From Phytoamicus setariae (GTDB taxonomy: Bacteria; Pseudomonadota; Alphaproteobacteria; Rhizobiales; Rhizobiaceae), in assembly GCF_016722925.1 (NCBI RefSeq), contig NZ_JAEQNC010000019.1, forward strand, positions 1-64,000: a DNA stretch of 64,000 nucleotides, written 5' to 3'. The position numbers and the translations under genes are program-made. Below are positions 1-64,000 of the stretch, one piece after another. How positions within the stretch are numbered: position 1 is the stretch's first letter; every line of letters starts with the position of its first letter. The notes under the pieces are model-generated. The model did no database searches. It saw nothing but the letters and a program-made list of their open reading frames with translations, and had not been told where the DNA came from.

Positions 1-66
1 GCTTCCCGTCGCGGCGGTGAGATCGATTGCCAACTCGTCGGGGACCGGGTTAGCCTTGTAGGTCAT
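1..66 (-). CDS. N-terminal fragment of an unidentified protein
   Basis: The complement of the first 66 bases reads as 22 open codons (MTYKANPVPDELAIDLTAAT...) starting at an ATG and running off the left edge. A weak purine-rich stretch (GGTAGAAGA) lies a few bases upstream of the ATG on that strand. The gene would diverge from polA. The fragment is too short to assign a family, so this is only a plausible gene start. Confidence 0.35.
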   Translation of the reverse strand, partial: MTYKANPVPDELAIDLTAATGS

Positions 67-409
67 TGTGTCTTCTACCTAGAAGGCCAAGCCGAGATAT
101 GAGGAACATTGGATAAAGCAGACGCGACTCATTTTGGCCCCTTTGGGCCATGAGCCGTCACCCTTGCCATTTGCCGCATCATCCCGCCAAACGGCTGCCC
201 TGCTCCAGAAGCGGAGGTTGCTTAAGGCAGAATCGCTTTCCCCAGAAGCAGGGTTGCCTGTTGCCCCTGAATTGCATTGCGCCCCGGCTGCAGCTACTGG
301 AATGAGGGCCAAGCCCCCGCTTTCAGGCGAAAGACTGCTGCCTGAATCTGGCGCCCGGGCCAGCCCTCCTCCCTTCCCGGAGCCCTCACCGCATGCTAAC
401 ACTCGCGCC
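67..409. other. Intergenic region upstream of polA
   Basis: I see no supportable gene here. The region holds short inverted repeats: TGGCCC/GGGCCA around a 4-base loop at 135-150, and TTCAGGC/GCCTGAA at 322-346. The polA reading frame stays open back to base 134, but the peptide it would add (Ser/Pro/Ala-rich) does not resemble the start of a Pol I, so it is treated as untranslated. Confidence 0.4.
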
Positions 410-3394
410 ATGAAAAACGGTGATCATCTCTTTCTCGTCGACGGGTCCGGCTTCATTTTCCGCGCCTTCCATGCGCTGCCGGCGCTCACCCGCAAATCCG
501 ACAAGCTGCCGGTGGGGGCCGTCAGCGGTTTCTGCAACATGCTGTGGAAATTGCTGGTCGATGCGCGCAACACCGAAGTCGGCGTGACGCCGACGCATTT
601 CGCCGTCATCTTCGACTACTCGTCGACCACGTTCCGCAAGGCGATCTATCCCGAATACAAGGCCAACCGCTCGGCGCCGCCCGAGGATCTGATCCCGCAA
701 TTCGGCCTGATCCGCGAGGCCACGCGCGCTTTCAACCTGCCCTGCATCGAGCTGGAAGGCTACGAGGCCGACGACATCATAGCCACTTTCGCGCGGCAAG
801 CCGAGGCGGCTGGCGCCGAAGCCACCATCATCTCATCGGACAAGGATCTGATGCAGCTCGTCACCGAGCGCGTGCACATGTATGACGCGATGAAGGACAA
901 GCAGATCTCGATTCCGGAAGTGATCGAGAAGTGGGGCGTACCGCCGGAAAAGATGATCGACCTGCAGGCACTGACAGGCGATTCGACCGACAATGTGCCC
1001 GGCATTCCCGGCATCGGCCCGAAGACGGCGGCGCAACTGCTCGAAACGTTCGGCGATCTCGAGACGCTGATGGAACGTGCCCATGAGATCAAGCAGGACA
1101 AACGGCGCGAAAGCATCATCGCCGGCCGCGAACTGGTGAAAATCTCCAAGCAACTGGTCACCTTGAAGACCGACACGCCGGTGACTGAGGCGCTGGACGA
1201 TCTGGCGCTGGAGCCGCAGAACGGCCCGAAGCTGGTGGCGTTTCTGAAAACCATGGAATTCACCACGCTGACGCGACGGGTGGCCGAGGCGACCGGCACC
1301 GATGCCGCTGAAATCGAACCTGCCGATGTGCCCGTTGTCTGGGATGGTGCGCGCGGCCCCGATCTCGACAAGACAGATGCAACGCCAAAGGCTGAGAAGA
1401 AGGCTACGCCCTCTTCGCCGGCAGCCGCATCGCCCAAGACAGATGCTGCAGACGAGGTTGCGGACAATGCGACCGCCATGTCGCAGGCCCGCGCCGAGTT
1501 CTTCGCCACCCACCCGATCGACCATTCGACCTATGAAACCGTCCGCGACCGGTCCGCACTTGAGCGGTGGGTGGCGATGGCGCGGGAAACCGGCATCGTT
1601 GCCTTCGACACCGAGACCAATTCGCTCGACCCGATGCAGGCCGAGCTCGCCGGCTTCTCGCTGGCGGTGGCCGACAATGCCGCCTCGCCGCGCGGCGACG
1701 TGACCCGCGCCTGCTACGTACCCGTGGGCCACAAAAGCGGCCATGGCGACCTGCTGGGCGGCGGCCTGGCTGAAAACCAGATCCCTGTCCGCGAAGCGCT
1801 CGAGATCTTGAAGGGACTGCTGGAAGACCCCTCGGTTCTGGTGATCGGGCAGAACATAAAATACGACTGGCTGGTGATGAAGCGGCACGGCATCGCCATC
1901 AGCACATTCGACGACACGATGCTGATGAGCTATGTGCTCGACGGCGGCGGCAATACCACCCATGGCATGGATGCGCTTTCCGAGCGCTGGCTTGGCCACA
2001 AGCCCGTCCCCTACAAGGATGTGACCGGCTCCGGCAAGGGCGCCGTCACCTTCGATCTCGTCGACATCGACAAGGCAAAGACCTATGCGGCCGAGGACGC
2101 CGACATCACCCTCAGGCTCTGGCAGGTGCTGAAGCCGCGACTGGTCGCCAAAGGGCTAACGCGTGTCTATGAACGGCTCGAACGGCCGCTGGTCGATGTG
2201 CTGGCGCGCATGGAAGAACGCGGCATTTCCGTCGATCGACAGATCCTGTCGAGGCTCTCGGGCGAACTTGCGCAATCGGCCGCCCGCATCGAGGACGAAA
2301 TCTATCAACTCGCAGGCGAACGCTTCAACATCGGCTCGCCAAAGCAGCTCGGGGACATCCTGTTTGGCAAAATGGGGCTGCCGGGCGCATCCAAGACCAA
2401 GACCGGCCAATGGTCGACATCGGCGCAGGTGCTGGAAGAACTGGCCGACAGTGGACTGCCGCTGCCGCGCAAGATCGTCGACTGGCGCCAGCTCACCAAG
2501 CTGAAAAGCACCTATACCGATGCGCTGCCGGGCTATATCCACCCCGAAACCAGACGCGTCCACACCTCCTATGCGATGGCATCGACGTCGACGGGGCGGC
2601 TCTCTTCTTCCGAGCCGAACCTGCAGAACATTCCGGTTCGCACCGCCGAAGGCCGGAAGATCCGCACCGCCTTCATCGCCGAACCGGGCAACCTGCTGGT
2701 CTCGGCCGACTACAGCCAGATCGAATTGCGCGTTCTCGCCCATATCGCCGAGATCCCGCAACTGAAGCAGGCCTTCGCCGATGGCATCGATATCCATGCA
2801 ATGACGGCTTCGGAAATGTTCGGTGTACCGGTCGAGGGCATGCCTTCGGATGTGCGCCGTCGCGCCAAGGCGATCAACTTCGGCATCATCTACGGCATCT
2901 CCGCCTTCGGCCTGGCCAACCAGCTTTCCATCGAGCGCTCCGAAGCGGGCGAGTACATCAAGAAGTACTTCGAGCGCTTCCCGGGCATCAAGGACTACAT
3001 GGAAGCCTCGAAAGCCAAGGCGCGGGAGAACGGCTATGTCGAGACGATTTTCGGCCGCCGCATCCACTACCCCGAAATCAAGTCATCCAATCCTTCCGTG
3101 CGCGCCTTCAACGAACGCGCATCGATCAATGCGCCCATCCAGGGCTCGGCCGCCGACATCATCCGCCGGGCCATGGTCCAGATCGAGGATGCGCTCGAAA
3201 CATCGGGCATCAACGCCCGGATGCTGCTGCAGGTGCACGACGAACTGATCTTCGAAGCCCCTGAAAACGAGGCGGAAAAGGCCATCCCCATCATCCGCGA
3301 GGTCATGGAGAATGCCGCGATGCCGGCTATCTCCATGAGCGTGCCACTGGCCGTCGATGCCCGCGCGGCAAAGAACTGGGACGAGGCGCACTGA
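410..3394 (+). CDS. polA: DNA polymerase I with 5' and 3' exonuclease domains
   Basis: Replicative repair polymerase that removes RNA primers and fills gaps. The 994-residue protein starts at MKNGDHLFLVDGS, the usual beginning of the 5' nuclease domain (about residues 1-290). A Pro/Ala/Lys-rich linker (about 320-355) follows. The 3'-5' proofreading domain keeps its acidic motifs (FDTETNS, NIKYDW, YAAEDAD). The polymerase domain keeps motif A (SADYSQIELR), motif B (RRRAKAINFGIIYG) and motif C (QVHDELIFE). All three activities therefore look intact. The open frame extends 92 codons further upstream, but that part has no Pol I character. The AlkA-type glycosylase gene follows after one base, suggesting a repair transcription unit. 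Confidence 0.96.
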   Translation: MKNGDHLFLVDGSGFIFRAFHALPALTRKSDKLPVGAVSGFCNMLWKLLVDARNTEVGVTPTHFAVIFDYSSTTFRKAIYPEYKANRSAPPEDLIPQFGLIREATRAFNLPCIELEGYEADDIIATFARQAEAAGAEATIISSDKDLMQLVTERVHMYDAMKDKQISIPEVIEKWGVPPEKMIDLQALTGDSTDNVPGIPGIGPKTAAQLLETFGDLETLMERAHEIKQDKRRESIIAGRELVKISKQLVTLKTDTPVTEALDDLALEPQNGPKLVAFLKTMEFTTLTRRVAEATGTDAAEIEPADVPVVWDGARGPDLDKTDATPKAEKKATPSSPAAASPKTDAADEVADNATAMSQARAEFFATHPIDHSTYETVRDRSALERWVAMARETGIVAFDTETNSLDPMQAELAGFSLAVADNAASPRGDVTRACYVPVGHKSGHGDLLGGGLAENQIPVREALEILKGLLEDPSVLVIGQNIKYDWLVMKRHGIAISTFDDTMLMSYVLDGGGNTTHGMDALSERWLGHKPVPYKDVTGSGKGAVTFDLVDIDKAKTYAAEDADITLRLWQVLKPRLVAKGLTRVYERLERPLVDVLARMEERGISVDRQILSRLSGELAQSAARIEDEIYQLAGERFNIGSPKQLGDILFGKMGLPGASKTKTGQWSTSAQVLEELADSGLPLPRKIVDWRQLTKLKSTYTDALPGYIHPETRRVHTSYAMASTSTGRLSSSEPNLQNIPVRTAEGRKIRTAFIAEPGNLLVSADYSQIELRVLAHIAEIPQLKQAFADGIDIHAMTASEMFGVPVEGMPSDVRRRAKAINFGIIYGISAFGLANQLSIERSEAGEYIKKYFERFPGIKDYMEASKAKARENGYVETIFGRRIHYPEIKSSNPSVRAFNERASINAPIQGSAADIIRRAMVQIEDALETSGINARMLLQVHDELIFEAPENEAEKAIPIIREVMENAAMPAISMSVPLAVDARAAKNWDEAH

Positions 3395-3395
3395 G

Positions 3396-4010
3396 ATGAA
3401 GCTGCCGGCAATCGATCCCGATCGAGCCGGCAGGCACCTCACCGCCAGTTGCGCCATCATGGCCGAGCTGGTCGCCCGGCACGGCCGCTGCACGCTGATG
3501 GATCGCGACTACCAACCATTCGAGACGCTTGCCGCCTCCATCATCGGCCAGCAGCTTTCGGTGAAAGCAGCCGATACGATCGAGAGGCGTGTGCTCGAGG
3601 CCATCGGCGGCTCGTGGAGCCCTGGGGGCATACTGGCTGCTGAGCCGGAACGCTTACGCACCTGTGGCATTTCCAATGCGAAGGTCAAATACATCAGGGC
3701 GCTCGCAGAGCGCGTCGCGGCAGGGGCAATGGACTTCGATGCCATGACCGCCGAGCCCGACAACGAAGTGGTGATAAATCAACTCGTCACGCTTCCCGGG
3801 ATCGGCATATGGACGGCGGAAATGTTCCTGATCTTCGGGCTCAAGCGACCGGATGTGCTGTCGCTTGGCGATGCCGGCCTACAACGCGCCGTGCGCCAGT
3901 TGTATGGCGAGGACCAGACGATGGCCGACATCGGCGAGCGCTGGCGTCCCTACCGTTCGTTCGCCTCTTGGTATCTCTGGCGGCATCTGGATGCCGCGCC
4001 GTTGGAGTGA
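3396..4010 (+). CDS. DNA-3-methyladenine glycosylase (HhH-GPD, AlkA type)
   Basis: Base-excision repair enzyme that removes alkylated bases. The 204-residue protein is the short bacterial form without the N-terminal AlkA domain. It carries the helix-hairpin-helix LPGIGIWTAE (133-142) and the downstream LGDAGLQ segment, whose Asp159 matches the catalytic aspartate of the HhH-GPD family. No Fe-S cysteine loop is seen, which argues against endonuclease III or MutY. The start ATG lies two bases after the polA stop, so translation is probably coupled to polA. Confidence 0.9.
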   Translation: MKLPAIDPDRAGRHLTASCAIMAELVARHGRCTLMDRDYQPFETLAASIIGQQLSVKAADTIERRVLEAIGGSWSPGGILAAEPERLRTCGISNAKVKYIRALAERVAAGAMDFDAMTAEPDNEVVINQLVTLPGIGIWTAEMFLIFGLKRPDVLSLGDAGLQRAVRQLYGEDQTMADIGERWRPYRSFASWYLWRHLDAAPLE

Positions 4011-4023
4011 CTTTGCGTCCCAC

Positions 4024-4040
4024 TTGATAACTATTATCGA
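4024..4040. promoter_or_regulatory. Candidate ParD operator
   Basis: GATAACTATTATC (4026-4038) is a perfect 5-base inverted repeat around CTA, and one further outer pair (4024/4040) also matches. It sits 36 bases upstream of the antitoxin ATG and is AT-rich in a G+C-rich context. An autoregulatory operator is expected for a ParDE pair, but the assignment rests on position and symmetry only. Confidence 0.45.
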
Positions 4041-4075
4041 AGGGATCATATTGACCGCGCATAAGGAGATTTTCC

Positions 4076-4336
4076 ATGGCGCACAGTGTGGAACTCGGAA
4101 ATCTCGAGTCGGTGGTTGACTGGCTCGTGGAAAGCGGTCGCTACAATTCGAAGAGCGAAGTCCTCAGGGAAGGCGTCCGCCTTGTCGAGGAGCGAGAAAA
4201 GCGCCTGGCCGCTCTGGACGCGGAACTCGCCAAGGGCCTGGCGGATGTCGAAGCGGGACGGGTCCGTCCCGCAGCAGACGTGTTCGATGAACTTAAGGAA
4301 CGCTACCGCCGCATGGCTGAAGAGCGCGGCCTATGA
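4076..4336 (+). CDS. ParD-family antitoxin
   Basis: Type II antitoxin expected to bind the ParE toxin encoded next and to repress the operon. The 86-residue protein has an N-terminal ribbon-helix-helix region (VELGNLESVVDWLVESGRYNSKSEVLREGVR), the classical ParD/CopG arrangement, and a charged C-terminal tail that would wrap the toxin. A strong ribosome site (AAGGAG) precedes the ATG. Its stop overlaps the toxin start (ATGA), the usual antitoxin-first order. Confidence 0.88.
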   Translation: MAHSVELGNLESVVDWLVESGRYNSKSEVLREGVRLVEEREKRLAALDAELAKGLADVEAGRVRPAADVFDELKERYRRMAEERGL

Positions 4337-4632
4337 AAGTCATCTTCACCGATGAGGCCCGCAACGATCTGATCCTTATTGGTGACTACATTGCCCGGGA
4401 CAATCCGCGAAGGGCGCTTTCGTTTATTGAGGAGCTCGAAGCGAGCAGTTTTTCGCTCCGCGATTTCCCACAATCCCATGCCTTTGTCATAGGATACGAA
4501 CACACCAACATACGCCGGGCAGTTCACGGAAACTACGGAATTTTCTACACAATTTCTGAAAATGCAATCTACATCCTTCGCATTCTCAACACATCGATGG
4601 ACCACCGGCGGATCCTATTTCCAGAAGACTGA
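4333..4632 (+). CDS. ParE/RelE-family toxin
   Basis: Toxin of the pair; ParE proteins poison DNA gyrase. The 99-residue protein matches the family pattern: an N-terminal FTDEARNDLILIGDYIARDNP segment spanning the first helices, a conserved central Arg in NIRRAVHGNYGIFYTI, and a C-terminal strand ending MDHRRIL. Length is normal and nothing looks broken. Translation is coupled to the antitoxin by a 4-base overlap. The exact target cannot be read from sequence. Confidence 0.87.
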   Translation: MKVIFTDEARNDLILIGDYIARDNPRRALSFIEELEASSFSLRDFPQSHAFVIGYEHTNIRRAVHGNYGIFYTISENAIYILRILNTSMDHRRILFPED

Positions 4633-4646
4633 TTGGAAATGACTGA

Positions 4647-6506
4647 CTATGTCATCTTCATCAGATCATCGGCTGTAAACAGCTCCATCGTGCCAAAGCC
4701 GCGAATCTCATGCTTACCGAGCGGCCTCAGCGGGCGGGCACTTTCCTTTTCTGCCGCCGGACCGACGCAGATGGTGGTGCCAAGGAACTTGTTTGCGTCC
4801 TGAAGCCGGGCCGCGAGATTGATGGCATTGCCATGGGCCGTATAGTCGAGCTTGCCCGCAATGCCGACCTCGCCGAGCACCGCCATGCCGGTCTCGATGC
4901 CGATCCGCGTGCGGCCGAATTCCTGCACCTTGAAATCGAGCCGTTCACGCATCTCCTCGGTCAGCCGAAAAATCGCCAAAGCGCATTCGATTGCCTTGTC
5001 GACGTGATTTTCCAGGTCTTCGGGTGCGTTGAAAAAGGCATGCACGGCGTCCCCGACGATCTTGTCAACCATGCCGCCATGATCCGAGACGAGCTTCGTC
5101 ACCTCGGCGAAATAGACATTGAGCAGGCCAACAAGCACGTGCGGCGACACCCGGCCAGCCAGATTGGAGAACGCCTCGATATCGGTAAACAGCGCTGTGA
5201 CCTGCCTGTCCTCGCCTGCCATTGGCCTGGCGTTCGGATTGTCGATGTAGCGATCGACCACGGACTGAGGCAGATATTGCGAAAATCGCTGGCGCGCGAC
5301 CCGCTCTGCCCGTCGTGTCTCGGCAAATTGTGAAAAGGCCGCCACCAGCAGTACAAGTGCAAGCGCCAACGCCACGGTAAACCCATCAATCAGCCAGGCC
5401 GCGCGCGAATACATCAGGGCGGACAGCCCCAGCGACATCGCAATGACCGCAACACCGCCGAGCGCGATTGCCCATGGCCGGAACCGGACTGTCAGCAACG
5501 CGATCAGCAAACCGGCCAGCAAGACATATCCCGCCTCCCAGTCCACAAACCAGTCGTGACGCGTCGGCACGAATTTCTGGATGAGAGAATTGGCTAGATC
5601 GGCGTGGATCTGCACCGAGGCCACAAGCGGCTCGGCGGCGCTGCCGCGCAGCCCGCCGAGATTGGGCATCGAAGACCCGATAAAGACGATCTTGCCCTCG
5701 AAATAGTCTCGTGGTGGGTTGTCGACAAGCACATCGGCGGCGGAAACAGTGCGCCTGGCAATCTCCGCTTGATCGCTGGCAACAAAACGAAGGCTGCCAT
5801 CTTCCGCCAGGCTGAAAAGATCGCGCCCGAGTTTCAGCCACGGCGGGGTTCCGCCGAGGATTGGCGTCTTGATCTTGAGATAGCGGCGCACGGCCTCCAG
5901 GCCCAGCGCCGGGAACGGATCGGCCCCGACAATCGAAAATGCCTGAACCCGCCGCACGCGCGAATCCTCATCGCCGATCAGAAACGATGCGGCAGAACTC
6001 GCGGCAGCCTTCTGAAACACCGGGCAGGAGGTCTCCGCACCCGGCAAGAACCAGATCTCCGGAACGGTCAGCGATTTGGCAATGGCAAGCGGCGGCAGCG
6101 GTTGAGGGGCGGCCCCCTCAACATCCGACAGCAGAAAACCCAATAGCGTCGGCGCGCGCGACAGGGCTGCTGCAAGCGCCTGATTGGCCGGAGCGGCAGT
6201 ATCGCAATCGGTGGAAAAAACCAGATCAAACGCAATCACCGCCGGCTTCTGGACGGCAATCTTGTCGATCAAGGCAGCGGTATTTGCACGTTGCCATTTT
6301 TGATCCCCGACTGACGAAAACGCCTTTCGGTCAATATCGACAACGACAATGTCGTCCGAGTGGCGTGGCGGAAAGAGTTGGGTCAGGCGGTCAAAATAGA
6401 GTTCGCGCCCGCCCTCCAGTAGCGTCTCCGGCAGAACAACCACCATCAGCGCCGCAATCAGGCTTGCCAGAATTCCCATATGGAACGGGCGGAAGCGAAA
6501 GGTCAT
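4647..6506 (-). CDS. CHASE2-domain adenylate/guanylate cyclase (class III)
   Basis: Membrane-bound cyclic-nucleotide synthase with an extracytoplasmic sensor. The 619-residue protein has an N-terminal membrane anchor (about 10-28), a periplasmic CHASE2 domain (about 30-320), three hydrophobic helices (about 325-400) and a cytoplasmic class III cyclase domain (about 430-610). The cyclase domain shows the metal-binding Asp of ALFTDIEAF, the Lys-x3-Asp of DKIVGDAVHAFF, and the DYTAHGNAINLAARL segment carrying the base-selecting Asp and the transition-state Asn and Arg. All catalytic residues look present. A Crp-type regulator gene lies just upstream on the same strand, which may or may not be its effector. 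It ends 14 bases from the convergent toxin gene. Confidence 0.9.
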   Translation of the reverse strand: MTFRFRPFHMGILASLIAALMVVVLPETLLEGGRELYFDRLTQLFPPRHSDDIVVVDIDRKAFSSVGDQKWQRANTAALIDKIAVQKPAVIAFDLVFSTDCDTAAPANQALAAALSRAPTLLGFLLSDVEGAAPQPLPPLAIAKSLTVPEIWFLPGAETSCPVFQKAAASSAASFLIGDEDSRVRRVQAFSIVGADPFPALGLEAVRRYLKIKTPILGGTPPWLKLGRDLFSLAEDGSLRFVASDQAEIARRTVSAADVLVDNPPRDYFEGKIVFIGSSMPNLGGLRGSAAEPLVASVQIHADLANSLIQKFVPTRHDWFVDWEAGYVLLAGLLIALLTVRFRPWAIALGGVAVIAMSLGLSALMYSRAAWLIDGFTVALALALVLLVAAFSQFAETRRAERVARQRFSQYLPQSVVDRYIDNPNARPMAGEDRQVTALFTDIEAFSNLAGRVSPHVLVGLLNVYFAEVTKLVSDHGGMVDKIVGDAVHAFFNAPEDLENHVDKAIECALAIFRLTEEMRERLDFKVQEFGRTRIGIETGMAVLGEVGIAGKLDYTAHGNAINLAARLQDANKFLGTTICVGPAAEKESARPLRPLGKHEIRGFGTMELFTADDLMKMT

Positions 6507-6615
6507 TCAAAAATTCTACACGCTTGCGGCACGAAATATGAAGCACTTCGCAAAGCTGAGGCCGGGTTGGATACCGGTTCAGGGCTTCGTTTCGGTCATG
6601 TATTTCCGCCAATTT

Positions 6616-7353
6616 CTAGTCGTCGTCCGGTTCGGCCAGGCTCATCAGCCGGCCGATATTGCAGTCAATCACATTGCCCTGACGTTTGATGGCGCCATGT
6701 TCTTCAAGCGAAAGTATCGATCGGTTGATTTTTGGCCGGCTTGCGCCAAGTATCCCGGCAATCTCGGTCTGGCTCAGCGCAATATGCAGATTGGCCTGAT
6801 CGGGCAACTCCTCGCCGTGAATCTGGCGCAGCGTTGCGAGAAAAAAACGGGCGACGCGCGAATCGAGGTCATAGAGAGCGATGGTCTCAAGCTGGTCGGT
6901 GGTTTCCCGCAACCGCTTGCAGAGATAACGCATCACTGCTTCGGCTGCTTCAGGGTTCCGGGTGATCAGCGCCATGAACTCGTTCTTGCCGATAACATAA
7001 CCTTCCGTGGCGATGGACGCTGCCGCATCGGCCGAGCGCGGCGCACCATCCAGCACCGCCATTTCACCCAGCAGCGTGCCTGGTTCCAGATGACGAAGCG
7101 AAAGCTCCTTGCCCTGAGCCGTGATGAGGGAAAGCTTGATCCGGCCTGCCGTGACGAGGATCATGTAGTTGCCATCGTCGCCACGCTGGAAAATGACTGT
7201 GCCTGACGGCCACCGCCGCCATTGCGCAAGGGCCGCAACCTCGGCGATCAGTTCCTTTGAGAATTCCTCGAAGATCGGAAATGACCGCCAGAAAGCCGGA
7301 CTCCTGTTGATTTCTGCCATATTTGATTGTCCCCGTAAGCCGTACCCCGCCAT
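6616..7353 (-). CDS. Crp/Fnr-family transcriptional regulator
   Basis: Regulator of 245 residues with an N-terminal cyclic-nucleotide-binding fold (about 25-145, including GTLLGEMAVLDGAPRSADAAA, close to the phosphate-binding cassette) and a C-terminal winged helix whose recognition segment is ALSQTEIAGILGASRPKINRSILSLEEHGAI. There is no Cys array for an Fe-S cluster, so it is not a classical Fnr. The phosphate cassette GEMAVLDGAPRSA keeps the Arg/Ser pair seen in cAMP binders, and a class III cyclase gene lies downstream on the same strand. The chosen ATG has a good GGAGG site six bases away; an alternative ATG at 7320 also has a GGGGA. Confidence 0.88.
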   Translation of the reverse strand: MAGYGLRGQSNMAEINRSPAFWRSFPIFEEFSKELIAEVAALAQWRRWPSGTVIFQRGDDGNYMILVTAGRIKLSLITAQGKELSLRHLEPGTLLGEMAVLDGAPRSADAAASIATEGYVIGKNEFMALITRNPEAAEAVMRYLCKRLRETTDQLETIALYDLDSRVARFFLATLRQIHGEELPDQANLHIALSQTEIAGILGASRPKINRSILSLEEHGAIKRQGNVIDCNIGRLMSLAEPDDD

Positions 7354-7422
7354 GCCGCGCCTCCAGCAGCTTACAGATTACAGGACGCTCGCAAAAAGTT
7401 AAACGATTTCATCACTCGCCGT

Positions 7423-8433
7423 TCAATCGACGGAATGCACCGCGATTTGTGGATAGGCGCGCGCTGAGCTGACAACTTCCGGCGCCATCAGCGGATGGCT
7501 CCATTCCTTTCTTCCCAGCGACCTGATCCCGTCGACTATCCGCGTGAAACCGTCCCTTGCCCGGGGTGCGATGTGGCGAGCCCGCAGGAAACCGTGGACC
7601 AGCCCTGTTTCTTCATGCCACCACCCCTTGCCATGGGCGGCGACTATGCGGCTGCAATAGGTTTCGCCATCCGAGGAGAGCGGATCGCACTGTGCGGTAA
7701 TGGCGATCGTCGGCGGCAGGCCGGCATAATCCGTGTCCGTCAGCGGCATGTAAGTCGGGTCGCGGGAAAAATCGCTGCCGCCGGAACGCACATCCTTGTA
7801 GAAATGGATGTCGCGCAGGCTGAGCAGCGGGGCATGCGCGTGCGCAACGTAGGATCCCCTGGACTCATCACCTCCCAGTGCCGGATAGATCAGCATCTGG
7901 CCGATCGGTGCCTTTCTATGTCCACGGCTGCGATGCGAGACAACCGCCGCCAGGTTGCCGCCTGCACTGTCGCCCGCCAGCACGATCGGCAGATCGTAGG
8001 CGTCGGCGGCCCATTCGAAGAATGCAAGTGCATCGTCGAAGGCCGCGGGATGGCGGTGTTCCGGTGCCAGGCGATAGTCGACGGAGACGACTTCATAGCC
8101 GGTGCGCGAGCAGATCTCGGCGCAGATATCGTCATGGCTTTCGAGGCTGCCGAAGGTGAAGCCACCGCCATGATAATAGAGGACAACGGCGTGTGGGTCA
8201 TAGCGCATGGCGCGGTAACGACGAATGTGCAGCGGATGCCCCTTGACAGAGACATGCTTGGATTCCGCCGACACGCCATCAGGATAGGGCGAGAAAAATG
8301 CCCGACACATGCGATCGTAGGTTTCTCGTCGCCGTGCGATCGAGTTGTCGGCCTGGCCAGGCGGATAGCACGCCAGGGTTTGCTCAATGAAGGTCCAGGT
8401 TTCGTTGTCGATCAGTGCCTGATAGTCAGTCAT
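7423..8433 (-). CDS. Alpha/beta hydrolase, hormone-sensitive-lipase family
   Basis: Cytoplasmic esterase or acylhydrolase of 336 residues. It carries the HSL oxyanion motif HGGGF (88-92), the nucleophile elbow GDSAGG with Ser156, an acid in the QCDPLSSDGE segment and the C-terminal His in GLVHGF. There is no signal peptide. The natural ester cannot be predicted. It is a stand-alone gene between the Crp regulator and the two-component pair. Confidence 0.88.
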   Translation of the reverse strand: MTDYQALIDNETWTFIEQTLACYPPGQADNSIARRRETYDRMCRAFFSPYPDGVSAESKHVSVKGHPLHIRRYRAMRYDPHAVVLYYHGGGFTFGSLESHDDICAEICSRTGYEVVSVDYRLAPEHRHPAAFDDALAFFEWAADAYDLPIVLAGDSAGGNLAAVVSHRSRGHRKAPIGQMLIYPALGGDESRGSYVAHAHAPLLSLRDIHFYKDVRSGGSDFSRDPTYMPLTDTDYAGLPPTIAITAQCDPLSSDGETYCSRIVAAHGKGWWHEETGLVHGFLRARHIAPRARDGFTRIVDGIRSLGRKEWSHPLMAPEVVSSARAYPQIAVHSVD

Positions 8434-8552
8434 CTCAATCGCGCTCCCTCAAAGCATGATTGAGTGTCGCAGAATGTCGTCCTGTTTTCAATTGCGGACT
8501 TGGCTGACACCGGCTTGTGGGCAGCACGCTTACTTTGCCGTATCGAAGGCGC

Positions 8553-9278
8553 CTAACGGGCCTGCAGCCATTCCGAAAGTTCCGCCTCCGCCCGTTCCAG
8601 TGACGAATAGTTCAAAAGCTTGCGGAGGAATGCGACCGTGACAGCGCGTGCGCGCAGGTTGAAGCGGCCTTCCTCGCTGTCCTCGCCCACAGGCTGGTAG
8701 ACCTCCAGCTTTTCATAGAGCTGCTGCAGCCGGTTCTGAACGCTGCGCAGCGACAGATTGCGGCGGCGGGCAATGGCGCGATCGGTCAGGCCGAGCGCGA
8801 TGTCGACGAGGATTTCGTATTCGCTGTCGGTAAAACCGTTGGCGTGCCCCAGCGATTTCTGTTGCAGGCCGCGCACCTCCCGATCGATGACGCATTGGGA
8901 TTCGATGAAGATCGAGCGCAGTGCGAGCCGCAATCGGTCATCGGAGGCCGATTTCAGCACATAGCCGTAAGCTGCGCCTTCCGGGACGATACGCGAGATG
9001 CCCCGGACATAGGCCTCATCGGCATAGTTGGACCAGAACAGAATGCGGGTGTCGGGCCGCTCCTTCCAGATCGTGCGGGCAGCCTCGATACCGTTGCGCG
9101 GGCTCATCTGCAGGTCCATCACGATATGTGCCGACTTGTTCTCGCGGGCGAGTTTTTCGCCGACCCCGCCATTCTCCGCCTCGATCACCGTGTCGCATTC
9201 AGGGAGTGCCGCGCGAACCGCCTCGTTGAGATAGGAACGGTGGAGGGGATCATCCTCGACGATCAGCACCTTCATCAT
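8553..9278 (-). CDS. LuxR/NarL-type response regulator
   Basis: Output protein of a two-component system, 241 residues. The receiver domain (1-120) has the acidic pair VEDD, the phosphorylation site Asp55 in VMDLQMSP and Lys109 in YVLKS. The C-terminal LuxR helix-turn-helix is the GLTDRAIARRRNLSLRSVQN segment. The start is set by a 4-base ATGA overlap with the kinase stop. The pair is divergent from the sugar ABC operon, so control of that operon is the simplest guess, but this is inference. Confidence 0.92.
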   Translation of the reverse strand: MMKVLIVEDDPLHRSYLNEAVRAALPECDTVIEAENGGVGEKLARENKSAHIVMDLQMSPRNGIEAARTIWKERPDTRILFWSNYADEAYVRGISRIVPEGAAYGYVLKSASDDRLRLALRSIFIESQCVIDREVRGLQQKSLGHANGFTDSEYEILVDIALGLTDRAIARRRNLSLRSVQNRLQQLYEKLEVYQPVGEDSEEGRFNLRARAVTVAFLRKLLNYSSLERAEAELSEWLQAR

Positions 9279-10501
9279 TCGGCACCCTTCGGCGCGATCG
9301 GCAATGTAACCTGTATGCACGTGCCGCTGCCTTCCTTGTTCCTGGATATTTCGAAGCGCGCCGAGATCAATCGAGCGCGCGTCCGCATGTTGTCGATGCC
9401 GCCGCCGCTCCGTTTGGTGCCGGGGGCGATGCCGATCCCGTCATCGCGCACCTCGACACCGACATTCTTTCCCGTCGCCCGCAGCCGCACATTGATGCGA
9501 TCCGCATGGGCATGGCGGATGGAATTGTTGATGGCTTCCTGCGCGATGCGGAAAAGCGCGGTGGCGACCGGTTGCTCGAGACTGTCGATCGCGCCACTGG
9601 CTTCGTCAGCAAGCCGCCATTCGACAGTCGAGCCGCTGTCGCGCACCGAACGGTCGAGATGGTTTTCGATGGCCTGGGCAAAGCCGAATAGCTGCAGCAC
9701 CGAGGGGCGAGCTTCCTCGATGATCTGCCGGAGATCGTGCATGCAATGCTGCAGGCTGCGGAACAGCGGCTCCAGGGTTTCACCCGGGATGTCGGGACTG
9801 AGCGTCAGCCGCTCCATGCGCCGGGCCAACCGGGTGAGATCGGCAAGGGTCTGGTCGTGCAGGTCCATGCCGATCCGCTGGCGCTCAGCCTCCAGCGCTT
9901 CGGTAAGTTTCAACGCACCAAGCCGCAGGCCTTCCTCGCGGGCGCGCGCCTCGGCTTCGACAATGGCCGAGCGCTTTGCCTGTTCGGCGGCTCTGAGTGC
10001 AAAAAAGTAGGGCGCCAGGAGATCGGCTATAGAGCGCGCCTTCTCCACGTCGTCCTGGCTGTAGACGCCGACTTCACGGCTCGAACAACTCAATGCGCCG
10101 ATAATCTCGCCCTGGGCCTTGAGCGGCACATGCAGACGGCTGCGGAGATTGTTCTCGATGATCGGCCCGGAAAAGGAGCCTTCATAAAGGAAGCGGAGAT
10201 CGTTGCAGGCATCATCCGTCAACATCGTCTCCGCTTCGCCATAGAGGACTTGCCGGATCGGGCTGTTGGAAATCGGCGCAGGAGGATGGCGCCCCCAGCC
10301 GGTTTCAAACCCGCTTTCGTAAGCCGTGTGATACTGACCATCGAGCGTGATGATGCAGACATCCATATGATCGTGAGGGATGATCTGGGCGACCTCGGCA
10401 GCCACCGCGCGGATTGCCGAGTGAAATTCCAGCTGCCCTGCCAGCAGCCGCGATATCGTCAGATACTGATTGAGCAACGATGTCGGCGCCGAATTCAGCA
10501 T
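9275..10501 (-). CDS. GAF-domain sensor histidine kinase (HisKA_3, NarX/DegS type)
   Basis: Cytoplasmic sensor kinase, 408 residues with no membrane segment. A GAF domain occupies about residues 25-165. A coiled linker leads to the HisKA_3 dimerisation box ERQRIGMDLHDQTLADL with the phosphorylated His215, followed by a HATPase domain (N box FRIAQEAINNSIRHAHA, G1 box DDGIGI, G2 box SGGGIDNM). The ATG is preceded by GGGAGGA nine bases upstream; the frame is open 17 codons further but without a better site. It is co-transcribed with the response regulator. Confidence 0.92.
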   Translation of the reverse strand: MLNSAPTSLLNQYLTISRLLAGQLEFHSAIRAVAAEVAQIIPHDHMDVCIITLDGQYHTAYESGFETGWGRHPPAPISNSPIRQVLYGEAETMLTDDACNDLRFLYEGSFSGPIIENNLRSRLHVPLKAQGEIIGALSCSSREVGVYSQDDVEKARSIADLLAPYFFALRAAEQAKRSAIVEAEARAREEGLRLGALKLTEALEAERQRIGMDLHDQTLADLTRLARRMERLTLSPDIPGETLEPLFRSLQHCMHDLRQIIEEARPSVLQLFGFAQAIENHLDRSVRDSGSTVEWRLADEASGAIDSLEQPVATALFRIAQEAINNSIRHAHADRINVRLRATGKNVGVEVRDDGIGIAPGTKRSGGGIDNMRTRARLISARFEISRNKEGSGTCIQVTLPIAPKGAE

Positions 10502-10588
10502 CGCGAAATATCCTCCCGGGCGAACCTCCGTGCCCGCCGTTGCGCGTCGCATTCTATCGTCAAAGAGGGCCGGTTCGTCCTGCGAAAT

Positions 10589-10615
10589 CCCGCAGATTTT
10601 GTGCGGGTTCCCGCA
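10589..10615. promoter_or_regulatory. Triple inverted CCCGCA arms, candidate operator
   Basis: In the gap between the sensor kinase and the transporter operon the arms CCCGCA (10589-10594), TGCGGG (10602-10607) and CCCGCA (10610-10615) alternate in orientation, so the middle arm can pair with either neighbour. The site is 156 bases upstream of the binding-protein ATG. A TATACT hexamer (10637-10642) follows, but no -35 box at proper spacing is visible. It is a candidate site for the adjacent response regulator. Confidence 0.35.
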
Positions 10616-10770
10616 AGTTGCGTGCCGTGAACCGCCTATACTATTTAGGCGTTCTGATACATCATACTTTTACTGAGCGAAGGAGCCTCAGCGCAACAAC
10701 AAAATTCGGTTACCTGGAGGTAGGTGCCGGAGCCGGCCCGAAAAGGCCCGGTCATCAGGGAGAGAAAGAT

Positions 10771-11787
10771 ATGAAGATCAGGACGATACTCCTGGCCTCG
10801 GCCGCTATGGTCGTTGCTGCCATGCCGCTTTCTGCATCCGCCGACACGTCGGGCAAGAAGATCGCGCTTTCCAACAATTACGCCGGCAACTCCTGGCGTC
10901 AGGCGATGCTGACGAGCTGGGACAAGGTGACCAAGGAAGCGGTCAAGGCCGGCACCGTTGCTGCCGCCGATCCGTTCACCACGGCCGAGAACCAGGCGAC
11001 CGAACAGGCCGCCCAGATCCAGAACATGATCCTGCAGGGCTATGACGCCATCGTCATCAATGCCGCCTCCCCGACCGCGCTCAACGGCGCCGTCAAGGAA
11101 GCCTGCGATGCCGGCATCGTCGTCGTATCCTTCGACGGTATCGTGACCGAGCCCTGCGCCTACCGCATTGCCGTCGATTTCAAGGAAATGGGCCGCAGCC
11201 AGGTCGAATACCTCTCGAAGAAAATGCCGGAAGGCGGCAACCTGCTTGAGATCCGCGGCCTCGCAGGCGTTTTCGTCGATGACGAAATCTCGGCCGGTAT
11301 CCATGAAGGCGTCAAGCAGTTCCCGCAGTTCAAGGTCGCCGGCTCGGTGCATGGCGACTGGGCGCAGGACGTCGCACAGCGCGCGGTAGCAGGCATCCTC
11401 CCAAGCTTGCCGGAAATCGCTGCTGTCGTCACCCAGGGCGGCGACGGCTATGGCGCCGCGCAGGCCTTCACTGCGGCCAAGCGCAAGACGCCGCTGATCA
11501 TCATGGGTAACCGCGAAGACGAGCTGCAGTGGTGGAAGAAGGAAAAGGACGCAAACGGCTATGAGACCATGTCGGTCTCGATCGCGCCGGGAGTATCCAC
11601 GCTCGCATTCTGGGTCGCCCAGCAGGTGCTGGATGGCAAGGAAGTCAAGAAGGACCTCGTCGTGCCGTTCCTGCGCATCGATCAGGACAATCTCGAAAAG
11701 AACCTGGAAACCACCCAGAAGGGTGGCGTCGCCAATGTCGAGTACTCGCTCGAAGACGCCCAGAAGGTGATTGCCGCGGCCAAGTAA
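10771..11787 (+). CDS. Sugar ABC transporter periplasmic binding protein
   Basis: Extracytoplasmic solute-binding protein of the ribose/galactose type (Peripla_BP_4), 338 residues. A Sec signal peptide runs to about residue 23 (MVVAAMPLSASA before DTSGKK). The mature fold has the family's VINAASPTALNGAVKEACDAG and ITVVTQGGDG-like segments. It heads a four-gene transporter operon with an ATPase and two permeases. AGGGAGA sits a few bases before the ATG. The ligand is not readable; the downstream lactonase and UxaA-type dehydratase suggest a sugar or sugar acid. Confidence 0.93.
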   Translation: MKIRTILLASAAMVVAAMPLSASADTSGKKIALSNNYAGNSWRQAMLTSWDKVTKEAVKAGTVAAADPFTTAENQATEQAAQIQNMILQGYDAIVINAASPTALNGAVKEACDAGIVVVSFDGIVTEPCAYRIAVDFKEMGRSQVEYLSKKMPEGGNLLEIRGLAGVFVDDEISAGIHEGVKQFPQFKVAGSVHGDWAQDVAQRAVAGILPSLPEIAAVVTQGGDGYGAAQAFTAAKRKTPLIIMGNREDELQWWKKEKDANGYETMSVSIAPGVSTLAFWVAQQVLDGKEVKKDLVVPFLRIDQDNLEKNLETTQKGGVANVEYSLEDAQKVIAAAK

Positions 11788-11878
11788 GCGGCTATTGTCT
11801 GAAGCAGTCCGGCGGGAGACATTTCCGCCGGACTGTTCTTCACTTTGCAGAATTCCTTTCAGGCATCACACCGGATTC

Positions 11879-13345
11879 ATGGCAGACATCTCCACAAAGC
11901 CGGCTGTCGTCGCAGCCGAAGGCGTCAAGGTGCATTTCGGCGCGGTCAAGGCGCTGGATGGCGTCGATCTCGCAATCACGCCCGGCGAATGCGTCGGATT
12001 GGTCGGCCACAACGGAGCGGGCAAATCGACCATCGTCAATGTCATCAATGGCGGGCTCTCTGCGCATGAAGGCGAGGTGCATTACAATGGCGGCGGCCAT
12101 TCCGGCCACGGCATCGCCATTGCCCGAGCCAATGGCGTACGCTGTGTCTTCCAGGAACTGTCGCTGTCGCCAAACCTGACCGTGGTCGAAAACACCCGGA
12201 TCATGCATTCCGAGCTCAAGGGCTGGAACTGGCGCAGGCGCGCCCTAGCGATCATTCGCGCCAAGCTCGACGAAGTCTTTGCCGGACATCACATAGATTG
12301 CAAAAGCGCAGTCGGCGAGCTTTCGATTGCTGAACGGCAGATGGTGGAAATCGCCATCACCTTCGCCACCGTCACCGAGGCGCCTCGGCTCGTCATACTC
12401 GATGAGCCTACATCGTCGCTCGATGCCGGGCTTGCGGCGCAGCTCATGGATTATGTCCGAAAGTACGTATCTACAGGCGGCTCCGTGCTGCTGATCTCGC
12501 ATATTCTCGGGGAAATCCTTTCCACCTCCGACCGCATCGTGGTGATGAAGGACGGCAAGGTGGTGACCAGCCGGCCGGCGCGCGAATTCAACACCAAGAG
12601 CCTGGTGGAAGCGATGGGCAGCGTGGTGCGCGAACAGTCGAGGCCGGCAAAGGTGGCCAGCAATACAGATGTCGCGCTGGTTCTGGATGCGCCACCGCGT
12701 AAGAACCATGGGTTACCATTCAAGGCCTACAAGGGCGAAGTGATCGGCCTTGCCGGGCTCGGCGGCCACGGCCAGACGGAAATGCTGCTTGACCTCTACA
12801 GAAGTCTATCGAGCGACTGGTTCCCGGGCCGTGACAAGTCGGTCGCCTTTGTCGCCGGCGACCGCAGCCTCAACGGTACATTCCCGCTCTGGAGCATACT
12901 TCGAAACCTGTCGGTCGCTTCACTCGGCGCCCTTTCATCCGCAACGCTGGTGAAGTCGGGTGCGGAAAGCACCCTTGGAGCGGACTGGAAAAAGAAGATC
13001 GAAATCCGCACACCCGACATGGACAACGGCATCCTGTCGCTTTCCGGCGGCAACCAGCAGAAAGTGCTGTTTGCCCGCGCGCTCGCCACCAAGGCCTCGA
13101 TCCTGCTAATGGACGATCCGATGCGCGGCGTCGACATCGGCACCAAACAGGAGGTCTATTCGATCCTGCGAACCGAGGCCGCAGCGGGCAGGACTTTCAT
13201 CTGGTACTCCACCGAAATGGACGAGATCCGGCTTTGCGACCGTGTCTACGTCTTCCGGGACGGTGCGATCGTCGCGGAACTGCGCGGTAACAACATCAGC
13301 GAGGAAAACGTCCTAGCGGCCTCGTTTACAGGAGAAGCCGCATGA
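11879..13345 (+). CDS. Sugar ABC transporter ATP-binding protein (two ABC domains)
   Basis: Energy subunit of the transporter, 488 residues with two nucleotide-binding domains as in RbsA/XylG. Domain 1 has Walker A GHNGAGKST, signature LSIAERQ and Walker B LVILDEPT. Domain 2 has a non-canonical Walker A region (GLAGLGGHGQTE), as is usual for this family, a good LSGGNQQK signature and Walker B ILLMDDPM. The 91-base gap after the binding-protein gene has no clear terminator. No strong ribosome site precedes this ATG, so the start is less certain. Its stop overlaps the first permease (ATGA). Confidence 0.92.
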   Translation: MADISTKPAVVAAEGVKVHFGAVKALDGVDLAITPGECVGLVGHNGAGKSTIVNVINGGLSAHEGEVHYNGGGHSGHGIAIARANGVRCVFQELSLSPNLTVVENTRIMHSELKGWNWRRRALAIIRAKLDEVFAGHHIDCKSAVGELSIAERQMVEIAITFATVTEAPRLVILDEPTSSLDAGLAAQLMDYVRKYVSTGGSVLLISHILGEILSTSDRIVVMKDGKVVTSRPAREFNTKSLVEAMGSVVREQSRPAKVASNTDVALVLDAPPRKNHGLPFKAYKGEVIGLAGLGGHGQTEMLLDLYRSLSSDWFPGRDKSVAFVAGDRSLNGTFPLWSILRNLSVASLGALSSATLVKSGAESTLGADWKKKIEIRTPDMDNGILSLSGGNQQKVLFARALATKASILLMDDPMRGVDIGTKQEVYSILRTEAAAGRTFIWYSTEMDEIRLCDRVYVFRDGAIVAELRGNNISEENVLAASFTGEAA

Positions 13346-14283
13346 AGGGGATCTCCGCCAACACAATCCGGCAGATCGTGCCCGCGCTGTCGCTTGCCGT
13401 GCTGCTTGCAGCGGTGTTCTACCTGCAGCCGCGGGCCATGAGCTACAACGGCCTCAACCTGCTGTTCAATCTTGCCGTGCCGATCGCGCTGGCCACCGTC
13501 GCCCAGATGATGATCATGGCCGTCAACGATCTCGATCTGTCGATGGGAACCTTCGTCAGCTTTGCGGCGTGCGTGGCCGCCACCTGGCTCAAGACCGATC
13601 CTCTGATCGGGACGGTCATAATGGTCGGCGCAATCCTGGCCTATGCCGCACTCGGCGTCGTCATCCACCTGCGCGACCTTCCGTCAATCGTCGTCACGCT
13701 GGGCATGAGCTTCGTCTGGGGCGGGCTTGCCGTGCTGATCCTGCCTGCGCCTGGCGGCTCCGCGCCGGATTGGGCGCGGGCATTGATGACATCCAAGCCT
13801 GCATTTGTGCCGATCGCCATCATCGCTTCGCTGGTGATTGCGGCGGTTGCCCATTTCGTTGTGATGCGCACCACATTCGGCGTGCTGGTGCGTGGCGTCG
13901 GCGGCAATGCCCGTTCGGTCGAGCGTGCCGGCTGGTCGGTGCTGGCAATCCGCGCCAGCGCCTATGCTGCGGCGGCGTTTCTCGCCATTCTCGCCGGCAT
14001 CCTGCTGGTCGGGCTGACAACGGCGGCCGATGCCAATATCGCACTGCGCTACACGCTGCTGTCGATTGCCGGCGTCATTCTCGGCGGCGGTGAATTCGTC
14101 GGCGGTCGCGTCTCGCCCGTCGGGGCCGTCATCGGTGCGCTGACATTGACACTCGCCGGCTCGTTCCTGTCCTTCCTGCGGATCTCGCCCGACTGGCAGA
14201 TCGGCGCGCAAGGCGCGATATTGATCATCGTGCTGGGACTGAGGCTGCTGCTCAACCGCGCGGAAAAGAGGGAGAAAAACTGA
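13342..14283 (+). CDS. Sugar ABC transporter permease 1 (RbsC type)
   Basis: Inner-membrane channel subunit, 313 residues, with about eight to ten hydrophobic segments beginning at residue 12. It contains the BPD_transp_2 family hallmark near residues 54-60 (MAVNDLDLSMG) and the GVILGGGEFVGGRVSP segment near the C-terminus. The start overlaps the ATPase stop by four bases and its stop overlaps the next permease by one base (TGATG), so all subunits are probably translated in a coupled way. Confidence 0.92.
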   Translation: MKGISANTIRQIVPALSLAVLLAAVFYLQPRAMSYNGLNLLFNLAVPIALATVAQMMIMAVNDLDLSMGTFVSFAACVAATWLKTDPLIGTVIMVGAILAYAALGVVIHLRDLPSIVVTLGMSFVWGGLAVLILPAPGGSAPDWARALMTSKPAFVPIAIIASLVIAAVAHFVVMRTTFGVLVRGVGGNARSVERAGWSVLAIRASAYAAAAFLAILAGILLVGLTTAADANIALRYTLLSIAGVILGGGEFVGGRVSPVGAVIGALTLTLAGSFLSFLRISPDWQIGAQGAILIIVLGLRLLLNRAEKREKN

Positions 14284-15224
14284 TGAAGGCCCTCGCCGCC
14301 AAGCCATGGATCTGGTCCTATCTTGCCGTTCTCATCGTCTGGGTGATCACGGTGATGTTCACAGGCGGTGCGAGCGCGCTCGGCCTGTCGCAGGCCGCAT
14401 TCACATTCGCAGCTTTCTACGTCGTGGTCGGCATCGGCCAGATGTTCGTCATCACGCTAGGGCCCGGCAATATCGACCTGTCGGTGCCGGCCACCATGAC
14501 GCTCGCCGGCACCATCGCGCTGAAGATCATGGACGTCAACGATGCGATGGTCGTTCCGGGACTGCTGATCGCCATCGGCATCGGCATCGCTGTCGGCATG
14601 GGCAACTACGCGCTGATCAAGCTCCTGCGCATCCCGCCGATCATCGCCACGCTGTCGATGAGCTTCATCGTCCAGTCGACGGCGATCTGGTACAATCGCG
14701 GCCTGCGCATCAAGCCGCCGGAGACGCTGGCGACGTTCACCACCTCCGATGTCCTGGGCATCCCGAACGTCGCCATCGTCGCGCTGGTCCTGTCGGTCGC
14801 AGCCTGGTTTCTGCTTGAGAAAAGCATCTACGGCCGCTGGATCTCTGCCATCGGCCAGAGCCTGTTTGCCGCGCGGATGGCGGGCATTCCGGTCGACGGC
14901 GTCCGCTTCGTCACCTATATGCTGTGCGCGGTACTGGCATCTGTCTGCGGCTATCTGTTCGCCAGCTTTTCAGGCGGAGCGGCACTTAACATGGGCGCGG
15001 AATATCTGCTGATGTCGATTGCCGTCGTGGTGATTGGCGGCACGGCCGTGGCGGGAGGCAATTCCAATGTGCCGGGCATCTGGGGCGCGTCGCTCTTCAT
15101 GTTCCTGGTCGTGTCGATGCTCAACACCTATGGCTTCGGCGCCGGCATCAGACTGATCCTGACTGGCGTTATCATCATCGCCGTCATTCTCGTGGCGAGC
15201 GGAAAGATGCGCGACGCGCGCTGA
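14283..15224 (+). CDS. Sugar ABC transporter permease 2 (RbsC type)
   Basis: Second membrane subunit, also 313 residues and of the same BPD_transp_2 family (ITLGPGNIDLSVPATM corresponds to the permease 1 hallmark; AVVVIGGTAVAGGNSN near the C-terminus). Two different permeases imply a heterodimeric channel, unlike the single RbsC of Escherichia coli. The start codon shares its A with the preceding stop. Confidence 0.92.
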   Translation: MKALAAKPWIWSYLAVLIVWVITVMFTGGASALGLSQAAFTFAAFYVVVGIGQMFVITLGPGNIDLSVPATMTLAGTIALKIMDVNDAMVVPGLLIAIGIGIAVGMGNYALIKLLRIPPIIATLSMSFIVQSTAIWYNRGLRIKPPETLATFTTSDVLGIPNVAIVALVLSVAAWFLLEKSIYGRWISAIGQSLFAARMAGIPVDGVRFVTYMLCAVLASVCGYLFASFSGGAALNMGAEYLLMSIAVVVIGGTAVAGGNSNVPGIWGASLFMFLVVSMLNTYGFGAGIRLILTGVIIIAVILVASGKMRDAR

Positions 15225-15250
15225 ACGAACAGACCTCTAGGGGAAATACA

Positions 15251-16171
15251 ATGTCGAGCGAAAGACAATCCATCTATGAAATCCACGATCCGCGTTTTCG
15301 CTATCTGACGGTCGGTAGTTCGGCACTTGAGGAGCTCTATTCCGGCTGCCGCTGGGCCGAAGGCCCGGTCTGGTTCGCCGACCTCAACTGCCTGATCTGG
15401 AGCGACATCCCCAACGAGAGGATGCTGCGCTATTCGCAGAACGGCGACGTCTCGGTGTTCCGCACCAATTCCAATTTCGTCAACGGCAACACCCGCGACC
15501 GGCAGGGTCGGCTGGTGTCCTGCCAGCATGGCGGCCGCCGCGTGGTGCGCACCGAAGTCGACGGCACAATCACCGTGCTGGCCGACAGCTATCAGGGCCG
15601 GAAGCTCAACTCGCCCAACGATGTCGTGGTGAAATCCGATGGCTCGGTCTGGTTCACCGACCCGACCTACGGCATCATGTCTAACTACGAGGGATACAAG
15701 GGCCAATCCGAGCAACCGACCCGCAACGTCTACCGGCTCGACCCGGCCACCGGCGAACTCAGCGTCGTCGTCGATGATTTCGGCCAGCCTAACGGCCTTG
15801 CCTTCTCGCCTGACGAATCCAAGCTCTATGTCGCCGACTCCGCCTCCAGCCATGACGTCAACGCGCCGCGGCATATCCGGGTCTTCGATGTGGTCGGCGG
15901 CAAGACGCTTGCCAACGGCCGCGTGTTCTGCAACGTCGACGCGGGCCTTCCTGACGGTTTCCGCGTCGATACCGATGGCAATGTCTGGACCAGTGCGGCA
16001 GACGGCGTGCATTGCTTTGCGGCAGACGGGACTCTGCTCGGCAAGATTCTTGTGCCGCAGACGGTTGCCAACCTCACCTTCGGTGGTCCCAAGCGCAATC
16101 GCCTGTTTATCACCGCGACCAAGTCGCTTTACGCTGTTTACGTGACGGCGACCGGCGCACAGTATCCCTGA
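15251..16171 (+). CDS. SMP-30/gluconolactonase-family lactonase
   Basis: Six-bladed propeller hydrolase, 306 residues, which in this family opens sugar lactones with a divalent metal. Family landmarks are WAEGPVWFADLNCLIWSDIPN (metal Glu in AEGP), NGNTRDRQGRLV, LNSPNDVVVKSDGSVWFTDP and the QPNGLAFSPDESKLYVADS blade. No signal peptide is seen, so it acts in the cytoplasm. It follows the transporter genes after 26 bases with AGGGGAAAT ahead of the ATG, and would hydrolyse a lactone formed from the imported sugar. Confidence 0.9.
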   Translation: MSSERQSIYEIHDPRFRYLTVGSSALEELYSGCRWAEGPVWFADLNCLIWSDIPNERMLRYSQNGDVSVFRTNSNFVNGNTRDRQGRLVSCQHGGRRVVRTEVDGTITVLADSYQGRKLNSPNDVVVKSDGSVWFTDPTYGIMSNYEGYKGQSEQPTRNVYRLDPATGELSVVVDDFGQPNGLAFSPDESKLYVADSASSHDVNAPRHIRVFDVVGGKTLANGRVFCNVDAGLPDGFRVDTDGNVWTSAADGVHCFAADGTLLGKILVPQTVANLTFGGPKRNRLFITATKSLYAVYVTATGAQYP

Positions 16172-16225
16172 CCTTCCTGCACGTCATCTTTCGCTTTTGC
16201 TCGGTTCCGGGTTATAGAACGGCAA

Positions 16226-17257
16226 ATGGAGCGAAAGACAAGCATGGCGATCTGGCAGGATGAGACGGACGAAGCGTCTGCTCGCGGGCCTGAAAAGAAG
16301 AGGATCTACGCCGAAATCGCCACGCGGCTCGGCGAGGCGATCTCTTCGGCCCATATTGCCCGGGGCACGGTGCTAATCGAAGGCCCGCTCGCCAGCCAGC
16401 TCGGCTGCAGCCGGGCGCCGGTACGCCAGGCGTTGAAACTGCTCGAAGAGCAAGGGATCGTCAGCCGCTTCGACGGGCGTGGATACGTCGCTGGCGGGCC
16501 TGGCACTTCGCCAAACCGCAAAAGCCAGCCCGGCGCGATCGAGGGCGACTTCCTGCAGGACCGTGCCCTCTTTGCCTGGCAGATCCTCTATGAAGACGTC
16601 GAAAAGACGGTGGTGCTGCATTCCTTCTTCGGACGCTACCGGATCAACGAAGTCGAGCTGGCCCGCCACCATAAGGTCGGCCGTACGGTTGCCCGCGACG
16701 TGCTGCTGCGGCTGGCGTCCCTCGGCATTCTGGAAAAGGACGAGCAGTTACGCTGGTCCGTCGTGCCACTGGACGACCGGCGGATCGCCAATCTCTACCA
16801 GCTCCGGGAACTGATCGAGCCTGCCGGGATCGCGTCCGCGACCCAACATATGCCGAAACCGGAAATCGACGGCATGCTGGAGCGGCATCGTGCGGTGCTC
16901 GACCGCTACCCTGACATCGCCACATCCGAGCTCTATCAGCTGGAATTCGACCTGCATGTCCGCGCGGTCGGCTTTTGCGCCAACGCCGATCTGTTGAGCG
17001 CTTTGAAACGAACACATGCGGTGCTGACGCTATCCAAACATGTGCTGGGATTTCAGTGGACGCTTTCCAACGACGATCCATTTGTCGGCGAGCATATCGG
17101 CATTCTCGAAGCGATGCAGGCGGGCCGCGCTGACGCGGCAGGAGCCGCCATGCATATGCATATCAGATCGTCGATGCCGAAGGTGATCGGTCGCGCCGCC
17201 GAAGCGCGTGAAACGCAGAAGCCCGAGCCCTGCATCTATATCGTCGAGGGAAAATAA
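16226..17257 (+). CDS. GntR/FadR-type regulator with two winged-helix domains
   Basis: Probable local regulator of 343 residues, about 100 more than a typical FadR-subfamily protein. The extra length is a second DNA-binding domain: a GntR winged helix at 27-90 (GPLASQLGCSRAPVRQALKLLEEQGI) is followed by a similar fold at about 118-182 (NEVELARHHKVGRTVARDVLLRLASLGIL). An all-helical FCD ligand domain follows (about 187-325), with candidate metal ligands in FDLH and the C-terminal MHMHI. It closes the sugar operon and may sense a pathway intermediate. A second ATG at 16244 is possible. Confidence 0.85.
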   Translation: MERKTSMAIWQDETDEASARGPEKKRIYAEIATRLGEAISSAHIARGTVLIEGPLASQLGCSRAPVRQALKLLEEQGIVSRFDGRGYVAGGPGTSPNRKSQPGAIEGDFLQDRALFAWQILYEDVEKTVVLHSFFGRYRINEVELARHHKVGRTVARDVLLRLASLGILEKDEQLRWSVVPLDDRRIANLYQLRELIEPAGIASATQHMPKPEIDGMLERHRAVLDRYPDIATSELYQLEFDLHVRAVGFCANADLLSALKRTHAVLTLSKHVLGFQWTLSNDDPFVGEHIGILEAMQAGRADAAGAAMHMHIRSSMPKVIGRAAEARETQKPEPCIYIVEGK

Positions 17258-17297
17258 TCAGATAGATTTCACCATTCATCGCTAACAGGAGAGTGAC

Positions 17298-17567
17298 ATG
17301 ACCCTGAGGGGAGTTTCTGCCGTCCTGATACTGTTGTCCACGCCCGGCGCCACCCTGGCTGCCGATGTGCCACCAGAAGTGCGCGCGGCCTGCATGGCCG
17401 ATGCCAAGGCCCACTGCAGGGGCGTGATCCCCGGGGGCGGCAGGATGGTTGCATGTTTCGTCAAGAACGCAGGCGCATTGTCGGAAGGCTGCAAACTGGA
17501 GCTGTCGAAAATGTCGTGCTCGGCAGATGCCCCAAAGGATTTGAAGGCTGCGTTCCCCTGCGGGTGA
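17298..17567 (+). CDS. Small secreted Cys-rich protein (GLG1-type repeat)
   Basis: An 89-residue protein with a signal peptide (cleavage near ATLA-ADVPP) and a mature part with a spaced cysteine pattern, ACMADAKAHC, VACFV, GCKLEL, SC and a terminal PC. This fits the 'cysteine rich repeat' family (PF00839), found in many rhizobial exported proteins of unknown role. Disulfides in the periplasm are likely. No link to the sugar genes can be shown; it has its own GGAGAG ribosome site. Confidence 0.75.
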   Translation: MTLRGVSAVLILLSTPGATLAADVPPEVRAACMADAKAHCRGVIPGGGRMVACFVKNAGALSEGCKLELSKMSCSADAPKDLKAAFPCG

Positions 17568-17576
17568 TGACTGTCA

Positions 17577-17604
17577 CCCTCTTCTCCCATCGGGGTGAAG
17601 AGGG
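17577..17604. terminator. Hairpin between convergent genes
   Basis: CCCTCTTC (17577-17584) pairs perfectly with GAAGAGGG (17597-17604) around a 12-base loop that itself contains CCC/GGG. It lies between the ends of two convergent genes. It resembles the 'CTTCTCCCC...GGGGAGAAG' intergenic palindromes elsewhere in the window, so it may be a repeat fragment acting as a terminator. Confidence 0.5.
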
Positions 17605-17612
17605 CGTGCGCC

Positions 17613-19145
17613 TCAGGTAATCGCGCCGACCTGCCACGGCACGAACTCGTTGTCGCCGTAGTCATAGACCTCGCTGACCGTCTTCTTGCCCGAGGCCACC
17701 GCGATGATGTCTTCGAAGATGCGCTTGCCAGCCGCCTCGATCGTATCGTCGCCAGTGACGATGCCACCGCAATTGATGTCCATGTCCTCGTCCATGTGTT
17801 CGTACATGTCGGTGTTGGTAGCGATCTTGATGCAGGGCGCCGGCTTGAAACCCGAAACCGAGCCGCGGCCGGTGGTGAAGCAGATGACGTTGCAGCCGCC
17901 GGCTACCTGGCCGGTCACCGCCGCCGGGTCGTAGCCGGGCGTGTCCATGAACACGAAGCCCTTCTCGGTGACCATCTCGGCATACTCGTAGACGGCTTTC
18001 AGCGGCATGGTGCCGCCCTTGGCGACAGCGCCGAGCGACTTTTCGAGAATGGTCGTCAGGCCGCCCTGCTTGTTGCCATAGGAGGGATTGTTGTTGAGTT
18101 CGTCGCCATTGCGGGCGGTATAATCGCGCCACCAGTCGATGCGCGACATCAGTTTTTCCGCCACGGCCGGCGTCACCGCGCGCCGCGTCAGCAGATGCTC
18201 GGCGCCGTAGATTTCAGGCGTCTCGGCCAACACCGATGTGCCGCCATGGCGAACCAGAAGATCTGACGCCACGCCCAGCGCCGGATTGGCCGAGATGCCG
18301 GAATAGCCATCGGATCCGCCGCATTCCAGCGCCAGCTTGAGCGCCGACAGCGGCTGCTCGGTGCGCTCGACGGAGTTAACGATCGGCAGCATCTCGCGAA
18401 TGATCTCCTGCGCCTTCTCGATGGTTTTTCGAGTACCGCCGGTCTGCTGGATGGTCATGGTGCGCAGTAGCGCGCCTTCCGCGAGCTTGTAGTGTTCGAG
18501 GATCGGCGCGATCTGGTTGGTCTCGCAGCCGAGCCCGATCATAAGGATGCCGCCGAAATTCGGATGGCGGGCGTAGCCCTGGATGGTGCGGGTGAGGATG
18601 CGATAGCCTTCGGACTTGTTGTTGATCGCACAGCCGCCGCCATGGGTCAGCGCCACGACACCGTCGACATTGCCGAAGCCTTCAAGCCCACCCGAACGGT
18701 TGAAATGCTCGGCGATGTAGCGCGAGACCGTGGCCGAACAGTTCACTGAGGAAATGATGCCGATATAGTTGCGGGTGCCGACCCCGCCCGGACCGCGGTC
18801 ATAGCCCATGAATGTGCGGCGTTCTGCTTCCGGCAGCAGTTCTTCATCCTTGTTGCCGGTGGCGAACTGATGCTCATGTTCGGAATCGATCATCTGCAGA
18901 TTGTGCAGGTGGATATGTTGGCCGGGTGCTATATCGGCCGTGGCGACACCGATCACCTGGCCGAACTTGTGCACCTCCTGCCCCGCCTTGATGGCCTTGA
19001 GCGCCACCTTGTGGCCGCGACCGATATGGTCGGTCGCAATCAGGTCGCCGATACCCGTGCCGGTGTTCTTCTGGATCGAACGGCGCGCCACGCCGACATC
19101 GTCGACCGGATTGAGGACAATGACGGGCGGATTGGAATCGGACAT
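17613..19145 (-). CDS. UxaA-family sugar-acid dehydratase (altronate/galactarate type)
   Basis: Iron-dependent dehydratase of 510 residues, the full-length two-domain form. An N-terminal SAF domain (about 8-90: TGIGDLIATDHIGRGHKVALKAI and the GQHIHLHNLQ segment) is joined to the UxaA catalytic region, which begins with the family block GVGTRNYIGIISSVNCSATV. Conserved Cys blocks (HGGGCAIN, LGCETNQI, ECGGSDGYSG) are present. Closest roles are altronate dehydratase (UxaA) or galactarate/L-galactonate-type dehydratases; the substrate is not fixed by sequence alone. The start at MSDSNPPVI was preferred to a longer Cys-rich extension. It is convergent with the small Cys-rich gene and probably belongs to the sugar cluster functionally. 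Confidence 0.82.
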   Translation of the reverse strand: MSDSNPPVIVLNPVDDVGVARRSIQKNTGTGIGDLIATDHIGRGHKVALKAIKAGQEVHKFGQVIGVATADIAPGQHIHLHNLQMIDSEHEHQFATGNKDEELLPEAERRTFMGYDRGPGGVGTRNYIGIISSVNCSATVSRYIAEHFNRSGGLEGFGNVDGVVALTHGGGCAINNKSEGYRILTRTIQGYARHPNFGGILMIGLGCETNQIAPILEHYKLAEGALLRTMTIQQTGGTRKTIEKAQEIIREMLPIVNSVERTEQPLSALKLALECGGSDGYSGISANPALGVASDLLVRHGGTSVLAETPEIYGAEHLLTRRAVTPAVAEKLMSRIDWWRDYTARNGDELNNNPSYGNKQGGLTTILEKSLGAVAKGGTMPLKAVYEYAEMVTEKGFVFMDTPGYDPAAVTGQVAGGCNVICFTTGRGSVSGFKPAPCIKIATNTDMYEHMDEDMDINCGGIVTGDDTIEAAGKRIFEDIIAVASGKKTVSEVYDYGDNEFVPWQVGAIT

Positions 19146-19244
19146 TGGCGCATCCTTAGAATGACTATTGCATGCACAGGACAAATTACAATTTTGGGCC
19201 TGAGGTCAAGCGCTAATTTAAACGCGTTGCCGCAACAGCTCAAA

Positions 19245-20162
19245 TTACTCCGGAAACGCCGGAAGCACCAAATCGGTTTTCTTGAGCGCCCGCTCGCGGA
19301 AGAAGATATAGAGACCGGATCCGACGATCAGCGCCGCTCCGATCAGCATAGCGACAGACGGCATGTCGTTGAACACCATCCAGCCGAAGACGATCGCCCA
19401 GAACAGCAGCGTATACTGAAGCGGCGCGACGGTGGCTGCATCGGCCAGCTTCAGCGCGCGGTTGACCAGCATATGCGCCGACATGGCGACCACGCCCAGC
19501 AGGCCGAGCAGCAGAACCTCCGTGGTACCCGGCATCACCCAGCCGAATGGCAATGTACAAAGTCCGGCAAGGCCCGCACCGACGATTTGCCAGAAGACCA
19601 GGACCGTATCCGGCGTGTTGCGCAGGGTGCGACCGGACATCAGCATGAATGCCATGGCCATGCTGCCGATGATCGATATGGCGGCAGGAAAGCTCAACAT
19701 CGCGCTCGATGGTTCAAGCGCCACGATCACGCCGAGAAAACCCACCGCAATCGCGGTCCAGCGCCGCCATCCGACCTTCTCGCCGAGCAGCAGCGGCGCA
19801 AGCGCTGCAACATAGACGGGCGCAGCAAGCCAATAGGTCATCACGTCGGCCAGCGGCAGATAGACGACCGCCGCATAGAAGGCGAAAACTTCGAATGTCG
19901 AGAACACCACCCGCGACGCCTGCATCATCGGCTTTTCGACGGCAAAGATCTTGCGAAATCCCGTCCACCACAAGAACGGCGACAGCACGATCAGCGCCGC
20001 GACGCTGCGCATGAAAATAACCTGCCCGACCGGGTAGGTTGCGACGAGCCATTTGCCAAGCACGTCGTTGAGCGCAAACATCAGCATGCCCACGAGCATG
20101 ATGATCACGCCCCGGCTTGCGGTCGAAGCGGGCGATGCGGGGCTGATAGTGGAGGTATTCAT
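19245..20162 (-). CDS. EamA/DMT-family transporter
   Basis: Inner-membrane carrier of about 305 residues with ten predicted helices in two EamA repeats (starting ASRGVIIMLVGMLMFALNDVLGK and SAAISIIGSMAMAFML-like). Members export or import small metabolites such as amino acids or purines; the substrate is unknown here. The start was placed at MNTSTISPA because the upstream extension is not hydrophobic and lacks family character; no strong ribosome site helps the choice. Confidence 0.87.
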   Translation of the reverse strand: MNTSTISPASPASTASRGVIIMLVGMLMFALNDVLGKWLVATYPVGQVIFMRSVAALIVLSPFLWWTGFRKIFAVEKPMMQASRVVFSTFEVFAFYAAVVYLPLADVMTYWLAAPVYVAALAPLLLGEKVGWRRWTAIAVGFLGVIVALEPSSAMLSFPAAISIIGSMAMAFMLMSGRTLRNTPDTVLVFWQIVGAGLAGLCTLPFGWVMPGTTEVLLLGLLGVVAMSAHMLVNRALKLADAATVAPLQYTLLFWAIVFGWMVFNDMPSVAMLIGAALIVGSGLYIFFRERALKKTDLVLPAFPE

Positions 20163-20524
20163 GAAGACAGGCTTTACTAGCTGAGCGTCGCCACAAGGCA
20201 CGCTGGAGAGGAGGCGAAGAACTGAACGTAGCTCGGGCTTACAGCATTTCCAATGAACTGATGCAAAATTTCCAAGCGACTGTAAGCTTTCGATTGCCGC
20301 AAAATCAAGCCGTTCCGCGCCGATATCGCCAGGCTTTCAGCTTGCCCGTCGGCGGTGGCTCGTTGCGCACAAAGACCTGTCGGGATAAACAACCGAACCG
20401 TCCGCAGCCCCCTGCCGGCGATAATTCTGTTACAACATGCATATTCCGAGGGATTTCGGGCTTTTCCCGACGGTCGATTTGCGCCATACCTCAGGCGAAA
20501 AAGAACCTGTACCAAGGCTAGGCA
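20163..20524. other. Intergenic region between divergent EamA and adenosine kinase genes
   Basis: No gene is supportable. The only structure noticed is an 8-base inverted repeat, GCTTACAG (20237-20244) and CTGTAAGC (20280-20287), separated by 35 bases. It should hold the two divergent promoters, but I could not pick convincing -35/-10 pairs. Confidence 0.35.
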
Positions 20525-21520
20525 ATGAAAGAGTTTGACGTCCTCACGATCGGCAACGCGATCGTCGATATCATCGCGCGCTGTGAAGAAGATTTTCTCG
20601 TCGACAACAACATTGCCAAAGGCGCCATGAATCTGATCGACGCCGAGCGCGCCGAGCTTCTCTACTCGCGCATGGGACCGGCCATCGAAGCCTCCGGCGG
20701 CAGCGCTGGCAACACCGCCGCAGGCGTGGCAAGCTTCGGCGGAATCGGCGCCTATTTCGGCAAGGTGTCTTCGGACCAGCTCGGCTCGATCTTCAGCCAC
20801 GACATGACGGCGCAGGGTGTGCATTTCGCCACCAAGCCACTCACAGGCTTTCCACCGACGGCCCGCTCGATGATCTTCGTCACGCCGGACGGCGAGCGAT
20901 CGATGAACACTTATCTGGGGGCTTGCGTCGAACTGGGGATCGAGGACGTCGAGCCTGCCGTCGTCGCCGCGTCCAAGGTCACCTATTTCGAAGGCTATCT
21001 CTGGGATCCGCCGCGCGCCAAGGAAGCAATCCGCGAATGCGCCCGCATTTCCCATGAGAACGGCCGCAAGATGTCGATGACGCTGTCGGACAGCTTCTGC
21101 GTCGACCGCTACCGCGAGGAGTTCCTTGAGCTGATGCGAAGCAAGACCGTCGACATCGTGTTTGCCAACAAACAGGAGGCAATGGCGCTTTATCAGACCT
21201 CCGATTTCAACACGGCGCTCGATCTGATCGCGGAAGACTGCCGGCTGGCAGTGGTGACGATGAGCGAGGAAGGCTCGATCATCCTGTCGGAAGGCCGGCG
21301 CATTCCGGTCAAGCCGCTGCAGGTCGACCGGGTGGTGGATACCACGGGTGCCGGCGATCTCTATGCGGCAGGCTTCCTGTTCGGCTACACGCACGGCTTC
21401 GAACTGGCCGATTGCGGCCGGCTCGGCAGCCTTGCCGCCGGACTGGTGATCCAGCAGATCGGGCCGCGGGTTCAGGAATCACTGAAGCAGGCAGCCATCG
21501 AGGCCGGCTTTATCGTGTAA
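20525..21520 (+). CDS. PfkB-family kinase, adenosine kinase
   Basis: Purine-salvage kinase, 331 residues. PfkB signature 1 appears as GGSAGNTAAGVASFGG and signature 2 as DTTGAGDLYAAGF, whose final Asp278 is the catalytic base. The N-terminus (KEFDVLTIGNAIVDIIA) and FANKQEA block match the alphaproteobacterial adenosine kinase subgroup rather than ribokinase or fructokinase. It ends with an 11-base overlap of the convergent SH3 gene. Confidence 0.88.
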   Translation: MKEFDVLTIGNAIVDIIARCEEDFLVDNNIAKGAMNLIDAERAELLYSRMGPAIEASGGSAGNTAAGVASFGGIGAYFGKVSSDQLGSIFSHDMTAQGVHFATKPLTGFPPTARSMIFVTPDGERSMNTYLGACVELGIEDVEPAVVAASKVTYFEGYLWDPPRAKEAIRECARISHENGRKMSMTLSDSFCVDRYREEFLELMRSKTVDIVFANKQEAMALYQTSDFNTALDLIAEDCRLAVVTMSEEGSIILSEGRRIPVKPLQVDRVVDTTGAGDLYAAGFLFGYTHGFELADCGRLGSLAAGLVIQQIGPRVQESLKQAAIEAGFIV

Positions 21521-22055
21521 AGGCCTCGCCCGGATAGGCGCCCCAGATCTCGCCTTGGTTCAGCCATCCCTCGGTGCCATCCGCCTCGGCGTGGCACCAG
21601 TTGCCATTGCACTCATCGATCTTGACGACGACGCCGGGCTGCAGGCGCGCCACAACCGCGCCGCTCTCGCGCGAATCGGCATGCATGTTGACGAAAAGCT
21701 GATCGCCCTTGCCCTTCATCCAGGGCGCGGCGATCGCGCTGCGCTCGCCCGACAACAGCGAGTGGAAGACCCAGCCTTCGGCGCCATCGGCATCGCGGAC
21801 GCGCCGCCAGTTGTCATATTCCTGGACGATCTCGACCGGCAGGCCAGACTTGAGGAACCGCCAGGACACTGCATAGTCCTTACCGGGGCCGACCCGCAGA
21901 TTGACCTTCTTGGATTTCAACGACACGAAGCGCGGCAGCGGCAAGCCGGTTGCGCCCTTGGTCGCCTGAGCCGCTGCCGGTGCGACGGCACCGGAAATAA
22001 TCAGGCCAAAAATGGCGATGCTGGCTGCAAGAAGAGAATGCTTACGCGACGTCAT
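21510..22055 (-). CDS. Exported bacterial SH3-domain protein
   Basis: A 181-residue envelope protein. A signal peptide (about residues 1-29, ending APAAAQ) is followed by two SH3-like modules: SKKVNLRVGPGKDYAVSWRF and VNMHADSRESGAVVARLQPG, with GWVFHSLLSG and GWLNQGEIWG ending the respective modules. The family (SH3_4/DUF1058) is common next to hydroxyacid dehydrogenase genes in rhizobia and probably binds the cell wall. Function is unproven. The gene diverges from gyaR. Confidence 0.8.
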   Translation of the reverse strand: MTSRKHSLLAASIAIFGLIISGAVAPAAAQATKGATGLPLPRFVSLKSKKVNLRVGPGKDYAVSWRFLKSGLPVEIVQEYDNWRRVRDADGAEGWVFHSLLSGERSAIAAPWMKGKGDQLFVNMHADSRESGAVVARLQPGVVVKIDECNGNWCHAEADGTEGWLNQGEIWGAYPGEAFTR

Positions 22056-22211
22056 GAGATACCCCTGTCAGACGCCACACCCGAGCTCCCTATCGGAGGA
22101 GGAAGGAAGCGATTGTCTTCGGGTGCGCGTCTGATTAAGAATGTGCTTACCGGAAGCCGAGTGTCGCGCAACTTGGTTAACGGACGGTCAACAACTTGCC
22201 GGAACATGCGG

Positions 22212-23216
22212 ATGACAACGAAGAAAAAACCACTGGTCTACATAACCCGCAAACTGCCGGATATCGTAGAAACCCGTATGCGCGAGCTGTTCGACGCTGA
22301 GTTGAACATTGATGACACCCCACGCAGCCGTGACGAGCTCATTGCGGCCGTCAAGCGTGCCGACGTGCTGGTTCCAACCGTCACGGACCGAATCGATGCC
22401 GGCCTGATCGAGGAAGCCGGGCCGCAGCTGAAGCTCATTGCGAGCTTTTCCAACGGCATCGACCATGTCGATGTCGAGGCGGCGGCAAAAAAAGGCATCA
22501 CCGTCACCAACACGCCGAATGTGCTGACCGAAGATACTGCGGACATGACCATGGCGCTTATTCTCGCCGTGCCCCGTCGGCTCGCGGAAGGGGCACGCGT
22601 GCTCACCGACAGCAAGGGCGACTGGGAAGGCTGGTCGCCGACCTGGATGCTCGGCCATCGCATATGGGGAAAACGATTGGGAATCATCGGCATGGGACGC
22701 ATCGGCACGGCCGTTGCGCGCCGCGCCAAGGCATTCGGACTTTCGATCCATTACCACAATCGTCACCGCGTCAACCCCCAGACCGAAGCACAGCTTGAAG
22801 CGACCTACTGGGACAGCCTCGACCAGATGCTGGCGCGCGTCGATATCGTCTCCATCAATTGCCCCTCGACGCCCGCCACATACCACCTGGTGTCGGCGCG
22901 CAGGCTGGCGCTGATGCAGCCCACCAGCTACCTCGTCAACACCGCCCGCGGCGGCGTTGTCGATGAAACGACCCTGATCAAGTGCATACGCGAGGGCAAG
23001 ATTGCCGGCGCCGGGCTGGACGTTTTCGAGAACGAACCACTGGTCAATCCCAAGCTTCTCAAACTCGCGCATGAAAACAAGGTCGTGCTGTTGCCCCATA
23101 TGAGCTCGGCGACCATCGAAAGCCGCATCGACATGGGCGAGAAGGTCATCATCAACATCAAGACCTACATCGACGGCCACCGCCCGCCCGACCGGGTGCT
23201 GCCGGGCCGGGACTGA
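22212..23216 (+). CDS. gyaR: D-isomer-specific 2-hydroxyacid dehydrogenase (glyoxylate reductase type)
   Basis: NAD(P)H-dependent reductase for glyoxylate or hydroxypyruvate, 334 residues. The N-terminal substrate domain (KKKPLVYITRKLPD) matches rhizobial GyaR. The Rossmann motif is GIIGMGRIGTAVARR. Catalytic Arg lies in NTARGGVVDE, Glu in DVFENEP and His in LPHMSSAT. The ATG at 22212 has a GGA eight bases upstream, better placed than for the alternative ATG at 22206. It is convergent with moeB. Confidence 0.88.
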   Translation: MTTKKKPLVYITRKLPDIVETRMRELFDAELNIDDTPRSRDELIAAVKRADVLVPTVTDRIDAGLIEEAGPQLKLIASFSNGIDHVDVEAAAKKGITVTNTPNVLTEDTADMTMALILAVPRRLAEGARVLTDSKGDWEGWSPTWMLGHRIWGKRLGIIGMGRIGTAVARRAKAFGLSIHYHNRHRVNPQTEAQLEATYWDSLDQMLARVDIVSINCPSTPATYHLVSARRLALMQPTSYLVNTARGGVVDETTLIKCIREGKIAGAGLDVFENEPLVNPKLLKLAHENKVVLLPHMSSATIESRIDMGEKVIINIKTYIDGHRPPDRVLPGRD

Positions 23217-23232
23217 TATCGGCAAACGAGAC

Positions 23233-23994
23233 TTAATTTTTGCGACGATACTTGATCACATCGAACCGGGCCGCAAGCGCGTCATACATCATCAACCGGC
23301 CCAAAAGCGGTTCGCCGGCGCCGGTGATGAGTTTGATCGCCTCCATTGCCATCAACGTACCGATGACGCCGGTCAGCGCGCCGACCACGCCGGTTTCGGC
23401 ACAGACCGGCAACATGCCGTCGGGCGGCACTTCCGGAAACAGATCGCGGTAGCGCGGCCAGAACTTGCCGTCGGCTCCTGCCTCATAAGGCTTCAGCACC
23501 GTCAGCGAGCCATCGAAGCGGCCGACCGCGCCGGTGACCAACGGAATCCTTGCCGCCTCGGCAGCATCGGCGGCGGCATAACGCGTGGCGAAATTGTCCG
23601 AGCCATCTATCAGCAAATCATAGCCGGACAGTAGCCCGGGCGCACTTTCGGGCGTGAAGCGGGTGTCATGACCATTGACCGTCACGTGCGGGTTTAGCGC
23701 CGCAACCCGGGCGGCGGCACTTTCAATCTTCTTCAGCCCGACTGTGTCTGTGGCATGGATCATCTGCCGCTGCAGATTGGAAACCGAAACGACGTCGTCA
23801 TCGATCAGACCGAGCGTGCCCACCCCAGCTCCGGCGAGATACTCGATGACCGGCGATCCGAGCCCGCCCGCGCCGATCACAAGTATACGCGCCGCCTTCA
23901 GCCGCTGCTGGCCGGGTCCGCCGATTTCCGGCAACAGGATGTGGCGCATGTAGCGCGAAATTTCCGGCTGGGAGAGGGTTACGTCATCGGTCAT
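23233..23994 (-). CDS. moeB: MoeB/HesA-type molybdopterin-synthase adenylyltransferase
   Basis: Activates the C-terminus of MoaD (or ThiS) by adenylation during molybdopterin synthesis. The 253-residue ThiF-fold protein has the nucleotide motif GAGGLGSPV, the Arg of SNLQRQ, DGSDNFATRY, and a candidate catalytic Cys in LPVCAETGVVG. It lacks the two CxxC zinc pairs of E. coli MoeB, as many rhizobial members do. The start MTDDVTLS was preferred over a Cys-rich extension. It lies 50 bases downstream of, and on the same strand as, a molybdenum hydroxylase gene, which may be functional or only a neighbour effect. Confidence 0.87.
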   Translation of the reverse strand: MTDDVTLSQPEISRYMRHILLPEIGGPGQQRLKAARILVIGAGGLGSPVIEYLAGAGVGTLGLIDDDVVSVSNLQRQMIHATDTVGLKKIESAAARVAALNPHVTVNGHDTRFTPESAPGLLSGYDLLIDGSDNFATRYAAADAAEAARIPLVTGAVGRFDGSLTVLKPYEAGADGKFWPRYRDLFPEVPPDGMLPVCAETGVVGALTGVIGTLMAMEAIKLITGAGEPLLGRLMMYDALAARFDVIKYRRKN

Positions 23995-24044
23995 ATCAAG
24001 GATGTAGCAACACCGGGCACAGGATTGAAGGGGGGGGAAGGTTT

Positions 24045-27000
24045 TCAGTGCGAGGAAGGCGTGGCCCGAATTGCCGCCGCCGCATCCTGCAACCCACCCC
24101 ATGTCTCTTTGCCCGGGGCAAAGCGGGCACGCATATAGCTCGCGAGATCGGCAAGCTGACGGTCGCTGAAACTTTGCGCGAATGCCGGCATCGCCATGAT
24201 CTCCCGCTCTTCAGCCATTGCCTTTGCAGCTAATTGCGCCGGCGCATCCATGCCGGTCAGGATGACTTGCAACAAATTGTCCGGCCGGTCGCTGTGAAGA
24301 TTGCTGTTGAGCGCCAGATTTGGAAGCAACGTGCCCTCGCCATGGCAAGAAGAGCAAGCGCCTTCGAACAGTCGGGCTCCCTCTGGCGAGATTTTTGCTG
24401 CATTCGGGATTGCAGCATTGGCGGCGTCCAGCGCAGCGTTTTTCTGTTGCTCCACCGCCTTTTCACTCCCCTTGCCATTCGACAGGTAGATCGCCATCGC
24501 CCTGACATCCTCGTCGGGAAGCGCGGCCATCGATTGCACCACGGCGGCCATCGGCCCACCCGCGCTGCCATGATCAGCCGAATGACCATGACGCAGATAG
24601 TCGTAGAGCGCGGCCTCGGTCCAACTGACGGGCGCCTTGCCTTGTCCCAGGATCGCGGGCGCCTCCCAGCCCTCGGCAAATCCACCGGCAAGATGCGCCT
24701 TGCCGGTGAGTTCCGCACCCAGAGCATTGCGTTCGGTGTGACAGGCCGAACAATGGCCGAGGCTTTCGACAAGATAGGCACCCCGATTCCAGGCCGTGCT
24801 TCTGGTCGCGTCCACCGGCACCGGCGTGGTGCGCAGGAACATGGTGTTCCATCCGGCCATCAATGCTCTGTTGTTGAACGGAAACGAAAGCGCCGTCTCT
24901 TGCGGCCGGTTGTCCGCCGATGTGCCGTTCATCAGGAAGGCATAGAGCGCCTGAAGATCCGCGTCCTCGGCATGGGTAAACGACGTGTAGGGGTGCACCG
25001 GATAGAGGTGTTGGCCATCGCGCGAGATACCCTGCCGCATGGCCCGCTCGAAGGCCGGATAGGACCAGGCACCGATGCCATTTTGCGGGTCCGGACTGAT
25101 ATTGCTGGCATAGACCGTGCCGAATGGCGTCTCGAAACCACGCCCACCGGCAAAGGCCGTGCCATCACTGCCGACATGGCAGAGATTGCAGGCACCAGCC
25201 GCAGCCGCCAACCGCCCCCGCTCGATGGTGGCGGCGCTGAAGACGGCCGGGTCAGGCCGGGGAATGGGTGGATAGGCACCCCGCCATGGCGAAAGAACCG
25301 CCAGCCCGCCGGCGGCAATACCCGCAACACCAGCGACGCCAACGCCGAGCTGCCACCAGCGCCGCGATTTGCGCGCACGGGTCGGCGGCGGCAGAGCGCG
25401 CTGATAGCTGCGTCCCTCTAGTGCGGCGAGAACCCTGTCCGGCGTCAGCGGCAACTCGCGAAAGCGGATGCCGGTCGCATCGTAGACCGCATTGGCGATG
25501 GCAGCGGCACTGGGTATGGAGGCAGATTCGCCCACACCGCGCGGCTCCTCGTCCGGGCGCGGCAGCATCAGCACATCGATCTCCGGCACGTCCTCGAAGC
25601 TGAGAATGGGATAGCCACCCCATTCGGCGCTTTCCACCGCAGTGTCGGAGAAATCGATTTTTTCCTTCAGCACCCGGCTGATCGACTGGATGACGTTACC
25701 ATGGATCTGGTGGCGCACCCCATCAGGATTGATCATCAACCCGGCGTCCTGCCCGACTGTGATGCGCGTCACGGCGATCTCGCCCGTCTTCCGGTTGACC
25801 GCGACATCGGCGACCCAGGCGGACCAAGCGGCAGGTGTCCCCGGGAATTTTCCGTGCACATAGAGCGCATAGGCAAAACCGCGTCCGTAGAGCAGATCGC
25901 CCTCGCGGCCAGCCGTGCCCCATTTCGTACGCGGCGTCCACTTTGCCTTCTCGGCAACGGCACGAACCAGATCGATGGCCCTGGCATCGGTGAGATAGCG
26001 CAGGCGATACTCGACCGGGTCGACGCCTGCCGCGAAGGCCAGTTCGTCGATGAAGCTCTCATGCGCAAACGAGTTCGGCATGGCCGAAACGCCGCGAAAC
26101 CACGAGGCGCGAGCGAGCGGTGGCATGTCGTGGACAGTGACGCGCATATTGCCGAAGGCATAGGGCGGGATCGCGGTGCGGTCGCCCATCTCGACCGTCA
26201 GTGGTGGGCCGTCCACTTTGCCTGTAAGGATCAGCGCCAGCGTCGGTGCGAGATTGGAGGGATATCGGGTCTCGAAATCGTATCCGGCTGGACCGCCTTC
26301 GAGATCGAGCCCGCCGCGCACATCTATGACCTGTGCGGCACCTTTCGGCTCCCAGCCATGTTCCTGCTCGCGGGTCAATTGCACACGCACCGGCTTGCCG
26401 ACGGCACGCGAAAGAAGAGCCGCGTCTGCGGTCACATCGTCGGCGCAGTTGCGGCCATAGCAGCCCGCCGCTTCCAGCCGTTCGACTTCGATCCGCTCCT
26501 CGGGCATATCGAGCAGGAGCGCGAGATCCCTGCGCATCGGGTAGGGATTCTGAGTGCCGGACCAGACGACGAGGCGCTCGGAACTCCAGTCAGCCACCGC
26601 ACAGGAGGGACCGATGGAGCCGTGCATCTGATAGGGCCAGACGTAGGTCCGCTTCATCTCGGGCGAAGCGCCCTCCAATGCGGCCTCGACGTCGCCCTGA
26701 TCTGCGAGCACACGCGGTGTCGACGGGTTGCCGCGTAGCGCCTCTTCCGGTCGGTTGAGATCGGGGCGCGCGGGCTGATCACGCCACAAGACCTTGAGGC
26801 GTTTAGATGCTTCGATGGCCTGTTCTTCGCGAAGGGCGATGACCCCGACGAAATCTCCCTCCACCACCACACCGACCAGCCCCGGCAGATCGGCAACCGA
26901 GCTTTCATCTACCGAGATCAGGCTCCGGCCGACCATTTCACCATGATCGTAGCCGACATAGGGCGGGCGTACGACACGCCCATGCAGCATGCCCTCGATG

Positions 27001-27593
27001 CGCACATCATGCACAAAGGTCCACTGGCCCGTGATTTTGGCAGACATGTCATTGCGCGGCTGGGACGAGCCAACAATGCGATAATCGCGGACACGCTTCA
27101 GCGTGATTTCGAGATCGATCTCGATGCGTTCGTGCTTGCCGCGAACGAGCTCACCGTAGCTGATGGCTCTGATGTCTTGATGGTGCACAATGCCATCCTC
27201 GACCGTCAAACCCGCGACTGGCACGTCAAGAACTTCGGCAGCGCGGGCGAGAAGAAGGTGGCGCGCGGTCGCGGCCGCCAGCCTGAGCGGCCGGGCTGTG
27301 ATCTGGATCGTTTCGCTGGCGATCGTCGGCCCCTGATCCGGTGTGACGCTGGTGGCCCCCAGCACCATCGTTACCGCATCGAAGGCGACATCAAGCTCTT
27401 CGGCGGCGATCTGCGCAAGCGCCGTACGGATACCGGTGCCGAGATCGACCTTACCGCAAAAGGCGGTAACTTTGCCCTGGCTGTCGATCGCGAGATGAAT
27501 TTCGGGATCGTTGTCCGTGCCATGGCGGATGACCAGCAACATGTCGGGCGCTTCCAGCCAGGCACTGCGCGGGAGATCCTGGAGTCCATTCAT
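24045..27593 (-). CDS. NicB-like molybdenum hydroxylase large subunit fused to three c-type haem domains
   Basis: Catalytic subunit of a membrane-bound hydroxylase of the nicotinate dehydrogenase (NicAB) type, 1182 residues, close to the length of Pseudomonas NicB. Residues 1 to about 745 form the xanthine-oxidase-family Mo domain; the catalytic Glu is in PRGVGESASIPSA. A hydrophobic segment (about 770-795) anchors the protein, and a cytochrome tail carries three haem sites: CNLCH (802), CSACH (948) and CSSCH (1080). Electrons would go from the ring through Fe-S and haem to the respiratory chain. No FAD subunit is encoded, as expected for this type. The start overlaps the Fe-S subunit stop (ATGA). 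The substrate nicotinate is inferred from neighbours; isoquinoline- or aldehyde-oxidising relatives exist. Confidence 0.88.
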   Translation of the reverse strand: MNGLQDLPRSAWLEAPDMLLVIRHGTDNDPEIHLAIDSQGKVTAFCGKVDLGTGIRTALAQIAAEELDVAFDAVTMVLGATSVTPDQGPTIASETIQITARPLRLAAATARHLLLARAAEVLDVPVAGLTVEDGIVHHQDIRAISYGELVRGKHERIEIDLEITLKRVRDYRIVGSSQPRNDMSAKITGQWTFVHDVRIEGMLHGRVVRPPYVGYDHGEMVGRSLISVDESSVADLPGLVGVVVEGDFVGVIALREEQAIEASKRLKVLWRDQPARPDLNRPEEALRGNPSTPRVLADQGDVEAALEGASPEMKRTYVWPYQMHGSIGPSCAVADWSSERLVVWSGTQNPYPMRRDLALLLDMPEERIEVERLEAAGCYGRNCADDVTADAALLSRAVGKPVRVQLTREQEHGWEPKGAAQVIDVRGGLDLEGGPAGYDFETRYPSNLAPTLALILTGKVDGPPLTVEMGDRTAIPPYAFGNMRVTVHDMPPLARASWFRGVSAMPNSFAHESFIDELAFAAGVDPVEYRLRYLTDARAIDLVRAVAEKAKWTPRTKWGTAGREGDLLYGRGFAYALYVHGKFPGTPAAWSAWVADVAVNRKTGEIAVTRITVGQDAGLMINPDGVRHQIHGNVIQSISRVLKEKIDFSDTAVESAEWGGYPILSFEDVPEIDVLMLPRPDEEPRGVGESASIPSAAAIANAVYDATGIRFRELPLTPDRVLAALEGRSYQRALPPPTRARKSRRWWQLGVGVAGVAGIAAGGLAVLSPWRGAYPPIPRPDPAVFSAATIERGRLAAAAGACNLCHVGSDGTAFAGGRGFETPFGTVYASNISPDPQNGIGAWSYPAFERAMRQGISRDGQHLYPVHPYTSFTHAEDADLQALYAFLMNGTSADNRPQETALSFPFNNRALMAGWNTMFLRTTPVPVDATRSTAWNRGAYLVESLGHCSACHTERNALGAELTGKAHLAGGFAEGWEAPAILGQGKAPVSWTEAALYDYLRHGHSADHGSAGGPMAAVVQSMAALPDEDVRAMAIYLSNGKGSEKAVEQQKNAALDAANAAIPNAAKISPEGARLFEGACSSCHGEGTLLPNLALNSNLHSDRPDNLLQVILTGMDAPAQLAAKAMAEEREIMAMPAFAQSFSDRQLADLASYMRARFAPGKETWGGLQDAAAAIRATPSSH

Positions 27594-28084
27594 GCCGGCA
27601 CCCCGATGCACTCGGCATGCATCAGTTCGACCGCCCGCCGCGCCGCCGCGAGTATCTCGACATGCGTGCCGCAACGACAGAGATGCCGGCTGAGCGCCTT
27701 GCGTATGTCGGCCTCGGTTGGATTGGCATTGCGCTCGAGGAGCGCCACCAGCGCAACGATCATGCCGTTGATGCAATAGCCACATTGGGCCGCCTGCATT
27801 TCGATGAAGGCCTGCTGCACAGGATGCAGTTTACCCGCGGCACCGAGCCCTTCCAGGGTCGTGATAGCCTTGTTCTCGACAGCGCCGATCTTGACGGTGC
27901 AGGAACGCACCGCCCTGCCCTCGACAAGCACAGCGCAGGCCCCGCATTCGCCAAGACCGCATCCGAATTTCGGGCCGTTCAAACCGAGATCGTTGCGCAG
28001 GATGTAGAGAAGCGGCGTATCCTCGGCAACAACGAACGCGTGGCTGCAGCCATTGACGTCGAGCGAGATCGAACGCGGCCTCAT
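27590..28084 (-). CDS. NicA-like [2Fe-2S] subunit of the molybdenum hydroxylase
   Basis: Electron-transfer subunit, 164 residues, of the xanthine-oxidase-family small subunit type. The plant-ferredoxin-like cluster ligands are in CGLGECGAC plus the following SC, and the second cluster ligands are in CGYCING and RHLCRCGTH. The start MRPRSISLDVNG gives the usual length; a GTG 36 bases upstream is possible. It is the first gene of a two-gene unit with the large subunit and is preceded by an operator-like palindrome at 28235-28250. Confidence 0.88.
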   Translation of the reverse strand: MRPRSISLDVNGCSHAFVVAEDTPLLYILRNDLGLNGPKFGCGLGECGACAVLVEGRAVRSCTVKIGAVENKAITTLEGLGAAGKLHPVQQAFIEMQAAQCGYCINGMIVALVALLERNANPTEADIRKALSRHLCRCGTHVEILAAARRAVELMHAECIGVPA

Positions 28085-28217
28085 CGTCCAGCCCGCCAGT
28101 CGGGGGAGGCTGGCCGGCACCCAGTATCCGGCAAGGCATGCGCCGGGGATGAATATCCCGACCCTGCTGACATCACATTCCCCTCATCGCGCTTTTTCCA
28201 AGCTTTATTTGACGGTC

Positions 28218-28250
28218 ATCTTAGCCAAGATACATTGGCATGCAAACGAA
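28218..28250 (-). promoter_or_regulatory. Candidate nicAB promoter with MarR-type operator
   Basis: On the complement strand, TTGCAT (28245-28240), a 16-base spacer and TAAGAT (28223-28218) make a plausible sigma70 promoter. The palindrome TTGGCATGCAAACGAA (28235-28250, plus strand) covers the -35 box. It matches 14 of 16 positions of the inverse of the site in front of hyuA. Occupancy should block transcription of the hydroxylase genes. Confidence 0.55.
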
Positions 28251-28297
28251 TATTGGGAGGGGAAGCCATCTTCTGCGAACCGCCGGAACCTGCTGCC

Positions 28298-28762
28298 TCA
28301 GCTGATCTTGCGCAGCAACTCTACCAACATCATCCGTTCGGCGGAACTCAGCGGCGACAACGTCTCTTCAGTGACGGCACGCGCGATGTCGACATTGCGT
28401 TCGATGGCCGCCTGCCCCTCGTCGGTAACGGACAGCACCAGCCGCCGCCCGTCCTTGGGATCCGGCGCAGTCTGCAAATACCGCCGTGCCACCAGCCTGT
28501 CGACCACGCCCTTGATCGTGGCGACGTCCATCGCCGTCTCTCGCCCCAACTGGTTTTGCGAGCAGGGCTGGATTTCGTTCAGCTTGGTCAATGCGGCCCA
28601 TTGCGTCGTGGTCAACCTGTCGCCCATCATGCCGGTGAAGATCGAAACGTGTCGCTGGTTGGCTTGCCTGAGATGGAAGCCCACCTGCTGATCGACGCGA
28701 TAGGCGGGCTGCGCGCCCTCCTCGACTTCAACCACCTCTTCACTGTCCGAAATCGATGCCAT
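28298..28762 (-). CDS. MarR-family transcriptional regulator
   Basis: Likely local repressor of the nicotinate cluster, 154 residues. The winged helix spans about 60-130 (TTTQWAALTKLNEIQPCSQNQLGRETAMDVATIKGVVDRLVARRYLQ), with the wing DPKDGRRLVLSVTDEG, a MarR hallmark. AGGGA lies ahead of the chosen ATG; a much longer upstream frame has no family character. It lies between the divergent nicAB and hnr units, surrounded by palindromic sites of one type. MarR proteins (NicR, BpsR) control nicotinate degradation in Pseudomonas and Bordetella and respond to 6-hydroxynicotinate; the same role here is inference. Confidence 0.88.
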   Translation of the reverse strand: MASISDSEEVVEVEEGAQPAYRVDQQVGFHLRQANQRHVSIFTGMMGDRLTTTQWAALTKLNEIQPCSQNQLGRETAMDVATIKGVVDRLVARRYLQTAPDPKDGRRLVLSVTDEGQAAIERNVDIARAVTEETLSPLSSAERMMLVELLRKIS

Positions 28763-28804
28763 GCTCTTCCCTGTCCGGCTTTGCCGCTTCGTCAGCAAAG
28801 CGTA

Positions 28805-28820
28805 TAAACATGCAAGCGGA
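28805..28820. promoter_or_regulatory. Weak copy of the MarR-type palindrome upstream of marR
   Basis: TAAACATGCAAGCGGA matches about 10 of 16 positions of the nicotinate-cluster palindrome, with one good half. It lies 43 bases upstream of the marR ATG and overlaps a possible -10 (TATACG on the complement strand, 28806-28801). It would allow autoregulation but is the least certain site of the set. Confidence 0.3.
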
Positions 28821-28882
28821 TCGGCAACCCCGAATTCGCCGGCATGGTCATCCGCCGGTACAAACGGCATTTCCGCGACCGT

Positions 28883-28898
28883 TTCGCATGCATGCGCA
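28883..28898. promoter_or_regulatory. MarR-type palindrome in the marR/hnr gap
   Basis: TTCGCATGCATGCGCA contains the perfect 12-base palindrome CGCATGCATGCG and matches 13 of 16 positions of the consensus TTCGTATGCATACGAA. It lies just upstream of the -35 box of the hnr promoter, and could serve both divergent genes. Confidence 0.5.
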
Positions 28899-28908
28899 AG
28901 CTGATCGC

Positions 28909-28951
28909 TTGACAGATGGCCGAGTTGGCTCAATAGTTGTTCGCATACAAA
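28909..28951 (+). promoter_or_regulatory. hnr promoter with overlapping MarR-type operator
   Basis: A perfect -35 box TTGACA (28909-28914), a 17-base spacer and AATAGT (28932-28937) form a good sigma70 promoter. The palindrome GTTGTTCGCATACAAA (28936-28951, 12 of 16 consensus positions) overlaps the last bases of the -10 box and the expected start of transcription. The distance from -35 to operator (27 bases) is almost the same as in front of hyuA (28 bases). Confidence 0.6.
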
Positions 28952-28975
28952 CAAACAAAAACAGCAGGGAGTGCG

Positions 28976-30514
28976 GTGCATTCCGAAGCTGGAGACGCCG
29001 CAATCCTTGGCAGGAGGCTCCGCTTGGTAAAGCAGCATGTCGAAAGCGCGATAAACGGCAAAATCCGCTGCGATGCCTGTCCGGTGATGTGCTACATCGC
29101 CGAGGGCAAGGCCGGAGCGTGCGACCGCTACGCCAACGAGAATGGCGAACTCATCCGCGTCGACCCGCTGACCATCATCGAAAACACCGCATCGTCAGGC
29201 GGCAAGCTCGTGCCCTTCGTCCCGGAAGGCGGCGAAGACAATTGGGATGGCGATCTCGTCCATTCAAACAGCCAGTTCGTCACCGCTGTCGGCGCCGGCA
29301 CCACCTATCCCGACTACAAGCCTGCCCCCTTCATCGTCTCGCAGAAGCAGAACGGCGTCGATATGGTGACCGTCGTCACCGAGGGCATCTTCAGCTATTG
29401 CGGCGCCAAGATAAAGATCGACACCGACCGGTTCCTTGGTCCCGAGACCTCGCTGGTCCGCGTCGAGGGCGAACCGGTCGGGCATGTGACGACAGGCGAA
29501 TACGGTTCGCAGATGCTGTCGATCGGCGGGGTGCACCACTTGACCGGCGGTTCGAAGAAAGAGGGCCGCGTCACCTGCGACACGATTCTCAAGCTCTGTA
29601 ACAGCGAAACCGCCGAGCTTGCGATCGACGGCGGGGCAACGATCTCGCTCAAGGCAGGCAGCGCGCCGATCATCAACGGCGTCGAGGAAAGCCGGATGCG
29701 GGTGGGCTGCGGCTCGGCGACGATCGGCATGTTCGCCAAGCAATGGCTCGGCCATGTCGACGAGGTGGTGGTGGTCGACGATCATATCACCGGCGTGCTG
29801 TCGGAACATCAGGCCGGCAAGCTGCTCGACATTGCCGGCACCGGCATCAAGATCAAGGGGCGGCGCTCGACGCCTGGCCGCTATTTCAGGGTTGCCGAAC
29901 CCGGCATCGGCTGGGGCGGCACCAACATCTACGATCCGCTGACCATCCTTGGCGATTTCGACCCCAAAACGGCCTATCCCGGCTTGCGCATGCTGATGGT
30001 TTCCACCACAGGCGAGCAATATGGCTACTACATCCTGGACGAAAACCTGAAGCCTGAACTGCAAACCGCCCTGCCCGCGAAGCTGCAGGAATCCGTCGAG
30101 ATCATCGCCGAAAACTGCGAGCCTGCGCTCGCTTCGGTGCTGTTCATCGGCGGGGCCGGCGGCAGTCTCAGGGCCGGGGTCACCACCAATCCGGTGCGAC
30201 TGACGCGGTCTGTCAAGGACGCATTGACCTATGTGTCGTGCGGCGGCGCACCAGCCTATGTCTGGCCGGGCGGTGGAATCACGGTCATGGCCGACGTGAC
30301 CCAAATGCCGTCAAACTCCTTCGGCTACGTCCCGACACCGGCAATCGTTGCGCCGATAGAATTCACCATGCGATTGGAGGATTATCGCGCGCTTGGTGGA
30401 CATATGGAAGCGATCGTGCCAGTCGAACAGGCGATAGAACTGGCCGAGCGCAGGATCGCTCAGCCAAGCAATGTATGGCCGATGGCGGAAAAGAACTTCA
30501 AATGGGGCGCGTAA
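28976..30514 (+). CDS. 6-hydroxynicotinate reductase-like iron-sulfur protein
   Basis: Expected to reduce the 6-hydroxynicotinate ring to 1,4,5,6-tetrahydro-6-oxonicotinate, the reaction of Hnr from Eubacterium barkeri. The 512-residue protein has an N-terminal [4Fe-4S]-type motif C-x2-C-x3-C-x9-C (Cys32, 35, 39, 49: CDACPVMC ... C). A segment at about 187-193 (HHLTGGS) resembles the flavinylation motif recognised by ApbE transferases. There is no signal peptide. A GTG start was chosen because AGGGAG precedes it and because the operator lies just upstream; a TTG 39 bases earlier would fall inside the operator. It is the first gene of a four-gene unit with UPF0280 and two PF06684 proteins. Assignment rests on recalled family resemblance plus context. 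Confidence 0.8.
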   Translation: MHSEAGDAAILGRRLRLVKQHVESAINGKIRCDACPVMCYIAEGKAGACDRYANENGELIRVDPLTIIENTASSGGKLVPFVPEGGEDNWDGDLVHSNSQFVTAVGAGTTYPDYKPAPFIVSQKQNGVDMVTVVTEGIFSYCGAKIKIDTDRFLGPETSLVRVEGEPVGHVTTGEYGSQMLSIGGVHHLTGGSKKEGRVTCDTILKLCNSETAELAIDGGATISLKAGSAPIINGVEESRMRVGCGSATIGMFAKQWLGHVDEVVVVDDHITGVLSEHQAGKLLDIAGTGIKIKGRRSTPGRYFRVAEPGIGWGGTNIYDPLTILGDFDPKTAYPGLRMLMVSTTGEQYGYYILDENLKPELQTALPAKLQESVEIIAENCEPALASVLFIGGAGGSLRAGVTTNPVRLTRSVKDALTYVSCGGAPAYVWPGGGITVMADVTQMPSNSFGYVPTPAIVAPIEFTMRLEDYRALGGHMEAIVPVEQAIELAERRIAQPSNVWPMAEKNFKWGA

Positions 30515-30539
30515 CCGACGCGCAAGATGAGTGCGGCCA

Positions 30540-31478
30540 ATGAACGGTCCTGTAGCAAATTATCTCGATGGCGATCAGAACGGCCGGCTGCATATGCAGC
30601 ACGGGCCGATCGACCTGATCATCGGCGTCGATGGTGCAATCTCGCTCGAGCTAGAATCCTATCAACGGGCGCATGCCTACGCGATGGCCAACCGTCGCTT
30701 CAAGACCGTACTTGAGGAACTGGTGGCCGAGCTCCCGTTGTTGAAAAGTCGAGCGTGGCCGGATAGTCCGATGCCGAAGGGGACGACCGCCCGCAGGATG
30801 ATGAGAGCGGTGCTGCCCTATGCGGACACGCATTTCATTACGCCGATGGCGGCAGTGGCCGGTGCGGTGGCGGACGAAGTGCTCGCGGCAATGCTGGCGG
30901 GCTTTACCGTCGAGAACCGCCCCAAGCGCATCTATGTCAACAATGGCGGCGACATCGCCATCCATCTCGATGCGCCGGCGGAATTCCATGTTGGCATGTC
31001 GCGCGAGGACCGGACCGGTCTCGGCAGCTTCACTCTGGACTGGCGGAGCCCGACGCGCGGCATCGCCACGTCGGGTCGCGGCGGCCGCAGCCTGTCCATG
31101 GGCATTGCCGATTCCGTTACCATCCTTGCCTGCAACGCGGCGGAAGCCGACGCGGCTGCAACCATCGTCGCCAACGAGGTCGATCTGCCCGACCATGCCG
31201 CCATTACGCGGATGCGCGCGTCCGACGTTGTCGATGACAGCGATCTGGGCGACCGGCTGGTGGTGCGCGGCTGCGGCATGCTGACGGCGCTGGAAGTCGA
31301 TACAGCCCTCGAGCTCGGCGTCGAGGAAGCCGAGCGCCTGCGGCTTGGCGGGCTGATCCAGAAAGCTGCGATCTTCCTCAAGGACCAGGGCCGTATCGTC
31401 GCTGCCCCGATCGACAAGATTGACTTCCATTCCGACGACCATGACCATTTGCATCTGGAGATGAGACGACATGCCTGA
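30540..31478 (+). CDS. UPF0280-family protein, ApbE-like fold
   Basis: Protein of 312 residues of the UPF0280 family, related to ApbE, the FAD:protein FMN transferase. ApbE-like blocks are HFITPMAAVAGAVADEVL, YVNNGGDIAIHL and GIATSGRGGRSLSMGIADSVTILA. It follows the reductase gene by 25 bases and overlaps the next gene by 8 bases. Because the reductase is probably a flavoprotein, a role in attaching or maturing its flavin is a reasonable hypothesis; no activity is established for the family to my knowledge. An in-frame GTG nine bases upstream is an alternative start. Confidence 0.8.
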   Translation: MNGPVANYLDGDQNGRLHMQHGPIDLIIGVDGAISLELESYQRAHAYAMANRRFKTVLEELVAELPLLKSRAWPDSPMPKGTTARRMMRAVLPYADTHFITPMAAVAGAVADEVLAAMLAGFTVENRPKRIYVNNGGDIAIHLDAPAEFHVGMSREDRTGLGSFTLDWRSPTRGIATSGRGGRSLSMGIADSVTILACNAAEADAAATIVANEVDLPDHAAITRMRASDVVDDSDLGDRLVVRGCGMLTALEVDTALELGVEEAERLRLGGLIQKAAIFLKDQGRIVAAPIDKIDFHSDDHDHLHLEMRRHA

Positions 31479-32055
31479 GCCAAAAGTCCGCAAATTCCTG
31501 TCCGTGGTCGAAGAGGTGATGCATGAGGGCGGGCCGGTGGCCGAAACGCCGCTGAAGCGCGGCGCCATTCTCGCGGTGATCGAGAACCCGTATGCCGGCA
31601 AGTATCACGAGGACATCTCCGCCTTCATGAAGGATCTCGAGCCACTGGGGCTCGAGATGGCAAACCGGCTGATTGCCGCACTCGGAGGCGACAAGGACGA
31701 CATCCAGGGCTACGGCAAGGGCGCCATCGTCGGCCAGGCGGGCGAACTCGAACACGGCGCGCTCTGGCACGCGCCGGGCGGCTATGCCATGCGTGCGGCG
31801 CTGGGCGATGCCAAGGCGATCGTGCCCTCGACCAAGAAGGTCGGCGGCCCCGGCACCCGCCTCGACGTCCCGGTAGCCCATGTCAACGCGTCCTATGTGC
31901 GCAGCCATTTCGACGCGATGGAAGTTGGCATACCGGATGCGCCGCGCGCCAACGAAATCGTGCTGAGCCTGGTGATGACCACCGGTGCCCGCATCCATGC
32001 ACGCGTCGGCGGCCTCAAGGCCGATGATGTCAAGGGCGAGGATGGCCTGCGGTGA
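31471..32055 (+). CDS. 'Amino acid synthesis' family protein (PF06684), first copy
   Basis: Protein of 194 residues in a family (PF06684, DUF1185) with no firmly known reaction. Landmarks shared with the next gene are RGAILAVIENPYAGKYHEDIS, the GYGKGAIVGQAGELEHGA block, VPSTKKVGGPGTRLDVP and a C-terminal ARVGGLK. The conserved Glu-His pair (GELEHGA) and Lys-Lys-Gly-Gly-Pro block suggest a shared active site. It overlaps the gene before it by 8 bases and the one after by 4. With the reductase and UPF0280 it forms a compact operon, so a role on the reduced nicotinate ring or its opening product is likely but unproven. Confidence 0.82.
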   Translation: MPEPKVRKFLSVVEEVMHEGGPVAETPLKRGAILAVIENPYAGKYHEDISAFMKDLEPLGLEMANRLIAALGGDKDDIQGYGKGAIVGQAGELEHGALWHAPGGYAMRAALGDAKAIVPSTKKVGGPGTRLDVPVAHVNASYVRSHFDAMEVGIPDAPRANEIVLSLVMTTGARIHARVGGLKADDVKGEDGLR

Positions 32056-32636
32056 AATCCGAAATTCGCAAACTCGCCGTGTTTGTCGAGGAGGTCCACT
32101 CTGAGATGGACCGTCCGGTCACGCCGCCCACCCGCAAGGCTGCGGCGGTAGCCGTGATCCGCAACCCTTTCGCCGGCATCTATGTCGAGGACCTGTCCGA
32201 ACTGATGGAGATCGGCGCCGAGCTGGGCGGACTGCTCGGCAAAAAATGCGTGGAAGCACTGGGCGTCTCGCCGAGCGAGGCCGAAAGCTACGGCAAGTCG
32301 GCCATGGTTGGAGAAGACGGCGAACTCGAACATGCCGCGGCGATCCTGCATCCGTCGATGGGCAAGCCGTTGCGCGAAGCGGTGGAGCATGGGGCAGCGC
32401 TGGTGCCCTCTTCCAAGAAGCGCGGCGGCCCCGGCCAGGTGCTGGACATTCCGCTGGGCCACAAGGATGCGGCCTATGTCCGCAGTCACTTCGACGGCAT
32501 GGAAGTCTGGCTCAACGACAGCCCACGCGCAGGCGAGATCATGGTGGCGGTCGCCGTCACCACATCGGGCCGGCCACTGGCGCGTGTCGGCGGGCTGAAA
32601 GTAAGCGAAATCGAAGGCAAGGACGGGCTGCGCTGA
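32052..32636 (+). CDS. 'Amino acid synthesis' family protein (PF06684), second copy
   Basis: Paralogue of the preceding gene with the same length, 194 residues, and the same blocks (NPFAGIYVEDLSEL, SYGKSAMVGEDGELEHAA, VPSSKKRGGPGQVLDIPLG, ARVGGLK) but clearly diverged elsewhere. It begins with GTG within a GTGA overlap. Keeping two diverged copies under translational coupling suggests a heteromeric enzyme. Function is unknown. A strong hairpin terminator follows. Confidence 0.82.
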   Translation: MKSEIRKLAVFVEEVHSEMDRPVTPPTRKAAAVAVIRNPFAGIYVEDLSELMEIGAELGGLLGKKCVEALGVSPSEAESYGKSAMVGEDGELEHAAAILHPSMGKPLREAVEHGAALVPSSKKRGGPGQVLDIPLGHKDAAYVRSHFDGMEVWLNDSPRAGEIMVAVAVTTSGRPLARVGGLKVSEIEGKDGLR

Positions 32637-32680
32637 GCGATGCTTGCAAGTTTGGACCAGATCGCCTATTTTTCAGGAGT

Positions 32681-32706
32681 GGAAGGCGGGCTTTCACCCG
32701 CCTTCC
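32681..32706 (+). terminator. Terminator of the hnr operon
   Basis: GGAAGGCGGG (32681-32690) and CCCGCCTTCC (32697-32706) form a perfect 10-base stem with a CTTTCA loop, followed by GTTT. It starts 44 bases after the stop of the second PF06684 gene. Confidence 0.8.
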
Positions 32707-32711
32707 GTTTA

Positions 32712-32801
32712 CTAGCTAGCGAATTGAAGCCGGACCACAAGCGTCCAACTTGTCCGGCTTCTCTTCACTTCCAGCGTGATGCGTATTGGCTTTAGCCACA
32801 T
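32712..32801 (-). CDS. Possible 29-residue small protein with a perfect ribosome site
   Basis: On the complement strand an ATG at 32801 is preceded by AGGAGGTG, six bases away, an ideal Shine-Dalgarno. It opens 29 codons (MWLKPIRITLEVKRSR... ending LQFAS) and stops with TAG. The region is otherwise gene-free. The peptide is basic and I do not recognise it. A perfect 10-base hairpin (GAAGCCGGAC, 32726-32735; GTCCGGCTTC, 32752-32761) lies inside the frame, so the frame could equally be accidental within a terminator or repeat. Confidence 0.3.
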   Translation of the reverse strand: MWLKPIRITLEVKRSRTSWTLVVRLQFAS

Positions 32802-32841
32802 AGCAGCACCTCCTAGTTCGACAGCGAGGCTGACGCCACAG

Positions 32842-32864
32842 CCAAGGGGGCCCATCTCCCTTGG
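32842..32864. other. Hairpin in the gap before hyuA
   Basis: CCAAGGG (32842-32848) and CCCTTGG (32858-32864) form a 7-base stem. Together with the hairpins at 32681-32706 and 32726-32761 this makes three strong inverted repeats in the 397-base gap between the hnr operon and hyuA. No other gene is seen in the gap. Confidence 0.4.
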
Positions 32865-32970
32865 TCGCGCCGGCTGAACTCGACGCTGCTGCTTTCACTG
32901 GCAAACACGTACAATTTGCATCTTTTACGGGAGGTCGCAAGATTGACTTCGCGCCGCCGCCATCAGCCGC

Positions 32971-33014
32971 TTGACAGCACATGCCTTCCCCGGCAAATTT
33001 CGTTTGCATACGAA
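32971..33014 (+). promoter_or_regulatory. hyuA promoter with MarR-type operator
   Basis: A perfect -35 box TTGACA (32971-32976) is followed, after 17 bases, by a weak -10 (CAAATT, 32994-32999) and then by the best copy of the cluster palindrome, TTCGTTTGCATACGAA (32999-33014), which is symmetric in 14 of 16 positions. The geometry copies that of the hnr promoter. The site lies in frame within the open stretch upstream of hyuA, which argues for the later GTG start. Confidence 0.6.
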
Positions 33015-33033
33015 TAAATTGGGGGATGCCGAG

Positions 33034-35109
33034 GTGGCCGACCGAAATGAAAAACCTATCCATCCCCAAAGCCAGGTCGCCGGCATCGATGTCGGCGGCA
33101 CATTTACCGATCTGGTGCTGTTCGATGCCGCCAATGGCACGGTGCGGCTGGCCAAGACCCCGACAACGCTTCCCAACCAGTCCTTCGGCGTGCTCAACGC
33201 GCTCGATGCGGCCGAGGCCGACATATCCGCGCTTGACCTGATCGTGCATGGCACGACCACCACCACCAATGCCGTGCTGGAGCGCAATCTCTGCAAGACC
33301 GGCCTGATCACGACGATGGGGTTTCGCGACGTGCTGGAACTCGGCCGCCGCACCCGGCCACAGCCCTATGGCATGAAGGGCGAGTTCAGGCCGATCATTG
33401 CCCGCGACCTCAGGCTCGAAATCCCCGAGCGCATGGACGCTTCCGGCAACGTGCTGACGGCGCTCGATGAAGAGGCGCTGCGGGCGGCGTTGAAGGTCCT
33501 GATCGACAAGGATTGCGAAGCGCTGGTGATCCATTTCCTGCACGCCTATGCCAACCCGGCGCATGAACTGCGCGCCCGCGAGATCGCCGCAAATATCTGG
33601 CCGAACGGCAATATCACCATGGGCCACGCGCTGCTGTCGGAAAGCCGCGAATTCGAGCGTGGCGTCACCGCTGCGGTCAACGCCTCGGTGCAGCCGCTGT
33701 TGCGCCGCTATGTCGAGCGGCTGGCCGACCAGCTCGCCGCGCGCGGCTACAAGCACGACGTGCTTGTCATGAACGGCAATGGCGGCATGGTGTCGGCCCG
33801 GCATGTGGCTGACGAAGCGGCGAAAACCGTGATGTCCGGTCCAGCGTCGGGCGTGATGGCGGCGGCCTATACCGGCCGGCGCGCAGGCATCCCCAACCTG
33901 ATCACCTACGACATGGGCGGCACCTCGACCGATGTGGCGCTGATCCGCAATGCAGAGCCCGCCGTCTCCAACGAGATCGAAATCGAATATGCCATGCCGA
34001 TCCATGTGCCGATGGTGGATGTGCGCACCGTCGGCGCGGGCGGCGGGTCGATCGCCAAGGTGACGGCGGCGGGCCTCCTGCAGGTCGGCCCGGAAAGCGC
34101 CGGCGCATCGCCCGGCCCGATCTGCTACGGCCGTGGCGGCACCAGGCCGACGATATCGGACGCCAATCTCATCCTCGGGCGGCTCGATCCCGGCCGGCTG
34201 AATTCGGTGCCGGGCGGCATGTCGCTCGACGACATCAAGGCGATCTTCCAGAAGGAACTCGGCGACAGGCTGGGGCTCGATGCAACCGGCGCCGCCGACG
34301 CCGTGATCCGCATCGCCAATGCCCGCATGTCGGACGCGGTGCGGATGGTGTCGGTCAGCCTCGGCGAGGATCCGCGCGATTTTGCGCTGTTTGCGTTCGG
34401 CGGCGCCGGTCCGTTGCATGCAACCGCCATCGCGCGCGAACTCGGCATTCCCAAAGTGCTGGCGCCATCGCGACCGGGGATCACCAATGCGCTCGGCTGC
34501 GTGGTCGCCGACCTCCGGCACGATTTCGTCAACACCGTCAACCAGCCGCTGGCTGTTGTCGATATCGATGCGGTGCATGCGCTGTTTACCCACCAATCGG
34601 CGGAAGGCCGCCGGCTGATTGGCAAGGAAGCTGTTGCGATCAAGGAAATCCGCGAGATCTGCTCCGTCGACATGCAGTTCATCGGCCAGACTCACCTGTT
34701 GCGCGTGCCGCTGCCCGGCCCGAAGCCCACGATCGAGGACCTGCAGCAGCGCTTCGAGGAAGCCTATTTCAACCGCTTCCATGTCGAACTGAAGGAAATC
34801 CGCGCCAACCTCGTCAACGTCAACACGTCGGTGATCGGGCGGCGCGCCGAGATCGATCTTTCGCTGCTGATCGACCCGAAGGGGCGTAAGCAAGCACTTA
34901 CGGATGCGAGGACCGGCAGCCGCCGGGTCTGGTTCTCCGGCTGGCACGAAACGCCGGTCTATTGGCGCGATCATCTGCCTGGTGATGCCGTCATCGCGGG
35001 GCCGGCGATCATCGAGCAGATGGACACGACCATCCTCATCGAACCCGGCGACATCGCCAGGCAGGACCATGACGGCAACATCATCATCACGCTGGGTGGG
35101 AGTTCCTGA
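33034..35109 (+). CDS. HyuA-type hydantoinase/5-oxoprolinase, ATP-binding subunit
   Basis: ATP-dependent amide-ring hydrolase subunit, 691 residues. The actin-like ATPase fold shows the phosphate loop GIDVGGTFTDLVLF at the N-terminus, HGTTTTTNAVLERN, the second phosphate motif TYDMGGTSTDVALI and the adenosine region FAFGGAGPLHATAIAREL. Together with HyuB it would open a cyclic amide at the cost of ATP. In this setting the lactam 1,4,5,6-tetrahydro-6-oxonicotinate is an attractive substrate (inference). The GTG start has GGGGGA eight bases upstream; the earlier ATG would put the operator inside the gene. Confidence 0.85.
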   Translation: MADRNEKPIHPQSQVAGIDVGGTFTDLVLFDAANGTVRLAKTPTTLPNQSFGVLNALDAAEADISALDLIVHGTTTTTNAVLERNLCKTGLITTMGFRDVLELGRRTRPQPYGMKGEFRPIIARDLRLEIPERMDASGNVLTALDEEALRAALKVLIDKDCEALVIHFLHAYANPAHELRAREIAANIWPNGNITMGHALLSESREFERGVTAAVNASVQPLLRRYVERLADQLAARGYKHDVLVMNGNGGMVSARHVADEAAKTVMSGPASGVMAAAYTGRRAGIPNLITYDMGGTSTDVALIRNAEPAVSNEIEIEYAMPIHVPMVDVRTVGAGGGSIAKVTAAGLLQVGPESAGASPGPICYGRGGTRPTISDANLILGRLDPGRLNSVPGGMSLDDIKAIFQKELGDRLGLDATGAADAVIRIANARMSDAVRMVSVSLGEDPRDFALFAFGGAGPLHATAIARELGIPKVLAPSRPGITNALGCVVADLRHDFVNTVNQPLAVVDIDAVHALFTHQSAEGRRLIGKEAVAIKEIREICSVDMQFIGQTHLLRVPLPGPKPTIEDLQQRFEEAYFNRFHVELKEIRANLVNVNTSVIGRRAEIDLSLLIDPKGRKQALTDARTGSRRVWFSGWHETPVYWRDHLPGDAVIAGPAIIEQMDTTILIEPGDIARQDHDGNIIITLGGSS

Positions 35110-35148
35110 AATGTCAGGGCGCAATCCGGGCAGATGGCGAACGACAGA

Positions 35149-35296
35149 CTCCCTCTTCTCCCCAGCGGGGAGAAGGTGGCCCGAAGGGCCGGATGAGGGG
35201 GAGCGCGAAGCGCCAAAACAGTCAAGGCGGAGCCAGAAAGCCCCCTCATCGCCTCGCATTCGCTCGGCACTTCTCCCCGAGTGGAGAAGAGGGAGA
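35149..35296. repeat. RIME-like pair of inverted palindromic units between hyuA and hyuB
   Basis: A unit starting CTCCCTCTTCTCCCC (35149) and ending GATGAGGGGGA is followed, about 40 bases later, by an inverted related unit (CCCCCTCATCG ... GGAGAAGAGGGAG, ending about 35296). Each unit contains its own hairpin (CTTCTCCCC/GGGGAGAAG). This is the make-up of the rhizobial intergenic mosaic elements. It separates two genes of one operon without obvious loss of either. Confidence 0.75.
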
Positions 35297-35364
35297 AAAA
35301 CGTTCTCACCGCATTTTCTCATATGCGACAACCCTCCCACTGAGGGCAGATCAGGAGGCACTGC

Positions 35365-37101
35365 ATGACCCTCGACCCGATCACGCTTTCGGTCATCCAG
35401 TCCGGCCTGCAGCAGGTCTGCGACGAGATGGACCTGTCGTTCTCGCGCGCCGCCTTCTCGCCCGTCATCGCCGAGGCCAACGACCGTTCGGACGGCATCT
35501 ATTCCGCCGTCGACGGGGCGCTGATCGCGCAAGGCTCGACCGGCCTGCCGGTCTTCGTCGGCACGATGCAATATTCCACCCGGGTGCTGATCGAGATGAT
35601 CGCCGCCGGCAAGGCAGCCGCCCCCAAGCCGGGCGACATCTACATCGTCAACGATCCCTATCTCGGCGGCACGCATCTGATGGATGTGCGCTTTGCCATG
35701 CCCGTCTATCGCAACGGCGAGATCTTCTGCTGGTTGTCCAACACCGGCCACTGGCCTGATACCGGCGGGGCGGTGCCGGGCGGCTTTTCGGCGTCGGCGA
35801 CCTCCGTCGAGCAGGAAGGGCTGCGCCTGCCTCCCGTGCGGCTGTTCAAGCAAGGCGTGCTCGACGACGAAATCTACGCCATCATCTGCTCCAATATCCG
35901 CGTGGCCGACCAGCGCATCGGCGACGTCAAGGCGCAGGCTGCGGCACTGCTGGTGGGTGAAAAGCGGCTGACGCGAATTCTCGACCGTTACGGCGACACC
36001 ACCGTCAAGGAAGCGATCGAGGAACTGCGCAAGCGGGCGAGCGCGCAGATGCGCGCCAACTGCAAGCTCATCCCCGATGGCACCTACAGGTCCATTGCCT
36101 ATGTCGACAGCGACGGGGTGGTCAACGAGCCGCTGGAAATCCGGCTGGCGATCCATGCCAAGGACGGCCTGCTCGATTTCGATTTCACCGGGTCGTCGAA
36201 ACCCTGCATCGGGCCGATGAATTCGGTGCTGGCGACGACCTTGTCTTCCGTCTATCTCGCCATGCGCCACATCTTCCCCGACGTGCCGATCAGCGCCGGG
36301 GCCTTCGAACCGCTCAGGGTCAAGCGCCCGGAAGGCACGTTTCTCGATGCGCAATATCCGCGCCCGGTGTCGGGCTGCGCCGCCGAGGTCAGCCAGCGGA
36401 TCGCCGAAGCGGTGTTTTCCGCGCTGGTCGAAGCCCTGCCCGACCGCGTCACGGCGGCTCCGGCGGGAAGCTCCGGCAATTTCGCGCTCGGCGGCCATGA
36501 CCCGGAGCGCAACCGCGGCTTCGTCATGTACCAGATTTCCGGCGGCGGTTATGGCGGCAATGCCGACCATGACGGGCTGGCCAACGGCTGCTCGACCATC
36601 GGCATTTCCAAGGCCCCGCCGGTGGAAATCATGGAGCAGCAATTTCCCGTGCTCTATCATCGCTATGCGCTGCGCGAAGGTTCCGGTGGCGCCGGCCGCC
36701 ATCGCGGCGGTTTTGGGCTGGATTACGAGGTCGAGCTTCGTCGCGGCGAGGCGACCGCGAGTTTCGTCATGGACCACGGCCGCTTCGGCCCGCCCGGCGC
36801 GCTCGGCGGCAAGGACGGCCAGCCGAACTCGGTGCGGATTTTCAAGGACGGCGAGACGATCGTGCCGGAACACCTCTCCAAGGCACAGGACATTCCGCTG
36901 AGACCCGGCGACCGGGTACGCGTCGGCACCCCCGGCGGCGGCGGCTATGGCGATCCGATGACGCGTGATCCCACGGCCGTAGCCGAGGATGTCCGGCTGG
37001 AACGCTATTCGGCTGAGGAGGCAAAGGCGCTGTTCGGGGTGGTGATCGGGGTCGATGGGACGGTGGATGAGACGGGGACGGAGGGGTTGCGGGGAAGGTA
37101 G
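35365..37101 (+). CDS. HyuB-type hydantoinase/5-oxoprolinase subunit
   Basis: Partner of HyuA, 578 residues, the usual length. Landmarks are the N-terminal DPITLSVIQSGLQQVCDEMD, SPVIAEANDRSDGIY, the GDIYIVNDPYLGGTHLMDV block, the FDFTGSSKPCIGPMNS segment and the glycine-rich SGGGYGGNADHDG. The C-terminus (GDRVRVGTPGGGGYGDP) is complete. A good ribosome site (AGGAGG) precedes the ATG. HyuA and HyuB together form the ATP-dependent ring-opening enzyme. Confidence 0.85.
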   Translation: MTLDPITLSVIQSGLQQVCDEMDLSFSRAAFSPVIAEANDRSDGIYSAVDGALIAQGSTGLPVFVGTMQYSTRVLIEMIAAGKAAAPKPGDIYIVNDPYLGGTHLMDVRFAMPVYRNGEIFCWLSNTGHWPDTGGAVPGGFSASATSVEQEGLRLPPVRLFKQGVLDDEIYAIICSNIRVADQRIGDVKAQAAALLVGEKRLTRILDRYGDTTVKEAIEELRKRASAQMRANCKLIPDGTYRSIAYVDSDGVVNEPLEIRLAIHAKDGLLDFDFTGSSKPCIGPMNSVLATTLSSVYLAMRHIFPDVPISAGAFEPLRVKRPEGTFLDAQYPRPVSGCAAEVSQRIAEAVFSALVEALPDRVTAAPAGSSGNFALGGHDPERNRGFVMYQISGGGYGGNADHDGLANGCSTIGISKAPPVEIMEQQFPVLYHRYALREGSGGAGRHRGGFGLDYEVELRRGEATASFVMDHGRFGPPGALGGKDGQPNSVRIFKDGETIVPEHLSKAQDIPLRPGDRVRVGTPGGGGYGDPMTRDPTAVAEDVRLERYSAEEAKALFGVVIGVDGTVDETGTEGLRGR

Positions 37102-37185
37102 CCCGATCAAGGATAATCGCAGCCGGAACAGCCCCTCCCCGCAAGGTCGGGGCGATCACCTATGAACCTGAGCGGTGGCAGCAAG

Positions 37186-37242
37186 CTCCCTCTTCTCCCC
37201 AGCGGGGAGAAGTGCCAAGCGGACGCGAGGTGATGAGGGGGA
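37186..37242. repeat. RIME-like palindromic unit, single copy
   Basis: CTCCCTCTTCTCCCC (37186-37200) continues with AGCGGGGAGAAGTGCCAAGC and ends TGATGAGGGGGA. It matches the second unit of the element between hyuA and hyuB, in the opposite orientation. It lies in the 265-base gap between hyuB and the cupin gene, where I see no other gene. Confidence 0.7.
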
Positions 37243-37366
37243 TCCGATGGCGGAACGGAGGCCATCGTAAGGGAGGTGGAGAGCGCGGGGAGGCGGGGGA
37301 GGAAGATTCCGGTATTGGGTGGAAAGCAGACTCTCGGCAGCAGCGCCGACAGCGTGCCCAGACGGA

Positions 37367-37756
37367 CTATGCGGGAGGCAAATCGAGGCCGTTCGGTAGT
37401 GAGATCCAGATGACAGTTTGCGCCTCTGCGGAATGGCGTGACAGATGGCCCTTGCCGTGTGTGTCCTCCACTAACACGAAGCTACCCGCCTGAACGTGGC
37501 GCACCTCTCCGTCACTCGTCTCGTATTCAACCGAACCATCCAGCCTGACCGTAAGCACCGGCTCCGGGACCGTATGCCAAGCAACCTCGCGCATGCCCGC
37601 CGGGATGCGGGAGAGGCGGACGCGGGACGCCTGATAACTGGCCGAAACCTCGAACGGCACGGCATCGGGGTGCACCGACCTCTTCGTCGTCGGCAACTCG
37701 ACTTCGTCGAAATGCGACTCGCCATCCGGGGTGGCATAGATGCGCAGGCACTTCAT
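37367..37756 (-). CDS. Cupin-domain protein
   Basis: Small single-cupin protein of 129 residues. The first cupin motif is degenerate (REVAWHTVPEPVLTVRLDGSVEYE) and the second reads VQAGSFVLVEDTHGKGHLSRH, keeping His residues that could bind a metal. The start MKCLRIYATPDG has AAGGAG nine bases upstream; an ATG nine codons earlier lacks a site. Role unknown; it lies between hyuB and kup, convergent with hyuB. Confidence 0.7.
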   Translation of the reverse strand: MKCLRIYATPDGESHFDEVELPTTKRSVHPDAVPFEVSASYQASRVRLSRIPAGMREVAWHTVPEPVLTVRLDGSVEYETSDGEVRHVQAGSFVLVEDTHGKGHLSRHSAEAQTVIWISLPNGLDLPPA

Positions 37757-38104
37757 TTCGGCTGACTCCTTCTGGTTCGCCATACTGAAACAAAACCATG
37801 CCTACCATGAAGGAAGCGGGTAACACCACGGGTCTGTTGCGAGAGTCCGGTGTGGGCGGATGCACGGCATGTCCAGCTAGTTTCTCAACGATTTCGGCCG
37901 GTAGAAGCCATTGAACTTGGAGTGGATTCAAATTCCGGGACATCGTTCGCCCTTCGCCCAGCGGGCCCAATGACGATCCTTATGGAATCTTTATATCGCA
38001 GCACCCGATGACACATAGAATTCTTATGCGATCTCGGATAGCGCACAGGTATATGCTTTGAAATGCGTCGTGCAAAACCGTGCGAAGCCTTCAGGGGAGA
38101 GCCT
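37757..38104. other. Intergenic region between the cupin and kup genes
   Basis: The 3' part (about 37970-38060) is clearly AT-rich compared with its surroundings (ATCCTTATGGAATCTTTATAT and nearby AATTCTTATGCG) and should hold the kup promoter. A frame on the complement strand that spans this gap and the cupin gene resembles nothing I know and is not called. Confidence 0.35.
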
Positions 38105-40012
38105 TTGACCGATAAAGCTTCCAGCGTTTACGGTGCTCGCCATATGTCGACGAAGGAACTGCTAACTCTTTCGCTTGGCTCAATCGGCGTGGTGTATGGC
38201 GACATCGGCACAAGTCCGCTCTACGCCTTTCGAGAAGCCTTGCGCCCCGTGGCATCTGACGGCATCGCTGATTTCGAGGTAATCGGCCTGGTGTCACTGA
38301 TGCTTTGGACGCTGACTGTCATCGTCACCATCAAGTATGTGTCTTTCTTGTTGAGGGCGGATAACAATGGCGAAGGCGGGACTCTCGCGCTGCTTGCGCT
38401 GCTATCCAAGCAAGTCGGCGAAAAACGCCGAGACTTCCTGCTGGCCCTGGGCCTGGTCGGGGCAGCCTTGTTCCTTGGCGATGCGATGATCACCCCAGCC
38501 CTGTCGATCCTCTCCGCTGTCGAAGGCTTGAAACTGGTCGCGCCTGACCTTTCGCAATTCGTCATCCCAATTTCGGTCGCAATCCTTGTTGCGCTGTTTG
38601 TCGTGCAAGCGAGGGGCACGGGGGCAGTGGCAAAAGCCTTCGGGCCGATCACACTTGTCTGGTTTATCGTCATGGCGCTGGGCGGCGTCATCCATATCTC
38701 AGACGACCTCAGCATTTTTGCCGCCATCAATCCGTGGCATGCCGTCTGGTTTGTGTTCCACGGCGGATGGGCGGGATTTGTGGTGCTTGGCGCGGTTTTC
38801 CTGACGGTGACCGGTGCGGAGGCCTTGTATGCCGATCTCGGACATTTCGGGCGTCGTTCAATTCAATGGGCGTGGTTCGTGGTCGTGTTTCCCGCTCTGA
38901 CGCTGAACTACCTTGGGCAAGGGGCATTCATTCTCAAGAACCCGGCAGCGGCAAGTGACCCGTTCTTCCTGATGTTTCCCAAGCTGGCGGTTCTGCCAGT
39001 CGTGATACTGGCGACAGCAGCCACGATCATCGCCAGTCAAGCGGTTATCACAGGGGCGTTTTCAATGACCCAGCAGGCCATGCACCTGGGCTTCCTGCCT
39101 CGAATGCAGGTGGACATCACATCGGCCGCGAATACCGGTCAGATTTACCTGCCGGGAATCAACAAAGTTCTGCTCTTCGGCGTCATGCTTCTGGTCCTGA
39201 TATTTCAGACGTCCGAATCCCTTGCGACTGCCTACGGAATTTCGGTGACGGGGGCTATGGTGGTCACCACCATCATGTTCTTCGATTTCCTCCGCTTTCA
39301 CAAAAGGTGGTCTACGACTGCGAGCCTGCTTGTCGTCCTCCCGCTCGTCGCGTTGGAGCTGGTTTTTCTTTCGTCCAATCTTCTCAAGATTCATGACGGT
39401 GGTTATGTCCCGATCCTGATAGCCGGATTGACCGTAGTCGTCATGTGGACATGGCGTCGGGGAGCTGCAATCCTCGTCGCGAAAGCAAAACGCGACCACA
39501 TTCCCCTGCAAGGCTTTATCGCGTCGATATCGCGCAAGGGTGCCCATGCGGTGAACCGCGTCCCCGGCACAGCGGTTTTTCTGACCTCGCGACCCGATGC
39601 CACTCCGCCGGCACTTCTTCACAATCTCAAGCACAACCACGCCCTGCATGAAGCAAACGTGATACTGACGGTGCGCACCGAGGATGTTCCGACAGTGCCG
39701 CCTGATGAACGCGGGCACTTCGAAGCTCTTTCCGACGGTTTTTCGATCGTAACGCTACGATTCGGCTTCATGGAAGAGCCGAATATCAATCAGGCATTGG
39801 GAGGACTGCGGAAAGAAGGTTTCAAGTTCGATATCATGACGACGTCTTTTTACCTCGGCCGCAGGAAAATCATCTCCGATCCGAATTCCGGCATGCCCGG
39901 ATGGCAGGACCGACTGTTCATCACAATGGCCTCCGCCGCTGCTGATCCGTCCGACTATTTCGAACTGCCCGCAAACCGTGTAGTCGAGATGGGTGCGCAA
40001 GTTTCTGTTTGA
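38105..40012 (+). CDS. kup: Kup-family low-affinity potassium transporter
   Basis: Inner-membrane K+/H+ symporter of about 635 residues. The N-terminal block [25 protein letters not shown] is the Kup signature, about twelve hydrophobic helices follow, and a cytoplasmic C-terminal domain of about 180 residues completes it ([28 protein letters not shown]). A TTG start is proposed because AGGGGAG lies four to five bases upstream; ATG codons at 38063 and 38144 are in frame too. It shows no functional tie to its neighbours. Confidence 0.9.
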
Positions 40013-40153
40013 GCGCCCCGCTTCCTTCACTTGCGGCCGAGCGTCGACAACGGGGAACGCCAAGACGCAAGCCAACGGGATTGCTGTGACACGCACAGGA
40101 ATGAGGGTGGTTCGGAGATTCCCAAGGTAAGCCGATCCATCCACATACAGAAA

Positions 40154-40181
40154 AGCCGGACCGACATTCGTCGACCCGGCT
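40154..40181 (-). terminator. Terminator of gcdH
   Basis: Read on the complement strand, AGCCGG-GTCGAC, a GAAT loop and GTCGGT-CCGGCT form a 12-base stem with two G-U pairs, followed by TTTTC. It lies 25 bases beyond the gcdH stop and matches a rho-independent terminator. Confidence 0.8.
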
Positions 40182-40205
40182 CCATAATTTACCCGGCTAA
40201 TTCTC

Positions 40206-41393
40206 TCAGAAGAACGCCTGAATACCCGTCTGCGCCCGACCCAGGATCAGCGCGTGGACGTCGTGGGTGCCCTCGTAGGTGTTGACCGTTTCGAGGTTCT
40301 GCGCGTGGCGCATGACGTGGTATTCGACCTGGATGCCGTTGCCGCCGTGCATGTCGCGGGCCTGGCGGGCGATGTCGAGCGCCTTGCCGCAATTGTTGCG
40401 CTTCATGATCGAGATCATTTCCGGCGCGAACTTGTGCTCGTCCATCAGGCGGCCGACGCGAAGCGAGCCCTGCAGGCCAAGCGTGATTTCCGTCTGCATG
40501 TCGGCGAGCTTCTTCTGGAACAGCTGGGTGCCGGCGAGCGGCTTGCCGAACTGGATGCGGTCGAGGCCGTACTGGCGGGCACGGAACCAGCAATCCTCGG
40601 CCGCGCCGAGCACGCCCCAGGAAATGCCGTAGCGGGCGCGGTTGAGGCAGCCGAACGGGCCGGCAAGACCGGAGACACCCGGCAGCAGCGCATCTTCGCC
40701 GACTTCGACACCGTCCATGACGATTTCGCCGGTGATCGAGGCGCGCAGCGACAGCTTGCCGCCGATCTTCGGTGCCGAAAGACCCTTCATGCCCTTTTCG
40801 AGGATGAAGCCGCGGATCTTGCCGTCATGCGCTTCGGACTTTGCCCAGACGATGAACACGTCGGCGATCGGGGCATTGGAGATCCACATCTTGGAGCCGC
40901 GCAGGCGATAACCGCCCTCAATTTTTTCCGCGCGGGTCTTCATGCCACCCGGATCGGAACCGGCATCCGGCTCGGTCAGGCCGAAGCAGCCGATCAGCTC
41001 GCCGGAAACGAGGCCGGGAAGATACTTGTCCTTCTGCTCTTCCGAGCCATAGGCATAGATCGGGTACATGACAAGCGAGGACTGCACGCTCATCATCGAA
41101 CGGTAGCCGCTATCGATGCGCTCGACTTCGCGGGCGACGAGGCCGTAGGCGACGTAATTGGCATTGGCCGCGCCGTACTTTTCCGGCAGCGTCACGCCGA
41201 GCAGGCCGGCCTTGCCCATGGCACGGAAGAGTTCCGGATCGGTGTGCTCGTTGAGATAGGCTTCGTTGACGCGCGGCAGCAGCTCGGCTTCGGCGAAGGC
41301 TGCGGCGGAATCGCGGATCATCCGCTCTTCTTCGGAAAGCTGGTCATCCAGCAGGAAGGGGTCGTTCCAGGTAAAGGGGGCTGGCTTGCTCAC
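40206..41393 (-). CDS. gcdH: Glutaryl-CoA dehydrogenase
   Basis: Flavoprotein that oxidises and decarboxylates glutaryl-CoA to crotonyl-CoA, passing electrons to ETF. The 395-residue protein matches GcdH throughout: an N-terminal [68 protein letters not shown] and the C-terminal [20 protein letters not shown] with the catalytic Glu. It is divergent from a LysR regulator, the normal gcdH arrangement. It serves lysine and tryptophan breakdown, and could also take glutarate produced by a ring-reducing nicotinate route (inference from neighbourhood). Confidence 0.95.
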
Positions 41394-41463
41394 AGGGCGG
41401 CTCCTCTAGAAAAAAATCTGCTGAACTTATGGACCCGTCCCGCTGTCGAGACAAACCATATTT

Positions 41464-41481
41464 ACTCATAGAGATATGAGT
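41464..41481. promoter_or_regulatory. Palindromic operator between gcdH and its LysR regulator
   Basis: ACTCATA (41464-41470) and TATGAGT (41475-41481) are a perfect 7-base inverted repeat around GAGA, in an AT-rich patch between the two divergent starts. The size and position fit a LysR-type binding site. Confidence 0.55.
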
Positions 41482-41495
41482 TATAGTAATAGCGC

Positions 41496-42428
41496 ATGAC
41501 ATCCATGCAACGCCGACTGCTTCCCTCCACCAGCGCCCTGACCGCCTTCGACGCGGTGGCGCGAACCGGCAGCTTTTCGGCTGCAGCGCAAGAACTGTCG
41601 CTGACGCAGGGCGCGATCAGCCGCCAGATCGCGCTGCTCGAAGAGCAGCTCGGCGCAAAACTGTTCGACCGCAACAGCCGCGGCGTGACGCTGACCGATA
41701 CCGGGCGGGTCTATGCGGCGGGCATTGCGGAGGTGATCCACAAGATCCGGACGCTGTCCTTCGAAGCCATGGCGGCGGGCCGCGAAAACGCGCTCAGCCT
41801 CGCCATCCCGCCGACCTTCGGCACCCGTTGGCTGATGCCGCGCATCCCGGGCTTCGTCAAGGCCAACCCGAACATCATCATCAATTTTGCCACCCGCATC
41901 GGCCGGGTCGATTTCGAGGCCGAGGGGCTGGACGCGGCAATCCATATCGGACGTCCCGACTGGCCGGATGCCGATTGCAAGCTGATGATGCATGAAATGG
42001 TCGCACCGGTGTGCAGCCCGGATTTCCTCAAAACCCACCCGGTCGCCCGGCCCGAGCGGCTGCTGTCGCTGCCGCTGATCGAGATGGCCTCGCGGCCGGG
42101 CGCCTGGGAACATTGGTTCGCCAGTCTTTCCATCGAGGCCAGGCTTTCGGGGGGCATGCGCTTCGAGCAATTCTCGAATGTCGCCCAGGCCTGCATCGCA
42201 GGGTTGGGTGTGGCGCTCATGCCATTATTTCTGATCACATCGGAGCTGCAGATCGGCCGGCTGGTGCTTGCCTATGACCACCCGGTGCAGAGCCTCAGCG
42301 CCTATTATCTGGTGCGGCCGCAACGCAAGGTCAGCTACCCCCCGGTCGTAGCCTTCTCCGAATGGCTGATGGCCGAGGTCGCCACCTTCGAGAGCGAAGC
42401 CGCAGGCGACAGCGTCATCGCCTGGTAG
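41496..42428 (+). CDS. LysR-family regulator (GcvA-like), likely regulator of gcdH
   Basis: Transcription factor of 310 residues. The N-terminal helix-turn-helix is FDAVARTGSFSAAAQELSLTQGAISRQIALLEEQLGAKLF (about 18-58), followed by a GcvA-type effector domain (GTRWLMPRIPGF ... GLGVALMP). Its position, divergent from gcdH with a shared palindrome, is that of the GcdR regulators, which respond to glutarate or glutaryl-CoA in other proteobacteria. An ATG three codons later is an alternative start. Confidence 0.9.
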   Translation: MTSMQRRLLPSTSALTAFDAVARTGSFSAAAQELSLTQGAISRQIALLEEQLGAKLFDRNSRGVTLTDTGRVYAAGIAEVIHKIRTLSFEAMAAGRENALSLAIPPTFGTRWLMPRIPGFVKANPNIIINFATRIGRVDFEAEGLDAAIHIGRPDWPDADCKLMMHEMVAPVCSPDFLKTHPVARPERLLSLPLIEMASRPGAWEHWFASLSIEARLSGGMRFEQFSNVAQACIAGLGVALMPLFLITSELQIGRLVLAYDHPVQSLSAYYLVRPQRKVSYPPVVAFSEWLMAEVATFESEAAGDSVIAW

Positions 42429-42433
42429 GCGGT

Positions 42434-43267
42434 TCAGCTCCCGGCATCGATCGCGCATCGATATTCGATGATGGCGCGTGGGATTTCCGCCGCATAGTCC
42501 GCCGCCGACAGTGTCGCGCGCTTCGCGTCGAGGTGGTCGATCAGCGATGTCGCGACGATGACGCCATCGGCAACTGCGGCGACACCCGCGGCCATTTCCG
42601 GTGTCTTGACCCCGAAACCCACCATGACAGGCAGCTTCGAGACGGCCCGGCAGCGCTCCACCGCCTCACCGATCGCTTCGAGCGAGGCAGACGGACCGCC
42701 GGTGGGGCCAACCACCGGGATGCAATAGAGAAACCCGCCGATGCCGGGTTTTTCGACGGCGAAATCTTCGGGAGCCAGCGTCGGTGCGGCAAGCGGGACC
42801 ATCACCAAGCCATGCCTTGCAAGCGCATCCAGCAGGCTGTCCGCCTCGCGGATGGGGAAATCTGCGGCAATGATGCCGTCCACGCCGGCCTTGGCGGCAC
42901 GTTCGGCAAAGGCCTCGTAGCCCATCGCCAGCAACGGATTGCTGTATCCCATCAGGATCACAGGCGTGACATCGTCGTGTTCGCGGAACGCCGCGACAAG
43001 CTCCAGCGTTCGCGAAAGATTGCCGCCGGCGGCCAGTCCGCGCCGGTTGGCCTTCTGGATCGTCGCGCCGTCAAGGATCGGATCAGAATAGGGATGGCCG
43101 AGTTCGATCAGGTCGATACCTGCAGCGGCAAAGGCGTTGAGCCGTTCCAGGCTTTCGGCGAAAGACGGATCGGAGGCGACGGTGTAGGTGACGAACGCCT
43201 TTCGACCCTCGCCCTTGAGCCGCGCGAACATCGCATCGATGCGCGGCACCTGCATTTTTCTTGCCAT
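42434..43267 (-). CDS. TrpA-like (tryptophan synthase alpha family) protein 1
   Basis: TIM-barrel protein of 277 residues with clear TrpA descent. Both catalytic acids of TrpA are in place: Glu55 in LIELGHPYSDP and Asp66 in ILDGATIQ, equal to Glu49 and Asp60 of Salmonella. MGYSNPLLAMG and the phosphate-site blocks (VVGPTGG, MVGFGVKTPEM) are also recognisable. It is the last gene of a seven-gene unit that carries a sugar transporter and a sugar kinase and no tryptophan-pathway gene (no trpF, trpD, trpC), so housekeeping tryptophan synthesis is unlikely. A retro-aldol cleavage of a sugar-derived phosphate is a possibility. The ATG follows GGAGGA; the gene starts two bases after the TrpB-like stop. 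Confidence 0.87.
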   Translation of the reverse strand: MARKMQVPRIDAMFARLKGEGRKAFVTYTVASDPSFAESLERLNAFAAAGIDLIELGHPYSDPILDGATIQKANRRGLAAGGNLSRTLELVAAFREHDDVTPVILMGYSNPLLAMGYEAFAERAAKAGVDGIIAADFPIREADSLLDALARHGLVMVPLAAPTLAPEDFAVEKPGIGGFLYCIPVVGPTGGPSASLEAIGEAVERCRAVSKLPVMVGFGVKTPEMAAGVAAVADGVIVATSLIDHLDAKRATLSAADYAAEIPRAIIEYRCAIDAGS

Positions 43268-43269
43268 GA

Positions 43270-44469
43270 TCAATCCTCCGGCCAGACGATATCGAGGTCC
43301 TTGTCGCCCGAGGACGGGACCATGACGACCACCACGTCAGCGGGGCTGAGATCGCCGGCGATCGTTTCGGCGGCCGCAACCGCATGGCCCGCTTCGAGCG
43401 ACACGAGGATGCCTTCACGGACAGCAAGTCGCCGGACTGCGTCACGCGCGGCCGCATCGGTGATGGACACCGTTTCGGCGCGGCCGGAGGCCACTAGGTT
43501 GGCGATCTCAGGCGCGGAACCGGGATAGGCAAGGCCCGGCGCAATCGAATCCGTCGGCAGGATCTGGCCGTCCACGTCGCAAAGCACCAGCGTCTCGGCT
43601 CCATGAAAGATGCCACGGCGCCCGTTGGCGAGCCGCGCGGAATGGGCGGCGCCCTTCTGACCTGAACCGCCGGCCTCGACCGCCACCAGCCGGATCTGCG
43701 GATCGTTGACGAAGGCCGAGAAGATGCCGATGGTCGATGAGCCGCCCCCCACTGCAGAGACGACGGCCGCCGGCAGCATGCCGGCCTCGATCATCTGAAG
43801 GCGGGTTTCGCGGCCGATCACGGCCTGGAATGCCCCAACCATCTGCGGATAGGGGTGCGCGCCAATTGGAGCACCGGCCACATAGGCCGTGGTGGCGCTG
43901 AACCCCATCCAGTGGCGGATGGCTGCGGAGGTTGCGGCATGCAGGGTGCGGTCGGCATCCTCGACCACTCTCAGATCGGCACCGAAGGCGCGCATCTTCT
44001 TGACCGCTGCCGATTGCTGGGCAGCGTCCCTGGCGCCCATGTAGATCGTGCAGGGCATGGAAAAGCGCGCGGCGACCGCTGCGGTGGCGATGCCGTTCTG
44101 GCCCGATCCGGTGTCGGTGACGACGCTGGATAGCCCCATGCGACGCGCGAGCAGGCACTGGCCCAATGCGGAATTGGCATAGTTGCCGCCGTTGAAGGTC
44201 AGGTCGTCGCGCTTGAGGAAAATGCGCGCGCCGCGTTCGGACTCGATCAAGGCGCTGGTTTCGGAGATCGGCGTGGGGCGACCGACGAACCGTTGCAGCA
44301 GATTGTCGAAGGTCGCGCGGAATGCCGGATCGGCCCAGGCGTCGTTGAAGGCGCTCTCCAGCCGGTCGAGCACCGGCAGCAGCACCGGGGCGACATATTG
44401 CCCGCCGAAGACGCCATAGCGTCCGGGCCGGGTTTGGGTCGCTGTCAGGTTCTGGATGCCCATGCTCAC
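43270..44469 (-). CDS. TrpB-like protein lacking the PLP lysine
   Basis: Tryptophan synthase beta-family protein of 399 residues that aligns along its whole length with TrpB but lacks its catalytic residues. The PLP-binding motif HKTNQ/HKINN reads NYANS, so Lys87 (Salmonella numbering) is Tyr97. Glu109 becomes Asp119 and His115 becomes Asn125 (TDTGSGQNG). The phosphate loop GGGSNA reads GGGSST (241-246), and Ser377 becomes Pro385 (PSSGDKD). Glu350 is kept as Glu359. The frame is intact and translationally coupled (GTGA) to the permease before it, so it is a maintained protein with a changed role: non-PLP catalysis, a partner or regulator of the TrpA-like protein, or a binding protein. An ATG two codons later could be the start. 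Confidence 0.88.
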   Translation of the reverse strand: MSMGIQNLTATQTRPGRYGVFGGQYVAPVLLPVLDRLESAFNDAWADPAFRATFDNLLQRFVGRPTPISETSALIESERGARIFLKRDDLTFNGGNYANSALGQCLLARRMGLSSVVTDTGSGQNGIATAAVAARFSMPCTIYMGARDAAQQSAAVKKMRAFGADLRVVEDADRTLHAATSAAIRHWMGFSATTAYVAGAPIGAHPYPQMVGAFQAVIGRETRLQMIEAGMLPAAVVSAVGGGSSTIGIFSAFVNDPQIRLVAVEAGGSGQKGAAHSARLANGRRGIFHGAETLVLCDVDGQILPTDSIAPGLAYPGSAPEIANLVASGRAETVSITDAAARDAVRRLAVREGILVSLEAGHAVAAAETIAGDLSPADVVVVMVPSSGDKDLDIVWPED

Positions 44470-45395
44470 GCGCCCTTGCCGATGCGGCGGACAAGAACCG
44501 CAGCCAGGATGATCGCGCCGGTGATGATGTCCTGCAGGAAGGTCGAAACGCCGAGGATGGTCAGGCCGTTGCCGATGACGGCAATAATCCCGGCCCCGAC
44601 CAGCGTGCCCGGCACATTTGCTTCACCTTCACGGAACGCGGTCATGCCGAGAAAGACGGCCGCATAGGCGGAGAGGAGATAGCCACCACCGCCGGTCGGG
44701 CTGGCGCTGCCGATACGGCCCGTCAGCAACATGCCGACCAGCGCCGCGAGCATGGCGCACAGGATGAAGGCAACCATGGTGTTGGGCACGATGCGCACGC
44801 CAGCCAGCCGCGAGGCTTCGCGGTTGCCGCCGATGGCATAGAGACGGCGGCCGAATTCCACCTTGTCGAGCAGCAGCCAGACGACGATGGCGACGCCGAT
44901 CAGCCACCAGGTGAGCGTCGGGATGCCCAGCGCGTGGCCACGGGCGAGGTCACGAAAACCGGCTGGGATATCGCCAAACAGCGTTGCGCCATCCGAAAGC
45001 CAGAAGGTCACACCGCCGATGATCGTACCGGCCGCAAGCGTTGCGATGAAAGAGAGCACTTCGAACTTGGCGACGATGTAGCCGGAGACCGCGCCGAAGC
45101 AACCAGCAGCGGCAAGCACGATCAGGCAGGCAAGCGGCGTGGGAACACCGAGCTTGAAGAGAAAGACGATGAAAATACCGCCGAAGGACACCAGTGCGGC
45201 CGTCGAAAGATCGAACTCGCCGACGGCCATGACCATCGTCGCGCCGATCGCGACGATGGCGAGCAGTGCCATCTGCTGGGTGATGTTGATGAGGTTGCTT
45301 GCCGTGCCGAATGCGCCGGGGGAGGCAATGGAGAAGGCGACGATGATCACAATCAGCGCGATCAGCGTGCCGTATTGTCTGGCGAGGCCGGTCAT
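44466..45395 (-). CDS. Sugar ABC transporter permease (RbsC type) of the trp-like operon
   Basis: Inner-membrane subunit of 309 residues with about ten hydrophobic helices. The BPD_transp_2 hallmark is MVMAVGEFDLSTAALVSFGG, and the C-terminal AVFLGMTAFREGEANVPGT block is family-typical. Only one permease is encoded, so a homodimer is expected. Its start overlaps the ATPase stop and its stop overlaps the TrpB-like start, both by four bases. Confidence 0.92.
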   Translation of the reverse strand: MTGLARQYGTLIALIVIIVAFSIASPGAFGTASNLINITQQMALLAIVAIGATMVMAVGEFDLSTAALVSFGGIFIVFLFKLGVPTPLACLIVLAAAGCFGAVSGYIVAKFEVLSFIATLAAGTIIGGVTFWLSDGATLFGDIPAGFRDLARGHALGIPTLTWWLIGVAIVVWLLLDKVEFGRRLYAIGGNREASRLAGVRIVPNTMVAFILCAMLAALVGMLLTGRIGSASPTGGGGYLLSAYAAVFLGMTAFREGEANVPGTLVGAGIIAVIGNGLTILGVSTFLQDIITGAIILAAVLVRRIGKGA

Positions 45396-46906
45396 GCAAG
45401 GGACTCTTTCTGTTCAGGATGGTGGAAGGCGGCAGCGACGATGCGCTGCGGCGACAGTTCGTCGCCCGAAAGCTCCGAAGTGAATTCGCCATTGGCGAGA
45501 ACCAGGACGCGGTTCGAAAGCGCCAGCAACTCGTCCATGTCGCTGGTGGTCATCAGGACGGCGACGCCCTCCGATGCCAGCCGCCGGACGATGGCATGGA
45601 TTTCTTCCTTGGCGCCGACATCGACGCCGCGCGACGGTTCGTCGAGGATCAACAGGCGGATCTTGCCGCCGAACCAGCGGCCGAACAGCAGCTTCTGCTG
45701 ATTGCCGCCTGACAACGTCAGGGGATGCGCCCAGGGCGAGCCCATCTTGATCGACAGCTGCTGCTTGATGTCTGCGGTGCGGGCAGCCAGCCCGCTGCGG
45801 CTCGTCAATGGCAGCCCGGATGACGAGCGAACCGACTTCAGATTGGTGATCGCGAGGTTTTCGGCGATGCTACGAGCGGTGATCAGCCCCTCGCCGCGCC
45901 GGTCCTCGGGTACATAGGCGCCGCCGGCGGCGATCCGCGCACCGATGTCGCCAGAGCGCATGGATGCGCCATCGATGAAAACCGTTCCTCCTTCGCTGGT
46001 CCGCGAACCCCACAGAACCTTCATGAAGGAGGAACGGCCGGCGCCGACAAGACCATAGAGACCCACGATCTCGCCTTCACGCACACTGAGCGAGACCTTG
46101 GAGCCGCGTCGGCCGAAGGGCAGGTCTCTGACTTCGAGCACCGGCTTGCCGCCGGCGACAGGCGCAGCCCGGCCGCCCCGGATTTCTTCATGCCCGGACA
46201 TCAGCCGGACGAGATCGGCTCGGTTCACATCGGCGATCGCCCCCGTTCCGGTGGTGGCGCCGTTGCGCAACACGGTGTAGCGGTCGCAGATATCGAGCAC
46301 CTCGTCGAGGCGATGGGAGATGAAGATGACGGCAACGCCGCGCGCCGCAAGCGCCCTGACGGCCTGATGCAGACGGCGCGCCTCGCCATCCGAAAGCGAT
46401 GCGGTCGGCTCGTCCATGACGACCAGCCGTGCCGGCTCGTTCATCAGCGCGCGGATGATTTCCACAAGCTGCTTCTGACCCGTCGTCATGCGGCCGACGG
46501 GAATGTCGAGCGGCAGATCGGGGGCTATGTCCCGCGCCGTTGCCGCGACCTTGGCTCGCATCGCTGCGCGATCCACGAACAGCCCGCGCTTTGGATAGGG
46601 GCGGCCGACAAAGGCGTTCTCGACCGCCGTGAAATGCGGCACCAGGCTGAGTTCCTGATGAATGAACCGGAAGCCGAGATCCTCGGCGTGACGGACGCTC
46701 GTTATGATCTCCGCCTTACCGTCTATGCGGATCTCGCCGGCATCAGGACTGACCAGACCGGACAGGGACTTGATCAGCGTCGACTTGCCGGCGCCGTTTT
46801 CGCCCAGAAGGCCGTGCACCGAGCCCGCTTCGACGGCAAGGTCGGCGCCCGCAAGCGCACGCGCGCCACTGAAGCGCTTTTCGAGTGCACGGATTTCCAG
46901 AAGCAT
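45392..46906 (-). CDS. Sugar ABC transporter ATPase (RbsA/MglA type) of the trp-like operon
   Basis: Duplicated ATPase of 504 residues. Domain 1 has Walker A GENGAGKSTLIK, a signature-like MTTGQKQLVE and Walker B RLVVMDEPTASL. Domain 2 has the family's altered Walker A (GLYGLVGAGRSSFMKVLWG), signature LSGGNQQKLLFGRW and Walker B LLILDEPSRGVD. All parts look functional for this subclass. It follows the binding-protein gene after 24 bases. Confidence 0.93.
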   Translation of the reverse strand: MLLEIRALEKRFSGARALAGADLAVEAGSVHGLLGENGAGKSTLIKSLSGLVSPDAGEIRIDGKAEIITSVRHAEDLGFRFIHQELSLVPHFTAVENAFVGRPYPKRGLFVDRAAMRAKVAATARDIAPDLPLDIPVGRMTTGQKQLVEIIRALMNEPARLVVMDEPTASLSDGEARRLHQAVRALAARGVAVIFISHRLDEVLDICDRYTVLRNGATTGTGAIADVNRADLVRLMSGHEEIRGGRAAPVAGGKPVLEVRDLPFGRRGSKVSLSVREGEIVGLYGLVGAGRSSFMKVLWGSRTSEGGTVFIDGASMRSGDIGARIAAGGAYVPEDRRGEGLITARSIAENLAITNLKSVRSSSGLPLTSRSGLAARTADIKQQLSIKMGSPWAHPLTLSGGNQQKLLFGRWFGGKIRLLILDEPSRGVDVGAKEEIHAIVRRLASEGVAVLMTTSDMDELLALSNRVLVLANGEFTSELSGDELSPQRIVAAAFHHPEQKESLA

Positions 46907-46930
46907 CGTTTCGTTCCTTGCCTCAGGCGG

Positions 46931-47845
46931 TTAGTTGCAGGTCACGCCGAGGGATTCAGGTGTGACAGTGACGGCGGGAACATAGAGTTCGTCCTTGTCG
47001 GCCTTGCCGCCCGCAAGAATTTTTTCCAGCTGCTCTGCGCCAACAGTTGCCATTTTGGGGAAGTCCTGACGGAGCGTCGCCTTGTAGTGGGTGCAGGACT
47101 TGATCATGTCGACCGCCTGCGCATTGCCGTCGATGCCCATGATGACGAGCTTGGAATCCGGCTTTTCGGATTCGGTCGCCAGCTCGGCACCGATGCCCGG
47201 ATCGTCGAAGGCTGCCCAGACGCCATCGATGGCATCGCCATGCTGGCGCAGGATGTTTTCCATGGCGATACGGCCGTCATCGACCGGGCCCGGCACCTTG
47301 ACGAAATGATCGGCAATGATCTTCACGTCGGGGTACTTCTTCAGAACTTCGTCGAGGCCGAGTTCGCGCTGATGCACGCCCGGATGAGCCGAGTGATAGA
47401 ACTTGACGATGTTGCCCTTGCCGCCGATCGACTTGATCAGTTCCTCGGAGAGCTGCACGCCCAGATCGAAATTGTTGGAGGTGACGTTGACGGCGACGTC
47501 GGCATTCTTGGCGCCGTCCAGCGAGATCACCGGAATGCCGGCCTTGTGGGCCAGCGCGACCTGGTCCTGCACCTGGGCCGGATCGGTCGAGATCAGCACG
47601 ATTGCCGAAGCCTTGGCATTGACAGTGTCTTCGATGCGCGAGGCGAGCTGGCCGAAATCGTTGCGGGTATCGATGATGGTCACGTTCCAGCCACGCTTTT
47701 CGCCCTCGGCCTTGAAGCTCTGCGCCATCTCGTTGGTCGGGATCGAGCTGATATAGGGGGTGAGGATCGACACATCGGTCGCCCATGCGGATGCCGCCGA
47801 CGACAGCAAGGTGGCGAGCGCCACCGAAATCATTGAAAGTCTCAT
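46931..47845 (-). CDS. Sugar ABC transporter periplasmic binding protein of the trp-like operon
   Basis: Solute-binding protein of the Peripla_BP_4 family, 304 residues. A signal peptide ends near AASAWA before TDVSILTPY. Ligand-site blocks include VLISTDPAQVQDQVALAHKAG, ISLDGAKNADVAVNV and the FDDPGIG segment. The chosen ATG has GAGGAGCAGG upstream. The ligand should be a sugar or polyol phosphorylated by the kinase encoded next to it. Confidence 0.92.
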   Translation of the reverse strand: MRLSMISVALATLLSSAASAWATDVSILTPYISSIPTNEMAQSFKAEGEKRGWNVTIIDTRNDFGQLASRIEDTVNAKASAIVLISTDPAQVQDQVALAHKAGIPVISLDGAKNADVAVNVTSNNFDLGVQLSEELIKSIGGKGNIVKFYHSAHPGVHQRELGLDEVLKKYPDVKIIADHFVKVPGPVDDGRIAMENILRQHGDAIDGVWAAFDDPGIGAELATESEKPDSKLVIMGIDGNAQAVDMIKSCTHYKATLRQDFPKMATVGAEQLEKILAGGKADKDELYVPAVTVTPESLGVTCN

Positions 47846-47872
47846 TTTCCTGCTCCTCAACTGGATGTGACG

Positions 47873-49360
47873 TTACATGTTGTTTTCGTGGACCAGCCCG
47901 TCCGTGCGGATCAGGCCGATGGGGCGCAGCGCGTCGATTGCCTTGCGATAGGCGTCGAACATCGCGTCATAGCGGGGTGTCATTGTCGCATCGGGCTCGA
48001 AGATGCGCTCGACGCTGGTCATTGCGGGAACCGCTTCGGCAATCGTGGCAAATTGTCCGATACCGACTGCCGCCATGATCGCCGCACCGAGGCAGCCGAC
48101 ATCGGCAAAGGCGAAGCGATGCAGCGGAATGCCCAGGCAATCGGCGCGGATCTGGCTCCAGAGATCGGAGCGCGAGCCGCCGCCGCCATAGAGCAGCCTG
48201 TCGGGCCGGTAACCGGCGGCCGTCGTCAGCGAACCGAGCAGATGACGGGCCGAAAGCGCCACACCTTCCAGCACGGCAAGCGCCAATTCCGGTCCTGCGG
48301 TACGGCTGTCGAGGCCGATGAAGGCCCCACGAATCTCTGAATCCCAAAGCGGCGCGCGTTCGCCTTCGAGCTGCGGCAGAAACAGGATCGGCCGGTCGTG
48401 GCGATCGGCTTTCTCGGCGAGCCTGGGGACATCAAGCGGATCCACGCCATTCGCCTTGCCCCACCAACGCAGCGAATCGCCGCCGCTCTGGGTCGGACCG
48501 GCATTGACCACCAGCCCATCGACCGTCGGGAAGGTGACGACGCCGGGCGCGCCGATGCGGTTGGAGCCGGCCAGCGCCAGGATCTCGCTGGTACCGCTGA
48601 CATACATGCCCTGCCCCGGACGGAACACGCCGCAGCCGAACAGGTTGCCCCAGGCATCCATGGTGCCGGTGACGACGGGCACCATGCGGCCGGACGAACC
48701 GAGCCGCATTTCGCCCGCGACATCAGTCATTGCGCGCAGCTGTGGCAGCCGCTCGGCAGCGCCCGGCACGCGCGCGATCAAATCCGTTACATACGCATGA
48801 TCGAGGGTGACATGGCCGAAAGCCGAAATGGGGTCGGCCACCGCATTGCCCGTGAGGTGGAAGAGACAGAAGTCCTTGGGCGAAAACACATAGGCCGTTT
48901 TTGCCCAGAGATCCGGATGGTTTTGTGTGAACCAGGCCATCTTGGCAAGCACGTGGCTCGCACCGATGGGCATTTCAGCACCCCACCACGCCTGTTTGTC
49001 TCCAGCGGTGATTTTTGCATCGATGGCGGCCGCGGCAGCGCCGGCGCGCACATCCTGCCAGACGATCGCAGGCGCCAGCGGCTTGCCGGATGCATCGACG
49101 AAGACATCGGTATTGACCTGGCTGCAGATGCCCACGGCGGATATCGAGGCAGGGTCACGCCCGGCCAACAGCGCGTCGATCGCATCGCGGATGCCATCAA
49201 GCCAATGCTGCGGGTCCTGCTCGACCAGACCGGGGCCCGGCCGTTCGGTCGGATAGGCACGGCCCCAGTGATCGATGACCGTGCCATCGATAGAGAACAG
49301 CCCCGCCTTGACCGAGGTCGTGCCGATGTCAAAACCGATGATCAAGCCGCCCTCAGCCAT
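47873..49360 (-). CDS. FGGY-family carbohydrate kinase (xylulokinase-like)
   Basis: ATP-dependent sugar or polyol kinase of 495 residues. The N-terminal phosphate loop is GFDIGTTSVKAG, the FGGY region reads LEGERAPLWDSEIRGAFIGL, and the adenosine motif is YGGGGSRSDLWSQI. It resembles xylulokinases most, but FGGY specificity cannot be read off. The start overlaps the end of the second TrpA-like gene by eight bases. The kinase product, a sugar phosphate, is the likely starting material for the TrpA-like proteins. Confidence 0.9.
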   Translation of the reverse strand: MAEGGLIIGFDIGTTSVKAGLFSIDGTVIDHWGRAYPTERPGPGLVEQDPQHWLDGIRDAIDALLAGRDPASISAVGICSQVNTDVFVDASGKPLAPAIVWQDVRAGAAAAAIDAKITAGDKQAWWGAEMPIGASHVLAKMAWFTQNHPDLWAKTAYVFSPKDFCLFHLTGNAVADPISAFGHVTLDHAYVTDLIARVPGAAERLPQLRAMTDVAGEMRLGSSGRMVPVVTGTMDAWGNLFGCGVFRPGQGMYVSGTSEILALAGSNRIGAPGVVTFPTVDGLVVNAGPTQSGGDSLRWWGKANGVDPLDVPRLAEKADRHDRPILFLPQLEGERAPLWDSEIRGAFIGLDSRTAGPELALAVLEGVALSARHLLGSLTTAAGYRPDRLLYGGGGSRSDLWSQIRADCLGIPLHRFAFADVGCLGAAIMAAVGIGQFATIAEAVPAMTSVERIFEPDATMTPRYDAMFDAYRKAIDALRPIGLIRTDGLVHENNM

Positions 49361-50126
49361 CGAGACCCCTCCGCAAATCCCGAAGCAGGGACGTCAGTCT
49401 TTGCCGCCCTTCGAGCGCGGCACGCAGCACTTCGGAGCCAACCACGATACCATCGGCGCCCAGATCGATGGCGGCGCGCGCCTGCTCACCATTGGAAATA
49501 CCGAAGCCGAGCAGGATCGGCGCTTCGACGCCCGCCTGGCGCAGCGTCTCGATGCGTGCCCGACCCCCGGCATCGACGGTATCGCGCGGGCCGGTGACGC
49601 CTTCGGCGGCCTGCAACATCACATAATAGTCCGCAGCCTTTGCCGCCTCGATTTCGCGGGAAGTGATCGGCAGCGGTGTAAAGGCGGAGACGGCAACCCT
49701 TTCGGCACGGGCAGCCGCCTCAAGCTCGAGGCGGATTTCATCGTCGGTGGGCGCGACAATCAAAAGCCCATCGAGACCGGACCAGACATCCGGATTGGAA
49801 CGGGCTGGATGGGCCGCATCGGCATAGGTCATCAGCAATGCTGCGGGCCGTTGCGCCTGCCGGTCGAGACGCTCGCGAATTCCGTCGAGATCGCGCCGGG
49901 CATTGCTGCGATCGGCGCGTGCCATCGAGCCGCGCACATCCGGACCGTCGAGATAGGGATCGGGCGAAGAAAGGCCGAGTTCGACGACATCGACGCCCTC
50001 GCCTGCATAGATGTCGAGAAGATCGACCGGCACCCTGGGGTCGCCGACTGGGAAATAGCACGTCAGCCACGGCCGCGACGCTGTCGCGCTCGTACCCTTC
50101 AGCTGTCTGTCCGTTGTCAATTGCAT
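49353..50126 (-). CDS. TrpA-like protein 2, first gene of the operon
   Basis: A second, shorter and more diverged TrpA-family barrel, 257 residues. The catalytic acids are at exactly the Salmonella positions: Glu49 in VVELGLSSPDP and Asp60 in YLDGPDV. The phosphate region is recognisable (GFGISNGEQARAAIDLGADGIVVGSEV). The usual MGYYNP block reads LLMTYADAAHP. Presence of two alpha-like proteins with both acids kept suggests two related aldol-type steps, or two partners for the beta-like protein. GTGGAG precedes the ATG. Confidence 0.85.
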   Translation of the reverse strand: MQLTTDRQLKGTSATASRPWLTCYFPVGDPRVPVDLLDIYAGEGVDVVELGLSSPDPYLDGPDVRGSMARADRSNARRDLDGIRERLDRQAQRPAALLMTYADAAHPARSNPDVWSGLDGLLIVAPTDDEIRLELEAAARAERVAVSAFTPLPITSREIEAAKAADYYVMLQAAEGVTGPRDTVDAGGRARIETLRQAGVEAPILLGFGISNGEQARAAIDLGADGIVVGSEVLRAALEGRQRLTSLLRDLRRGLDG

Positions 50127-50260
50127 GCGTCACTCCACGGCGCCGTCCTCCTGGCGCCCACAGATCTCGCATGCAGTGTTAATGAGCCGTCATGAAACTG
50201 TCATCCGGGGAAAGGCCCGGCAAAATCGAATTCTGCAGGATGTGGATAGCGCCCGACCGA

Positions 50261-51226
50261 TCAGTGCGTCCCGGCGGAATCTTGCGAGGGCAGGACGCCA
50301 AAGACATCGCGATAGGTGGCGGAAAACCGCCCGAGATGGCGGATTCCGACGTTGCGGGCCGCCTCTGCCGCCGACAGCCCCGCGTGGCGCATCAGCCGGC
50401 GGGCATTCTCCATGCGGATGCGAGTGAGGATGTCATAGGGGGAGCGCTGGTAATAGCGCTGGAACCCTTCGTAGAGCGCACGCTCCGAAATGCCGATCTC
50501 GCGGGCGACCGCCGGCATCATCAGCCGCTCGCCGTAGCGCGTCTTGAAGAGATCGATGGCAAGCTTGACCTGCCGCGGCGTCGCGTGCAGGCGCTCGGGA
50601 ACGATCGAACTGCCTTGCCGGTAGGCGATGTTCTGCAGCAATTCATCGATCAATGCGGGGACGACCGCTTCCAGATCTTCCTGCGCTGCAATTTCGGGAT
50701 CGGCAAGCGCTTCGGCAAGACCAGAAAAGGCCGTCCTGATGTAGCGCCCATGTTCGGTGTTCAGGTCGATCACGGGGTTGAAGATCGGGTGGCTGGCATT
50801 GGGCCGGCGCGCCAGCGCCGCAAACCGGTCCTCCAGCGCCTGCCGGTCGATCTGCAGCATCATCTGGCGGGTGCCGGCCCGCCAGCGCGACACAAAGCGC
50901 GGCCCCGGCGACAGCAGCAGCGCGATACCAGTGCCCGATTGCACCGTCTCGGCACCGAAATGAATATCGACACCGCCTTCGATGGGCATTTCGAGCATGT
51001 AGAAATTCTCGAAGCTCGAGGCGATGGAGACCTCTTCGCCATATTGCAGCAGGTTGAAGCCGGATCGGTCGAGCGCCAGTGAGGCATGACGGAAGTCAAG
51101 CGCCGCGCGGTTCGGGCCCGGCTCCAGATGGTGGTCGCAATAAGAGTTCGACAGGTGCGCTTCGGCGTCGGCAAACTCGGTCGAGTTCGTCTGGCGTATC
51201 CTTTGATGTGCCTGTTCCACGCTCAA
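50261..51226 (-). CDS. AraC-family transcriptional regulator
   Basis: Regulator of about 321 residues placed 134 bases upstream of the trp-like/sugar operon on the same strand. The N-terminal part resembles the AraC-binding-like (cupin) domain (MLEMPIEGGVDIHFG). Two C-terminal helix-turn-helix motifs are visible: LMMPAVAREIGISERALYEGFQRYYQRSPYDIL and LSAAEAARNVGIRHLGRFSATYRDVFGVLPS. A TTG start was chosen because GGAGG lies seven bases upstream; the frame stays open to 51298. It is the prime candidate to control the operon. Confidence 0.88.
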   Translation of the reverse strand: MSVEQAHQRIRQTNSTEFADAEAHLSNSYCDHHLEPGPNRAALDFRHASLALDRSGFNLLQYGEEVSIASSFENFYMLEMPIEGGVDIHFGAETVQSGTGIALLLSPGPRFVSRWRAGTRQMMLQIDRQALEDRFAALARRPNASHPIFNPVIDLNTEHGRYIRTAFSGLAEALADPEIAAQEDLEAVVPALIDELLQNIAYRQGSSIVPERLHATPRQVKLAIDLFKTRYGERLMMPAVAREIGISERALYEGFQRYYQRSPYDILTRIRMENARRLMRHAGLSAAEAARNVGIRHLGRFSATYRDVFGVLPSQDSAGTH

Positions 51227-51407
51227 TACCGCCCCTCCGGAAGCGGGCGAAGTATTTCCTATGCCCCGCCGCCGCGCAAGTCCCCCGGGCTGCGACAAAC
51301 AAATCGCAAGATATTTCGGCCGGGGGTGTCGGGATATGGCCCGCGCGAGCGTCCTAGGTTTAGCCGTCGCGAAACGGCGGACAGATCAACCGGAGAGGAG
51401 ACGTAAA

Positions 51408-51833
51408 ATGAATGAAGCTGCAATGAACACCAATCAAACCATGCCTGCCGCCAAGGGTGGGCTCGTGCCTTACATCGTTGTCGACACGCAAAAGGCAGGA
51501 GAGTTCTACCGCAAGGCTTTCGGCGCAGAGGAAGCCTTCTGTGTGCCGCGCGACGAGCAGGGCCGCACCATGCACCTGCATCTCTATATCAACGGTAGTT
51601 CGCTGATGCTGTGCGATGCCTACCCCGAACACGGCCATCCCATGGAAAACCCGCAGGGGTTCACCTTGCAACTGATCGTCGACGACATCGACTTCTGGTG
51701 GGAGCGGGCCGTCAAGGCCGGATGCGAAATCACGCTGCCGCTGCAGCTTATGTTCTGGGGCGACCGCTACGGCCAGCTCCGCGATCCTTTCGGCATCAGC
51801 TGGGCGATGAATGCACCGAACAAGGGTGCATGA
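51408..51833 (+). CDS. VOC-family (glyoxalase/PhnB-like) protein
   Basis: A 141-residue protein with two beta-alpha-beta-beta-beta modules typical of the vicinal oxygen chelate superfamily (LVPYIVVDTQKAGEFYRKAFGAEE, and FTLQLIVDDIDFWWERAVKAG). The C-terminal DRYGQLRDPFGISWAM is characteristic of the PhnB subgroup. GGAGACGTAAA precedes the ATG. No substrate can be named. It lies between two catabolic clusters and may belong to neither. Confidence 0.82.
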   Translation: MNEAAMNTNQTMPAAKGGLVPYIVVDTQKAGEFYRKAFGAEEAFCVPRDEQGRTMHLHLYINGSSLMLCDAYPEHGHPMENPQGFTLQLIVDDIDFWWERAVKAGCEITLPLQLMFWGDRYGQLRDPFGISWAMNAPNKGA

Positions 51834-51849
51834 CACACGACCCGAAGAA

Positions 51850-51876
51850 CCGCAGCGGGACGCTTTCCCGCTGCGG
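51850..51876. terminator. Perfect hairpin between convergent genes
   Basis: CCGCAGCGGGA (51850-51860) and TCCCGCTGCGG (51866-51876) form an 11-base stem with a CGCTT loop between the VOC gene and the convergent isomerase gene. No T-run follows on either strand, so it may act with Rho or as a transcript end-stabiliser. Confidence 0.6.
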
Positions 51877-51888
51877 CATGCCTGCTTC

Positions 51889-52758
51889 TCAGCAGACGGT
51901 ACGAAACCGCTCCAGACAGATGTCCAGCACTTCATTCGGATCGCGCTTCCACCAGTTTGCGGCCGAAAAAATCTCGACCTCGCAATAGCCGCGGTAGCCC
52001 GCAGCTTCTACGGCGGCGCGCAAGAACTTCAGGTCGGCGACGCCATCGCCCATCATGCCGCGATCGAGCAGCACATCATTGGTGTCGGCCAGCCAGTCGC
52101 AGAGATGGTAGCCGGCGATCCTGTCGCCACCAAGACGCCGCAGTTGTTCCGCAAGCCCGAGATCCCACCAGACATGATAAACATCGATGGCAACGGTGAC
52201 GGCTTCATGCCCGATCGCCTCGACCACATCGACCGCATCGCGTGTCGTCACCAGGCAGGAGCGGTTGCCCCCATAGACGGGGTGTAGCGGTTCGAGTGCC
52301 AGCGTCAGGCCGCCGGCCTTGGCGCGCGGCGCGGCTTCCGCAACCATTTCCGCCACCATTTTCAGGCTGTCCCGCATCGAGTGGCTGCCTTCGACGACGC
52401 CGCCGACACAGATCGTCAGGCAGGCGGCCCCGAGTTCGGCGGCCATGTCGATGGAAGCAAGGAAATCGTCCATCGCAGCCGAACGCGGTTTCGGTGCCAA
52501 CGGCCCGACGAGAAACGGAGCGCGGCAAAGGCCACAGACCTCTAGCCCCGCCGCCCGGGTCCGCTCGCCGAATTCACGGGCGCGGGTGCCGATCTCTCGC
52601 CGCCAGAACGCGATCGCGCCAAAGCCGCGCGCTGCACAGGCATCGATGACCTGCTCCGGCGACCAGCCGGCACCGTTCCCTTCGACATTGTGGCCGAGGG
52701 TTGCGGTGTTGAGCGCGAGTGGCGAGTGGTCGATGGAAAAGTCACGCAGCGCATCCAT
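51889..52758 (-). CDS. Sugar phosphate isomerase/epimerase-family TIM barrel
   Basis: AP-endonuclease-2-fold protein of 289 residues, in the family of xylose isomerase-like epimerases and inosose dehydratases. Candidate metal ligands are the Glu of LALEPLHPVYGG, the Asp of VAIDVYHVWWD, the His of YHLCDW and the Glu of YCEVEIFS. Last gene of a four-gene unit; it starts one base after the DUF993 stop. Isomerisation, epimerisation or dehydration of the pathway sugar is expected. Confidence 0.85.
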   Translation of the reverse strand: MDALRDFSIDHSPLALNTATLGHNVEGNGAGWSPEQVIDACAARGFGAIAFWRREIGTRAREFGERTRAAGLEVCGLCRAPFLVGPLAPKPRSAAMDDFLASIDMAAELGAACLTICVGGVVEGSHSMRDSLKMVAEMVAEAAPRAKAGGLTLALEPLHPVYGGNRSCLVTTRDAVDVVEAIGHEAVTVAIDVYHVWWDLGLAEQLRRLGGDRIAGYHLCDWLADTNDVLLDRGMMGDGVADLKFLRAAVEAAGYRGYCEVEIFSAANWWKRDPNEVLDICLERFRTVC

Positions 52759-52759
52759 C

Positions 52760-53908
52760 TTAGACCCCGTAAAGCGCGAGCAGTTGCCGCATCCGGCGGA
52801 TCGCGAGATCGCCATCACGCAGCAGGCCGCATTGGTCGGCGAGCCGGAACACTTCGGTAAAATAGGGAAGCGGCCGCATGGCCTGGGCGCCGTTGAGCAT
52901 GATGAAATGGTTCTGGAAGCCATTGAGCCAGGCGAGGAAGACCACGCCCGTCTTGTAGTATTGCGTCGGGGCGCGAAAAATCAGCCGGGCCAGCGGCACC
53001 GTCGGATCGAGCGTCCGGCGAAAGCCGGCTTTATCACCTGCCGCAAGCTGCGCCATCGCATAGGCGGCCGCAGGCGCCAGCGGGTCGAAGATGCCGAGCA
53101 GGGCATGCGAATAGCCTTCGCTATCGCCCTCGATCAGTTCCGGATAATTGAAATCGTCGCCGGTATACATCTTGACGCCATCAGGCAGGCGGCGGCGCAG
53201 AAGGATTTCCTTGTCCTTGTCGAGCAGCGAGATCTTGATGCCATCGACCTTGGCGACATTGTCGCGGATGACGGAGAGGCAGGTTTCTAACTGCTCTTCG
53301 AAGCGGTCCGATCCCCAATAGCCTGCGAGTGCCGGATCGAACATGTCGCCCAGCCAGTGCAGCACCACGGGCTTGTCGCATTCAGCAAGCGCATCACGAT
53401 AGACAGCCAGATAGTCCTCGGGTCCCTTGGCAACCCGCGCGAGCGCCCGGCTTGCCATCAGGATGATGCGCCCGCCGACGGCCTGTATGGCGCCGATCTG
53501 CTCGCCGTAAGCACACCTGACATCGTCGAGCGTCCGCGCGTCATTCGGGTTGAGATGATCTGTGCCGGCGCCATTGAACACCAGCGCATCGGGGACTTCT
53601 GCTTTCGTGCGGCGGATGAGTTCAAGCGCGCCTTTCCAGTCCAGCCCCATGCCGCGCTGGGCGGTGTCCATGGCTTCGGCAATACCCAGCCCCAAACCAT
53701 GCAGGTGGCGGCGGAAGGCCATCGTCGTATCCCAGTCGATGGCGGCAGCGCCTGACGGATCGTTTGCGGTGAGCGGATCCGATGTCACATGGGCGGCGGA
53801 AAAGACGACGCGGTTGAAGCTGCGCGAGAAGCTGCGCGTTTCGATCGGGGTGCCGGAAAGGCTGTAGGCCTGAAGGCGGCCATCGGGACCAGGAAACTGG
53901 ATGTCCAT
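52760..53908 (-). CDS. DUF993 protein, dihydrodipicolinate synthase-like
   Basis: Protein of 382 residues from the DUF993 group, a distant relative of class I DHDPS/NAL aldolases. Barrel strands are visible around VVFSAAHVTSDPL, ALVFNGAGTDHLNP, KPVVLHWLGDMFDPAL and DGIKISLLDKDKE, where the Lys of GIKISL is at the place expected for a Schiff-base lysine. It may split or form a 2-keto sugar acid. GAGGA is eight bases before the ATG. Co-transcribed with the SDR upstream and the isomerase downstream. Confidence 0.82.
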   Translation of the reverse strand: MDIQFPGPDGRLQAYSLSGTPIETRSFSRSFNRVVFSAAHVTSDPLTANDPSGAAAIDWDTTMAFRRHLHGLGLGIAEAMDTAQRGMGLDWKGALELIRRTKAEVPDALVFNGAGTDHLNPNDARTLDDVRCAYGEQIGAIQAVGGRIILMASRALARVAKGPEDYLAVYRDALAECDKPVVLHWLGDMFDPALAGYWGSDRFEEQLETCLSVIRDNVAKVDGIKISLLDKDKEILLRRRLPDGVKMYTGDDFNYPELIEGDSEGYSHALLGIFDPLAPAAAYAMAQLAAGDKAGFRRTLDPTVPLARLIFRAPTQYYKTGVVFLAWLNGFQNHFIMLNGAQAMRPLPYFTEVFRLADQCGLLRDGDLAIRRMRQLLALYGV

Positions 53909-53918
53909 CAAATAATCC

Positions 53919-54692
53919 TCAGAAACGGGGAATGAGCATTCCGCCATCGGCGGAGATGACCTGGCCGGTCACGTAGGGCATGCCGCCGGTCGCTAGCGTG
54001 GCGACCATGCGGCCGATATCGCAGGGCTGGCCGAGGCGCGGCATGACCGTCAGCCCGTCCTCTTCGATCCGCTTGCGATAGATATCCTTGACGCCCCTGG
54101 TCATGTCGGTCTCGATCAGGCCCGGCTGAACGTCGAAGACAGCAATGTCTTCCGCGCCGAGCCGAACGGCGAAATTCCGGGAGATCATCGCAGCGGCCGC
54201 CTTCGAGGCGCAATATTCGGCGCGGGCGATGGAAATCGCCGTTGCATTCGAAGAGGTGACGTTGACGACACTGTAAGTGAGATCGGCTGAACGCTCGCGG
54301 GCCAAAAGCCGTCTCGCAAAAGCCTGCGTCAGGAAGAAATGCGCCTTGGCGTTGACCGCCATGCAGCGATCGTAACTCTCTTCGGTCACATCGAGGATAT
54401 CGCCGCGCGACAGGACCGAGACGCCGGCATTGTTGACCAGCGTCGTCAATGGACCCGTGACGCTTTCGGCCCGGTCGAGCATCGCCTGATGCCCGCCAAG
54501 GTCGCTAACATCGGCAGCGATGCGGATGACCTCGACGCCGCGCGCGCGGACTGCATTTTCGGCCGCCTGCAGTTCCTCGCCATCCGAATGACCGTTGAGC
54601 GCAATGTTGAAACCACGATCGGCAAGCTGAAGCGCGATCGCCAGACCGATGCCCCGGCTGGAGCCGGTGACCAGTGCCGCCTGCCCGCTCAT
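53919..54692 (-). CDS. Short-chain dehydrogenase/reductase
   Basis: NAD(P)-dependent oxidoreductase of 257 residues. The cofactor motif is TGSSRGIGLAIA, the structural NNAG is present, and the catalytic set is Ser (VTSSNA), Tyr and Lys (YCASKAA). Its start overlaps the acyl-CoA dehydrogenase stop (ATGA). A sugar or hydroxyacyl substrate is possible; the operon context does not decide. Confidence 0.88.
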   Translation of the reverse strand: MSGQAALVTGSSRGIGLAIALQLADRGFNIALNGHSDGEELQAAENAVRARGVEVIRIAADVSDLGGHQAMLDRAESVTGPLTTLVNNAGVSVLSRGDILDVTEESYDRCMAVNAKAHFFLTQAFARRLLARERSADLTYSVVNVTSSNATAISIARAEYCASKAAAAMISRNFAVRLGAEDIAVFDVQPGLIETDMTRGVKDIYRKRIEEDGLTVMPRLGQPCDIGRMVATLATGGMPYVTGQVISADGGMLIPRF

Positions 54693-55834
54693 GCCCGTGC
54701 TCCGTGCTTGGCGAGTTCGCGGGCGATGATCATCCGCTGCACCTGATTGGTGCCCTCGTAGATCTGGGTGATCTTGGCGTCGCGATAAAGGCGCTCGACC
54801 TCGAAGCCCCTGATATAGCCGCTGCCGCCGAACACCTGCACGGCATCGGCGGTGCGCGCCACGGCCATGTCTCCAGCAAAACACTTGGCCATCGAGCAGG
54901 CCATGGTGGCGTTCTCACCCCGATCGATCTTGCCGGCAGCACTATGGACCAGCAGGCGTGCCGCCTCGACATCCTTGGCGATGTCGGCAAGCAGCCATTG
55001 CACGCCCTGGAAATCCGATATCTTCTGGCCGAACTGCTTGCGCTGCTGGGCATATTCGAGCGCTGCTTCCAGCCCCGCCTGGCCGATGCCGACCGCGAGC
55101 GAGGCGATGCCCACGCGCCCCTTGTCGAGTGCGCCCATCATCATGTGGAAGCCGCGCCCCTCCTCACCGAGCAGGGCTTCCGGACCCATGCGGACATTGT
55201 CGAAATGCAGCGCCCCCACCTGGCTGGCGCGCTGGCCCATCTTGTGTTCCTTCGGCCCCTTCTCGACGCCCTTGGCATTGAGATCGACGATGAAGATCGA
55301 CATGCCGCGATGGCCGGCCTCGCGGTCGGTCTTGGCGAGCACGAAGCCGATATCGGCAACGGGCGCATTGTGAATCCAGATCTTCGAGCCGTTGAGGATC
55401 CAGCCATCGCCATCCTTTTCGGCAAAGGTGCGGATGCCGGAGACATCGCTGCCAGCTTCGGCCTCGGTCAAGCAATAGGCAACCTTGACCTTTGAGCTCA
55501 TCGACGCCTTCAGCCATCGACCTTGCTGCTCACTTGAGCCATGCCGCACGAGCAATGTGGTGATCAGTTCGAGCAGCCCACATTGATCGGCCACCGAGGC
55601 ATAACCGCGCGACAGCTCTTCCATGACCAGCGCATAGGCGAGCGTGTCAAAACCCGGCCCACCCAGCCTCTCCGGCACGCCAATGCCGAACAGGCCAAGT
55701 TCGCCCATCTGTGCGTAGATCTCCGAGGGGAAGCGTTCCTCCCGGTCCAGCGCCTCGGCGACCGGCCGCACGACATCCTCGGCGAATTGCCGCGCCATGT
55801 CGCGAACCTGCTGATGCTCCTCCGAAAGGTACAT
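54689..55834 (-). CDS. Acyl-CoA dehydrogenase
   Basis: FAD-dependent enzyme of 381 residues. Family blocks are CLTEAEAGSDVSGIRTFA, GWILNGSKIWIHNAPVADIG, the GRVGIASLAVGIGQAGLEAAL segment and a C-terminal QVFGGSGYIRGFEVERLYRDAKITQIYEGTNQ with the catalytic Glu. It is closest to short/branched-chain types, but the substrate is open. The ATG at 55834 has GGAG six bases upstream. First gene of the unit that also holds SDR, DUF993 and isomerase. Confidence 0.9.
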   Translation of the reverse strand: MYLSEEHQQVRDMARQFAEDVVRPVAEALDREERFPSEIYAQMGELGLFGIGVPERLGGPGFDTLAYALVMEELSRGYASVADQCGLLELITTLLVRHGSSEQQGRWLKASMSSKVKVAYCLTEAEAGSDVSGIRTFAEKDGDGWILNGSKIWIHNAPVADIGFVLAKTDREAGHRGMSIFIVDLNAKGVEKGPKEHKMGQRASQVGALHFDNVRMGPEALLGEEGRGFHMMMGALDKGRVGIASLAVGIGQAGLEAALEYAQQRKQFGQKISDFQGVQWLLADIAKDVEAARLLVHSAAGKIDRGENATMACSMAKCFAGDMAVARTADAVQVFGGSGYIRGFEVERLYRDAKITQIYEGTNQVQRMIIARELAKHGARA

Positions 55835-55850
55835 TTCCAACTCCCATTTT

Positions 55851-55895
55851 GTAACTATATGGTTACTTAATAGCAGCGTCGATTTTTGCGGTCAA
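55851..55895 (-). promoter_or_regulatory. Promoter and palindromic operator of the acyl-CoA dehydrogenase unit
   Basis: On the complement strand TTGACC (55895-55890), a 17-base spacer and TATTAA (55872-55867) form a strong sigma70 promoter. Directly after the -10 box lies the palindrome GTAACTATATGGTTAC (55851-55866), with perfect GTAAC/GTTAC arms. The operator would cover the transcription start and ends 16 bases before the ATG. Confidence 0.7.
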
Positions 55896-56009
55896 GACTG
55901 GCTGGCGAACCAATTTTTCAAGCAGATCCTGACCATTGATTTTGAAGGATTATTCCTGCTTCAAGAACGAGCGGATGGAAGTAGCCGGCTGAAATCAGGC
56001 GCTTTTCTC

Positions 56010-56055
56010 TTGCCATCGGCTTTACGAGTGATAACATAAATAACTAACTGGTTAC
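56010..56055 (+). promoter_or_regulatory. Promoter and operator of the aldo/keto reductase unit
   Basis: TTGCCA (56010-56015), a 16-base spacer and TAACAT (56032-56037) are followed after two bases by ATAACTAACTGGTTAC (56040-56055), which matches 13 of 16 positions of the palindrome in the divergent promoter. The operator ends 18 bases before the ATG. Confidence 0.65.
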
Positions 56056-56073
56056 ATTTTTCGGGAGGAATGT

Positions 56074-57093
56074 ATGAGAGTATCCGACACACGGAAATTC
56101 GGACGGACGAATCTGCAAGTGACGACGTTCGCCTTTGGAACCGCCCCCATCGGCAATATCTTCAAACCAATCGACGAACCCACATCCGATGGCATGATCC
56201 AGTCGGCATGGGATGCCGGCGTGCGCTTCTACGACACGGCGCCGATGTATGGCCACGGCCTGGCCGAACTGCGCACCGGCCATTCGCTGCGCTGGAAGGA
56301 CCGCGACGATTTCGTGCTGTCCTCCAAGGTTGGCCGCATCCTGAAACCCAAGCGCCGTGCCGATATCGATTTTGCGCCGTGGAACAATGCCGCACCCAAC
56401 GAACTGATCTTCGACTACAGCTATGACGGCACGATGCGGGCCTTCGAGGATTCCCTGCAGCGGCTGGCGCTGGAGCGGATGGATATCTGCTTCATCCATG
56501 ACATCGACGTGTTTACGCGTGGCGCGGACCAGCCTGAAGTATTCAAGACGGCGATGGACGGCTGCTGGAAGGCGCTGTCGAAGCTGCGCGACGAGGGCGT
56601 GGTCACGGCGATCGGCGTCGGCGTCAACGAATGGGAAGTCTGCCAGGCGGCGCTCGAGCAGCGCGATTTCGACTGCTTCCTGCTGGCCGGCCGCTATACG
56701 CTGCTGGAGCAGGATTCACTCGATACGTTCCTGCCGCTTTGCGAGAAACGCAACGCTGCCGTGGTGGTCGGCGGCGGCTTCAATTCTGGCATCCTGGCGA
56801 CGGGCGCTGTGGAGGGCGCCAAGTACAATTATTCGCCCGCCCCCGCCGCAATCATGGACCGGGTCAGCAAGATTGAAACGGTCTGCCGCGAATTCAACGT
56901 ACCGCTGCCAGCCGCCGCCATGCAGTTCGTCGTCGCCCACCCCGCCATCCCGTCCTTCATCGCCGGTACGCGCACGGTCGAGCAGTTGGAAAAGAACATG
57001 GAATGGTTCAACCATCCGATCCCGGTGGAATTCTGGGCCGAGCTGAAGAACAAGGGACTGCTGAGGGAGGATGCGCCGGTTCCACACTCCTGA
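56074..57093 (+). CDS. Aldo/keto reductase, aldose 1-dehydrogenase type
   Basis: NAD(P)-dependent oxidoreductase of 339 residues, close to D-threo-aldose (L-fucose) 1-dehydrogenases. The AKR tetrad is visible: Asp in RFYDTAPMYGHG, Tyr in the same block, Lys in LSSKVGR and His in CFIHDID. It would oxidise an aldose to its lactone, which fits a sugar pathway. First gene of a short unit with the SnoaL-like gene; a GGGAGGA site precedes the ATG. Confidence 0.88.
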   Translation: MRVSDTRKFGRTNLQVTTFAFGTAPIGNIFKPIDEPTSDGMIQSAWDAGVRFYDTAPMYGHGLAELRTGHSLRWKDRDDFVLSSKVGRILKPKRRADIDFAPWNNAAPNELIFDYSYDGTMRAFEDSLQRLALERMDICFIHDIDVFTRGADQPEVFKTAMDGCWKALSKLRDEGVVTAIGVGVNEWEVCQAALEQRDFDCFLLAGRYTLLEQDSLDTFLPLCEKRNAAVVVGGGFNSGILATGAVEGAKYNYSPAPAAIMDRVSKIETVCREFNVPLPAAAMQFVVAHPAIPSFIAGTRTVEQLEKNMEWFNHPIPVEFWAELKNKGLLREDAPVPHS

Positions 57094-57191
57094 TGGCGAA
57101 GACAACGGCGTTTCGGAATAATCTGAACGCCGCTGTCGGAAAGGCGTCGCTTCGTTCGTCCTCAGGGTTCTCGAAACCAGGAGGAACCGAG

Positions 57192-57635
57192 ATGCACAAT
57201 GCGATGAAGGCAGAGCAAGCAATCACCGACATGCTGATGGCGCGCGCAAAGGCGTTCGAGGAGAAGGATGTCACCGCCGCGATTTCCCATATGGCGGAAG
57301 ATGCTGTCACGTTCTCCCTTGCCCCGCCCCTTGCGACGCGCGGCAGGGATGCCAATGGTTTGCAAGCGTGGCTTGCGACGTGGCGCGGTCCGATTGGCGG
57401 TGATGTCCGTGACGTCAAGCTCAGAGTTGGCGAGGATGTCGCCTTCTGGACGGGTCTTGTTCACATCACCGGCACCAAGGCCGACGGCGATGTGGTCGAC
57501 CTCTGGTTCCGGCAGACGCTCGGTCTGGTCAACACGGCAGCCGGATGGAAGGTGGCGCACGAACATGAGTCCGTGCCTTTTGCGATGGACGGCAGCGGCA
57601 GAGCGCTACTCGATCTCAAGCCATCCCCGGGCTGA
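57192..57635 (+). CDS. SnoaL/NTF2-like protein
   Basis: A 147-residue cone-fold protein (AFEEKDVTAAISHMAEDAVTFSL; RVGEDVAFWTGLVHITG; WKVAHEHESVPF). Members are small isomerases, hydrolases or binding proteins. The ATG has GGAGGA a few bases upstream. It lies 98 bases after the aldose dehydrogenase gene, on the same strand. The C-terminal HEHESVP block is typical of the 'SnoaL_3' group; function unknown. Confidence 0.78.
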   Translation: MHNAMKAEQAITDMLMARAKAFEEKDVTAAISHMAEDAVTFSLAPPLATRGRDANGLQAWLATWRGPIGGDVRDVKLRVGEDVAFWTGLVHITGTKADGDVVDLWFRQTLGLVNTAAGWKVAHEHESVPFAMDGSGRALLDLKPSPG

Positions 57636-57654
57636 GCCGGCAGACGTTCCACAC

Positions 57655-58914
57655 CTACCGGATCAGGATCGCTCTGAAATCATTGACATTCGTGCCGGTT
57701 GGACCCGGCACGAAAAGATCGCCCAAGGCATGGAAGGCGCTCCAGGCATCGTTGTTGTTCAGCATCTCGCTGGGGTCGAGGCCAGCGGCGATCAGCCGTG
57801 CGACCGTGGATCCATCAGCAAACGCACCGGCATTGTCCTCGCTGCCATCGATACCGTCGGTATCAGCCGCCATTGCCTCGAGGCCGGCGGTGCCGCTGAT
57901 GGCAAGCGCGAAGGCGAGCAGGAATTCGGTGTTGCGGCCACCCTTGCCCTTGCCGCGCAGAGTGACAGTGGTCTCGCCGCCCGAAAGAAGCAGAACCGGC
58001 TTTTTGAACGGCCGGTCGCGATTGCGGATTTCCCGCGCGATGGCTGCATGCATGCGACCCGCCTCGCGCGCCTCGCCTTCGATCGCATCCGAAAGAATGA
58101 CCGCCGGAATGCCAGCCTTCTCCGAAGCAGCTGCCGCCGCTTCCAGCGAGACGGACGCCGAAGCGATGACATGATGGATGTTATTGGCGAAGGCGGGGTC
58201 GGAAGGATCAGGCGCATGCGCATTGCCCGAAGTGATGTGATCCAAGATGTTCTGCGGCAAGTCGATGCGGTAGCGCCTGATTTCTCCCAGCGCGTCCTCG
58301 GGCGTCGAAGGATCAGGCACGGTCGGGCCTGAGGCGACGTAGGCCGGATTGTCGCCCGGAATGTCGGATACGATGAGGCTGACGACGCGCGCCGGCCAGG
58401 CGGCCTTTGCCAACCGGCCGCCCTTGATACCGGAGACGTGCTTGCGGATGGTGTTCATCGCCGAGATCGGCGCGCCGGACGCAAGCAACGCCTTGTTGAG
58501 CGCGATCTCGTCAGCCAGCGTCAACCCTTCGGGCGGCGACGGCAGCAATGCCGAGCCACCGCCGGAAATCAGCGCGATCACCAGATCGTCCGCCGTCAAT
58601 CCCCGCAGCGTTTCGAACAGTCGTCGAGCGCCGATCAGGCCGTTTTCATCGGGCACGGGATGGGCCGCTTCGAATACTTCGATATGCCTGGTCTTAGCGC
58701 CATAGCCATAGCGGGTGACGACCAGCCCTTCGAGCGGGTCACCCCAATGCTTTTCTAGGGCGGCAGCCAGCTGCGCCGACCCCTTGCCGGCGCCGATCAC
58801 CACCGTGCGCCCGCGCGGCCTTTCCGGCAGGAACGGCAGGATGGCGCGCTCGGGATCGGCGGCTGCGACCGCGCAGTCGAAGAGCGATGTCAGGAACGGC
58901 CTGGCTTGCAGCAT
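57655..58914 (-). CDS. Glycerate 2-kinase (MOFRL family)
   Basis: Kinase of 419 residues that phosphorylates D-glycerate to 2-phosphoglycerate. The N-terminal domain has [20 protein letters not shown] and [13 protein letters not shown]. The C-terminal MOFRL domain has [25 protein letters not shown] and the [14 protein letters not shown] block. It would feed a three-carbon product of the pathway into glycolysis, the clearest hint that glycerate or tartronate semialdehyde is an end product. It starts four bases after the Dabb gene. Confidence 0.9.
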
Positions 58915-58918
58915 ATAC

Positions 58919-59230
58919 TCACACTTTCATGTCGACGACGATGACGCCATCGGCACCACCTACGGTCTGCGCGACGATCTTTGCGCCGACCGCCTGATGC
59001 GCGGCGTCGGCAAGATAGATGTCACGGACCGCTTCATCTGTAAAATCAAACCAGAAGGCGTCCTTGAAACCGCGGATCATATTCGTCTCGACCGAGACAT
59101 TCGGGCCGGCATGGAAGGCTTCGATGCCGTTGATGTGGCCTTTCAGCGCATCGAGCTCGCGATAGAACGATGTCTTGGCCGCCTCGGACACATCGTCCCT
59201 GAAGCGCAGCAATACAAAATGACGAATCAT
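58919..59230 (-). CDS. Dabb (stress-responsive A/B barrel) protein
   Basis: A 103-residue dimeric alpha-beta barrel domain protein: [29 protein letters not shown] at the N-terminus and [24 protein letters not shown] later. Such proteins are often accessory enzymes (decarboxylases, cyclases) or of unknown use. It is tightly packed between the enoyl-CoA hydratase and glycerate kinase genes. The GGGAGGA site before the ATG is clear. Confidence 0.83.
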
Positions 59231-59264
59231 GTTTTCCTCCCGAAATGATTTAGTTTAGCCGGAT

Positions 59265-60053
59265 TCAGAGGCCCCGGAAATCGGCCTTGCGTTTTTCGCG
59301 ATAGGCTGCGACTCCCTCCCTTAGATCATCAGTCGAGGCAGCTGCCATGCCCGCCATCGCCTCGATCGCCCGCTCCCGATCTTCGCCTTCCGCCGCATTG
59401 ATCAGCATCTTGCAGAGCTCGGTGGCCACCGGCGCCCGATGCAGCACGCGCGCGGCCAGTTCCTTCGCCTTCTGCAGCCCCTCGCCTGATGGCGTCAGGT
59501 AATCCACTGCGCCCAACGCCAGCGCCGCCTCGGCATCCAGCATCTCGCCGAACAACACGATGCGCCGGACAATCTGGCCACCGAAACGGCGGGTGGCGCG
59601 CTGCGTGCCGGACCAGCCGGGGATGACGCCGAGGCCGGTTTCGGGCAGACCGATCTTGATGTGGGTTTCGGCGATGCGGATGTCGGCGCAGGCGGCAAGC
59701 TCCAGCCCCCCGCCCAGCGCATGGCCATTCAGCACCGCAATGACTGGCTGACGTAGCCGCGCCAAGGCATCGAAGACCTGATGGCCGTCGCGCAGCCAGC
59801 GGCGGCCGAAATCGACAGGGGAATGCGCGCTCCAATCGTTGATATCGCCGCCGGCGCAAAAGGCCTTGCTGCCGTCGCCCGTCACGATCACGACCCGCAC
59901 CGACGCGTCGCGCTCTATCACGCGCAACGCGACCGCCAGTTCATCGATCAACGCCGTGTTGAGCGCATTGAGTTTCTCGGGGCGGCAAAGCGTCAGTATC
60001 GCGATACCGGCTTCGACTTCAATCTTGAGAGGAGTTTGCCCGGTTCCACTCAT
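59265..60053 (-). CDS. Enoyl-CoA hydratase/isomerase-family protein
   Basis: Crotonase-fold enzyme of 262 residues. The CoA-binding block is RPEKLNALNTALIDEL, the oxyanion region FCAGGDINDW and GHALGGGLELAACADIRIA, and the second catalytic Glu lies in LPETGLGVIPGWSGT. Hydration of an enoyl-CoA is expected. It starts four bases after the CoA-transferase stop, and the Dabb gene follows. Confidence 0.9.
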   Translation of the reverse strand: MSGTGQTPLKIEVEAGIAILTLCRPEKLNALNTALIDELAVALRVIERDASVRVVIVTGDGSKAFCAGGDINDWSAHSPVDFGRRWLRDGHQVFDALARLRQPVIAVLNGHALGGGLELAACADIRIAETHIKIGLPETGLGVIPGWSGTQRATRRFGGQIVRRIVLFGEMLDAEAALALGAVDYLTPSGEGLQKAKELAARVLHRAPVATELCKMLINAAEGEDRERAIEAMAGMAAASTDDLREGVAAYREKRKADFRGL

Positions 60054-60057
60054 CGCA

Positions 60058-61632
60058 TCACCCGATTGGCAGGCCGAACTTCTCCGGCCTGAAAAGAGGA
60101 GCATCCATCACGCGCATGTTTTCCGCGACCTTCAGCGGCGTGGCCGATTGCGCCAGAATATCGCGCTCCAGTTCGATGCCCGGAGCGATTTCAATCACTG
60201 TCAGGCCCTCTTGTGTCAGCTTCAGCACGCAGCGCTCGGTAATGTAGGTCACATCCTGACCCTGGGCGACGGCGCGCCGGCCGGAGAAGGAGACATGATC
60301 GACGGCATCGACGATCTTGGCGATCTTGCCTTCCTTCTCGATCCGCATCTTGCCGTTCTCGATCGAGAACTTCGCCCCGGCATTGAAATAGCCGCAGAAC
60401 ACGATGCGCTTCGCCCGCGTGGTGATATCCACGAAGCCGCCGGCGCCCGCCGTCACATGCGGGCGTACCGCGAGCTTGGAGACATTGACGGAACCATCCG
60501 CGCCGATCTGCAGGAAGGACAGCAGCGTGGCATCGAAGCCCGCCGCCTGGAAATAGGTGAACTGGTGCGGCGAGGCGACGAAGGCCTCGGCATTAGAGGA
60601 ACAGCCGAACTTGAAATCCAGCAATGGAATGCCGCCGACGGCGCCCTGCTCGATCACCCAGGTGACGTCGCCATGCCTGCCTTCCTCGAGAAAGATGCGC
60701 GGCACATTGGCCGAGATACCGAAGCCGAGGTTGACGGCCCAACCGGGCTTCAGTTCCATCGCCGCGCGGCGCGCCATGACTTTCGCCGCATCGAAGGGCG
60801 GAATGCGGAATGTGTCGAGCGGCCGGAACAGTTCGCCCGAAATCGCCGGGTCGTAGACGGTCGCTGTCGTCTGCAACTGGTCGGGCGCTTCGACGATGTA
60901 GTCGACGAGAATACCCGGCACGCGCACATCGTGCGGCCTGAGCGAACCCGCCTGGGCGATACGCTTGACCTGGGCAATGACGATGCCGCCGCAATTGTGC
61001 GCGGCGAGCGCCACTTCCATGGCGCCCAGATAGGCACCCTCGTGCTCGAATGTCAGGTTGCCGCGTTCGTCGGCAGTGGAGGCCCTGATAATGCCGACCG
61101 TCGGCTTGATCGTCGGGAAATACAGATACTCGCCGCCATCGAATTCGATCTTGCGGACGACAGGCTTTTGGGCCGCCGCCTCGTTCATCGCGCAGCCTTC
61201 GTGGGACGGATCGGCAAACGTATCGAGACCCACCTTGGTCAGCACGCCGGGCCGGTGGGCCGCCGCTTCGCGCAACAGATCGAAGATGATGCCGCTGGGG
61301 ATATTGTAGGCCGCGACCTCGTTTCGGCCGAGCATCTGCCAGATCAGTGGCGGCTCTGCAGAAGATGGGCCGGAGGGATAGGACCCGCCAATGATGGTGG
61401 ACAGCAGCCCCGGCTGCGCCAGGTGGTCGATGCCCTTGGTGCCGAACATGTCGCCGGCGGCGATGGGATGAATGGTGGTCAGCCGGCGCGGCGCCCCCTC
61501 CTCGCGGAAGCGCTCGCCGATGGCGGCGAGCACCGCATCAGGGCAGCAGAGGCCACTGGAGGAATTGACCGCGACGATGGCGTCGTCGGCAATGGCGGCC
61601 GCGGCCTGGGCGGCGGTTCGGATCTTGGACAT
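60058..61632 (-). CDS. YdiF-type acyl-CoA:acetate CoA-transferase
   Basis: Family I CoA-transferase with fused alpha and beta parts, 524 residues. The N-terminal domain has GAPRRLTTIHPIAAGD, and the C-terminal domain has the catalytic Glu in WVIEQGAVGGIPL and the GGFVDITTRAKRIVFCG block. It activates an organic acid to its CoA ester for the hydratase and dehydrogenase encoded nearby. GGGGAGAG lies at the ATG. First gene of the unit CoA-transferase, hydratase, Dabb, glycerate kinase. Confidence 0.9.
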   Translation of the reverse strand: MSKIRTAAQAAAAIADDAIVAVNSSSGLCCPDAVLAAIGERFREEGAPRRLTTIHPIAAGDMFGTKGIDHLAQPGLLSTIIGGSYPSGPSSAEPPLIWQMLGRNEVAAYNIPSGIIFDLLREAAAHRPGVLTKVGLDTFADPSHEGCAMNEAAAQKPVVRKIEFDGGEYLYFPTIKPTVGIIRASTADERGNLTFEHEGAYLGAMEVALAAHNCGGIVIAQVKRIAQAGSLRPHDVRVPGILVDYIVEAPDQLQTTATVYDPAISGELFRPLDTFRIPPFDAAKVMARRAAMELKPGWAVNLGFGISANVPRIFLEEGRHGDVTWVIEQGAVGGIPLLDFKFGCSSNAEAFVASPHQFTYFQAAGFDATLLSFLQIGADGSVNVSKLAVRPHVTAGAGGFVDITTRAKRIVFCGYFNAGAKFSIENGKMRIEKEGKIAKIVDAVDHVSFSGRRAVAQGQDVTYITERCVLKLTQEGLTVIEIAPGIELERDILAQSATPLKVAENMRVMDAPLFRPEKFGLPIG

Positions 61633-61669
61633 CTCTCTCCCCAAAAGCACGAATTCAGCTTGATATTAA

Positions 61670-61714
61670 GTAACTAGTTGGTTATTACATAAGCGAGAAG
61701 CAATTGCAGATCAA
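61670..61714 (-). promoter_or_regulatory. Promoter and palindromic operator of the CoA-transferase unit
   Basis: On the complement strand TTGATC (61714-61709), a 17-base spacer and TATGTA (61691-61686) make a plausible promoter. Directly adjoining is GTAACTAGTTGGTTAT (61670-61685), which matches 13 of 16 positions of the operators at 55851 and 56040. The arrangement -35, -10, operator is the same at all three. Confidence 0.6.
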
Positions 61715-61818
61715 GCGTAAACTGCCGATCATTTTAAGCTGAAGAATACCGATCCGGCTTCGCACACGATTGACGAAGTCCGTTGCCTGCTGTTTCATAT
61801 TCCCTGGGGAGGACGACC

Positions 61819-62637
61819 TTGAGCATCTATTTCGAGAAAACCTATCAACGCAGCTTCGGCACGTTTCCGCTGCATGGCGAGGTCCTGCACAAGGCGATGC
61901 TGGACGCCGCCGCCGTTGGCTATCGCGCCTTCGACACCGCGCAGATGTATGAGAACGAGGCCGAGGTCGGTGTAGGGCTGGCTGCGACGGGGCTCAAGCG
62001 CGACGAGATGCTTGTCACGACCAAGGTGCATCCCGATAATTTTACCGAAGCCCTTTTCCTTCCGTCGGTCGAAAAGAGTCTCAGGGACCTTCGTCTCGAC
62101 GTCGCCGATGTGCTTTTGCTGCACTGGCCGCCAATCGGCGAGGATATAGCGCCATCGCTGAAGCTACTGGCGCAAGCGAAGAAGCGCGGCCTTGCCCGCC
62201 ATATCGGCGTCTCGAACTATACGGTGAAGATGATGCGGGAGGCCGCCTCGATTATCGACGAGCCGCTGGTGACCAACCAGGTCGAGTTTCACCCGCTGCT
62301 TGACCAGACCGTGCTGCTCGAGGCGGCCGCCGAGACAGGCATTCCCATTTCGTCCTATTGCTCGGTGGCACGCGGCGAGGTGTTCAAATATCCGCTCTTC
62401 GAGGAAATCGGCAAGGCGTATGGCAAGTCGGCCGGACAGGTGGTGCTGCGCTGGATCCTGCAGAAGGGTGTTTCGATCAACACCATGTCGACCAAACCGG
62501 GCAATATCAGCGACAATTTCGATGTCATGGATTTCACCCTGTCGAGCATCGACATGGTCAGGATAGACGCACTGATGAAGACTGGTTACCGGATTGTGAC
62601 CCGCGAACTGGTGCCATGGGCGCCGAAATGGGACTGA
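61819..62637 (+). CDS. Aldo/keto reductase (diketogluconate-reductase-like)
   Basis: AKR-family oxidoreductase of 272 residues, of the shorter 2,5-diketo-D-gluconate reductase group. The tetrad is Asp and Tyr in AFDTAQMYENE, Lys in VTTKVHP and His in LLHWPP; IGVSNYT and the C-terminal MSTKPGNI cofactor region are present. The TTG start has GGGGAGGA about six bases upstream; the earlier in-frame codons add a non-family extension. It diverges from the CoA-transferase unit across the shared operator region. Confidence 0.83.
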   Translation: MSIYFEKTYQRSFGTFPLHGEVLHKAMLDAAAVGYRAFDTAQMYENEAEVGVGLAATGLKRDEMLVTTKVHPDNFTEALFLPSVEKSLRDLRLDVADVLLLHWPPIGEDIAPSLKLLAQAKKRGLARHIGVSNYTVKMMREAASIIDEPLVTNQVEFHPLLDQTVLLEAAAETGIPISSYCSVARGEVFKYPLFEEIGKAYGKSAGQVVLRWILQKGVSINTMSTKPGNISDNFDVMDFTLSSIDMVRIDALMKTGYRIVTRELVPWAPKWD

Positions 62638-62675
62638 TGGCCTCCCGTCAAGAGGGGGTTAGTTTGTTGACAAAC

Positions 62676-62699
62676 CCTGCAACACATCCTGCAACACAT
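62676..62699. repeat. Two tandem 12-base repeats
   Basis: CCTGCAACACAT occurs twice without a spacer (62676-62687 and 62688-62699), just before the composite palindrome. It may be the edge of that repeat element. Confidence 0.6.
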
Positions 62700-62707
62700 T
62701 CGGCGTC

Positions 62708-62775
62708 ATCCTCGGCCTTGAGCCGAGGATCCATAATTTCAATGGGTTATGGATGGTCGGGTCAAGCCCGACCAT
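62708..62775. repeat. Composite palindromic repeat with three stems
   Basis: Three successive perfect stems: ATCCTCGGC/GCCGAGGAT (62708-62730), ATCCATAA/TTATGGAT (62729-62754) and ATGGTCGGG/CCCGACCAT (62753-62775), the outer two with 5-base loops CTTGA and TCAAG. This resembles extragenic palindromic mosaic elements of alphaproteobacteria. The rest of the 365-base gap (62638-63002) shows no gene. Confidence 0.7.
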
Positions 62776-63002
62776 GCCCCAAGATTAGTTTCCCCCTTGG
62801 TCAGCAGTCTGGAGGGGTTTAAACCCGTTCAATATCGAGTATTCACCACAAACAGACTACAAGCCCACTGGCCAGCCGTTCGTTAATCCCGGTTAAGCCT
62901 ATGATGTGGCTGCTGAGCATGGAAGACATGATCAAATTGTAGTATCACGCAGAAGTTGGCCAAATGCGCGGTTGCGCTGTCATTGGCGGATGGAGTGAGA
63001 AT

Positions 63003-63728
63003 ATGCGTTCAACGATCATAGCTTGCGGAAGGTCCCTTCTTCAATTCTCCCTGCTCTTGGCGGCTTTCGTCGGATTTTCGTGGCAAGATGCGCTGGCCTC
63101 GGATGATTGCCGGGCGTCGCCAACGCCGGGCATCGACTGGCAAAACTGCGACAGGTCGATGCTGCTTCTGGACGGCAGCGATCTCAGTGGCGCAAACCTG
63201 TCCGGCGCGAATTTCACCTCCACCGACCTCAAGAACAGCAATCTGCCTGCGGCAAATCTGGAAAAAGCGATACTTGTCCGCGCCAGCCTCGCTGGCTCCG
63301 CGGCCAAAGGCGCGCGCTTTGCGAAGATCGAGGCATACCGAACGAATTTCAGCGGAATGGACGCACAAGGCGCCACCTTCGAAGGCGCCGAACTGCAGCG
63401 TTCCAACTTCCAGCAGGCCAAGCTTACCGGTGCGGATTTTACCAAAGCCGATCTGGGTCGCTCGCAATTCGATGGGGCGAAAGTCGGCGGAAACAGCTTC
63501 TCCCTGGCCAATCTTGCCCGCGCCGATTTCCGTGGAGCAACATTTGACGGTCCTGTTGATTTCGACCGTGCGTTCTTTTTCCTCACCCGTATCGAAGGCC
63601 TCAACCTTGCCAAGGCGACAGGCTTGATCCAGTGGCAGGTGGATATGGCTTGCGGCGACGACAGGACCGTGCTGCCGTCAGGCCTGACGAAGCCGAACAA
63701 GTGGCCCTGCGATTTCCAGCAGGAATAG
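63003..63728 (+). CDS. Secreted pentapeptide-repeat protein
   Basis: Exported protein of 241 residues. A signal peptide (about 1-33, ending DALA) precedes a right-handed helix of pentapeptide repeats with the A(D/N)LXX rhythm: LDGSDLSGANLSGANFTST, LPAANLEKAILVRASL, TGADFTKADLGRSQFDGAKV and LARADFRGATFDG. A C-terminal stretch contains two Cys (DMACGDD, WPCDF). The ATG at 63003 has GGAGTGAGA upstream. Role in the periplasm unknown. Confidence 0.82.
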   Translation: MRSTIIACGRSLLQFSLLLAAFVGFSWQDALASDDCRASPTPGIDWQNCDRSMLLLDGSDLSGANLSGANFTSTDLKNSNLPAANLEKAILVRASLAGSAAKGARFAKIEAYRTNFSGMDAQGATFEGAELQRSNFQQAKLTGADFTKADLGRSQFDGAKVGGNSFSLANLARADFRGATFDGPVDFDRAFFFLTRIEGLNLAKATGLIQWQVDMACGDDRTVLPSGLTKPNKWPCDFQQE

Positions 63729-63730
63729 GA

Positions 63731-63750
63731 CTGCCCACACGGTGGGGCAG
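63731..63750. terminator. Weak hairpin between convergent genes
   Basis: CTGCCC (63731-63736) and GGGCAG (63745-63750) can pair between the pentapeptide-repeat gene and the convergent GMC gene. There is no T-run; listed as a possible transcript end only. Confidence 0.35.
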
Positions 63751-63807
63751 AGTACTGGCCTTCCCGGTTCTGTTCGCGCCTCCGCCCTCATTTGGCGCGG
63801 AAAGCGT

Positions 63808-64000
63808 TTAGTGATTTCCGCGGATCATGTCGCTGGCCTTTTCGGCGATCATGATCGTGGCCGCATTGGTGTTGGAACCGATCAGGCTCGGCATAACTGA
63901 TGAATCGCAGATGCGGATGCCGTCGAGCCCTATGACCCGCAGTTGCGGATCGACCACGGCCATGGCATCGGTGCCCATCTTGCAGGTGCCGACAGGGTGA
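63808..64000 (-). CDS. GMC-family oxidoreductase, C-terminal fragment
   Basis: The last 64 codons of a glucose-methanol-choline oxidoreductase whose start lies beyond the right edge. The fragment begins with [20 protein letters not shown], containing the active-site His, and contains the second catalytic residue in [20 protein letters not shown], then stops with TAA. A choline dehydrogenase-like flavoenzyme is likely; the substrate is unknown. Confidence 0.9.

Follow-up and report, generated by a model that had tools for sequence, protein, structure and literature searches.

A conserved TrpB paralogue lacking the PLP lysine, encoded with TrpA paralogues in an import-and-kinase operon of Phytoamicus setariae

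The window analyzed here, a 64,000-nucleotide stretch of a Phytoamicus setariae contig, encodes a homologue of the tryptophan synthase beta subunit (TrpB) in which the lysine that binds pyridoxal phosphate (PLP) is replaced by a tyrosine. The best explanation for this protein, TrpB-Y, to which we give a probability of about 0.5, is that it serves as a PLP-free partner that activates the adjacent TrpA paralogue, TrpA1, as a C-C lyase within an import-and-kinase operon. The basis for this reading is the conservation of TrpB-Y, its operon, the loss of the lysine, the intact catalytic acids of TrpA1 and the repeated linkage of trp genes to similar cassettes; from sequence and context we infer complex formation, the absence of PLP, the substrate and the activation of TrpA1. 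The relevant features of the window are as follows.

42434..43273, minus strand: TrpA1, a TrpA paralogue keeping Glu49 and Asp60, with a 4-base overlap with TrpB-Y
43270..44469, minus strand: TrpB-Y, a TrpB homologue of 399 aa with a GTG start, Tyr97 replacing the PLP lysine
44164..44196, minus strand: former Schiff-base segment, residues 92-102 (FNGGNYANSAL), codons placed from the reading frame
44179-44181, minus strand: Tyr97 codon of TrpB-Y, from the reading frame
44466..45395, minus strand: CUT2-type ABC permease, by profile matches
45392..46906, minus strand: ABC transporter ATP-binding protein with two matched ATPase stretches, by profile matches
46931..47860, minus strand: periplasmic binding protein of ribose-binding type with Phe218 at a position that is Asn in the aligned PDB relatives, by profile and PDB alignment
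47873..49360, minus strand: kinase of the FGGY family, closest to the NCBIfam xylulokinase model, below the cut-off of every model
49353..50126, minus strand: TrpA2, a divergent TrpA paralogue that matches maize BX1 best in the PDB
50261..51298, minus strand: AraC-family regulator, first gene of the row, by profile match

The TrpB-Y frame runs from the GTG at 44469 to a stop at 43270 in 399 codons without an internal stop, and overlaps the permease gene at its 5' end and the TrpA1 gene at its 3' end by 4 bases each, as the original prediction of an intact frame with a four-base upstream overlap had described. Full-length homology to TrpB, also predicted, was recovered over residues 16-395 in profile and PDB searches. 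TIGR00263 scored 419 bits (E 1.5e-125), exceeding the NCBI trpB cut-off of 392, and the top PDB match had an E of 3.7e-107, while the TrpB2 model TIGR01415 gave 112 bits against a cut-off of 519, which excludes membership. A structure predicted from a 55-sequence alignment had a mean pLDDT of 91.3 (an earlier model from 18 close sequences, at 65.5, was too poor for use), and the 50 PDB matches listed for it are TrpB chains with TM scores of 0.91-0.97. The genome also holds a normal trpB outside the operon, in a row recognized by eye as trpF-trpB-trpA-accD-folC; this gene and the lost catalytic residues led us to reject the view that TrpB-Y is an ordinary second trpB. Elsewhere in the window, a 1464-codon open frame on the minus strand (32716-37110) lies antisense to a 578-codon plus-strand frame (35365-37101) and is probably a by-product of high GC.

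A scan of genome contigs returned 67 confirmed TrpB relatives, 18 of them 66-81% identical to TrpB-Y and the other 49 at 45% or below. The motif FNGGNYANSA[LV]GQ is present in all 18 orthologues and the window (19/19) and lysine in none, so that the count of lysine-keeping orthologues, on which the original prediction had staked itself, stands at 0/18. The orthologue records bear the names Rhizobium, Shinella, Mesorhizobium, Martelella, Devosia, Phaeobacter, Pacificibacter and Marinicella sp. W31, with others from an Ancalomicrobiaceae MAG, a Rhizobiaceae MAG and a 'Rhizobiales bacterium'. In the family sample 4/199 genomes, our own included, pass E 1e-115; the three other matches are identical to L035, L040 and L045 in the final 370 residues, and the set stays at 19. 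Only our genome and G282 (70% identity) stand out among the 297 genomes of the order sample, where the next match is at most 46% identical; the G282 match is L043 (same contig) and no extra orthologue. In samples of the class (385 genomes) and the phylum (398 genomes) the own genome alone passed E 1e-115, and a wide spread was rejected on this basis, as was spread on plasmids, where 0/103 records with a TrpB match reach 60% identity.

In a FastTree phylogeny of 100 sequences the TrpB-Y clade (18 tips, without L036) was monophyletic with a support of 1.0. Under midpoint rooting its stem measures 1.1 substitutions per site, and the mean depth of the clade is shallower, 0.41. Values of dN/dS (NG86, finite for 198/231 pairs) lay between 0.027 and 0.168 in the 15 lowest-dN pairs, which contain repeats and represent 12 different comparisons. 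Selection on TrpB-Y, as read from these alignments, is purifying, and the value near 1 that had been named as the mark of a decaying gene was absent.

The Lys87 position (Salmonella numbering, anchored on Lys87 and slipping by one near the C-terminus) is Tyr97 or its equivalent in 19/19 members of the clade and Lys in 76/76 ordinary TrpB sequences; chance substitution is therefore excluded. The ordinary set was chosen from 78 loci tried by the motif G[AS]GQHG, so that His115 and its loop are invariant there by design of the set, and the roles attached to the compared residues are those we take them to have. The other predicted replacements were all present in the alignment: Glu109 is Asp119 in the window and Asp in all of the 19 but one, which has Glu; His115 is Asn125, GGGSN has become GGGSS, and Ser377 is Pro within a Pro-Ser-Ser that replaces Ser377-Gly378-Arg379. 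Asn236 is Ser245. Further changes beyond those named earlier are His82 to Phe, His86 to Asn96, Asn90 to Ser and Asp305 to Ala314, the last being Ala or Ser in 19/19. Additionally, the Lys167 position holds Ser, His or Asn in 18/18 sequences and Arg141 is retained in 11/18; Asp305, Lys167 and Arg141 are presumably positions of alpha-beta signaling.

We then considered 32 positions that we take to contact PLP or substrate in 18 TrpB-Y sequences. Twenty-six of the 32 are invariant, and the mean entropy of the 32 is 0.12 versus 0.68 for equally large random sets, with no value as low in 10,000 draws. The same positions are also conserved in ordinary TrpB (entropy 0.20) and include glycine-rich loops that would be conserved for the fold alone, so the new residues that have become fixed carry more weight. 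Half of the positions (16/32) differ from what ordinary TrpB most often has there; 10 of these 16 are fixed in at least 75/76 ordinary sequences, and 12 have adopted one new state that is fixed in 18/18 TrpB-Y. The variable positions are the former 305, 377 and 379, together with 109, 114 and 235 in one sequence each. The GGG of the phosphate cup is kept in 18/18 and Ser235 in 17/18, as are Thr110, Gly111 and Gly113 (18/18) and Gln114 (17/18). On this comparison the pocket is best described as a preserved site of a new kind, from which the positions presumed to serve the PLP ring and the salt bridge have been released. The stretches of TrpB-Y that we take to face the alpha subunit are more conserved than the rest (mean entropy 0.38 vs 0.78).

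TrpA1 directly follows TrpB-Y in 18/18 orthologous loci, in the order of trpBA, with spacing from an 8-base overlap to 5 bases apart in 17 loci (L033 was left out, its TrpA1 start having been called too far upstream). Kinase, binding protein, ATPase and permease lie upstream in 17/17 loci that reach far enough, with L036, whose locus the contig end truncates, omitted. The operon begins with an AraC gene in all of these 17 except L039, where none was found, and TrpA2 is present in 11/17, being absent from L033, L034, L037, L046, L054 and L058. Protein distances covary across 17 sequences (TrpB-Y vs kinase, r 0.89; vs TrpA1, 0.80; vs AraC, 0.93 with fewer pairs), as for a unit that is inherited together. 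The kinase has both FGGY_N and FGGY_C domains and reaches no equivalog cut-off. Split frames were observed in two loci: in Marinicella sp. W31 (L051, about 5043-9050) kinase and ATPase extend over several frames, and in L058 (about 7538-9225) the ATPase extends over two, with TrpB-Y and TrpA1 whole in both; these are either sequencing errors or decay of the importer. Profile searches detected no known indole-degrading enzyme among the operon genes. No common downstream gene that might name the pathway emerged from gene calls by codon use, which vary in length and strand across most loci, those of L037, L046 and L054 being alike. A consensus scan of 49900-51500 found no promoter or terminator at the operon head, and base composition shows no break at the operon (GC 0.56-0.65 in 2 kb steps over 36000-56000).

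The two TrpA paralogues differ in what they retain. TrpA1 passes the TIGR00262 cut-off of 102 with 200 bits, while TrpA2 misses it with 86, and Glu49 and Asp60 are kept in both (TrpA1 19/19, TrpA2 12/12). TrpA1 retains Asp56, Pro57, Asn104, Pro132 and Gly181, which we take to face the beta subunit, as well as Tyr102, Tyr175 and Phe212, presumably of the indole site, in 19/19; the 19 ordinary TrpA sequences compared were chosen by their loop-2 motif, and the positions within it are fixed there by design of the set. TrpA2 has Asn104 in 0/12 (Asp or Glu instead), Pro132 in 3/12 and Met at 175 in 12/12. The loss of presumed beta-facing residues is as expected of a form that would stand alone, and the top PDB match of TrpA2 is maize BX1 (E 7e-23). 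A TrpA2 query against the genomes of L046, L034 and L033, which have TrpA1 and TrpB-Y and whose completeness is unstated, returned nothing above 32% identity.

Related cassettes in other genomes, whose surroundings were read with a codon-use gene finder and blastp, place the operon in a wider setting. Counting our own genome, the binding protein has matches in 9/198 family genomes, TrpA2 in 6/198 and the kinase in 20/297 genomes. In G405, G360, G1214 and G1267, TrpA2 sits in the cassette without TrpB-Y or TrpA1. Genome searches found neither of the two elsewhere in G405 and G360, and in G1214 and G1267 a normal trpB was the only trpB found; the kinase of the G405 cassette is 75% identical to that of the operon. 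TrpA2 alone and TrpA1 with TrpB-Y thus seem to be alternative solutions to a single lyase step, although some genomes have both, and for this reason TrpB-Y most likely serves TrpA1.

Other cassettes carry normal trp genes. A normal trpBA adjoins the cassette in G404, G349 and G473, where the kinase is 45-46% identical and a second trpB lies elsewhere in each genome; the linked trpB keeps the Lys, Glu109, His115 and GGGSN, with Cys for Ser377. Normal trpB and trpA also stand beside a cassette with another FGGY kinase (28%) in G427 and G362. In G335 a normal trpB adjoins such a cassette (28%) and the contig stops after it; trpA was not found in this genome, both of whose trpB loci lie near contig ends. 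The second trpB of G427 and G335 lies beside a trpF-like gene, accompanied in G427 by accD- and folC-like genes (trpF-like gene recognized by eye). The linked trpB of G362 is the only one found in its genome, and its adjacency to the cassette may be mere location. In G358, listed with 6% contamination, the importer and a 30% kinase lie at one place and an additional and a usual trpBA at two others. The kinase subfamily of G427, G335, G362 and G358 is 28-30% identical to ours and lacks the SQVN and GTMDAW motifs. The extra normal trpBA of G358 occurs with an AraC and a GntR-like gene, far from the importer, and the cassette of this genome has a transposase-like gene, recognized by eye, between permease and ATPase; L149 4703-8857 and L123 3404-10347 cover these two places. 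Three records of Nitratireductor plasmids match the sister binding protein at 90-97%, and on pOM-1 and the OXR-85 plasmid a normal trpB-trpA, AraC, FGGY kinase, CUT2 importer and GntR are grouped (L150 4024-13073; L151 4035-7631 with L152 116-5674). A gene for a LysE-family translocator follows trpA there.

Eight of the 14 cassettes with a 43-47% kinase (L174, L175, L176, L177, L178, L183, L185 and L186) have no trp gene in the stretch read, one of them, that of G387, being cut by a contig end. The chance of the observed trpB linkage is about 2e-4 for 3/14 and about 2e-6 for 3/4, rough values that assume a density of two trpB loci in every 5 Mb, count linkage within 10 kb and ignore shared ancestry, G404 and G473 belonging to one genus and G427 and G335 likewise to one. 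What is new here is that sister cassettes carry normal and often extra trpBA, or TrpA2 alone, though 8/14 of one type carry neither. From this linkage we conclude that parts of tryptophan synthase have been recruited repeatedly, and this in turn suggests that what the kinase makes is a substrate of the TrpA type, with indole-3-glycerol phosphate as one possibility.

The binding protein bears on the nature of the cargo. Asp89, Asp215 and Gln235, presumed ligand-site residues of ribose-binding protein, are kept in 39/39 rows of cassette binding proteins (37 distinct, as L187 repeats L122 and L173 seems to repeat L097). The position of Asn190, to which we assign a similar role, is Phe or Trp in all 39 and Asn in 5/5 aligned PDB chains, two of them near-identical; PDB chains alone served for this comparison, as the loci themselves contain no further CUT2 binding protein to use as a control. 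The Arg141 position is His/Tyr/Arg, Arg or Gln according to group, and this variation, like the two kinase subfamilies, speaks against a single shared cargo. With Phe or Trp at the Asn190 position and normal trpBA in some related cassettes, the imported compound may be an aryl-glycerol and not a plain sugar. Since TrpA1 keeps its aromatic site and other cassettes have recruited normal trpBA, indole-3-glycerol, which E. coli trp mutants excrete, is the simplest guess. The earlier description of a sugar transport operon thus holds for the type of importer and kinase and is less secure for the cargo, given the Phe/Trp and the trpBA cassettes.

Under the reading we prefer, a duplicated trpB-trpA pair would have joined an import-and-kinase operon and become TrpB-Y and TrpA1. 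The importer would take up a compound bearing a polyol, the FGGY kinase would phosphorylate it, and TrpA1 would split the product in a retro-aldol type of reaction to glyceraldehyde 3-phosphate and an aglycone; in the favored case, indole-3-glycerol would give indole-3-glycerol phosphate and then indole. TrpB-Y would form no PLP Schiff base and make no amino acid. Instead it would act as a partner of the beta type, activating TrpA1 and using its rebuilt pocket to receive or release the aglycone. Such a role is supported by the invariable adjacency of TrpA1 (18/18), the presumed beta-facing residues of TrpA1 kept in 19/19, the conserved alpha-facing stretches of TrpB-Y, the trpBA beside cassettes of two kinase subfamilies and, by analogy, a plant TSB-like pseudoenzyme discussed below. 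Against it, the pocket is not drifting, whereas a pure scaffold need not conserve one; Asp305 and Lys167 are lost and Arg141 persists in only 11/18; 8/14 cassettes with a 43-47% kinase lack a trp gene in the stretch read; the trpBA-linked G427, G335 and G362 use another FGGY subfamily, so a shared substrate is not assured; G362 has a single trpB, trpA was not found in G335, and the operon has no indole-degrading enzyme.

Because the pocket is nearly invariant, a PLP-independent reaction catalyzed by TrpB-Y itself stays a serious rival, though we hold it to be the less probable of the two. Tyr97 or Asp119 would then provide acid-base catalysis, acting either on a fragment freed by TrpA1 or on the phosphorylated substrate, in a site rebuilt from Phe92, Asn96, Tyr97, Ser100, Asp119, Ser122, Asn125 and Ser245. 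The 12 newly fixed positions among the 16 changed would follow naturally, the phosphate cup and the Thr110-Gln114 loop could still hold a phosphate or carboxylate ligand, and a long stem above a shallower clade is as after a change of function. However, TrpB-Y is absent where TrpA2 stands alone (G405), so its step, if any, is dispensable there, and no enzyme of this kind with this fold was met in the literature surveyed, where it was not sought as such. The same largely retained cup and carboxylate loop would also suit a ligand-gated regulator, in which PLP, serine or a sugar phosphate held non-covalently switches TrpA1 on or off, much as the binding of serine to ordinary TrpB is signaled to TrpA; the loss of Asp305 and Lys167, with Arg141 in 11/18 only, makes this improbable. 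As tentative as the PLP-free enzyme is a broader proposal, in which this fold-type II protein, its pocket rebuilt, has become either an enzyme that works without PLP or a ligand-gated activator and acts with TrpA1 in an undescribed aryl-glycerol pathway, while the sister trpBA cassettes convert the same compound to tryptophan. The pathway attached to it, import of indole-3-glycerol or another aryl-glycerol, phosphorylation by the new kinase and then cleavage, is doubtful to the same degree when taken jointly with it.

A further question concerns the cargo and can overlap with any of these explanations. A ketose or polyol might be phosphorylated and cleaved by TrpA1 as a sugar aldolase, with TrpB-Y as scaffold or helper. 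The sugar/polyol type of importer and kinase agrees with this, as do Asp89, Asp215 and Gln235 in every family row of the binding protein; the indole-site residues of TrpA1 kept in 19/19, the Phe/Trp at the Asn190 position and the cassettes with normal trpBA, hard to explain for a plain sugar, weigh the other way, and we regard a non-indolic cargo as possible without favoring it. Decay of the gene after duplication would account for the lost catalytic residues, but we reject it as exceedingly improbable on the low dN/dS, the single new motif in 19/19 and the adjoining TrpA1 and cassette. The original prediction of a changed chemistry or a structural or regulatory role is therefore supported by a conserved, lysine-less clade under purifying dN/dS, and between the two the evidence leans toward a partner of TrpA1.

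Compared with canonical TrpB1 (TIGR00263), TrpB-Y has the same predicted fold, aligns along its full length at 40-46% identity and shares the glycine-rich phosphate cup and the B-then-A gene order, but Lys, His86, Glu109, His115, Asn236, Asp305 and the Ser377/Arg379 region are replaced. Tryptophan synthesis by TrpB-Y would not be expected from this set of residues. TrpB2 and TrpB-like PLP enzymes (TIGR01415) are homologous in fold, with TrpB-Y far under their score cut-off. The nearest precedent is the TSB-like pseudoenzyme of core eudicots, which is reported to activate TSA for indole release and is recognized by two changes, of Glu to Ala (or Ser/Pro) and of Asp, at the Asp305 position, to Glu (PMC12727527). 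Both proteins are TrpB paralogues that appear not to synthesize tryptophan, with the action of TrpB-Y on a TrpA-type lyase only presumed. At the two marker sites TrpB-Y has Asp/Glu and Ala/Ser, which differs from the plant pattern. TrpB-Y itself has no Lys, while the sections consulted name no Lys change for the plant protein (PMC12727527). Unlike the plant protein as described there, TrpB-Y has a dedicated TrpA next door, and it appears to go beyond it in that the Lys is lost and a new pocket is fixed.

Maize BX1, a stand-alone indole-3-glycerol phosphate lyase, suggests by analogy how TrpA2 could act alone, although TrpA2 departs from the TrpA family in its score under the model cut-off and in Met at the Tyr175 position. 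Operons with a CUT2 importer and an FGGY kinase serve ribose, xylitol, threitol and AI-2. The TrpB-Y operon likewise combines ribose-type ABC import with an FGGY kinase, but has TrpA-type proteins where an aldolase, isomerase or dehydrogenase is expected, and an altered binding-protein pocket. Neither a bacterial Lys-less TrpB nor an indole-glycerol importer or kinase was found in the literature searched, a weak absence as most subscription journals lie outside that search.

TrpB, a standard example of a PLP enzyme, is heavily used in work on allostery and directed evolution. TrpB-Y also represents an annotation trap, as it clears the NCBI trpB equivalog cut-off although the PLP lysine is gone, and pipelines relying on TIGR00263 could label it tryptophan synthase beta. 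A natural Lys-less clade with a fixed new pocket makes it possible to test directly how a PLP enzyme acquires a new use and which features TrpB needs in order to drive TrpA. Should the guess at the substrate be true, the operon would reveal a route for uptake and salvage or breakdown of indole-3-glycerol, with a kinase and an importer for this compound that are absent from the literature searched.
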